DNA of 35,624 nucleotides from Candidatus Eremiobacteraceae bacterium (lineage in GTDB: Bacteria; Vulcanimicrobiota; Vulcanimicrobiia; Eremiobacterales; Eremiobacteraceae), in the NCBI GenBank assembly GCA_035314825.1, contig DATFYX010000014.1:1-35624 (forward strand), written 5' to 3'. The position numbers and the translations under genes are program-made. The notes under the pieces were generated by a model. It had not been told where the DNA came from. It was given only the letters and a program-made list of their open reading frames with translations, and ran no database searches. Below, one piece after another: positions 1 through 35,624 of this stretch (position 1 is its first letter; each line of letters begins with the position of its first letter).

Positions 1-76
1 TTTCTGTTTGGAAACGCCGGAACTCGCGCCGCGCACTCGGGCGCTACTACGGACCTGGGTGCAGGAGGAAAATCGC

Positions 77-3000
77 ATGCCCAAGTCGCTCACACGGGCG
101 CTTTCCGTGGCCGCGCTGACATCTGCCCTCGTTATTGGCCAGGCAACGCAGACGCTGGCTAGCAACCTTGGCAACATTGTCGGTCGGGTCCAGACCGCCA
201 CGATGAACACAGGCAACCAGATGGCCGCATCCTTTCTGCCCGTGGCCGACGTCAACGTGGCAGCCGTGTCGCCGTCGGGCTCCTTCAAGGCGCTGTCCAA
301 CAGCGCTGGTTTCTACGCGCTCACCGGTTTGCCGGTGGACACGTACGTCGTCACTTTCTCGAAACAGGGCTTTGTGACGCAGCCGATTCCGGGTGTGACC
401 GTGACGCAAGACGCCACGATAACGCTTAACGCCCTCTTGCAGACGGCGCTCAAGACGTTGACGCCCGTCGTCGTGCGCGGCGCGCAATCGTTGGTCCAGC
501 CGAACCAGCCGGCGGACCGCTACACGGTGAACTCGACGCAGATCCAGAACATCACCGGCACGCCGCAGAACATCTCGGAGACAGCGGTGCTCAACTCGCT
601 GCCCGGCATCACCACCGACACCGGTGGCTATCCGATCATCCGCGGCGGCGCTGAGAATGACGAAGGCTTCCAGCTTGAAGGCGTCGATGCGACCGAGCCG
701 ATCACCGGCCAGTTCATCAACAGCCTGTCGCTGTCAGGCACGTCACGTATCGTCCTCGAGACCGGCGGCTACGACGTCAGCAACGGCAACACCAACTCCG
801 GCGTCGTGAACATCGTCGTGAAGCGCGGCTCGTATCCGGGAGCAGGGATGGCGACTATGACGAGCAACGCGCCGAACTTCGACCACCGTTTCGCGATCGA
901 ATACGGTAACGGAACCCCTGATAACCGCTTCAGCTATTTCGTCTCGTACAATGGCTTGCGGCAATTCCGCGTGTACGGCGACACGCACACATTCTTGCCT
1001 CAGGAAGTTTCTGCGGTTGGTGATTCGTCCGGCAACGAGAGCAACATCAACCTATTCTACCGCTGGGGTCAGGACAACCGCAACGAGCTTCAGTACTTCG
1101 GCGAGAACGGCGCGAACCAGTTCCTGTTCAACTACAACGTGCTGCAGTACGGCGGCACGCAATCGGCGATATGCGCCCCCGCATCAGCGGTGGTCGGCGG
1201 CCAGACGTGCTTGCCATACGGCTCGGCCAACCTGGAGGTCCAAAACGTCGGCGGCGTGGGGTTCGGAGGGACGAACCAGACTATGGCCTGGTCGACGACC
1301 CTGTTCCCTGCTCAAGTCGCGTATAACCAGGCGATCAACTACTCGGACGGCGAGAACAACAACCACTTCATCGAGAAGCTCAACTACAAGCGGCAGTTCA
1401 GTTCGAACAGCTACGGTGACTTCAGCTTGTTCCGCACGAACGTGCATGACATCTTCTTGGTGCCGTGGGATGGAGGCGCGTTCGCCGATGAGTACGAGTA
1501 CAATGCCTCGAACAATACCGGCGTCAACGCCGACTATCAGAACCAGATCAGCAACCAGAACCTTATCGCCCTAGGCGGAGAGCTCAAGTTCACGCAGAGC
1601 GACTTCTCGATTGGCATTCCGACGCTCGAGATGCTGAGCGAACCGCTCGAGTGCGGCGTGAACTGCGGGAACTCAGCATTGGGGGCCTATGGGTATACGA
1701 CTCCCGGTTATATCGGCTACATCAACCTCCCACATGGGTCGGGCGGTTGCGGCACGGCCGGAGCGACGCCCACCTGCGTCAGCCCCGCATTCCCGCTCAG
1801 CACGTTCGTCAACAACGGCTCGTTCATCACGGATCCGGTACAGACGTGGAATGCTTGGATCCAGGATACCTGGACGCCCAATGACCACTTCAACGTCAAG
1901 CTCGGCTTGCGTTGGGACGAACAAGTACTGCATCTGCCGAGCAACGCAGCCGCGCTGTCCACCATCTGGACGCAGTCTGACGCGCCGACGGCAGGCTCAC
2001 CGTCCCTATGTAACGGTGCGGGAGGCAACACGTACCTTGGCACGTGCTTCATCGACACCCCCGGCGCACCGGTGAACACGAACGTGACGCGCCCGTCGCA
2101 GATCAGCCCGCGCATCGCGCTGACCTACACGCCGAACATCAACGGCCGTAACGTCTTCCGGGCGTCAGCGGGAACGTTCATCGAGTTCACGCCGCTGTCG
2201 AACATCGAGAACACGTACCAGATCCCGATGGCGGCGTACAATTGCACGATCGCCAGCGGCTGCTTCCATCCGTTGCCCGGGTACAGCGCCACCTGCGTGA
2301 ACGGCGTCGATCCGGCCAACGGCAGCGTGCCGTGCAACGGCATCAACAACCTCGGCCAGCAAGCGCTCGAGGATCTCAACAAGAACAACTTCGCGCAATA
2401 CACGCCGGTGCTGCCGCAGCGCGCGTTCTCAGCTGACTTCAGCTGGGAGCACGACTTCGGCAACGGCCTCGACCTGAAGATCACGCCGTACTACCGCAAG
2501 GGCACGAACTACGTCGTCGCGAGCACACCGCTGATCGGCACGCTCGCGGACGGCACGTCGATCTTCGGCGCGCCCATCGAATCCAACGCCGGCACCAACG
2601 AGAACACCGGCATCGAGTGGGCGTTCTCCAAGAGCTCGACGTTCGGATTCAGCGGCTACCTCAACGGTACGTACGACAACACGCTGGCCAACTACAACAG
2701 CGACTTCTTCCCGTCGGTGAACGTGGCGGCGGTGGCGCTGAACCACTTCTTCCACGTGTCCTATCTGGCACCGGTCACGGCGACCCTGGGCGTCGTCTAC
2801 CATGACCGGCACGGGCTGCTGATCACGACGGAATTTCCGTACGAGTCTGGCTACTACTACGGCGTCGGCACGCACACGTTCGTGTACGCGCTGTGCGGCC
2901 AGGTCGCGGGTTGCACGGGCAACCCGAACACCTCGGTACCGGTCGAGGTGCTCAACACCGACCTCGCCTCAGCGTCACTCGGCCAAAACACGCGCACCAG

Positions 3001-3436
3001 CGCATACTACTTCACGGACATCACCAATCCGGGTACGATACTCAACCCGAACATCGTCGGCTCGCGCGGCACGCCGGAAGGCCCGGATCCGGGCAGCCTT
3101 CGCAGTCCGCAGCGGCTGACCATGAACATGTCGATCGCGCACGACATCGGCTCGGGGCCGAACCACTTCCAAGTGGGCGTGCGCGGCACGAACCTGTTCG
3201 GCAACTACAGCCCCGGCGTCGTGGGCGGCAACTCGCGTTTCCGTGCAAACGGCATGGGCGGCTACAACGGCCTCGGATACACCGGCGGCAGCTCGGGCGG
3301 AGCCCCGAACTCAGGCAGCAACAACGTCAACCCGAGCTACGAACCGCTACAATTCCCCCGCGGCCCCTACCCATACGAGAGCGAGGCAACAGGGGCGGCG
3401 CGTCTCTATACGTTCTTCATCAGCTCAAACTTCTAA
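77..3436 (+). CDS. TonB-dependent outer-membrane receptor with N-terminal carboxypeptidase-regulatory-like domain
   Basis: Outer-membrane beta-barrel receptor of the Oar-like class, expected to import a substrate with energy from TonB/ExbBD; the substrate cannot be told from sequence. The ATG at 77 is preferred because AGGAGG lies 8 nt upstream and a signal peptide follows at once (hydrophobic residues about 10-28, ending near TLA-S). Residues about 32-120 form a carboxypeptidase-regulatory-like beta-sandwich (GNIVGRV ... SNSAGFYALTGLP). Residues about 148-250 are the plug (ETAVLNSLPGI, then IIRGGAENDEGFQLEGV). The remaining ~870 residues are barrel, rich in aromatic and Asn/Gly, ending in a terminal Phe as in barrels handled by BamA. 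Several Cys pairs sit in presumed outer loops. Length 1119 aa, usual for this class. An open frame extends upstream to position 8 but lacks a signal peptide. A lipoprotein gene follows 83 nt downstream. By eye the gene looks less GC-rich than those after 4500. Confidence 0.9.
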   Translation: MPKSLTRALSVAALTSALVIGQATQTLASNLGNIVGRVQTATMNTGNQMAASFLPVADVNVAAVSPSGSFKALSNSAGFYALTGLPVDTYVVTFSKQGFVTQPIPGVTVTQDATITLNALLQTALKTLTPVVVRGAQSLVQPNQPADRYTVNSTQIQNITGTPQNISETAVLNSLPGITTDTGGYPIIRGGAENDEGFQLEGVDATEPITGQFINSLSLSGTSRIVLETGGYDVSNGNTNSGVVNIVVKRGSYPGAGMATMTSNAPNFDHRFAIEYGNGTPDNRFSYFVSYNGLRQFRVYGDTHTFLPQEVSAVGDSSGNESNINLFYRWGQDNRNELQYFGENGANQFLFNYNVLQYGGTQSAICAPASAVVGGQTCLPYGSANLEVQNVGGVGFGGTNQTMAWSTTLFPAQVAYNQAINYSDGENNNHFIEKLNYKRQFSSNSYGDFSLFRTNVHDIFLVPWDGGAFADEYEYNASNNTGVNADYQNQISNQNLIALGGELKFTQSDFSIGIPTLEMLSEPLECGVNCGNSALGAYGYTTPGYIGYINLPHGSGGCGTAGATPTCVSPAFPLSTFVNNGSFITDPVQTWNAWIQDTWTPNDHFNVKLGLRWDEQVLHLPSNAAALSTIWTQSDAPTAGSPSLCNGAGGNTYLGTCFIDTPGAPVNTNVTRPSQISPRIALTYTPNINGRNVFRASAGTFIEFTPLSNIENTYQIPMAAYNCTIASGCFHPLPGYSATCVNGVDPANGSVPCNGINNLGQQALEDLNKNNFAQYTPVLPQRAFSADFSWEHDFGNGLDLKITPYYRKGTNYVVASTPLIGTLADGTSIFGAPIESNAGTNENTGIEWAFSKSSTFGFSGYLNGTYDNTLANYNSDFFPSVNVAAVALNHFFHVSYLAPVTATLGVVYHDRHGLLITTEFPYESGYYYGVGTHTFVYALCGQVAGCTGNPNTSVPVEVLNTDLASASLGQNTRTSAYYFTDITNPGTILNPNIVGSRGTPEGPDPGSLRSPQRLTMNMSIAHDIGSGPNHFQVGVRGTNLFGNYSPGVVGGNSRFRANGMGGYNGLGYTGGSSGGAPNSGSNNVNPSYEPLQFPRGPYPYESEATGAARLYTFFISSNF

Positions 3437-3454
3437 AGAGCGTAAGCGATCAAG

Positions 3455-3474
3455 CCGGGGGCTTCGGCCCCCGG
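3455..3474 (+). other. Intergenic hairpin with TTCG tetraloop between receptor and lipoprotein genes
   Basis: A perfect 8-bp stem (CCGGGGGC / GCCCCCGG) closed by a C(TTCG)G tetraloop, starting 18 nt after the receptor stop. No T-run follows, so it is a poor intrinsic terminator. An mRNA 3'-end stabiliser or partial attenuator that lowers lipoprotein expression relative to the receptor is more likely. The structure is seen directly; the role is inferred. Confidence 0.6.
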
Positions 3475-3519
3475 TGCGCCCGCCTCTCGGATCGACACGA
3501 CTGAAAGGATTTTTTGAAA

Positions 3520-4476
3520 ATGCATAAGTTCAAGGCAGTTCTGATCGGGCTGCTGTGCCTCGGTATCGTAACCGGTTGCTCTACGAACACAAACCCGGGA
3601 AACGTCGTCTACACGACAAAGGCTACGATACAACTGGCGGTAGGCACGATCAATGACACCGCGGGCATTCTGTCCGCCAATTCCGGCGGAGGAGGTGCCC
3701 CCGGCGTCTACTTAGACGCGATCGGGACGTTCCGCAATCAGTTGGGCAACTCGGCATTCGGCACCGGTGGCGTTACGGGTACGAGTTCTGGACAAAGCGC
3801 TCTCGCGCCGGTGGTCGGTGAAGGGCCTTGCAACTTCACAACCGGGGCCGGTTGCAACGTCGGCGCTCCGGCACTCTATGGAGCGGGAGCGGCTCTGTAC
3901 GCCTACGGACAGTTCCCTGGATACAACGGCGTGAACGCCGCGGCGCCCGCGTGGGCCGCCCCGGGTACTGCCAGCGGTTTCCTCTGGGATTTCGATGCGT
4001 TCGACCTGTTCCCCAAGGGTCCCGACGGTACCAACTACACCTTGACCGACACGGTGGTCATCAATGGCCAGCCCCAAACATATTCGGCATCCGCGACACT
4101 GGATAACCCGAGCAGGTTGCTCGCGGCTGGTACCGCCGTCTATGCGGCGAATGGCGCCACCGGTGGCGGCACGTTCACGTTCGGTGCACCACCCGCAAAC
4201 GTGACCGAACAAGTCGCCGTTGTCTTGAGCTCAACCATTGGCAATGGCGTGCTCGCGATGGCCGAGGCGGTGGCACCGGGCACTTCGGCGGTGCTGCCGG
4301 CCAATACGCTTGTCACTGGTCACGTCTACACGTGTTTCGTCATCGACGCGGACTTCCCGTGGGTCGAGGCCGGCGTGGTCAACGCGCCTGCGGTCGGCAC
4401 GCCGACGCCTGTCATCGTCGGCAATAACGGCAATGCAGATCTCTCGGTGAGCAACACGTTCCCCTGCACTGGGTAG
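3520..4476 (+). CDS. Putative secreted lipoprotein of unknown function
   Basis: I do not recognise the family. The N-terminus is a lipoprotein signal: Lys-containing n-region, hydrophobic residues 6-16, and lipobox V-T-G-C with Cys20. The mature part (about 300 aa) is rich in Gly, Ala, Thr and Asn, with no charged helices or transmembrane segments, and looks like a beta-rich surface protein. It has a few Cys (for example near the C-terminal FPCTG). I start at ATG 3520; an in-frame TTG at 3514 is also possible, as AAAGG at 3504-3508 lies 11 nt before the ATG but only 5 nt before the TTG. It follows the TonB-dependent receptor on the same strand and is closed by a terminator, so the two probably form one unit, and the lipoprotein may be a surface partner of the receptor. 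That partnership is inference from position only. Confidence 0.75.
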   Translation: MHKFKAVLIGLLCLGIVTGCSTNTNPGNVVYTTKATIQLAVGTINDTAGILSANSGGGGAPGVYLDAIGTFRNQLGNSAFGTGGVTGTSSGQSALAPVVGEGPCNFTTGAGCNVGAPALYGAGAALYAYGQFPGYNGVNAAAPAWAAPGTASGFLWDFDAFDLFPKGPDGTNYTLTDTVVINGQPQTYSASATLDNPSRLLAAGTAVYAANGATGGGTFTFGAPPANVTEQVAVVLSSTIGNGVLAMAEAVAPGTSAVLPANTLVTGHVYTCFVIDADFPWVEAGVVNAPAVGTPTPVIVGNNGNADLSVSNTFPCTG

Positions 4477-4497
4477 CGTCTACATCAGGCGCCAACA

Positions 4498-4530
4498 AAG
4501 AGGACGGCAGCAATGCCGTCCTCTTCTTTT
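4498..4530 (+). terminator. Strong, probably bidirectional intrinsic terminator
   Basis: A perfect 12-bp stem (AAGAGGACGGCA / TGCCGTCCTCTT, 4498-4509 and 4514-4525) with a GCAA tetraloop is followed by CTTTTCTTTC. It lies 21 nt after the lipoprotein stop. In the other direction the stem is followed by TTTGTTGG, so it can also end transcripts from the convergent gene that stops at 4548. Confidence 0.92.
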
Positions 4531-4547
4531 CTTTCGATAAGCCTGGG

Positions 4548-5039
4548 CTAGCCCGTGGGGAGCAGCGCGAACGGAGCGGCAAGACTCTCCGCTTTAGCAC
4601 GTAGCGCAGCCAGCCGCTCGGGTCGTACCAAGACGAGCCGTGCGTTCGCGAATTCATTGAGCTTGCAACCAAGCACGATGTACGCAAGCGTCAGCTCGCG
4701 ATGCGGCTGGCTGCGCTGCTCGAGCTCGGCGATCAATTGCGGATCGTCGACATGGATCAACACGCGGCGAACGCCGAGCGACAGCAGGCGGTCCAGCGCC
4801 GCGGTGACGCCCGCGTAGATGTAGTCTCTCCCCTGCTGCGAAGGCTGTTCGCGCACGGAGAACGGGATGAAGTGTTCGCCCACCGAGCCGGCGCGATCGA
4901 GCAGCGAGATGGCCGCTATGCCGCGACCCGCTCCGCAACGGATGACGGCGATATGAGCCTGGCAGTCGCCGCGCGCGCCGGCTGGGGCCTTTCGCCGGCG
5001 TTCGCCGGCGTCTGGGATGAGCGTTGGGGCCAGTATCAT
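4548..5039 (-). CDS. RNase H-fold-like protein, catalytic residues apparently incomplete
   Basis: A 163-aa protein. The central part follows the RNase HI-like pattern of reverse-transcriptase-like RNase H proteins: a beta hairpin (residues about 30-62, AAISLLDRAGSVGEHFIPF), then a helix (YAGVTAALDRLLSLGV), then a strand with an Asp pair and helix (RRVLIHVDDPQLIAEL, about 92-107). In active RNases H a Glu sits at the start of the first helix and an Asp at the end of the first strand. Here the helix begins D-Y-I-Y-A-G without that Glu, and the first strand lacks a clear DG, so activity is doubtful. The assignment is by fold pattern only. The ATG at 5039 has no ribosome binding site; a consensus promoter places +1 at this ATG, so the mRNA would be leaderless. 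A LexA-type palindrome fills the promoter spacer, suggesting DNA-damage control. Confidence 0.6.
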   Translation of the reverse strand: MILAPTLIPDAGERRRKAPAGARGDCQAHIAVIRCGAGRGIAAISLLDRAGSVGEHFIPFSVREQPSQQGRDYIYAGVTAALDRLLSLGVRRVLIHVDDPQLIAELEQRSQPHRELTLAYIVLGCKLNEFANARLVLVRPERLAALRAKAESLAAPFALLPTG

Positions 5040-5045
5040 GGCATT

Positions 5046-5074
5046 ATTATATCGAACAGGTGTTCGATAGGCAA
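5046..5074 (-). promoter_or_regulatory. Promoter of the RNase H-like gene, leaderless
   Basis: Read on the minus strand: -35 TTGCCT (5074-5069), a 17-nt spacer, and -10 TATAAT (5051-5046). Counting the last T of the -10 as -7 puts +1 at 5039, the A of the ATG. The geometry is near ideal and fits leaderless transcription. It sits in the 60-nt gap after the glycosyltransferase that ends at 5100. Confidence 0.8.
5050..5069 (-). promoter_or_regulatory. LexA-type (SOS box) operator
   Basis: A perfect 20-bp inverted repeat, TATCGAACA-GG-TGTTCGATA on the plus strand. Its core TCGAAC-AGGT-GTTCGA equals the mycobacterial SOS box TCGAAC-N4-GTTCGA and fits the Bacillus box CGAACRNRYGTTYG/C. It spans the spacer between -35 and -10 of the promoter for the gene starting at 5039, so a bound dimer would block RNA polymerase. 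LexA identity is inferred from the consensus; lexA itself is not in the window. Confidence 0.7.
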
Positions 5075-5099
5075 GCCCCGAGGGCGCCTTCCGAACGAC

Positions 5100-6302
5100 C
5101 TAGCCGACGAGGTCGAAAAGGTCCTCGAAGTCGCCCATTGCGGCCGTTCCGGCCCGGTTGGCCATCACCGCCTCGTAGACGGCGATCACCCGCCCGGCGG
5201 TGGCTTTGATGTCGAACGCGGCGGCCGCCGTGCGCGCGTGCGCGGAGGCTGCGCCGTAGCGAGCCCGATCGCCGAGCAGCGCGCCGACCGCCTGCGCCAT
5301 GCCTGGGCCGTCCTCGACGAGCTCGCCCGCCTGGTTGGGGCCGAACACATCGCGCGTCTGCGGGCTAGCCGCAGCGACCACCGGCAGGCCGGCAGCGAAC
5401 GCCTCGGCCAAGACCAGTCCTTGTGTTTCCGAGGTCGAGGGGAAGACGAACAGGTCGGCAGCCGCGTAGATCGCGGGCAGCTCGTCGCGGGGAACTGCGC
5501 CCGCAAAGATCGCGGCGTCTCCCAGGCCGCTGGCCGCCGCCTGGGCCCTCAGATCATCTGCCGAAGGCCCTGCACCCACCAGGAGCAGCCGGGCGTCGGG
5601 CAAGTCCGAACGCAGCAGCCGCAGCGCTTCCAAAGCCAAAGAGACGCTCTTTTCTTGGGCCAGCCGCGAGACCAGCAGCAGCAGCGGCGCGCCGTTGGGT
5701 ATGTCGAACCGCGCCCGGGCCGCCTGGCCCTGCTCCATGCCCGCATTGCGGAAACGGTCGAGTTCAATGCCCGTGGGTACGACGCAGATCGGGGCCACCA
5801 CGCCGACGTCCCGCAGCTTGGACGCGACCGCCTGCGTCGGCGCGATCACCGCGTCGGCCGCGTTAGAATAGGCCCGGGTCAGCTCGCGCGTCAATTGGGC
5901 GGTGATGCGCTGTCCGAGCGGCGAGTAATGCGCGTAGCGCTCGAGCATGGTGTGATACGTGAACACCAGCGGCACGCGAAAACGATAGCGCGCGTAATAT
6001 TGCGCCATCCATCCGGTGACGAACAACGAGTGCGCGTGGATGATGTCGCATTGGCTCAAGAAGCGCGCTTTGTTTCTGCGCGCGACAAGCGGCACCGTCA
6101 AACGGTACTCGGTCCGCGCGGGCAGCGGAAGCGACGGCATGAAGAACACTCGACCGAGCGCTTCCACGCCGTTCGGGATGCGCGGCGCGAATGTGTACGC
6201 CTCGTGTCCGCGCACGCGCAACTCCTCAGTGAGACTTTCGACGGACGCAACTACGCCATTGATGATCGGACGATATACTTCCGTAAAAACGCCGATCTTC
6301 AT
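5100..6302 (-). CDS. GT4-family glycosyltransferase (diacylglycerol/mannosyl-transferase type)
   Basis: Retaining GT-B glycosyltransferase of family 4, 400 aa. The start MKIGVFTEVYRPIINGVV is typical of GT4 enzymes that glycosylate lipids, such as 1,2-diacylglycerol 3-glucosyltransferases and the mannosyltransferases of actinobacteria; acceptor and sugar cannot be fixed from sequence. The acceptor-binding N-domain holds HAHSLFVTGWMA. The C-domain holds the nucleotide-sugar part: LVSRLAQEKSV, then LVGAGPSADDLRA, then FVFPSTSETQGLVLAEAFAAGLPVV with the E-x7-E pattern. I chose ATG 6302 because the family begins there; the open frame continues to 6416 but its first 38 residues look spurious. The gene diverges from the promoter at 6408-6437. 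Confidence 0.87.
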   Translation of the reverse strand: MKIGVFTEVYRPIINGVVASVESLTEELRVRGHEAYTFAPRIPNGVEALGRVFFMPSLPLPARTEYRLTVPLVARRNKARFLSQCDIIHAHSLFVTGWMAQYYARYRFRVPLVFTYHTMLERYAHYSPLGQRITAQLTRELTRAYSNAADAVIAPTQAVASKLRDVGVVAPICVVPTGIELDRFRNAGMEQGQAARARFDIPNGAPLLLLVSRLAQEKSVSLALEALRLLRSDLPDARLLLVGAGPSADDLRAQAAASGLGDAAIFAGAVPRDELPAIYAAADLFVFPSTSETQGLVLAEAFAAGLPVVAAASPQTRDVFGPNQAGELVEDGPGMAQAVGALLGDRARYGAASAHARTAAAAFDIKATAGRVIAVYEAVMANRAGTAAMGDFEDLFDLVG

Positions 6303-6407
6303 AGCGGGACCGTCTTCTCGTCTTTCGGAACCACGATGCGCTGCGCGTTCCTTCGGCCGAACTGTGAATCCTTCAGCGGTACAATAGGTCCGCGTAGCGG
6401 GAATCCC

Positions 6408-6437
6408 TTGTTCCATCGGATTTTGCCGTGATATAAT
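6408..6437 (+). promoter_or_regulatory. Extended -10 promoter for the G5/3D protein-rsmA unit
   Basis: TTGTTC at 6408-6413, an 18-nt spacer, and a perfect extended -10, TGATATAAT, at 6429-6437. Predicted +1 is near 6444, giving a leader of about 140 nt before the TTG start at 6585. The -35 is weak, but TGn plus TATAAT can make up for that. Confidence 0.7.
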
Positions 6438-6467
6438 CCTCGCGTTGTCCGGTTATCCGTCACGTTC

Positions 6468-6528
6468 TCGCCGCTTCGCGGCGATCTCGCCTTCACGATA
6501 CCGAGATGCAAACGCATCGGTTGAAGGC
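6468..6528 (+). ncRNA. Structured 5' leader (two hairpins) before the G5/3D gene
   Basis: Hairpin 1 (6468-6484) is a 7-bp stem TCGCCGC / GCGGCGA with a TTC loop. Hairpin 2 (6489-6528) has an outer 7-bp stem GCCTTCA / TGAAGGC, an internal loop (CGATA against T), an inner stem CCG-ATGC / GCAT-CGG with an AG bulge, and an AAAC loop. Together they fill much of the leader. In Firmicutes and Actinobacteria, leaders of related wall-hydrolase genes often carry the ydaO c-di-AMP riboswitch, but I do not see that motif here. Whether this is a regulatory RNA or plain leader structure is open. Confidence 0.4.
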
Positions 6529-6584
6529 CCTACCGACATCACTTCGCACGCCTCTCGAGGCTCACCAGCAATGGGGATTGTTTA

Positions 6585-7436
6585 TTGACGCGCCATCCTG
6601 AACTTCGCATCACCGCCATCGCAACGCTCATCGTCATATGCGCCACGACCACTTCCGCAGCCGCGGTCGCGCGCCACATGCTCAACGATGCACACCGCAC
6701 GCCAACCGTTCTCACGTCATACACCGTTTCCACCACGTTATCCGACCAGCCGCTCGACGATGCTCGCGCCGCCGATAGTCCGTCCGTCGTCGCCAGCGCG
6801 GACGAGTTCTATAACCAGACCAAATTCGACGACTTGCACGGCACGACGGCGGTCATGCGCCCGAACGTCCGTATCGTAACCGAATACAGCACGCACCACC
6901 GGCTGTTGACGCTCGACCCCGACGTGCGCCTGACCCCGAACCTCAAGCCTGGTCAGCGCCAAGTCATCCGCACCGGGAGCCCGGCGCTCGAGGACCTGAC
7001 CGAGCGTGTCGTCATGTGGGACGACGTGGCCGTCCATCGTCAGATCATCCACGCCCGGGTGCTGCGCCCTGGCACGCGCGGGATCGTGCTGCAAGGCGCG
7101 CCGCTCACTTGGGATCAACTGGCCGCGACCACCCGGTTCCGCAAACTCGTCCGCGTGTACGAGATGGAAGCGACCGCGTACACCGCATGGACCGCGACGT
7201 CCAACCCCACCGGCCGCACGGCGACCGGCATGCAGGCCACCTATGGCGTGGTCGCCGTCGACCCGAGCGTCATCCGGCTGGGTTCGCACGTCTTCGTGCC
7301 AGGCTATGGCCTGGCGATCGCCGCCGACACCGGCGGAGCGATCGTCGGCAATCGCATCGACCTGTGCATGGACTCGGTGAGCGCTGCTCTGACCTTCGGC
7401 CGGCGCCCCGTCAAGGTCTACGTCCTAGCGGAATAG
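6585..7436 (+). CDS. G5- and 3D-domain cell-wall protein (YabE/RpfB-like)
   Basis: Secreted or membrane-anchored protein (283 aa) likely to act on peptidoglycan. Residues about 9-27 are a signal peptide or anchor. Residues about 96-172 match a G5 domain (LKPGQRQVIRTGSPALEDLTERV), which binds wall polymer. Residues about 192-282 are the 3D domain, named for three Asp: D226 (VAVDPSVI), D248 (AADTG) and D260 (RIDL). This double-psi barrel is shared with MltA-type lytic transglycosylases and stationary-phase Rpf/Sps proteins. The TTG start at 6585 follows GGGGA by 8 nt; a five-codon frame (6571-6588) ends overlapping this start, so coupling is possible. The next gene is rsmA, as in the tatD-yabE/rpfB-ksgA order of Gram-positives, which supports the assignment. 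No transglycosylase domain is fused to it. Confidence 0.88.
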   Translation: MTRHPELRITAIATLIVICATTTSAAAVARHMLNDAHRTPTVLTSYTVSTTLSDQPLDDARAADSPSVVASADEFYNQTKFDDLHGTTAVMRPNVRIVTEYSTHHRLLTLDPDVRLTPNLKPGQRQVIRTGSPALEDLTERVVMWDDVAVHRQIIHARVLRPGTRGIVLQGAPLTWDQLAATTRFRKLVRVYEMEATAYTAWTATSNPTGRTATGMQATYGVVAVDPSVIRLGSHVFVPGYGLAIAADTGGAIVGNRIDLCMDSVSAALTFGRRPVKVYVLAE

Positions 7437-7454
7437 GCGCACAGCCTGTAGTAG

Positions 7455-7472
7455 CGCGGTCTGTTGACCGCG
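7455..7472 (+). repeat. Hairpin enclosing the rsmA start codon
   Basis: A perfect 7-bp inverted repeat, CGCGGTC-TGTT-GACCGCG, in the 27-nt gap between the G5/3D gene and rsmA. The TTG at 7464-7466 spans loop and 3' arm, so the folded mRNA would hide the start codon. It may be a REP-like palindrome or a translational control element. Confidence 0.5.
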
Positions 7473-8333
7473 GATGAATATAGTTCTCCCAAACGCGTTC
7501 TCGAAGCGCGCGGCCTGCGGCCGCGCAAGCGCTTCGGGCAGAACTTCCTCGTCGACCAGCGCTTCGCGCAGCGTATCGCTGCCGCACTGCCTTCAGGCGC
7601 CTACGTTCTCGAGATCGGCGGCGGCACCGGCACGCTGACCGCAGCCTTGGCCGCCCAGGCGCGCGAGCTCGACGTGCTCGAGATCGATCGCGGGCTGGTC
7701 GAGGTGCTGCGCGAGCGCTTCGCCGGCGAGGCCGGTCGGATCAACGTCCTCGGCGCAGACGCGCTCGACGTCGACATCGGCGCGCTGCTCGCACGCCACG
7801 AGCAGCCCCGCGCGGTGTGCGGCAATCTCCCTTATTCGATCACGACGCCGCTGCTGGAACGCATCATCGCTGCCGCACCTGCATGGGATTGCGCGGTGCT
7901 CATGGTGCAACGCGAGTACGCCAAGCGCATGGGCGCGCGGCCGGGCACGCCCGATTACGGCAGTCTCACGGTGTTCGTCAGCCACTACTGTGAGGTCGAG
8001 CATCTTTTCGACGCAGGCGCTTCCGGTTTTTATCCGGCGCCGGCCATCGCGTCGTCCGTCCTGCGCCTGCGGCCCAAAGCTGACGCCGCCGAGCGCGGCG
8101 CCGCCGACGAGCTTTTCTTATGGACCGTGCGCGCGGCGTTCGCGCAGCGGCGCAAGACCCTGGCCAACAGCATCGCGAGCCAGACCGACACGCTCGCGCG
8201 CGCGGACGTCGAGCGCGCCATCGCCGGCGCGGGCTTGGAACCCGGGATCCGCGGCGAGCGCTTGACGCACGACGACTTCGTGCGTCTCGCCGATGCGCTG
8301 CACGCACAGGGCTTTCGCGTCCCCGCGCGGTAA
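7464..8333 (+). CDS. rsmA: 16S rRNA (adenine1518-N6/adenine1519-N6)-dimethyltransferase
   Basis: RsmA/KsgA transfers four methyl groups from S-adenosylmethionine to two adjacent adenines in the 3' helix of 16S rRNA, a late step in 30S maturation; its loss gives kasugamycin resistance. 289 aa, of normal length. The N-terminal RFGQNFL block is at residues 23-29, the SAM-binding loop IGGGTGTLT at 51-59, acidic ELDVLEID at 68-75, and the catalytic NLPY motif at 121-124, followed by a C-terminal helical domain. The start is TTG 7464: no ATG or GTG is available before the conserved block, and the frame then aligns well (SPKRVLEARGLRPRKRFGQNF). No clear ribosome binding site is visible and the start lies in a hairpin. 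It follows the G5/3D gene by 27 nt and was probably cotranscribed with it. Confidence 0.95.
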   Translation: MTADEYSSPKRVLEARGLRPRKRFGQNFLVDQRFAQRIAAALPSGAYVLEIGGGTGTLTAALAAQARELDVLEIDRGLVEVLRERFAGEAGRINVLGADALDVDIGALLARHEQPRAVCGNLPYSITTPLLERIIAAAPAWDCAVLMVQREYAKRMGARPGTPDYGSLTVFVSHYCEVEHLFDAGASGFYPAPAIASSVLRLRPKADAAERGAADELFLWTVRAAFAQRRKTLANSIASQTDTLARADVERAIAGAGLEPGIRGERLTHDDFVRLADALHAQGFRVPAR

Positions 8334-8343
8334 GCCACAGCCG

Positions 8344-9171
8344 ATGGACATCGCGAGCCCGCAACCGGTCGCAACGCTTTCCGCCGGCCCCGAGCCGGCT
8401 TTTCATAAGCGCTGGAGCGGTTGGACGGTGGTGTGGATCTTCGTCGCGCTCGCGTTCCTATATATCGGCGTCCAGATCGCCGCGACGATCGTGCTGTTGT
8501 ACGTGAAGTTCCCCGACGTCATGGCCGCCGCGGCGCATGGCGACCGGGGCCCGCTCATGGGACTCGCGTCGCCGTCGGGCCTGGCACGACTGCTGACCCC
8601 GACGGGCTTCCTCATGATCCAACTGCCGACGACGGTCGTGATGGTCGGCGCTACGTTGGTACTCGCGCGCGGCGCGCTCGGCGCGACGCTCGCGGATCTC
8701 GGTTTCGGCAAACCCATCACGGGAAACACCGTGGCCTGGGGGCTCGGCGCCGGCCTCGTGCTGTTCGTCATCTCGTTGGGCCTGGAGCTGGCTCAGGACG
8801 CGCTCTTCGGACCGCACCCGCAGCAGATCGCGCTGATCCTCGCCCAACATCACGGCATCGCCTCGTTGATCCTGGACCTGATCTCTGCCGCGCTGCTCGC
8901 GCCGCTCTGGGAAGAGACGTTTTTTCGAGGCGTCTTCTTCACCGCGCTCGTGCAGCGCATGCCGTTCTGGCTTGCCGCGACGTTGAGCGGCCTGGCGTTC
9001 GGCTTGGCGCACGGCGATCTCTGGAATCTGGTGCCTCTGGCCGCCCTTGGGTTCGGCTTGGCGTTCGTCTACTATCGCACCGGGAACATCTGGGCGAACA
9101 TCATGACGCACGCGACGATCAACGGGTTGGATCTGATCATCCAGGCGCTCTTCCCGCAGCTCCCCACATGA
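8344..9171 (+). CDS. CPBP-family intramembrane metalloprotease
   Basis: Membrane protein of the CPBP (CaaX protease and bacteriocin-processing, Abi/Rce1-like) family, 275 aa. Motif 1 is EETFFR (residues 190-195), motif 2 has H223 (FGLAHGD), and motif 3 is HATIN (256-260); these supply the catalytic Glu, His and Asn residues of the glutamate-type intramembrane proteases. At least six hydrophobic segments are visible (about 28-53, 87-109, 127-150, 172-187, 206-223, 232-245). The ATG at 8344, 10 nt after rsmA, is preferred; an in-frame ATG at 8293 would overlap rsmA by 41 nt. Its substrate is unknown. It converges on the exchanger gene with 4 nt between the stops. Confidence 0.9.
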   Translation: MDIASPQPVATLSAGPEPAFHKRWSGWTVVWIFVALAFLYIGVQIAATIVLLYVKFPDVMAAAAHGDRGPLMGLASPSGLARLLTPTGFLMIQLPTTVVMVGATLVLARGALGATLADLGFGKPITGNTVAWGLGAGLVLFVISLGLELAQDALFGPHPQQIALILAQHHGIASLILDLISAALLAPLWEETFFRGVFFTALVQRMPFWLAATLSGLAFGLAHGDLWNLVPLAALGFGLAFVYYRTGNIWANIMTHATINGLDLIIQALFPQLPT

Positions 9172-9175
9172 CGCG

Positions 9176-10162
9176 CTAGCGCGCGCTGACCTCCAGCGCG
9201 ATATAACCGCAATAGAACAGCCCGCACAACGCTAGCGGCAGCGCCTCTACTTTTCGGCGGATCATGAGCCACGACAGCACGAACAGCGCCGCGGCCAGCG
9301 TTGCGGCGGCGGCGCGATAGCTGCTCGCGTCCAAGTGCCATGGCGACGCGAGCAACGCGATCGCGCTGGCGATCGATGCCTGGAACATCATCGCGCCCAG
9401 CACGTTTCCAAGCGCCAGGTCGTCGAGGTCGCGCTGCATCCAGACCAGCGCGTTGACCGCTTCGGGCAGCTCCGTCGCGATCGGGCTGAGCACCAGCGAT
9501 ATGAGGAGCGGCGAGACGTGGAGCACCGCGGACAGCGAGGTGAGCGAGCCGACGAACCAACGCGCGGTGAACGCCGTGACGATGGTGGCGATGAGCAGCT
9601 GCACGATCACGAGGCCGAGCCGCGGCCGCTCCATCCATGGTGCGATGCGCAGGCGCGGCGGCGCCTCGTCGCTTTCCACCGCGCGCAGCCGCAGATGATA
9701 CACGAGATAGGCGATGTAGGCGAGCACTGCGATGGCGGCGACGGTGGCGTGCACGGCGAAGGCCGGGGTAAAGGACGCGCCGATCACCAGTGCAAAGGTG
9801 AACGAGAACAGCGCCAATCCCACGATCGCGGGCTTGACGGGCGTGTGGGCCATGTCGTGTCTGCGGCCGAAGACCACCGCGCCGATGCCGATGAGGCTCA
9901 AAACGATGGTGGCGAGCAGCAACGGCGCGCCGACGACCGCACCGACGCCGACCGCGACGCTCGCCGGGTCGGCCAACATCACGAGCGCGATGAAGGCGAC
10001 CATCGTTTCCGGCAGCGATGAGCCGATGGCGGCGACGACGGCGCCGACCGCGCTGCGCGTCAGCCCGAGCAGCGCACCGACCCATTCCACCGCGTTCGCA
10101 AAGGCGTCGCTCGCGAGGACGAGAAGCACCAACCCACAGAGCACTTGGAGCGCGATCGGCAC
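9176..10162 (-). CDS. CaCA-superfamily cation exchanger (sodium/calcium exchanger family)
   Basis: Membrane antiporter of the Ca2+/cation antiporter superfamily, related to YrbG and MJ0091 NCX. 328 aa with about ten hydrophobic helices arranged as two inverted halves. Both alpha-repeats are visible: the first has AAIGSSLPE (residues 44-52) and GVGAVVGAP (72-80); the second has SPIATELPEA (226-235) and GNVLGAMMFQ (252-261). The Glu in each LPE is the expected ion ligand. A polar linker (about 158-182, ESDEAPPR) separates the halves. Ion preference (Ca2+, Na+, Mg2+ or H+) cannot be told. Start is GTG 10162 without a convincing ribosome binding site. It diverges from the phosphoesterase gene at 10227 across a 64-nt gap. 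Confidence 0.88.
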   Translation of the reverse strand: MPIALQVLCGLVLLVLASDAFANAVEWVGALLGLTRSAVGAVVAAIGSSLPETMVAFIALVMLADPASVAVGVGAVVGAPLLLATIVLSLIGIGAVVFGRRHDMAHTPVKPAIVGLALFSFTFALVIGASFTPAFAVHATVAAIAVLAYIAYLVYHLRLRAVESDEAPPRLRIAPWMERPRLGLVIVQLLIATIVTAFTARWFVGSLTSLSAVLHVSPLLISLVLSPIATELPEAVNALVWMQRDLDDLALGNVLGAMMFQASIASAIALLASPWHLDASSYRAAAATLAAALFVLSWLMIRRKVEALPLALCGLFYCGYIALEVSAR

Positions 10163-10226
10163 CGGGCCAAGCTTTAGCCCTAGTCCGAGGCGCCCCTTTA
10201 CGTGAAAGGAAAGCGCCGAAGCCCCG

Positions 10227-11342
10227 TTGCCCTACCGCATCATCCACATCGCCGACGTCCATCTCGATATGGCGTTTGCCGGTCTCGATCCATCCGCGGG
10301 CGACGCGCGGCGCAGGCAGTTAGAGTCGGCGTTCGAACGCGCACTCGCGCTGGTGCGCGAGCACAAAGCGGACGCGCTGTGCATCGCCGGCGATCTCTAC
10401 GAGGACGGCCGGGCGACGCCCGATCGCGGCGCCTACCTGACGCGCGTCCTGGGCGAACTCGCGCCGGCGCGCGTGTTCATCAGCCCGGGCAATCACGATC
10501 CCAACGATTCCGCATCGCTGTATCGCCAGATGGCGATCCCCGCAAACGTCACCGTTTTCGCATCGCGCCGCTTCGCGCCCGTGCAGCTCGCGCCCGGACT
10601 GACGTTGTGGGGCGCGGCCCATGAGTTCGACCTCGATCGCGCTCCCATGGTACAGGGCTTCGTGTGCGAAGGGCCGGGCACGCATCTGTTGCTCTTCCAT
10701 GGATCCGATCGCGAGCGCTTGCCTCCCGGCAAGGAATGCATCGCGCCATTCGTCGACGCCGACATCGTGGGCGCACGAGCGGTGCACGCGATGGTCGGCC
10801 ACTTCCACGGCATGCTCCAAGGGCCGCACTACACCTATCCCGGCTCGCCCGAGCCGCATAGCGCCGCTCAGGACGGTCGCCACACCGCAGCGCTGGTGAC
10901 GATCGAGAACGGCAGGGTGGATCAACGCTTCATCGAGATCAATCGCACGGGCTATGTGAGCGAAGATCTCGATATCTCGGAGCTCGGCGATCGCGCCGCC
11001 GTGGCGGCCGCCGTCGGCAAACTCGTGCAGCGGCGGGTGGACCGTCCGGGCGAGGTCTTCTGCCGCGTGCGGCTGGTGGGCAACGCGCCCCCGACGCTCG
11101 ACTTCGACGCCGTCGATCTGCAGCGCGAACTGCAAGCGGACTACCCGGGCGTGACGGTGGAGGACGCGTCGGCAGCCGTCGATCCGGACGACGTCGCGAA
11201 CGAGGGCTACACCGTGCGCGCCGAGTTCGTCAAGGAGATGAAGCGCCGCATCGAGGCCGCGCCGGCCGCCGAGCGTGCCGTGCTCGAACGCGCGTTGCGC
11301 TACGGCCTGCTCGCCTTCGCCGGCAAGAGGTTGAGCCCGTGA
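10227..11342 (+). CDS. Mre11/SbcD-type metallophosphoesterase (YhaO-like)
   Basis: Calcineurin-type nuclease subunit, the partner of the SMC-like ATPase encoded next. All metal-binding motifs are present: D10-x-H12 (IADVH), G55-D56 (AGDLYED), GNHD at 88-91, H158 (LLFHGS), and GHFH at 191-194. The C-terminal ~130 residues would be the capping and ATPase-binding region. At 371 aa it resembles Bacillus YhaO in size, and the partner has the YhaN layout. Family members nick or resect DNA ends together with their ATPase. Start is TTG 10227: an in-frame stop lies just upstream and no other start precedes the DxH motif; GAAAGGAAAG lies about 14 nt upstream. Its stop overlaps the next gene's start by 4 nt (GTGA), so the two are translationally coupled. 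Confidence 0.88.
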   Translation: MPYRIIHIADVHLDMAFAGLDPSAGDARRRQLESAFERALALVREHKADALCIAGDLYEDGRATPDRGAYLTRVLGELAPARVFISPGNHDPNDSASLYRQMAIPANVTVFASRRFAPVQLAPGLTLWGAAHEFDLDRAPMVQGFVCEGPGTHLLLFHGSDRERLPPGKECIAPFVDADIVGARAVHAMVGHFHGMLQGPHYTYPGSPEPHSAAQDGRHTAALVTIENGRVDQRFIEINRTGYVSEDLDISELGDRAAVAAAVGKLVQRRVDRPGEVFCRVRLVGNAPPTLDFDAVDLQRELQADYPGVTVEDASAAVDPDDVANEGYTVRAEFVKEMKRRIEAAPAAERAVLERALRYGLLAFAGKRLSP

Positions 11343-13897
11343 TCCTGGCAGAGGTGCACGTCGACGGTTTCGGGTGTCTGGTCAAGCAGCGCTTCCGCTT
11401 CGGCGACGGCCTGACCATCATCGCGGGTCCGAACGAGTCGGGCAAGACGACGCTCACCGAATGCATCGTGCGCTTGCTGTTCGGCTATCCGGAGCATCAG
11501 TACACCGCCGCGCTCGACGAGCGCAAGCCGTGGCACGCACCCGTCTACGCCGCGTCGCTCGTGTACCGGCTCGACGATGGCCGGCTGCTCGAGACGCGCC
11601 GGGACTTCAGCCAGTCCAATGTGCCGACCGAGACGTTCGAGAAAGATGTGATGCGCCGCGTGCCGGAGCTGAGCGGCACGCGCAAGACCTCGCCCGGCTT
11701 CGAGCTGCTCCACCTCTCCATGGAGGCGTTCGAGGCGGCGGCCGTGATGCGCGCGGGTGAGTTCGCTGCCAAGCAGGACGACAAGGCGTACAAGACGCTC
11801 GCCGAGCGGATCGCCGAGCTCGTCGGGGCAGCGGGGGAAGCCGGTGCGCAAGACGCCACCGACCGGCTCGACGCGTTCCTCAAAGAACTCGGCAGCGAGC
11901 GCGCCTCGAAACGGCTCGTGACGCTCGCGCATGCGAAAACCGAATCGGCGCGCGCGGCGCTCGAAGCGTATCGGCGCGATGCGGACCGTTTGCGCGAAAA
12001 CGTCGAACGCCGCACGCAGATCCTCGCGCAGCAAGCGGAGTTGTCCGCCCAAGCCCAACAGCTCGAAACGCGAATGCACGGCGCACGGTTGCGCGCCGTG
12101 CGCGCGCGCATCGCCGCGGCGCAAGCGGCCTCCACACAGCTCGAGCAAGCATCGAGCGGCCGCGCGCCGCTTGACCCGTCTCCGGAGGTGCTTGCGCGCG
12201 CCACGAGCATCGACTCCGCCATCGACGCCTGGACAGCGGCGCGCACCGAGGAGAGCGACGCGTCGAGCAGTTCGAATACTAAAGAAGAGCAGCGCACCGA
12301 GGTGCTGCGCCAGCTCGCCGCGTGCGACGCGAAGATCAAAGACGCCGAGGCCGTCGTCAAGGCCCGTAACGAAGCGATCGAACGCCTCAAACCAGAGGCC
12401 GCGCGCACGACCATCTCCGACGATGTGCTGGAGCGGCTCGAGGGGTTGGCCGAATTGGCGGACATCCAAGAGCACGCGGCGCGCACCGCCGAGACCCAGA
12501 GCGCCATCAACCGCCAGCGGCCGCGCGCCGGCGCGTGGCCCGGCGTCTTCGTGTTCGCCATCGCGTTCATCGCCCTGGTCGTCGGCGCGTTCGTCCACTT
12601 GCCGGCGGTCATCCTCAGCGCCGTCGCCGGCATCTTGGTCGCCGGCGCTATGTTCGCGTACTTCTTCGTCGCCGAGCGCGGGCGCAATGCGGCCAACGCC
12701 GAGATCGAGGAGCGCGCGCGCCAGGCCCGCAGCGTCGCCGATAGCGCCTCGTCGAACCTGGCCAAGGAGTGCGGCGCCCTCGGGCTGTCGGACATCCGGG
12801 CGGTGCGGCGCGCGGTGAAGGTGCAGGGCGAGATTGGGCGCTTTTCCGACGCGCTCGAAGCCGCCCAACAGACCGCTGCGCAGAATCGCGAGCTGCGCGA
12901 CTCGCTCGAAGCGCGCTTCAACGACTTCGACCGGCTCGACCGCCAATTGGTCGACGCGCGGCGGCGAACTGAAGAGCGAGCCTCCGAGCTGCAGCGCCTG
13001 CTCGACGACGCGCGCGTGCCGGGCGGCGATCTCGAATCCCGCATCGCCACGTTCCGCGAACGGCGCCAAGGGGTCGAGGGAGCGCTGCTGGCGGAAAAAT
13101 CTATCAGCGACGCGCGGGCCGCACTGGCCGGCGCGCTCGGCACCGACACGCTCCAAGATCTGCGCGCGCAAGAGGCTCGCCTTGCCGAGCTCGCGGGCCC
13201 CGACACGGTTGCGGATGGATCGGACGCTGCCACGCTCGAGCGCGAGCTCAAAGAGCTCGATGCGACCAAGCCGCGTCTGGACGGCGAGCTTGGCAAGATC
13301 GAGGGCGAACTCGCGCGCTTTGACGAGCAGTATCGCGGCGGCGGAGCGCCCCTCGAGGAGCAACTGGCGCAGTGCGAGGCCGAAGAGACGCGGTTGGTCC
13401 AAGCACGCGAGGCGGCGGCGCTGGCCCGCGAGGTGATCGACACGACCAAAGACCGCGTCCACAAGAACTTCGCGCCCCACCTCAACGCGCTCGCCGGTCC
13501 GGCGCTGGCCGAGATCACGCACGGGCGCTACGCCGACGTCATGATCGACCCCCGCGACTTCTCGCTGCGCGTGCGCCCGGCAGACGGTTCGGCGACGATG
13601 CCGAGCGATGTGCTCTCCAGCGGCACGCAGGAGCAGCTGCACCTTTCGCTGCGCGCCGCCACCGCGCAGGCGCTCGGCGCGCAAGGATCCGGCGAACGCG
13701 TGCCGTTGCTGCTCGACGACGCGCTCGCCCACGCGGACGAGCGGCGGCTCGGCGCTGCGGTCCGTCATCTCGCGGCCATCGCGCGCCGCCAGCAGGTGTT
13801 GCTGTTCACGCAACGCGATGCGGTGCTCGAGGCGGCCCGCCGCCTCGATGGCGTGACGATCGTGCACTTGAGCGGGCCGGCGGCCGCTCCCAAGTAG
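11339..13897 (+). CDS. Membrane-anchored Rad50/SMC-like ATPase (YhaN-like)
   Basis: ATPase partner of the preceding Mre11-like protein, 852 aa. Walker A is GPNESGKTT at residues 30-38. Two long coiled coils, rich in Glu, Arg, Ala and Gln, run about 165-395 and 450-690. Between them, at about 400-446, are two hydrophobic segments (VFVFAIAFIALVVGAFV and ILSAVAGILVAGAMFAYFF) where Rad50/SbcC has its zinc hook; no CxxC is present. This central membrane hairpin is the mark of YhaN-type proteins and would anchor the arm tips in the inner membrane. The ABC signature LSSGTQEQL is at about 759-767 and Walker B LLLDDALAHAD at about 790-800. GTG start in a GTGA overlap; its TAG shares 1 nt with the next GTG. 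Known relatives act in DNA repair; the exact role here is inferred. Confidence 0.88.
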   Translation: MILAEVHVDGFGCLVKQRFRFGDGLTIIAGPNESGKTTLTECIVRLLFGYPEHQYTAALDERKPWHAPVYAASLVYRLDDGRLLETRRDFSQSNVPTETFEKDVMRRVPELSGTRKTSPGFELLHLSMEAFEAAAVMRAGEFAAKQDDKAYKTLAERIAELVGAAGEAGAQDATDRLDAFLKELGSERASKRLVTLAHAKTESARAALEAYRRDADRLRENVERRTQILAQQAELSAQAQQLETRMHGARLRAVRARIAAAQAASTQLEQASSGRAPLDPSPEVLARATSIDSAIDAWTAARTEESDASSSSNTKEEQRTEVLRQLAACDAKIKDAEAVVKARNEAIERLKPEAARTTISDDVLERLEGLAELADIQEHAARTAETQSAINRQRPRAGAWPGVFVFAIAFIALVVGAFVHLPAVILSAVAGILVAGAMFAYFFVAERGRNAANAEIEERARQARSVADSASSNLAKECGALGLSDIRAVRRAVKVQGEIGRFSDALEAAQQTAAQNRELRDSLEARFNDFDRLDRQLVDARRRTEERASELQRLLDDARVPGGDLESRIATFRERRQGVEGALLAEKSISDARAALAGALGTDTLQDLRAQEARLAELAGPDTVADGSDAATLERELKELDATKPRLDGELGKIEGELARFDEQYRGGGAPLEEQLAQCEAEETRLVQAREAAALAREVIDTTKDRVHKNFAPHLNALAGPALAEITHGRYADVMIDPRDFSLRVRPADGSATMPSDVLSSGTQEQLHLSLRAATAQALGAQGSGERVPLLLDDALAHADERRLGAAVRHLAAIARRQQVLLFTQRDAVLEAARRLDGVTIVHLSGPAAAPK

Positions 13898-14958
13898 TGC
13901 CTGGGCGGCTGCGCGTCGGCGTCGACGCGGCGAACCTGCCGCGCGATCACCGCGGCATGGGCCGTTACGTGCGCAGCGTCTTGCACGAATTCGCGACGCG
14001 GCTTTCCGACCGGGTCCAGCTCACGCTGCTGGTGCCGGATCCGCTGCCGGGGCTTGTGGCGCGCCGCTATCTGGAAGATCTTCCGGGCGACGCGACCGTC
14101 GCACGGCGTAGTGCTGCTGGCAAACGTCGCCTGGACGTGCTCTGGTATCCGTGGAACGGCATGACATGGCGCGCGCCGGCGCCTTCGGTCGTCACCGTGC
14201 ACGATGTCTGGCCGTTCGTAGCGCCGTCCGGCGACGCGCGCGTGCGCGCGCGCGAGCAGGCGCACTATCTCGCGGCGGCAGAGGGTGCCGCGCTCATCAT
14301 CGCGATCTCCGAATTCACCAGACGCGAGATCATCCGGCTGCTGGGTGTGAGCGCCGAACGCATCCAAGTGATCCACCAAGGCGTCGCCCCGCCGCTTGCG
14401 GTGAGCGCGCCGGCACGAATCGAGGGCAGCGCGCGCTACGTGTTGTTCGTCGGTGAAGTCGAACCGCGCAAGGACGTGGGCACCCTGATCGAAGCGATGC
14501 GCCGGTTGCCCGAGGATCTGCGCTCCGACACCGCGCTTGTCATCGTGGGGCGCGCGCGCGGCCTGTCGGCGAGCGATGCCGAGGGCGTGCGCATCCGGCT
14601 CGCGGGCGAGATCGCGGACGACGCGCAGCTCGGGGCCTTATACGCCGGCGCTGCCGCGTTCGCGTTCCCGTCCCGATACGAAGGCTTCGGTCTGCCGCTG
14701 CTCGAGGCGATGAGCTATGGAGCGCCGGTGGTCGCCTCCGATGCGGCCAGCATTCCGGAAGTCGGCGGCGAGGCGGCTTTGTATTTCCCATGCGGCGATG
14801 CGCAGGCATTGGCGGATGCGCTGACGCGCGTGTTGCGCGATCCGGCTTTCGCGCGCACGATGTCAGCGGCAGGTGTCGCCCGTGCTGCCAGTTTCGGGGA
14901 AGAGGTGCGCGCCCGCAAGACGCTCGCGGCCCTCGAATCGGTGGCGCGCACGCCGTGA
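13897..14958 (+). CDS. GT4-family glycosyltransferase, first of a tandem pair
   Basis: GT-B glycosyltransferase, 353 aa. The N-domain starts LRVGVDAANLPRDHRGMGRY, with the GIGRY-type loop of GT4 mannosyl/rhamnosyltransferases of O-antigen and exopolysaccharide clusters. It continues with LWYPWNGMTW and TVHDVWPF. The C-domain has LFVGEVEPRKDVGTLIEA, then FAFPSRYEGFGLPLLEAMSYG (the nucleotide-sugar E-x7-E site) and VVASDAASIPEV. The start is GTG 13897, whose G is the last base of the upstream stop (TAGTG), suggesting termination-reinitiation; the frame stays open further upstream but overlaps the ATPase gene and lacks family similarity. The next gene is a close paralogue. Acceptor unknown. Confidence 0.88.
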   Translation: MPGRLRVGVDAANLPRDHRGMGRYVRSVLHEFATRLSDRVQLTLLVPDPLPGLVARRYLEDLPGDATVARRSAAGKRRLDVLWYPWNGMTWRAPAPSVVTVHDVWPFVAPSGDARVRAREQAHYLAAAEGAALIIAISEFTRREIIRLLGVSAERIQVIHQGVAPPLAVSAPARIEGSARYVLFVGEVEPRKDVGTLIEAMRRLPEDLRSDTALVIVGRARGLSASDAEGVRIRLAGEIADDAQLGALYAGAAAFAFPSRYEGFGLPLLEAMSYGAPVVASDAASIPEVGGEAALYFPCGDAQALADALTRVLRDPAFARTMSAAGVARAASFGEEVRARKTLAALESVARTP

Positions 14959-16013
14959 GCACGCCGCTGCGTCTCGGCGTCGACGCGCGCAAGCTGCTGG
15001 ACGACCGGCGCGGCATCGGCCGCTACACTCGGGCGCTGCTGAGATCGTGGACGACGCGCTGGCGCGAGCGCGTGGCGCTGACGCTCTTGGTGCCCGATCT
15101 CTTGCCGTCGCTCGTGGCGTCGCGGCTCGCGACCGAGCTTGGCGTACGGCTGCCCGTCGCGCGGACCGGCGCTCGGGCGTACGACGTTACGTGGTATCCC
15201 TGGAACGGGATGACCTGGGTAGCGCGCGGGGTCAAGGTCGCCACCGTCCACGACTGCTGGCCGTTCGCTTCCCCGGCCGACGATGAGTCGATCCGGCGCA
15301 ACGAACAGCGGCCTTTCTTGACGACCGCCGCCGACGCGGACACGATCATCGCCGACTCGGCGTTCGGCAGGTCAGAGATAGTCCGGCACCTCGCCTACGA
15401 TCCGGCGCGCATCGAGGTGATTCCGCTCGGCATCGACCCAGGGGAACGGCACAGCGTGATCGACGCGCGCGACCCGTACGTCTTGTTCGTCGGGCAGGCC
15501 GAGAAACGCAAAGATCTCGGCACCCTGCTGAGCGCGATGGGAGCGCTGCCCGAAAGCCTGCGCACGCGCTACCGTCTTATCGTGGCAGGCAAAGACCAGC
15601 CGGGAAGCTTCGGCCCGCCGCCGCCAGGAGCACGCGTCGAGTTCGCGGGTGAGGTCAGCGATCGCCGGCTCGGAGAGCTATACGCCGGCGCGTGCGCGTT
15701 CGTCTTTCCGTCGCGCTACGAGGGCTTCGGGCTGCCGATCCTCGAGGCGATGGCGTACCGGGTCCCGGTCGTCGCGTCCGACGCCGCGAGCATACCCGAA
15801 GTGGCAGGCGACGCGGCGCTCTACTTCCCTGCAGGCGACGCCGTGGCGCTCGCGGCGGCGCTGCAGCTCGTCCTCGAAGACGCCCAGCTCGCCGACCGCT
15901 TGCGCGCGGCGGGAAGAGCACGAGCAGCTGCGCTGACGTGGGACCGCTGCGCAGATGCGACCCTGAACCTATTCGAACGTGCCGCGAAGATGAAGGCGGA
16001 TACTACGCGCTAG
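14955..16013 (+). CDS. GT4-family glycosyltransferase, second of a tandem pair
   Basis: GT-B glycosyltransferase, 352 aa, paralogous to the gene before it. Matching blocks in the same order: LRLGVDARKLLDDRRGIGRY, TWYPWNGMTW, TVHDCWPF, LFVGQAEKRKDLGTLLSAM, FVFPSRYEGFGLPILEAMAY and VVASDAASIPEVAGDAALYFP. Nearly equal length and collinear motifs point to tandem duplication with later divergence, probably giving different acceptor or sugar use within one pathway. GTG 14955 overlaps the previous stop by 4 nt (GTGA), so coupling continues from the phosphoesterase at 10227 through four genes. The 3' end overlaps the convergent rhomboid gene by 11 nt. Confidence 0.88.
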   Translation: MSTPLRLGVDARKLLDDRRGIGRYTRALLRSWTTRWRERVALTLLVPDLLPSLVASRLATELGVRLPVARTGARAYDVTWYPWNGMTWVARGVKVATVHDCWPFASPADDESIRRNEQRPFLTTAADADTIIADSAFGRSEIVRHLAYDPARIEVIPLGIDPGERHSVIDARDPYVLFVGQAEKRKDLGTLLSAMGALPESLRTRYRLIVAGKDQPGSFGPPPPGARVEFAGEVSDRRLGELYAGACAFVFPSRYEGFGLPILEAMAYRVPVVASDAASIPEVAGDAALYFPAGDAVALAAALQLVLEDAQLADRLRAAGRARAAALTWDRCADATLNLFERAAKMKADTTR

Positions 16014-16596
16014 GCGGCACGTCTTGGGCCGGCGCGAGTTCGCGGCCGCGCACCGGATCGAGCGCAAACGCCGCAAGCGAACCAGCAAGCAGACCGCCGA
16101 TGTGTCCGGCCATCGAGACGCCCGGGTTGACGAAACCGTAGCCGATCGTCAGGATGATCGGGAACACGGCTGTGCGCAGCAGCGCCTCGCGGATGCGCGG
16201 CAGTTTGAACGCCAGCACGACCATCGCGCCGAACACGCCCATGATCGCTCCCGAGGCGCCTGCCGTCGCCGCGTTCGTCCCGAGCGTCGTATAGAACGCC
16301 AGGAAGCTGCCGCCGAGCAGCGCGATCATGTAGATCGCGAAGTAGCGCGCGCCGCCATAACAATATTCGACCAGCGGACCGGCGATAGCGAGCGCGAGCA
16401 TATTAGAGCCGATGTGAGCGAAGCCGTAGTGCAGAAAACCGCTCGTGATCAAGCGCCACCATTCGCCGGCCTGGACGGCCGGCGGATACAGCGCGCCCGC
16501 GGCGAGCAGCGCATGGTTTGTCAGCAGGTCGGCCACGAAGACGATGACGTTGACGATGATGATCGTCAGGGTGACCGGCGCCTTGAGCAGGCTCAC
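16003..16596 (-). CDS. Rhomboid-family intramembrane serine protease
   Basis: Intramembrane protease of the GlpG/rhomboid family, 197 aa. Six to seven hydrophobic helices. The L1/TM2 signature EWWRLITSGFLHYGFAHIGSN (residues 45-65) contains the H-x3-N that forms the oxyanion site. The catalytic Ser is S115 in GASG (113-116) and the catalytic His is H165 in AGHIGG. No extra N-terminal cytosolic domain is present. GTG 16596 is preferred because it makes a GTGA 4-nt overlap with the upstream gene; the frame is open to 16623 with no better start. It is the last gene of the long minus-strand series and overlaps the convergent glycosyltransferase by 11 nt. Substrates are unknown. Confidence 0.92.
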   Translation of the reverse strand: MSLLKAPVTLTIIIVNVIVFVADLLTNHALLAAGALYPPAVQAGEWWRLITSGFLHYGFAHIGSNMLALAIAGPLVEYCYGGARYFAIYMIALLGGSFLAFYTTLGTNAATAGASGAIMGVFGAMVVLAFKLPRIREALLRTAVFPIILTIGYGFVNPGVSMAGHIGGLLAGSLAAFALDPVRGRELAPAQDVPPSA

Positions 16597-17537
16597 TTCG
16601 CTGCCGCCTTGAGCGCGGCGCACAGCAACGGGATCATGATCTCGTGATGGCCGGTGAACATGTAGCCGCGCCCGCCGTCCGCGTGCGGGCGGGTCACGAC
16701 GTTGGTGCGCGTGCGGTAGTGGCGCACGAAATCGAAATCAGCCGTGACGAACGAGCCGCCGTAGCCGAGATTGCGCGCCAGCGACAGCGCTTTCAAGAAC
16801 ACTTCGGGCATGATCACCGCCGAGCCCAGGTTGAGATACGCGCCGCCGTCGGTCACCGCGGCGATCACGTCGGCGAATAGCCGGAAGTCGAACAGCGAGG
16901 CGGCGCCCAGCGCTGCGCCGTCGGCTCGCGGATGCATGTGGATGATGTCGGTCCCGATCGCGACGTGGACGGTGACCGGCACGTCGAGCGCGGCGCCTTG
17001 GGCGAGGATCGAGATATCGGCATGCTTGGCGTTCGCGGCTAGCAGCGCGTTGCCCAACGCGCGGCCCAGCCCGACCTTCGCGCCCTCGCCGGCGATCGCT
17101 CCCAAGATGAAATCGGCCGTCTGCGCCGCCATGCCGAACGAGCCGTCGCGCAGCGAACTGTCGACGTCTTCGGATGTCTTGCCCGCCAGCGCCAGCTCGA
17201 CGTCGTGGATGCACACCGATCCGTTGCACGCGAGCGCCGACACGTAGCCCGAGCGCGCGAGGTCGATGAGCAGCGGTGACAACCCCGTCTTGATGACGTG
17301 GCCGCCGAAGCCGACCGCGATCGCCTTGCCGTCGCGCCGCGCGCCGGCCAGATACGCGACCAGCTCGCGCAGCTCGTGTACGGCCAGCACGTCGGGCAGT
17401 CCGCGCCAGAAGTCGGCAAACGTCTCGCCAGCTTGCGGCACCGCGGCCATCATGTCGAGGCTCACCTTCGACGGCCGCGTCGAAAGCTGCGTCGCCGTGA
17501 GACGCGTGAGATCGAGGTGCGGAAATTTTCGCTTCAC
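16593..17537 (-). CDS. Conserved protein of unknown function (GGHVIKTGLSP family)
   Basis: 314 aa, soluble, no signal peptide. I recall similar unannotated proteins in varied bacteria but cannot name a tested function. Visible conserved-looking blocks: SKVSLDMMAAVP (about 23-34), GFGGHVIKTGLSPLLIDLARSG (75-96), ALACNGSVCIHDVELALAGKTSEDV (100-124), DGSFGMAAQTADF (130-142), VAIGTDIIHMHP (192-203), LNLGSAVIMPEVFLKAL (236-252) and GHHEIMIPLL near the end. The His/Asp/Glu-rich motifs and glycine loops suggest an enzyme with a Rossmann-like nucleotide site. A distant link to deoxyhypusine-synthase-like proteins crossed my mind, but the motifs do not support it. It sits between a GT4 glycosyltransferase and a rhomboid protease with 4-nt overlaps on both sides (ATGA, GTGA). 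Confidence 0.7.
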   Translation of the reverse strand: MKRKFPHLDLTRLTATQLSTRPSKVSLDMMAAVPQAGETFADFWRGLPDVLAVHELRELVAYLAGARRDGKAIAVGFGGHVIKTGLSPLLIDLARSGYVSALACNGSVCIHDVELALAGKTSEDVDSSLRDGSFGMAAQTADFILGAIAGEGAKVGLGRALGNALLAANAKHADISILAQGAALDVPVTVHVAIGTDIIHMHPRADGAALGAASLFDFRLFADVIAAVTDGGAYLNLGSAVIMPEVFLKALSLARNLGYGGSFVTADFDFVRHYRTRTNVVTRPHADGGRGYMFTGHHEIMIPLLCAALKAAAK

Positions 17538-18625
17538 GCCGCGTACTCGCTCAGATAGCGCTCGATGAGTTCGCGCAGCCGCGCCCGGAAACGCTCGGGC
17601 GAGAACTGCGCCGCGTGGCCGGCGAGCCGTGCCGTAGAGAATCTCTCGGGCACGAATGCGCGCAGCGCCGTCGCTAATGCGTCCGGCGTCGCCTCGCGGA
17701 AGAACGAACCGGTTTCGCCTTCAACGACGGTTTCGAGCGACCCTCCGGCGGCAAACGCGACGACGGGGCGCCCCGATGCGGCGGCCTCCAACGCGACGAG
17801 ACCGTAGTCTTCGACGCCCGGCACGATCACGCCGCGCGCGTGCGCGAACAGCTCGCGCCGGCGCGCGTCGTCCACGTGGCCGGCGAAGGTGACCGTCGGC
17901 CCGGCCAGCGCGCGCAAGCGCGCTTCATCCGGCCCCGTGCCGACGACGATCAGCGGCGCGCTCAACGAGTTGCACGCTTCAATGGCCAGCGCCACGCGCT
18001 TGTACGGCAGCAACCTGGCCACGACGAGGTAATAGTCATCGACCTGCGCCGACGGCGCAAAGCGCTCGACATCCACCGGACACGGCACGACGTCGCTGTC
18101 GCGGTGGTAGCAGGCGCGGATGCGCGCGGCCACGTTGCGCGAGTTGGCGATGATGCGGTACGGCCGCTGCGCGGCGCTGTAATCCCAGCGGCGCAAGCCG
18201 GGCAACGCAGCGCGTAACGCCGGCCGCGCCAGCGGCGGCACGATTTCAAAGGCGTACTCGGCCGGGTACCAGAGAAAACGCGTCGGCGTGTTGACGTACG
18301 ACACGTGAAGCGCGCCCGGCGGCACGCGCACGCCTTTGGCGAACGACGTGGTCGAGGAGATCACCAGATCGTAGCCGCGCAGATCGAGCGCCTCGAAGGC
18401 GCTCGGGTACAGCGGCAGCAGCGCGCGAAAACGGCGCGCCGCGCCCGGGATCTTCTGCAGCCAGCTGGTGCGCACGTCGAGGCCCGCAAAGGACGGCCCC
18501 ATGGCGGCGGCATCGTAGAGGGAGGTGTAGATCGGCGCCTCCGGATAGAGCGCGTGCATCTGCTCGAGCACCCGCTCAGCGCCGCCGAGCTGCGTGAGGT
18601 AGTCGTGGACGAACGCGACGCGCAC
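17534..18625 (-). CDS. GT4-family glycosyltransferase
   Basis: GT-B glycosyltransferase, 363 aa. It begins MRVAFVHDYLTQLGGAERVL, where GGAERV is the usual GT4 N-terminal glycine loop. Later blocks include YVNTPTRFLWYP, YRIIANSRNVAARIRACY, VVARLLPYKRVALAIEA (start of the nucleotide-sugar domain), VVGTGPDEARLRAL and VPGVEDYGLVALEAAASGRPVVA (E-x7-E site). Enzymes with this profile often serve surface polysaccharides. Not closely related to the tandem pair at 13897-16013. It lies 12 nt after the second M16-like gene and overlaps the next gene by 4 nt. Confidence 0.88.
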   Translation of the reverse strand: MRVAFVHDYLTQLGGAERVLEQMHALYPEAPIYTSLYDAAAMGPSFAGLDVRTSWLQKIPGAARRFRALLPLYPSAFEALDLRGYDLVISSTTSFAKGVRVPPGALHVSYVNTPTRFLWYPAEYAFEIVPPLARPALRAALPGLRRWDYSAAQRPYRIIANSRNVAARIRACYHRDSDVVPCPVDVERFAPSAQVDDYYLVVARLLPYKRVALAIEACNSLSAPLIVVGTGPDEARLRALAGPTVTFAGHVDDARRRELFAHARGVIVPGVEDYGLVALEAAASGRPVVAFAAGGSLETVVEGETGSFFREATPDALATALRAFVPERFSTARLAGHAAQFSPERFRARLRELIERYLSEYAA

Positions 18626-18637
18626 GCCCCGCGCCGC

Positions 18638-19960
18638 CTAACGGCCTGCGGTGACCGGGAGCACCACGGCGACGGTCTCGTCCGCCAAGTATTGCCGCGC
18701 TACGCGTTGGATATCTGCCGCGCTGACGGCCGAGATGCGCGCGGCCAGCGCGTTCTCGAAGCCGACGCCGTCGGGCGAGCTCGCCGAGCGGCCCAACAGC
18801 CACGCGGCGTCGGACAGCGAGGTGACCGAGAGATAATAATCTCCCAGGGCCAACTTCCTGGCGCGCGTGACGAGCTCGTCGGGCAGCGGATCGGTGCGCA
18901 GGCGCACGATGCCCTGTTCGACCTGGCGCAGCGCCGCGTCGATATCGCCGCTGCCGCCATTGAGGAAGATCAGGAATGATCCCGGCCGAGCTTCGTATTG
19001 ATAGTACGCCCCGACGTAGTCGGCCGCACCGGCCGACCCGCCGGAACCGAACGAGAGCGCATGCACGTCGCCGCCGCGGCCCAAGAGCGCTTGGATCACC
19101 AGCATGACGGGGAAGTCTTTGGAGAACTGCGAGGGCGCGTTGAACCCGATCGCCAGCCACGGCGCTTGGACGTTGCGGTGCGCGACGATCTCATGCTGGC
19201 GCTTTTCGGCGCTCACCGGCGTTGGCGGCGGCGCGGAGCGTGCGGGCAAGGAGGCGAACGCTTTGCCGGCCGCATCGATGTCTTGGGGCGAGAGCGCTCC
19301 GGTCAACGCGACGATCGTTCCGCTCCCATATTGGTAGGTCGCGGCGAACTTCTGCATGTCTGCGACGGTCAGGTGCGCTAGGCTGGTCGGCCTGCCGCCT
19401 TGCGGGAACGCGAACCCGCTGCCTTGGTAACGGACCTGACGGACCATCGCGTAGGCGACGAGCGCGGGATTGGTCTCGTCGTCCGCAGCGGCAGCGCTCA
19501 CTTCAGAGCGGGCCGCGGCGAACTGCGCGGGATCGGGCGCGGCCATCGCACGCGCGAGATCGGCGAGCAGGCGAGGCAGCGCGGACGTCTGGCATTCGAC
19601 CTGGAAGCGCGTCGCTTCCGGGTCCACCATGTAGGCGACGGCGCCGCCCGCCGCCGTCGCGGTATCGGTAAGGCTTCGTCCGCCTTCGACCGGCGTGCGC
19701 AGGATGGTCGCAGCGGTGACCGCCGCTATTCCAGCGGTCAGCGCGGTCTGCTGCATCAGGCCCGCGGGCACGAAGACCTGCGCGCCGGCGATCGGCGAGT
19801 CATTCGATACTTGCGCCGCGACGATCACGCCGTTGGACAAGACGCTGATCGAGGCCGGGGGGAAATGCGCAGAGTCAGGAGCCGGTGCTGCGCCGATGAG
19901 CGCGCCGCTGAGGAGCGCTGCGCCAAGCGCAACCGCCGCGCGGAAAGTCGCCTGGTTCAT
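18638..19960 (-). CDS. M16-family peptidase-like protein without zinc motif, second subunit
   Basis: Secreted protein with the fold of pitrilysin/insulinase (M16) proteases, 440 aa. A signal peptide covers about residues 1-24 (AALLSGALIGAAPA). The N-terminal M16 lobe starts ISVLSNGVIVAAQVSNDSPIAGAQVFVPAG. Where active enzymes have HxxEH, this one has a helix around AGIAAVTAATILRTP with no His or Glu pair. The C-terminal lobe includes APWLAIGFNAP, AADYVGAYYQYEARPGSFLIFL (the R/Y region) and a final helix ISAVSAADIQRVARQYLADE. It resembles the non-catalytic subunit of two-subunit M16 peptidases. ATG 19960 overlaps the previous stop by 4 nt, so both subunits are made together and presumably dimerise in the periplasm. 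Confidence 0.85.
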   Translation of the reverse strand: MNQATFRAAVALGAALLSGALIGAAPAPDSAHFPPASISVLSNGVIVAAQVSNDSPIAGAQVFVPAGLMQQTALTAGIAAVTAATILRTPVEGGRSLTDTATAAGGAVAYMVDPEATRFQVECQTSALPRLLADLARAMAAPDPAQFAAARSEVSAAAADDETNPALVAYAMVRQVRYQGSGFAFPQGGRPTSLAHLTVADMQKFAATYQYGSGTIVALTGALSPQDIDAAGKAFASLPARSAPPPTPVSAEKRQHEIVAHRNVQAPWLAIGFNAPSQFSKDFPVMLVIQALLGRGGDVHALSFGSGGSAGAADYVGAYYQYEARPGSFLIFLNGGSGDIDAALRQVEQGIVRLRTDPLPDELVTRARKLALGDYYLSVTSLSDAAWLLGRSASSPDGVGFENALAARISAVSAADIQRVARQYLADETVAVVLPVTAGR

Positions 19961-21357
19961 CGTGCTCCTCCCTCATGGACCTGGACGCCGGGCAGCATGC
20001 TTGTCGTCGAAGGCGCCTGCGGTCGAGGCGCGACCGTCGCCGTCACCGCCGTCGCGCCGAGGTATGTCTTCGCCGCTTCGTACACGGCCTGTGCGGTCAG
20101 CGCCGCTGCCTGGCCATAGTAGTCGCCGTTGAGCGCGATATCGGTGACTGACGGCGCGTATGCGGGTGCGCCCTGCGCGAAGTACCAACCGTAGTTGTCG
20201 GCCAGTTCCTGCGGCGTCTGTGTGTCGCGCAGCGTATGGACCCGAAACGCTTCCAGCGCGCGCGAGAACTCCTGAGGCGGCAGCGGCCCGTCCAACAGCG
20301 GCTTCATCGCCGCGCGCACGACGCCGGCCATGGCGTCGGCCGAGCGCTTGCCGCCCGTGACCGTCACGTAGAACACGCCGGCGGTGCGCAAGGTGATGAA
20401 CTGCCCGTTGAAATCCGCCTGCGGGTCGGCATCGGCCACCGCTTTTGCCACCAAGCCGTAGTCCGGGCGGGTGAGATAGTCCGAGATAAAATCCATTGCG
20501 GTCGAGGTGCGTTCGTCGCTGACCGACGGCCCGATCCAACCGAGCGCGACGCCGCCGGTGTCGGCGAACCCGGCGTTATAGGTCGTACCGCTCGGCTTCG
20601 CCAGAGATGACGCGGGCAGCGAGCCACCCAGCGCCGCGGGCGGTGCCGCATTGGCGATGCGCGCGTTCAGCGCGTCCTCGTCCAGGCCGCCGCCGACCAC
20701 CACGACGATCTCGTTGCTCGGCACGTACGCTTGCGTCGCGTACGTCGCGGCATCGCTCATGTTCAGCGAGCGCAGCGTGTCCGGCCCGCCATAGGTCGAT
20801 GCGTGAAACGGTCCGTTCGAGAAGAGCTGGGCGAAGATGCCGTCGCGCAGCAGCACGTCGGGCTCGCTCGCGGCCACCGCCTGCTGCTCGGCCAAGCGCA
20901 GCTTCCCGTCGCGAAAACCGGCTGCGTCGATCGCCGGGTGCAGCACGCGCGCCACCAGTGCGTCGGCGAGCTGGTCGGCGGCATTCGCCGGCGCGAGGAC
21001 TGAGATCTCAGTCGAGCTTGGAAACACCGACACCATCAGCTGGCCGCCGTCGTCGCGCACCATGTCGCGCAGCGATTGCCCGTCTACTTTGGTCGCGATG
21101 ATGCTCAGCGCGGCTAGGCGCGCGATGCCCGGCGCCGGCTCGCCGTAGCCGTCGGAGGGGCTGATGATCCAGACCTCGAGCGCGGCCGTCGGCGAAAGGG
21201 TCGCCCGCCGCACCGCGACGGTCAATCCGTCGGACAGTATCGATTCGCCGGCGGCGAGGGTGGGCGCTGCGACAGGCGCAACGGCGAGCGCCGGGAGCGC
21301 TAGCGAGAGCGCCCCGGAGAACACAAGCGCGGCAACGATGCCGCGAGGGATGAGCAT
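19957..21357 (-). CDS. M16-family peptidase-like protein without zinc motif, first subunit
   Basis: Secreted M16-fold protein, 466 aa, with a signal peptide at residues 1-26 (FSGALSLALPALA). In the N-lobe, GLTVAVRRATLSPTAALEVWI aligns with the M16 start, but the position of HxxEH reads GIARLAALSIIATK, so no zinc ligands remain. The C-lobe has VALGWIGPSVSDERTSTAM, FITLRTAGVFYVTVTGG and LPPQEFSRALEAFRVHTLRDTQTPQELADNYGWYF, all usual for the family. ATG 21357 is chosen because GAAAGG lies 9-10 nt upstream and a signal peptide follows; the frame is open much further upstream into ftsH but encodes Arg-rich nonsense. The gene starts 47 nt after ftsH and overlaps its partner by 4 nt. Since neither subunit has the zinc site, the pair may be a chaperone-like or regulatory chamber. 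Confidence 0.83.
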   Translation of the reverse strand: MLIPRGIVAALVFSGALSLALPALAVAPVAAPTLAAGESILSDGLTVAVRRATLSPTAALEVWIISPSDGYGEPAPGIARLAALSIIATKVDGQSLRDMVRDDGGQLMVSVFPSSTEISVLAPANAADQLADALVARVLHPAIDAAGFRDGKLRLAEQQAVAASEPDVLLRDGIFAQLFSNGPFHASTYGGPDTLRSLNMSDAATYATQAYVPSNEIVVVVGGGLDEDALNARIANAAPPAALGGSLPASSLAKPSGTTYNAGFADTGGVALGWIGPSVSDERTSTAMDFISDYLTRPDYGLVAKAVADADPQADFNGQFITLRTAGVFYVTVTGGKRSADAMAGVVRAAMKPLLDGPLPPQEFSRALEAFRVHTLRDTQTPQELADNYGWYFAQGAPAYAPSVTDIALNGDYYGQAAALTAQAVYEAAKTYLGATAVTATVAPRPQAPSTTSMLPGVQVHEGGAR

Positions 21358-21404
21358 TGCGATATGCCTTTCAGGCGATGCGCGTCCACGCGGACGCGCG
21401 ACTT

Positions 21405-23342
21405 CTAAGCCGGTTCTGGCGGCGGGAACGGCAGCGCTCCACCCGCTTTGCGCGGCTTCTCTTCCTTCGGCGCTGCCGCGGCTGCCGCGGCCTGTTCGGG
21501 GAGGACGGCCTCGGGCACGCGCACGGGGGTCGCCGCGGGCGCGTCCGAGAGCAGCCGGTCCACGTCTTCGCCCTCGACCGTCTCGCGCTCGAGCAGCGCT
21601 TCCGCGAGCCGGTGCAGTTTGTCGATGTTGGTCTCCAACAGGCTGTACGACGCGGCGTAGCACGTGTCGATGATGCCGCGCACCTCGGTGTCGATCTGGC
21701 TCGCTACCTCTTCCGAATAGTTGCGCTCTTCCATGATGTCGCGGCCCAAGAAGACCTGCTCGTGTTTCTTGCCGAGCGCGATCGGGCCGAGCTTGGTGCT
21801 CATGCCCCACTCCATCACCATCTTGCGCGCTAACCCCGTGGCCCGCTGCAGGTCGTCGTACGCACCGGTGGTGGACTCATGGAAGATCAGCTCTTCCGCG
21901 GCGCGCGCGCCGAGCATGACCATGATGCGGTCGATGATCTCAGCTTTGATCATGAGATAGCGGTCTTCGGTCGGCAGCTGCATGGTGTGGCCCAGCGACA
22001 TCCCGCGCGGGATGATCGTGACCTTGTGCAGCGGATCGGCATGCGGCAGCAGCTTGGCCACCAGCGCGTGACCGCTCTCGTGATAGGCGATCATCTCTTT
22101 CTCGCGCTGGCTCATGATGCGGCTCTTGCGCTCGGGGCCCGCGATGACGCGGTCGATCGCTTCTTCGCAGTTCTCCATGTCGATCTGCGTCTTGTTCTGA
22201 CGCGCTGCGAGCAGCGCCGCTTCGTTGAGCAGATTTTCGAGATCGGCGCCCGAGAAGCCGGGCGTGCGGCGCGCGAGCACTTCGAGCTTGACGTTGGGCG
22301 CGAGCGGTTTGTTGCGCGCGTGCACCGCGAGGATCTGCGCGCGGCCGACGACGTCGGCCCGATCCACGACCACCTGGCGGTCGAAGCGCCCCGGCCGAAG
22401 CAACGCCGGGTCGAGGACGTCGGGCCGGTTGGTCGCGGCGATGAGGATGACGCCGACGTTGAGATCAAAACCGTCCATCTCGACGAGCAGCTGGTTGAGC
22501 GTCTGCTCGCGCTCGTCGTGTCCGCCGCCCAGACCCGCGCCGCGCTGGCGCCCGACCGCGTCGATCTCGTCGATGAAGATGATGCAGGGCGCGCTCTTCT
22601 TGGCCTGATCGAAGAGATCGCGCACGCGTGACGCGCCGACGCCCACGAACATCTCGACGAAATCGGAACCCGAAATGCTGAAGAAGGGCACGCCGGCCTC
22701 GCCCGCGATCGCGCGCGCGAGCAGCGTCTTGCCGCTGCCGGGCGGCCCGAGCAGCAACAAGCCCTTGGGGATGCGCGCGCCCAGGCTTTGGAATTTCTTC
22801 GGATATTTGAGGAACTCGACGACCTCGGCCAATTCTTGTTTGGCCTCGTCGACGCCGGCCACGTCGGCGAACGTGACTTTCGGCCGGTTCTCGGTGAGCA
22901 GCTTCGCGCGGCTGCGGCCGAACGACAGCGCCTGGCTGCCGCCGGACTGCGCCTGGCGCATGATGACCATGACGAAGATGATGATCAACACGATCGGCAC
23001 GATGTTGATCGCGTACATCCACGCCTGCGTGTTGTTGTCGTTCGAGCCGTCGCCTTTGACGTGGATCCCCTTGGACGTCATCAGGTCGCCGAGCTCTTTG
23101 GCCATCTCGGCGTTTGGAATGCTGACTTTCTCGGTCTGGTCTCCGGCCAGCTTGGCAACGGCGCTGGTCGACCCCAGCGTGACGCTGCTGATCGAGTCGG
23201 GCGACTTGCTGACCTGCGCGACAAAATCGCTGTAATCGACGGTCTTTTGCTGGGTCGCGCTTTGTTTGTACCATGCGATGCCGAGCGCGACGAGCACCGC
23301 CACGATCGCGACTGCCAACAGGTACCGGACGAACTTAGCCAA
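21405..23342 (-). CDS. ftsH: ATP-dependent membrane zinc metalloprotease FtsH
   Basis: Hexameric inner-membrane AAA+ protease that extracts and degrades misfolded membrane proteins and short-lived regulators. 645 aa, usual length. TM1 is residues 5-24, a periplasmic domain covers 25-107, and TM2 is 108-128. The AAA module has Walker A GPPGSGKT (199-206), the pore loop MFVG (231-234), Walker B IIFIDE (254-259), and the second region of homology with arginine fingers ([19 protein letters not shown], 303-321). The protease domain has HESGH (421-425) and an Asp-containing [12 protein letters not shown] for the third zinc ligand. The C-terminus ends in an Ala/Pro/Glu-rich tail. Start is TTG 23342 (AKFVRYLL), preceded by GGGGAAAG about 6 nt upstream. 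It follows tilS, a common order in bacteria, across a 173-nt gap that may hold its own promoter. Confidence 0.97.
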
Positions 23343-23515
23343 GGCTGCTTTCCCCGAATGGGGCCTTTCTGTCCCGGGAACCGCCCCCGGAGTTTCTATC
23401 TCTATTACTACGTATCGGGCGGTCGGGAAGTTTAATGGAGGCTTGAACTGGTGTGCGCCAAGTGGCTTCTTGCTGGCGCCTGAGCTACCCTACCCTGGAG
23501 CATGCACAAATCGTC
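23343..23515 (-). promoter_or_regulatory. tilS-ftsH intergenic region with a hairpin
   Basis: The only gap over 100 nt inside the long minus-strand gene series. It holds an imperfectly extended 6-bp inverted repeat, GCGCCA / TGGCGC (23455-23460 and 23474-23479) with a 13-nt loop. A competing small hairpin, GCCA-AG-TGGC (23457-23466), shares its 3' strand bases. A short CCCC-GAAT-GGGG hairpin lies just upstream of the ftsH start (near 23353-23364). No U-tract follows any of them. An ftsH promoter here is likely from the gap size, but I see no convincing -35/-10 pair. Confidence 0.35.
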
Positions 23516-24934
23516 CTAGTGCGACCCACCCCACAAAACCGCCAACGCCCGATCGCCGCGGGCGACGAACGGCTCCATGACGCGAACGCCGATGGCTGCG
23601 ACGATGCGCGTGCCCAGGCATAACAGCGGAACACTCGCGCGCCGATGCTTTGGAACGCCCGCTTTGGCGAGAAAACGCGCGAGCGAAACAGGCCGGCTGC
23701 GGCCCGAGGGCACGCAGGTGTCGCCTTCCCTTGGTGCACGCACCGTCAGCCTCGTGCCGGTCGAGAACGCGGACTCATCCAGGAGCATCGCGTGCTTCGC
23801 TGCCCGCGCTCGCGCGACGCGGCGCAAGCGCAAGCGCCCGCTCGTGTCCGTGGAGATCGCGCGGCCCTTGGGCACGACGATCGTCGACGTTGCCATTTCG
23901 GCGCCTATGGAGCGGTCGAATTCATTCGACCGTGCGCTGCGTGCGCGCACGATCAACCGGCCCGCCGATAGCTCGACCGAGGCTCGACCGGCGTGAAACG
24001 TGCCGCCGCGACGGGCGTGGATCGCTGCCGCGATCGCATCGCAGTGCTCGAGCTGGAAGTCGCGCAGCGTGCCGGCGGCGCGTTTGACGGCATGGCGGAT
24101 CACTCGTCGCAGCAGCGGCCGCTCGAGCCGGCGCAGCGCGGCGACGGACAGGTCTTCGCCTGAACCGTTGATGCGCGCCGTCTCCCAAGCGGCACGCGCG
24201 AGCGCGTCAAGCACGGCCCTGTCGCCGGCCAGCAACGACGCCGAGCGCGCGATCGCCTTGCCTGAGCCCGGCACGATGCGTTCGAACTCGGCCAACAGGG
24301 CGCGCAGCGCGTTGCGGCGCAGCCGAAGGTCGGCGTTGGTCTGGTCGGTGGCATGCGGCACGCCGCTTGCGCGGATGAATTCGCGCAGCTCGGCTTTTCC
24401 GTATGCGAGCAGCGGGCGCATCAGGGTGATGCCGGGCGCCAGCGTACGGCGGGGACGCATCGCAGCCAGACCGTCGAGGCCGCTGCCGCGCACCAGCGCC
24501 AGCAGCGCCGTCTCGCTCACGTCGTCGCGATGATGGCCGGTGACGATCGTCGGCGCGCCAAGCTTCCGGGCGATGCGCACCAGTTCGCGATAGCGCGCCG
24601 CGCGCGCCGCGGCCTCACGCGAGACCCCGCGCTTTGCAGCCACGACGCGGCTGACGATGACCTTGGCGCCGGCGTGGCGTGCCTGCGCGCGCACTGCGGC
24701 CACATCAGCCGCAATCGCCGCACGCGGCCGCAGCCCGTGATCGATATAGACGGCGACGACGTGCGCTTCCGGCATCGCCTCGCGCACGAGCAGCAGCGCG
24801 GCTGCGCTATCCGAGCCGCCCGAGGTGGCCACGACGACCGCGGGCGCCGCGTTCGCGCCGCTACGAGCCGCGGCGCGCGTAGCGTTCGGTTTCGCGTTTC
24901 GCGTCGCGCGCTTTGATCGTCTCGCGCTTGTCAT
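23516..24934 (-). CDS. tilS: tRNA(Ile)-lysidine synthase
   Basis: TilS joins lysine to C34 of the tRNA-Ile CAU anticodon with ATP, changing its reading from AUG to AUA; essential in nearly all bacteria. 472 aa. The PP-loop SGGSDS is at residues 38-43, YIDHGLRPRA follows at about 63-72, then the conserved TGHHRDDVSET and GLDGLAAMRP, and the DQTNADLRLRRNALR block that binds tRNA and lysine. C-terminal tRNA-recognition domains follow (about 210-472). The first ~24 residues are basic, low-complexity, and encoded inside smpB: ATG 24934 lies 74 nt before the smpB stop, and no alternative start exists before the PP-loop except a GTG that would leave three residues. A 20-bp palindrome lies within the coding sequence at 23913-23932. 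Confidence 0.93.
   Translation of the reverse strand: MTSARRSKRATRNAKPNATRAAARSGANAAPAVVVATSGGSDSAAALLLVREAMPEAHVVAVYIDHGLRPRAAIAADVAAVRAQARHAGAKVIVSRVVAAKRGVSREAAARAARYRELVRIARKLGAPTIVTGHHRDDVSETALLALVRGSGLDGLAAMRPRRTLAPGITLMRPLLAYGKAELREFIRASGVPHATDQTNADLRLRRNALRALLAEFERIVPGSGKAIARSASLLAGDRAVLDALARAAWETARINGSGEDLSVAALRRLERPLLRRVIRHAVKRAAGTLRDFQLEHCDAIAAAIHARRGGTFHAGRASVELSAGRLIVRARSARSNEFDRSIGAEMATSTIVVPKGRAISTDTSGRLRLRRVARARAAKHAMLLDESAFSTGTRLTVRAPREGDTCVPSGRSRPVSLARFLAKAGVPKHRRASVPLLCLGTRIVAAIGVRVMEPFVARGDRALAVLWGGSH
23913..23932. repeat. Palindromic element inside tilS
   Basis: A perfect inverted repeat CGGTCGAAT-TC-ATTCGACCG (9-bp arms, 2-bp spacer) inside the tilS coding frame, where it encodes about RSNEFDR in a linker of the C-terminal part. 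The same architecture, GGYCGAAT-N2-ATTCGRCC, recurs at 35307-35341 between genes. This suggests a dispersed palindromic repeat family rather than a chance event. Confidence 0.55.
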
Positions 24935-25331
24935 AGTGTTTCTTGCCGCGCCCGAGTCCGAGCTCTGCCTTCACCTTGCCGCGCTTGAAATACAAGCGCA
25001 ACGGCAGCAGTGCGAGCCCTTTTTCCTGCAGCGTGCCGACCAGCCGTTTGAGCTCGCGCGCGTGCAGCAGCAGCTTGCGGTCGCGCCGCGGCTCGTGCTG
25101 CGAGAAGAACGTGCCCTGCTCGTAGGGCGGGATGTGGACGTTGACCAGCCACGCTTCGCGCCCCCGCAGCTTCACGTATCCGTCGACCAGCGAAGCGCCG
25201 TTGACGCGCAGGCTCTTCACCTCGGTGCCGGTCAACGCCAGGCCGGCCTCCATCCGTTCTTCGATCTTGTAATCGTGGAAGGCGCGCCGGTTGCTCGCGA
25301 TGAGCTTTTCGCCGCTGGTGTTGGCGGTCAT
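24861..25331 (-). CDS. smpB: SsrA-binding protein SmpB
   Basis: SmpB binds tmRNA (SsrA) and brings it to stalled ribosomes, starting trans-translation. 156 aa. The OB-fold core shows [20 protein letters not shown] (about 14-33), [20 protein letters not shown] (34-53) and the VHIPPYEQG loop. [13 protein letters not shown] and [33 protein letters not shown] follow. The basic C-terminal tail ([19 protein letters not shown]) would fold into a helix in the mRNA channel. ATG 25331 lies 9 nt after the thioesterase gene. The last 74 nt also encode the start of tilS in another frame, which may constrain this tail. The ssrA gene itself is not in the window. Confidence 0.96.
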   Translation of the reverse strand: [156 protein letters not shown]

Positions 25332-25340
25332 GCGCCGCCC

Positions 25341-25772
25341 TTAGACCGCGATGAAGCGCGAATGGCCTTCGGCGTAGACGTTGCCGGCGCCGTCGGACAA
25401 GACGGCCTTGCCGTCCAACACGTTTGCGCGCCGGCGCTCGACGTTGCCTTCGAGCAGCAGCGGCGCGCCGGTGGGCGCCGGCTTGCGAAAACGGATCTCG
25501 AGCTTGGCGGTGACCGCACGTGCGCCCGCGGCGATCGCGGCGTGCGCCATCGCCTCATCGAGCAGCGTCGCCACGATGCCGCCGTGCAGCATGCCTGTCC
25601 AGCCGCAGAACTGCGGGTCGATCGCGACTCGGCATGTCGCTGAATCTTTGCCGTATTCGAACTTGAGGCGCAGACCGAGCGGGTTGTCTGGACCGCACGC
25701 GAAGCAGCGGCGGTCGTCCTCGAGGCGAGAGGGCGCTGTCGATGCCAGAAACGCTTCGCGCGATGCGCTCAC
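25341..25772 (-). CDS. PaaI-like hotdog-fold thioesterase
   Basis: Predicted acyl-CoA thioesterase of the PaaI/YigI type, 143 aa, acting as a homotetramer in the cytoplasm. The N-terminal CFACGPDNPLGL (residues 23-34) is typical of one PaaI subgroup. The hotdog helix carries HGGIVATLLDEAMAHA (63-78), where the HGG loop and an acidic residue (D72/E73) form the active site. Strands follow with LEIRFRKPAPTGAPLLLEGNV. GTG 25772 makes a GTGA overlap with the TPR gene. The acyl substrate cannot be inferred; no fatty-acid genes are nearby. Confidence 0.87.
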   Translation of the reverse strand: MSASREAFLASTAPSRLEDDRRCFACGPDNPLGLRLKFEYGKDSATCRVAIDPQFCGWTGMLHGGIVATLLDEAMAHAAIAAGARAVTAKLEIRFRKPAPTGAPLLLEGNVERRRANVLDGKAVLSDGAGNVYAEGHSRFIAV

Positions 25773-26686
25773 TTGATGTCGCCGCGCTTGATCTTATCGA
25801 GCTGCGATTGCGAGAACTCGGGCGCCTCGCCGTAGACGATCGCCTCGGAGAACGCGAGCTTGGCCTCGGGCACCTTGTGCACTTTGAGGTACACCGTGCC
25901 CAGCAGCGGCAGACCGTACTGGCCCGCTTCACCGACATGGCCTTTGTCCAAGTCGATCGCCGTCTTGAGGTACTTGATGGCCGCGTCGTACTGGCCGAGA
26001 TCGTCCATGATCGAGCCGAGATGATAGAACGCGTCGGGATAGTTGGGCATCAGGTTGGGCACGTCCACCAGATAGGCGAGCGCGCGATTGGGATCTTTGA
26101 GGTCGACCTGATAGATGCTCGATAGATACTCGCGCGCCAGCACGTCTTTCGGCGATGACTCGAGCGCGGCGAGGAACTCCGCCTTCGCGCGGCTGGTCGA
26201 ATTGTCGCCGAGCCGGTAGATGCCCAGGCCCACGTGCGCCGCGGCCATGTGCGGATCGATCAGCAGCGCGGCGTTGAAGGCGTCGCGCGCGTCCGGGCCG
26301 CGCGCGGTCTGGAACTGCGACATGAATAGATACGTGTAGCCCAAGCGCGTCTGCGCGAGCGCGTCGCGTGGATTCTTGGCCGCATCTTCTTCTTCTTGAT
26401 TGGCGAGCTCGGTCAGCGCGTCGACGCCCAGATTGCGCAGGCTGGCGTTGAGGAACGACAGCGCGAACGAGTCGGTCGGCGCGATGGCGAGCGCCGCTTC
26501 GAAATCGACGCGCGCTTTGCCGAAGTTCTTCGTGTAGAACGACGTGAGACCGTCGTTGACATGCGTCAGATACGAGCGGTTGGAATACTGGTCGCCTTGC
26601 TGCGGGGCGGCGACGCTCGGCCGCGCGGACGCCAGCACGGCGCAACAGACGGCGAGAGCGATCAAAAGAGTGCGAGGAGCGGTCAT
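25769..26686 (-). CDS. Secreted TPR-repeat protein
   Basis: Periplasmic or membrane-attached tetratricopeptide protein, 305 aa. A signal peptide covers about residues 1-27 (LLIALAVCCAVLASARPSVA). At least four TPR-like helix pairs are visible: FYTKNFGKARVDFEAALAI, AQTRLGYTYLFM with ARDAFNAALLIDPHMAAAH, SRAKAEFLAALESSPKDVLA, and DAFYHLGSIMDDLGQYDAAIKYL. Such proteins are scaffolds; no enzyme domain is present. Two ATGs are adjacent (26689 and 26686); I take the second because GAAAGG is only 1 nt before the first but 4 nt before the second. It lies 11 nt after the phosphoesterase and overlaps the thioesterase by 4 nt. Confidence 0.85.
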   Translation of the reverse strand: MTAPRTLLIALAVCCAVLASARPSVAAPQQGDQYSNRSYLTHVNDGLTSFYTKNFGKARVDFEAALAIAPTDSFALSFLNASLRNLGVDALTELANQEEEDAAKNPRDALAQTRLGYTYLFMSQFQTARGPDARDAFNAALLIDPHMAAAHVGLGIYRLGDNSTSRAKAEFLAALESSPKDVLAREYLSSIYQVDLKDPNRALAYLVDVPNLMPNYPDAFYHLGSIMDDLGQYDAAIKYLKTAIDLDKGHVGEAGQYGLPLLGTVYLKVHKVPEAKLAFSEAIVYGEAPEFSQSQLDKIKRGDIK

Positions 26687-26697
26687 CATGCCTTTCG

Positions 26698-27429
26698 TTA
26701 CCAGCCCGCGGCGAGGCGCTCGGCTAGTGGTTTCGGGAGACTCGCGAGCGCCATGCGCTGGCGCACGCGCTCGATATCGTAGGCCACTCGGCGGATCTCG
26801 ACCGCCGCGATCGCGTCGTCATAGCATGCGAATGACGCCTGCGGGTTACGGTCGCGCGGCTGCCCTACGCTTCCCACGTTGGTGATGTAACGGAATTCGG
26901 GAACGATGTCGATTCGCCCGCCATGCAGGAGCCGCTGCTGGAACGTCCTGCCTGCCGGGTCCTGGTAGTAGACTTCCGCCACGTGGCTGTGGCCGACGAA
27001 GGTCAGGGCCTCCACGGTGGCTTCGAACGCCCGCTTGGCATCCATCACATCCATTATATAGTCGAAATGGTGGACGGGGGCCCCGTGCACCATCGCAAAG
27101 CCGTCGACCCGCCGCTCCCTGGGAAGCCCGGCGAGGTAGGCCTGGTTCTCCGGCGTGAGCTGCGAGCGGGTCCATGACATGGCCTCGCGCGCGAGGGTGT
27201 TGAAGCGCTCCGCGCCGGCGCTGCGGACCGCCGCTTCGTCGTGGTTGCCGGCGATGGACAGCGCACCGCGTTCGCGCAGGAGGTCGCAGCATTCGTTCGG
27301 GCTCGGACCGTAGCCCACGATGTCGCCCAGGCACAGCAACGCGTCGACCCCCATGGCATCGATTTCGGCGATGACCGCGTTGAGCGCCTCGAGGTTGGAG
27401 TGGATGTCGGATATGATGCCGTAACGCAG
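26698..27429 (-). CDS. Calcineurin-like metallophosphoesterase with apparent CTG start
   Basis: Cytosolic phosphoesterase of the YfcE/MJ0936-like group, 243 aa, likely acting on phosphodiesters or nucleotides. Metal motifs: SDIHSN (D8, H10), LGDIVGYG (D36), GNHD (61-64), MVHGAP and GHSH. The first ATG in frame (27354) falls after the DxH motif and would remove it. Between the preceding in-frame stop (near 27495) and the motif there is no ATG, GTG or TTG. The frame LRYGIISDIHSN matches the usual family start MRYxIISDIHSN, so CTG 27429 is the best start; GGAG lies 12 nt upstream. It begins 28 nt after the BON lipoprotein gene, within the moeA-led operon. Specific substrate unknown. Confidence 0.85.
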   Translation of the reverse strand: MRYGIISDIHSNLEALNAVIAEIDAMGVDALLCLGDIVGYGPSPNECCDLLRERGALSIAGNHDEAAVRSAGAERFNTLAREAMSWTRSQLTPENQAYLAGLPRERRVDGFAMVHGAPVHHFDYIMDVMDAKRAFEATVEALTFVGHSHVAEVYYQDPAGRTFQQRLLHGGRIDIVPEFRYITNVGSVGQPRDRNPQASFACYDDAIAAVEIRRVAYDIERVRQRMALASLPKPLAERLAAGW

Positions 27430-27457
27430 GCGGTTCGACTTCTCCGATGGGGTGGGC

Positions 27458-28018
27458 TTACCTCCGGACCTCGAGCTTGTCGACGACTCCCTTCACGCCT
27501 TTGACGCCGCGCGCCGCATCGACGGCGACGGTCTGGATCGCCGGTGACGGCACGTCGCCGGTCAGCGTCGCGACGCCGTTGTGCACGCCCACGCCGATCT
27601 TGAGCGCGTTCACGCCGGTCTGTCCGGCGATCGCGACATGCACTTTGGTCGCCAACGTGACGTCGTCTGCGATCTCGTTGCCGGTCGGTGCTTTGGGATT
27701 CACGACGATGTGCGCATCGACGGCTTTGACGCCATCGATCTTGCGCGTGGCCGCGATGAGCTGATCGCGTTCTTGCGCGCTGCGCACCTCGCCGCGCAGG
27801 GTCACGAGACCGGGCGAGCATTCGATCTTCACCAGCGATACGGTCGCGGGGTCGAGCGCCGTCGCCGAGGCTCGCACCTGTGTGCAGACCCACGCGTCGC
27901 CGGCGCCGCGCTCGATGGTGCGCTGTGTTTGGTCCTGGTCGCTCTTGCTGCAGGCGACGAGCGTCGCTGCCGCGAGGATCGCCGACCCGAGCAACAGGCG
28001 CCTCATTTTGATGTCCAT
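27458..28018 (-). CDS. BON-domain lipoprotein
   Basis: Envelope lipoprotein of 186 aa. The signal sequence ends in lipobox L-V-A-C with Cys23. Two BON domains follow in tandem: about 45-110 (VSLVKIECSPGLVTLRGEVRS, then AAT-KIDGVKAVDAHIVV) and about 115-186 (DDVTLATKVHVAIAGQTG, then IGVGVHNGVATLTGDVPSPA, then ARGVKGVKGVVDKLEV). BON domains (as in OsmY) bind membranes and are thought to stabilise the envelope under stress. The start at 28018 is chosen because GAGGTG lies 8 nt upstream; that site overlaps the moeA stop, and the genes are 5 nt apart, so translation is probably coupled. Confidence 0.88.
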   Translation of the reverse strand: MDIKMRRLLLGSAILAAATLVACSKSDQDQTQRTIERGAGDAWVCTQVRASATALDPATVSLVKIECSPGLVTLRGEVRSAQERDQLIAATRKIDGVKAVDAHIVVNPKAPTGNEIADDVTLATKVHVAIAGQTGVNALKIGVGVHNGVATLTGDVPSPAIQTVAVDAARGVKGVKGVVDKLEVRR

Positions 28019-28023
28019 CTTCT

Positions 28024-29298
28024 TCACCTCAAACTTGACGTGCGTGAAAGCGGGCTGGCGTCGATCCACGTACCGGCCTCGATCGGCCCGCTTCCCGCGG
28101 GCACGTCCACCAGCGCGTCGGCGAATCCGAGAATGTGCATCTGCGCGGACGTGCCGAGCAGCGGATCGGCTTCAAGACCGCCCTCGGCGCGCGCGAGGGC
28201 GACCGGCACCAGATGTTCGAGTTCCGGATCGAGATCGAGCCGTGCGCGCAGGCGAGCGCGCAGGGGCAACGTCTCGTCGCGCTTGTCGTAGAGCCGCAGC
28301 AAGACCGGTTTGCCCAGCGTCTCGAGCATCACGAGTGCGGAGACCGGATTGCCGGGCAGGCCTATCACCGGCATGTCGCCGACCAGCGCCAGCATCGTCG
28401 GCCGGCCAGGTTTGGCGAGCACGCCGTGCACGATGACGCCCGGCGGTCCGGCCGCGCCGACGATCTGCGGCGTGTAGTCGCGCTCGCCGACGCTGGAGCC
28501 GCCGGAGATCACCACCGCGTCGCATTCGGCGCGCGCGCGCGCGAAGGCGCGCTCGAACGCATCCTTTCGATCGGGTACTCGATCGTAGGTGCGCGGCGCG
28601 AATCCCATCGCGCGCAGCGCCGCCGCAAGCGACAGGCTGTTGATGTCGCGCACCGCTCCGGCGCGAAGGTCGTGCCCGGGCGAGACGATCTCGTCGCCGG
28701 TGACGAGCAGGCCGACGACGGGGGTCGCGAACACGACGAGCTCGGCGACGCCGGATCCCGAGAGCAATCCGACCGATGCCGGCGTCAACACGTCGCCGCG
28801 ACGGCGCAGCAGGTCGCCGCAGCGCACATCAGCGCCTTGCGCCGTGATGTGGTCCTCGCTGCCTTCGCCGTCGACGACCTCGATCGCCGCGCCCAAGTCG
28901 CGGCAGTCCTCTTTCTTGACGACGCCGGTAGTGCCACGCGGCAGCCACCCGCCGGTCGGCACGCGCATCGCTTGGCCGGACTGCAGCTCGGCCGGCGGAG
29001 CCGCGGCGCCCATGAGCACTTCCCCGATGACGGTCAAGCGCACGACCGCGCGACCATCGGCACCGCGCACGTCTTGCGCGCGCACGGCGAAGCCGTCCAC
29101 GCTCGAGCGCGTGAAGGGCGGCACGTCCTCGAGTGCGCGCACGTCCTCGGCCAACACCCGCCCGGCGCTGTCCGCTCCGATCGGCACGCGTTGCGTGGCC
29201 GCGGTGCGGATAGGATGCGCAAGCACGGCGCTCAGGGCGCGCGCAAGGCTGACGCGGCGCAGGGTCGGATCGACTGTGGACGTCTGGCGCCCCTCCAT
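28024..29298 (-). CDS. moeA: Molybdopterin molybdenumtransferase
   Basis: MoeA inserts molybdate into adenylylated molybdopterin, the last general step of molybdenum cofactor synthesis. 424 aa, normal length. PPFTRSSVDGFAV (residues 60-72) is the conserved domain-I motif. VPTGGWLPRGTTGVVKKED is in domain III. TGDEIV (200-205) and SGGSSVGERDY (265-275) form the MoCF active site, followed by KPGRP (296-300) and GLPGNPVS (313-320). ATG 29298. It is the first gene of the long minus-strand series and diverges from pilT across about 110 nt. No other cofactor gene (moaA-E, mogA) is in the window, so it seems to stand alone. Confidence 0.95.
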   Translation of the reverse strand: MEGRQTSTVDPTLRRVSLARALSAVLAHPIRTAATQRVPIGADSAGRVLAEDVRALEDVPPFTRSSVDGFAVRAQDVRGADGRAVVRLTVIGEVLMGAAAPPAELQSGQAMRVPTGGWLPRGTTGVVKKEDCRDLGAAIEVVDGEGSEDHITAQGADVRCGDLLRRRGDVLTPASVGLLSGSGVAELVVFATPVVGLLVTGDEIVSPGHDLRAGAVRDINSLSLAAALRAMGFAPRTYDRVPDRKDAFERAFARARAECDAVVISGGSSVGERDYTPQIVGAAGPPGVIVHGVLAKPGRPTMLALVGDMPVIGLPGNPVSALVMLETLGKPVLLRLYDKRDETLPLRARLRARLDLDPELEHLVPVALARAEGGLEADPLLGTSAQMHILGFADALVDVPAGSGPIEAGTWIDASPLSRTSSLR

Positions 29299-29312
29299 GC
29301 TAGGTAACGACC

Positions 29313-29324
29313 GCGCACGTGCGC
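29313..29324. promoter_or_regulatory. 12-bp palindrome in the moeA-pilT divergent region
   Basis: GCGCAC-GTGCGC, a perfect palindrome in the 112-nt gap between the divergent genes moeA and pilT. TATGTT at 29331-29336 is a possible plus-strand -10 box, but no -35 matches. An operator is possible; in such GC-rich DNA chance is also plausible. Confidence 0.25.
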
Positions 29325-29410
29325 AAGTCCTATGTTAGAAGACCCTGATTTTGCTGCGCCGCGGCGAGGCACCCTTTCGAGCGGGGCCCTCGGGCGCCGA
29401 TGGAGGCCAC

Positions 29411-30535
29411 ATGTACCCGCATTCGCTTGATGATATGCTCACGCAGACGGTGCTCGCGAGCGCCTCCGACCTGCATCTGGTCGCGGGCTGCCCGCCGACC
29501 ATCCGCATCAACGGCGAGCTCGGCAAGCTGAACGACGACATCCTCAAGGGTGAGGACATGGACGCGCTCATGCACTCTATCCTGACGGAAGAGCAATACG
29601 ACGCGCTCGTAAAAAACCGCGAGCTCGACTCCGCATACTCATTGTCGGGCATCTCGCGCTTCCGCGTGAACATGTGTTTCGAACGCGAGCATATGAGCGG
29701 CACGTTCCGGGCGATCCCGTCCACGCCTCCCAAACTCGAAGAGATGGAGCTGCCCAAGGTCGTCACCGAGTACACGCAAAAGCCGCGCGGCTTGGTGCTT
29801 GTCACGGGCCCGACGGGCTGCGGCAAGACCACGACGCTGGCCGCGATGATCGACTACATCAACCGGAATAAAGCTCTGCGCATCGTCACCATCGAAGATC
29901 CGATCGAGTTCGAGCACCACAGCGATCAATCGGTGATCTCGCAGCGCGAGGTCGGCAAAGACACGAAAAGCGAGCAGGCAGCGCTGCGCTCCGCCTTGCG
30001 CCAGGACCCCGACGTCATCTTGGTCGGTGAGATGCGCGACCTCGACACGATCAAGCTGGCGATGACCGCGGCCGAGACGGGCCACTTGGTGTTCGGCACG
30101 CTGCACGTCACCACGGCGCCGGAGTCGATCAACCGCATCATCGACGTCTTTCCGGTCGACCAGCAGGAGCAGATCCGCGTGCAGTTGGCCGGCTCGTTCG
30201 AAGCGGTGTTCACGCAGTGTCTGATCCCACGCGCGTCCGGTACCGGCCGCATCTGCGCGATGGAAGTGCTGTTAGGCACGCCCGCGGTGCGCAATCTCAT
30301 CCGAGAGAACAAACCCTCGCAGATGATGACCGCGATGCAGACGGGCACGCAGCTCGGCATGCAGTCGCTCGAGAAGCATCTCGCTGAGCTGGTCACAGCC
30401 GGCAAGATCACGCGCGACAGCGCGATCGAGGCGTCCTCGCATCCGGAGGAGCTGCGCCGCGTGCTGGGCTCCGGTCCCGCGGCCCCGCGCTTTCCGACGC
30501 ACGAAACAGCGATGCCGACGGCGCAACGTCCCTAG
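29411..30535 (+). CDS. pilT: Type IV pilus retraction ATPase / PilT-like twitching motility ATPase
   Basis: Hexameric secretion ATPase that depolymerises type IV pili, powering twitching and DNA uptake. 374 aa. The N-terminal PAS-like domain has ASDLHLVAGCPPTIRINGEL (residues 18-37). The RecA-like domain has Walker A GPTGCGKT (133-140), the Asp box RIVTIEDPIEFEH (157-169), Walker B DPDVILVGEMRD (199-210) and the His box ETGHLVFGTLHV (222-233). The PilT-specific C-terminal motif appears as PAVRNLIREN. ATG 29411 follows GGAGG with a 4-nt gap; the frame is open to 29351, but the extension is not family-like. Other pilus genes are not in the window. The stop abuts the serS ATG. Confidence 0.93.
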   Translation: MYPHSLDDMLTQTVLASASDLHLVAGCPPTIRINGELGKLNDDILKGEDMDALMHSILTEEQYDALVKNRELDSAYSLSGISRFRVNMCFEREHMSGTFRAIPSTPPKLEEMELPKVVTEYTQKPRGLVLVTGPTGCGKTTTLAAMIDYINRNKALRIVTIEDPIEFEHHSDQSVISQREVGKDTKSEQAALRSALRQDPDVILVGEMRDLDTIKLAMTAAETGHLVFGTLHVTTAPESINRIIDVFPVDQQEQIRVQLAGSFEAVFTQCLIPRASGTGRICAMEVLLGTPAVRNLIRENKPSQMMTAMQTGTQLGMQSLEKHLAELVTAGKITRDSAIEASSHPEELRRVLGSGPAAPRFPTHETAMPTAQRP

Positions 30536-31810
30536 ATGCTCGACCGGCGCCTCATCCGCGAACAGCCGGATCGCGTGCGCCGCTCGTTGGCACGCCGCCA
30601 GCTGCCGGTTTCGGTGGTCGACGATTTGCTCGCGCTCGACGCCGACTGGCGCACGGCCATCACCGCGATCGACGCCGCCAAGGCCGAACGCAATCAGATC
30701 TCCGCGGAGTTCGCCAAAGCCAAGGGCCAGCCGCCTGAAGCGCTAGCGCGTCTGCGCGAGCGTTCGAACGAGTTGGGTGAGCGCATCGCCACGCAGGAGC
30801 GGTCGGCGGAAGCGCTCGACCAGCGCCTCAACGAGCTGCTCGCGCACGTCCCCAACATCCTGGCCGACGACGTCCCCGACGGCGCGGACTCGAGCGCCAA
30901 TCAGCTCGTTCGCTCAAGCGGTGATCCGCCGGCGTTTTCGTTCACGGCCAAACCGCACTGGGAGATCGGCGAACGCCTCGGCATCTTGGATTTCGAACGC
31001 GGCGTGCGCATCGCGCGCAGCCGCTTCACCGTCATCAAGGGCGAGGGAGCCCGGCTCAACCGCGCGCTCATCAACTTCTTCCTCGAGCGCAACACCACGG
31101 CCGGCTTCATGGAGATCGCGCCACCCTTGCTGGTCAACCGCGAGACCGTCGAAGCGACCGGCCACTTGAGCAAATTCAGCGACGCGATGTTCTCGCTGGA
31201 TGACGGCTCGCTGTTCTTGTCACCGACCTCCGAGGTGCAGCTCGTCAACTTGCACCGCGGGGAGATCCTCGAGAACGACGAGTTGCCCAAGCGCTACACC
31301 GCGTACACCGCGAACTTCCGCCAGGAAGCCGGCGCTGCAGGCAAGGACACGCGCGGCCTCATCCGCCAGCATCAGTTCGAAAAGGTCGAACTGGTCGCGC
31401 TGGCTCAACCGCAAGAGTCCGCGGCGCTGCACGAACTGATCGTGCGCCAGGCAGAGAGCCTGCTCCAAGCGCTCGAGCTGCCATATCGCGTGATGCTGCT
31501 GAGCTCCGGCGATACCGGCTTCGCGTCGCAGAAGACCTACGATCTCGAAGTGTGGCTGCCCGGCCAGAACGCCTATCGCGAGATCTCGTCGTGCAGCAAC
31601 ACCGGCGATTTCCAGGCGCGGCGCGCGGGCATCCGCTTTCGCCCAGCGCCAAAAGCCAAACCGGAATTCGTGCACACGCTCAACGGCTCAGCGCTCGCTG
31701 TCGGGCGCACGCTGGTCGCGGTGCTCGAGAATTATCAGGAAGAGGACGGCTCGGTGCGCATCCCACGCATACTGCAGCCCTATATGGGCGGCACCGAGCG
31801 GATCGGTTGA
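30536..31810 (+). CDS. serS: Seryl-tRNA synthetase
   Basis: Class II aminoacyl-tRNA synthetase that charges tRNA-Ser and also makes Ser-tRNA-Sec where that is present. 424 aa. The N-terminal MLDRRLIREQPDRVRRSLARR leads into the long antiparallel coiled-coil arm (about 30-100) that holds the tRNA long variable loop. Motif 2 is around FRQEAGAAGKDTRGLIRQHQF (about 261-281). YREISSCSNTGDFQARR is the serine-site region, and motif 3 is NGSALAVGRTLVAVLENYQ (about 383-401). The ATG directly follows the pilT stop (TAGATG). No T-box leader is seen. It converges on the DUF1059-like gene with a 3-nt gap. Confidence 0.97.
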   Translation: MLDRRLIREQPDRVRRSLARRQLPVSVVDDLLALDADWRTAITAIDAAKAERNQISAEFAKAKGQPPEALARLRERSNELGERIATQERSAEALDQRLNELLAHVPNILADDVPDGADSSANQLVRSSGDPPAFSFTAKPHWEIGERLGILDFERGVRIARSRFTVIKGEGARLNRALINFFLERNTTAGFMEIAPPLLVNRETVEATGHLSKFSDAMFSLDDGSLFLSPTSEVQLVNLHRGEILENDELPKRYTAYTANFRQEAGAAGKDTRGLIRQHQFEKVELVALAQPQESAALHELIVRQAESLLQALELPYRVMLLSSGDTGFASQKTYDLEVWLPGQNAYREISSCSNTGDFQARRAGIRFRPAPKAKPEFVHTLNGSALAVGRTLVAVLENYQEEDGSVRIPRILQPYMGGTERIG

Positions 31811-31813
31811 GGT

Positions 31814-32011
31814 CTAGGCGGCTTCTGGTTTGAGTCCGGCTTGCAGTTGAGAGCGCAGCTCGGGGCTGTCTTGGTGTCCGTGCGCTGAGACCGCGTGTGA
31901 GACTGCCGCTTTGAGCACTTCATCGGGTCTGCCTGAGATGTAGAGCGTGCAGCCGCTGTCGCTGGGCATCTCGGCGCAGTCGATGAAGACGCGGGTGGAG
32001 GTGCTGGCCAT
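31814..32011 (-). CDS. DUF1059-like small protein
   Basis: A 65-aa acidic protein resembling the DUF1059 family: VFIDCAEMPSDSGCTLYISG, then DEVLKAAVSHAVSAHGHQDSPELRSQL. The two Cys (in DCAEM and SGCTL) and the HGH-x-D block are characteristic. The function of the family is not known. ATG 32011 is chosen because GAGGAG lies 6 nt upstream; the frame stays open for 30 more codons, but these look unrelated. It is transcribed away from the malate synthase gene, with which it shares a 149-nt divergent region. Confidence 0.78.
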   Translation of the reverse strand: MASTSTRVFIDCAEMPSDSGCTLYISGRPDEVLKAAVSHAVSAHGHQDSPELRSQLQAGLKPEAA

Positions 32012-32160
32012 AGGTGTCTCCTCGGTGATCGGGCGGTATGAGATCGGCGGCCTTGTCTGCCGGTCCGCCGGGTTGCCGCTATAGGACGGCCGCCGCGCCA
32101 AGTCCTCCGAACGCCCGTACCAGGCGGGGAGGTCGCGCGGCTGAGCGCAAACCTTGTCCC

Positions 32161-33762
<1,602 letters not shown>

Positions 33763-33777
33763 CCTGCGCGCGGGTGG

Positions 33778-35229
33778 TCAGTAGAGCACGCGCACCGAGT
33801 ACTCCAGCGTCGTCTTGCCGTTGGCCGGGACCGTCATCGTCCAGGTCGCGGTCGCGCTCGATGTCTTCACGTGCGGCGCGTTCTCGGCGATGATCGTCCA
33901 ATCGCCAGGCATCGGCTCGACGACCTTGAGCGTGACCGGCGTGTCCTTGGCGTTGCGCATCTCGATGGAGTACGAGCTCTCGTACTGATAGCGGTCGTTG
34001 AACGGCCCGACGCGCTTGAAATCGGTCTGCTTTTTCGTCGCGGTGACGTCGAACGATTCGCCGAGCAGCAAGCGGATGCGCTCCTTGCGCGCCGTGTGAT
34101 CGATGCTATCCTCGCCGACGAATTGCGCGTTGCCGGACGAGTCCTTCTTATAGATGCGCACGACGCCCTTAGGCAGCGGCACGCCTAAGCCACCGCCGTC
34201 ATTGCTGAACTCCAAATAGATCTGCGGCTTGAGACGTTGGCCCAAGTCGCTTGTCGCCTGCGTATAGTAGTAGTCTTCGCCGCGCAGTTCGAGCGACTTG
34301 GTCACCGGAATGGCAGAGGCCGAGAGCATCGCGACCTGTTTGGTCTGCTTGTCGGCGATCGTGGTGGGCCGGCCGAGCGTGTACAGATGATATTCGAACA
34401 GGGTCTGCTGGCTCATGGGTTCGTTGGCCGCTCGTACTGACACGGCGGCGAGCGTGCGGATCTGGTCCGTGTTCTGGGCGCGATTGACCGAGCCGGCCAC
34501 CAGCTGCATCTTCGCGTTGTCGTAGCTCGTGCCGCTGGTGTTCGTCAGCGTGACCAGCCCGTTGAGGTCCAGACGCGTATCGTCGCCGTTGAGCACTCCG
34601 ACGTAATCGGCATGCCACGACAGGCCGCCGGTGAGGTAGTCGAGCTCCAGCGACTGATCGCCCTCGTACGTGTTGTTGATGTCGGTCACCAGCGTCGGCC
34701 GATCGCGCAGGTTGGACGGGATCGACGGGAATGAGAGGCGCCCGTCGATGCCCGTCTCGATGCGGTTCGAGTATTGCAAGACGACGCCGTTATTGACAGA
34801 GAGCACCTTGGCTTGCTCGCGCGTCTCCGCGCCGGTGCGCGGGTTGGTGTGGATGACCGTCACGTCTTTACCGACGTACTTGTCGAGAAGCGTCTCCGGG
34901 CTGAGCAGATCGAAGTTGAAATTCTGCTCGATGACCGACACCGCGCCCGACGAGGTGAGGCTATGGAAGAGCGCGGTGGTCGGGTCGATCTGGGCGCTGA
35001 CGTCGCGCAGCGCGAGCCGCTGCGTGCCTTTGGGCAGCGACATGCGGCGTTCGTCGCGCACCAGCGCGAGATTGTCGTTATAGATGGTGACGGAGACGGC
35101 TTGCTGATCGGCAAGCGTGCTGGTGCGCTCGCCGGGATCGGCCAGGGCCACGCGGCCCGTCGGTGCGAGCAGACAAAGGGTGATGAACAGCGCGCCAACG
35201 CGGTGATGCCAGCCTGCATGGGTCGACAT
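33778..35229 (-). CDS. Secreted DUF4139-domain protein
   Basis: Exported protein of 483 aa with a signal peptide at residues 1-30 (GALFITLCLLAPTGRVALA). The rest is beta-rich and matches the DUF4139 pattern: ISVTIYND-like VTIYNDNLALVRDERRMSLPKG near the N-terminus, LDYLTGGLSWHADYVGVLN in the middle, GLVTLTNTSGTSYDNAKMQLVAG, EYHLYTLGRPTTIADKQTKQV, and a C-terminal YSIEMRNAKDTPVTLKVVEPMPGDW. No enzymatic residues are known for the family; its role is undefined. ATG 35229 follows GGGAGGA with 5 nt spacing; the upstream extension to 35259 lacks support. TATAAT lies 38-44 nt upstream. The gene follows thiC on the same strand. Confidence 0.85.
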   Translation of the reverse strand: MSTHAGWHHRVGALFITLCLLAPTGRVALADPGERTSTLADQQAVSVTIYNDNLALVRDERRMSLPKGTQRLALRDVSAQIDPTTALFHSLTSSGAVSVIEQNFNFDLLSPETLLDKYVGKDVTVIHTNPRTGAETREQAKVLSVNNGVVLQYSNRIETGIDGRLSFPSIPSNLRDRPTLVTDINNTYEGDQSLELDYLTGGLSWHADYVGVLNGDDTRLDLNGLVTLTNTSGTSYDNAKMQLVAGSVNRAQNTDQIRTLAAVSVRAANEPMSQQTLFEYHLYTLGRPTTIADKQTKQVAMLSASAIPVTKSLELRGEDYYYTQATSDLGQRLKPQIYLEFSNDGGGLGVPLPKGVVRIYKKDSSGNAQFVGEDSIDHTARKERIRLLLGESFDVTATKKQTDFKRVGPFNDRYQYESSYSIEMRNAKDTPVTLKVVEPMPGDWTIIAENAPHVKTSSATATWTMTVPANGKTTLEYSVRVLY

Positions 35230-35267
35230 GATGGTCCTCCCATAAGAAAATTCGGCCACCCCGTACG

Positions 35268-35301
35268 ATTATACGTCGAACGGGGAGGCCGCGCGGTTCG
35301 A
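35268..35301 (-). promoter_or_regulatory. -10 box with flanking TCGAAC/GTTCGA half-sites before the DUF4139 gene
   Basis: On the minus strand a perfect TATAAT occupies 35273-35268, predicting +1 near 35261 and a 32-nt leader. No -35 is recognisable. Instead an inverted pair of half-sites, TCGAAC (35276-35281) and GTTCGA (35296-35301) in plus-strand terms, 14 bp apart, covers the -35 zone. The half-site GTTCGA just upstream of TATAAT echoes the promoter at 5046-5074. Confidence 0.45.
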
Positions 35302-35306
35302 ACTAC

Positions 35307-35341
35307 GGTCGAATACATTCGACGGCCGAGTAAATTCGGCC
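35307..35341. repeat. Two abutting palindromes after thiC
   Basis: GGTCGAAT-AC-ATTCGACG (35307-35324, arms perfect over 7 bp) and GGCCGAGT-AA-ATTCGGCC (35324-35341, one mismatch in 8-bp arms) lie side by side, 10 nt after the thiC stop. Both follow GGYCGAAT-N2-ATTCGRCC, the pattern also found inside tilS. As RNA they would form two hairpins at the 3' end of the thiC message. No U-tract follows. Confidence 0.55.
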
Positions 35342-35350
35342 ACTACATGC

Positions 35351-35624
<274 letters not shown>

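Follow-up and report, generated by a model that had tools for sequence, protein, structure and literature searches.

A Mre11/Rad50-type pair with a predicted hydrophobic hairpin shares an operon with GT4 glycosyltransferases in one bacterial family

The DNA analyzed here, called the window, is a 35,624-nt stretch of a genome from the family Eremiobacteraceae. It contains four adjoining co-directional genes. The first (10227..11342, plus strand) encodes a Mre11/SbcD/YhaO-like metallophosphoesterase of 371 aa with a TTG start, assigned from Pfam and an alignment. The second (11339..13897, plus strand) encodes an 852-aa ABC ATPase with a GTG start; it is Rad50/SbcC-like and of the AAA_27/YhaN type, as assigned from Pfam, an alignment, and a predicted model. 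Two genes for GT4 glycosyltransferases, recognized by Pfam and a sequence motif, follow: GT1 (13897..14958, plus strand, 353 aa) and GT2 (14955..16013, plus strand, 352 aa). The upstream border is formed by a Na/Ca exchanger-like gene (9176..10162, minus strand) that diverges from the operon, and the downstream border by a rhomboid protease gene (16003..16623, minus strand) that converges with it. In relatives, too, these two genes flank the site, whether or not the pair is present.

An earlier, sequence-only reading of this DNA described overlaps of 4, 1, and 4 nt between the four genes; the ORF coordinates agree. The GTG start of the ATPase lies inside a GTGA at the first junction, creating a 4-nt overlap; the ATPase and GT1 meet at a TAGTG with a 1-nt overlap; and GT1 and GT2 share another GTGA, again a 4-nt overlap. 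How much do such overlaps reveal? In 20 loci of the window's family, 38 of 185 co-directional neighbors called by a simple gene caller (this operon included) overlap by 1 or 4 nt, and the window itself has three more 4-nt overlaps elsewhere. Because short overlaps are common in the family, they indicate an operon and no special link, and a functional coupling read from the overlaps was dropped for this reason.

The relationship of the first two proteins to Mre11 and Rad50 is supported by several lines of evidence. In Pfam, the Mre11-like protein matches Metallophos (PF00149, 2.8e-10), and the ATPase matches AAA_23 (1.1e-12) and AAA_27 (5.3e-8). The nearest solved structures by profile are Rad50 for the ATPase (1.1e-24) and SbcD/Mre11 for the Mre11-like protein (1.7e-15). 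Each protein was aligned in 18 rows, with truncated and split copies omitted; the alignment of the Mre11-like protein (A1) omits genomes G020 and G050, both of which are present in that of the ATPase (A2). Residues H12, D56, N89-H90-D91, H158, H192, and H194 of the Mre11-like protein, which we take to be the metal-binding and catalytic motif residues of Mre11, are invariant in 18/18 aligned sequences, window included. Likewise, the 18-row alignment of the ATPase displays invariant residues around G30-K36, at S760-G762-T763-Q766, and at D793-D794; these are presumably the Walker A, signature, and Walker B motifs, respectively. The predicted model of the ATPase has a mean pLDDT of 77.9 and a pTM of 0.43, with low confidence at the hairpin described below. 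A Foldseek search with this model returned as its first match Rad50 in the Mre11-Rad50-Nbs1 complex (7zr1_C, E 1.1e-15). The TM-score of this match is only 0.40, a value to be expected with long coiled coils, and over its full length the model superposes poorly on 7zr1_C (rmsd 92). The ATPase head, its motifs, and the hydrophobic hairpin can be read directly from the protein sequence.

The pair appears to have no counterpart of its type in the same genomes. No SbcD above the NCBIfam cut-off was found in any of the 14 genomes of the window's family (3 of 81 genomes overall have one), and below that cut-off only the pair's own gene matches in the 10 pair-bearing genomes of the family. A profile search of the window's genome returned a single AAA_27 match; the AAA_27 profile also matches in B. 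subtilis, and such a match alone does not single out YhaN. In the draft genomes of the family, profile searches found no other Mre11/Rad50-type pair.

The coiled coil of Rad50-type ATPases is where the window's protein departs from the canonical form. The sequence-only reading held that a hydrophobic hairpin replaces the zinc hook, and this is borne out. The hairpin (residues 403-442; 12545..12664, plus strand) lies midway along the coiled coil and consists of two 19-residue peaks, at 403-421 (mean hydropathy 2.76) and 424-442 (2.25); the CxxC hook motif is absent from this ATPase. Canonical SbcC proteins of sister genomes served as a control: all three have CxxC and no peak above the same threshold. 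In the model, one helix covers residues 400-419 and another residues 423-480; a break separates the two, in a stretch of low confidence. Two hydrophobic peaks are present in 17 of the 18 aligned ATPases (window included), and the remaining one has a single peak.

The hairpin is not confined to close relatives. Named relatives across bacteria were drawn from the best 80 of at least 539, and among them ATPase frames 550 aa or longer were scored, a peak being called central when it lay in the third-to-two-thirds window. Of the 64 frames scored in this sample, 48 had two central peaks, nine had one, four had none, and three had two off-centre peaks. Pairs without a glycosyltransferase neighbor carry the hairpin too, and a reading of it as a mark of glycosyltransferase association was rejected on this ground. 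In other words, the hairpin is a general property of the hairpin-type pair, with or without glycosyltransferases, and most pairs have it. Hairpin-type pairs (L105-L184, the best 80 of at least 539) occur across many bacterial groups, e.g., Actinomycetes, Chloroflexi, Acidobacteria, and Clostridium. No common third gene was found beside the pair in these best 80 loci: the pair genes themselves occur in 79 and 75, and the next cluster, an ABC-type ATPase as judged by eye, in 17. In another locus (L251, from G119), the frame at 5513-8875 was considered as a natural fusion of both proteins; it was rejected since the frame crosses undetermined bases (X residues) and the GTGA junction is present.

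GT1 and GT2 both match the Pfam domain Glycos_transf_1 (1.4e-29 and 2.4e-30, respectively) and are 53% identical to each other. GT1 has the motif EGFGLPLLE at residue 262 and a top 19-residue hydropathy of 1.25; GT2 has EGFGLPILE at residue 256 and a top value of 1.62. The Pfam glycosyltransferase domains and this E-x7-E motif liken both proteins to GT4 glycosyltransferases, although none of the 25 NCBIfam models listed for each reaches its cut-off. The window contains two further GT4 genes (5100-6302 and 17534-18625). A second GT4 paralogue, 45-52% identical to GT2, was observed elsewhere in the family at four loci: L094 (G000:C10:6551-7603), L091, L092, and L093. The last three lie close to genes whose products are very long, about 1280 aa.

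How well is the gene order kept in the family? The Mre11-like gene is present in 10 of the 14 family genomes sampled, which include the window's own. The site lies between the Na/Ca exchanger and rhomboid genes, with both borders visible in eight of the 10 pair-bearers; only the rhomboid border is visible in G002 and only the exchanger border in G012. Wherever the sequence continues past the ATPase, a GT4 gene directly follows it (9/9 evaluable pair-bearers: G000, G001, G002, G004, G005, G006, G008, G011, and G013). The spacing between the two genes is about -4 to +10 nt in all nine, assuming the likeliest start codons; in G005 and G006, CTG was the sole candidate start found. This arrangement is common to five genera, in which the identity of the ATPase falls to as low as 34%. 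Thus, the pair and the glycosyltransferase form a real operon of the window's family, and the proposal of a YhaO/YhaN-like pair in one operon with GT4 genes is supported. The four-gene order fared less evenly: the pair followed by a glycosyltransferase is kept in all nine, but the full layout with two tandem GT4 genes is found in only three (G000, G001, and G005), and G002, from the window's own genus, has one. An ATPase-glycosyltransferase operon kept so long can mean selection for co-expression.

Some details of the site vary. G004 and G005 have one extra frame ahead of the rhomboid gene. Two Mre11-like genes, those of G005 and G012, and the glycosyltransferase gene of G009 escaped the gene caller and were recovered by tblastn. 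Beside the rhomboid gene, the window encodes a 314-aa protein (16593-17537) that is 68-88% identical within the family; it has no Pfam match at 1e-5 and no match at the junction in eight sister-family loci.

The four family genomes without the pair (G003, G007, G009, and G010) all retain a GT4. The whole site is visible in G007, G009, and G010, where a GT4 stands without the pair; in G010 it is one gene over, beyond the exchanger gene. G003 has two glycosyltransferases, and its contig starts inside the first. A whole-genome search of these four genomes (94-96% complete) found no Mre11-like match. In G009, tblastn with the Mre11-like protein gave one weak hit of 78 residues (E 0.002), which falls within the exchanger gene and was attributed to chance. 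In the tree of glycosyltransferases, 16 of the 17 site enzymes, from loci with and without the pair, fall in one clade (95/95), and one of the two from G005 lies outside it on an open fork. A tree of eight flanking genes places the four pairless genomes in one clade (support 100) inside the pair-bearers; the forks above this clade are weak (69 and 56). The simplest history suggested by these trees seems to be a single loss of the pair in which the glycosyltransferase was kept. In other words, the glycosyltransferase would have outlived the pair.

An insertion could explain the same distribution in reverse: the pair would have been inserted once ahead of a pre-existing glycosyltransferase and never lost. 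This alternative, which we consider possible and rather unlikely, concerns history only and is compatible with the functional reading preferred below. It draws on the weakly supported nesting of the pairless clade and on four sister-family genomes (G022, G039, G024, and G059) that have a GT4 at the same junction and no pair there. The junction GT4 of G022 and G039 overlaps the upstream CAAX-protease gene by 4 nt; in G024, where it was missed by the gene caller and found by profile, and in G059, it lies at the corresponding junction, and the pair is on another contig. However, the best species tree favors loss, and the glycosyltransferase tree does not join the four sister-family enzymes to the family's site enzymes, leaving their orthology unsupported. 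They may be different genes and, judging from the tree, separate arrivals. The sister family also has GT4 genes of the site type, often in tandem, at other sites without the pair. The surroundings of the site are themselves conserved: genes for RsmA (a label that we assume from sequence) and a CAAX protease lie on one side, and a GT4-M16-M16-FtsH series on the other (window 7464-9171 and 17534-23342). This block is recognizable in the family and in 8/8 sister-family loci examined (L200-L207), and the genes in its gap differ. The gap is a place where genes have repeatedly come and gone.

Outside the family, the association of the pair with glycosyltransferases disappears. A phylum search for the Mre11-like gene at E 1e-30 found it in 42 of 149 genomes, 32 of them outside the window's family. 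These 32 genomes contribute 34 loci (a second Mre11 fragment of G126, on C26, was left out), and a GT4 profile found no GT4 in any of the 34. Ten loci were set aside because their sequence ended <1 kb past the ATPase or contained no ATPase, which gives 0 of 24 evaluable loci with a GT4 beside the pair. Named loci across bacteria were evaluable when at least 1 kb of sequence lay downstream, and GT4 genes were sought within 3 kb; 55 of the 57 evaluable loci among the best 80 of at least 539 relatives have none beside the pair, and the two that do are both from the window's family. In a further named locus, L119, a GT4 is present upstream, at a distance of about 7 kb. The two sets overlap, some Eremiobacterota loci being in both, and the glycosyltransferase profile, made from 35 GT4 proteins for the named scan and 37 for the phylum loci, covers the GT4 family only.

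These counts speak against the functional tie to surface glycans that the sequence-only reading had proposed. That reading had itself named, as one of the observations that would count against it, a pair usually standing apart from glycosyltransferases in relatives, and this is what was found outside the window's family. Furthermore, the pair and the GT4 are not found together and lost together, 4 of the 14 family genomes keeping the glycosyltransferase alone. Could the two nevertheless cooperate within the family? In such a scheme, the membrane-tethered ATPase would sense or hold DNA at the envelope, and co-expression would link the state of the DNA to glycan synthesis. The tightly spaced GT4 directly after the pair in 9/9 evaluable family genomes is in its favor, but the four genomes that keep a GT4 without the pair, together with the lack of a GT4 beside the pair in 24/24 phylum loci outside the family and in 55/57 named loci (best 80 of at least 539), make cooperation highly improbable. 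A literature search that covered few subscription papers found none that describes a bacterial Rad50 anchored in the membrane or links such a pair to glycosyltransferases.

Another explanation is that the pair is an anti-phage defense system with the GT4 enzymes as surface-modifying partners. When the four operon proteins were searched with PADLOC, the ATPase matched Lamassu LmuB (3.9e-15 over part of its length) and other SMC-like defense proteins, and the patchy presence of the pair (42/149 phylum genomes at E 1e-30) would fit a defense role. However, the LmuB match is most simply explained by a shared SMC/Rad50 fold, the glycosyltransferases have no PADLOC match, and the Mre11-like protein has none better than 7.5e-5. 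Moreover, in the five family genera that have the pair, its chromosomal position is the same and the genes around it are ordinary. As the PADLOC matches were at the level of the fold only, a defense system was considered and rejected as very doubtful. Very unlikely, too, is a single family-only pathway, important if true in that DNA-end processing would be tied to envelope synthesis, in which DNA ends or the state of the chromosome at the membrane control the synthesis of surface glycans and the pairless clade lost this control and kept the enzyme.

The reading that we prefer, with a probability of about 0.78, is a membrane-tethered DNA nuclease pair of the SbcE/YhaO kind that shares an operon with independent envelope GT4 glycosyltransferases, an operon broken up in one clade. 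On the strength of what is known of these protein families, the ATPase head and the metallophosphoesterase would reside in the cytosol and process DNA ends, and the apex of the coiled coil would be held in the inner membrane by the two-helix hairpin that replaces the zinc hook, its insertion and orientation being predicted from the same families. The pair most likely works on the ends of DNA at the membrane or close to it. The GT4 proteins behind it are most likely separate envelope enzymes in a glycosyltransferase-rich neighborhood, and they would share a transcript and translational coupling with the pair, and not a function. The operon would be specific to the family, and one clade would have broken it up while keeping the glycosyltransferase. 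Because each half is found without the other in relatives, the arrangement looks like a neighborhood habit of one bacterial family and not a new pathway. A well-kept operon whose parts separate in relatives is a caution against inferring function from short overlaps. Why should the coil of a Rad50 be anchored in the membrane? The hairpin form is spread over many groups, and this is the only Mre11/Rad50-type pair found in the family; the question is therefore now easy to pose.

The pair was also compared with known systems. Lamassu LmuB is an SMC/Rad50-like ATPase, as is the window's; the partner here is instead a full Mre11-like protein, and no LmuA- or LmuC-like neighbor is present among the genes identified by Pfam (Na/Ca exchanger, metallophosphoesterase, GT4, and rhomboid genes). 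Canonical SbcCD/Mre11-Rad50 shares its catalytic residues and head with the window's pair and provides its best solved relatives. However, the window's Mre11-like protein stays under the NCBIfam cut-off for sbcd (TIGR00619; 45.6 of 77.65 bits), and its ATPase has a hydrophobic hairpin where canonical SbcCD has a CxxC hook.

The closest likeness is to the SbcE (YhaN)/YhaO system, which is found in Bacillus and other Firmicutes. The B. subtilis SbcE (YhaN) was reportedly described by Krishnamurthy in 2010 with a central transmembrane domain. The literature counts SbcE among the SMC-like proteins of double-strand break repair (PMC4205851) and reports that SsbA interacts with SbcE and that E. coli is without SbcE (PMC7031210). 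As in that system, the window's metallophosphoesterase gene directly precedes a gene for a Rad50-like AAA_27 ATPase, which has a central hydrophobic segment and no zinc hook; this likeness is one of make-up. Pairs built alike occur in five Clostridium and one uncultured Clostridiales (L150, L162, L169, L178, L183, and L181), with two hydrophobic peaks in five of them and one in L169. Their Mre11-like proteins are only 23-25% identical to that of the window, and GT4 genes follow the window's pair but not theirs. By this architecture, the reading that fits the pair best is membership in the known SbcE (YhaN)/YhaO kind.
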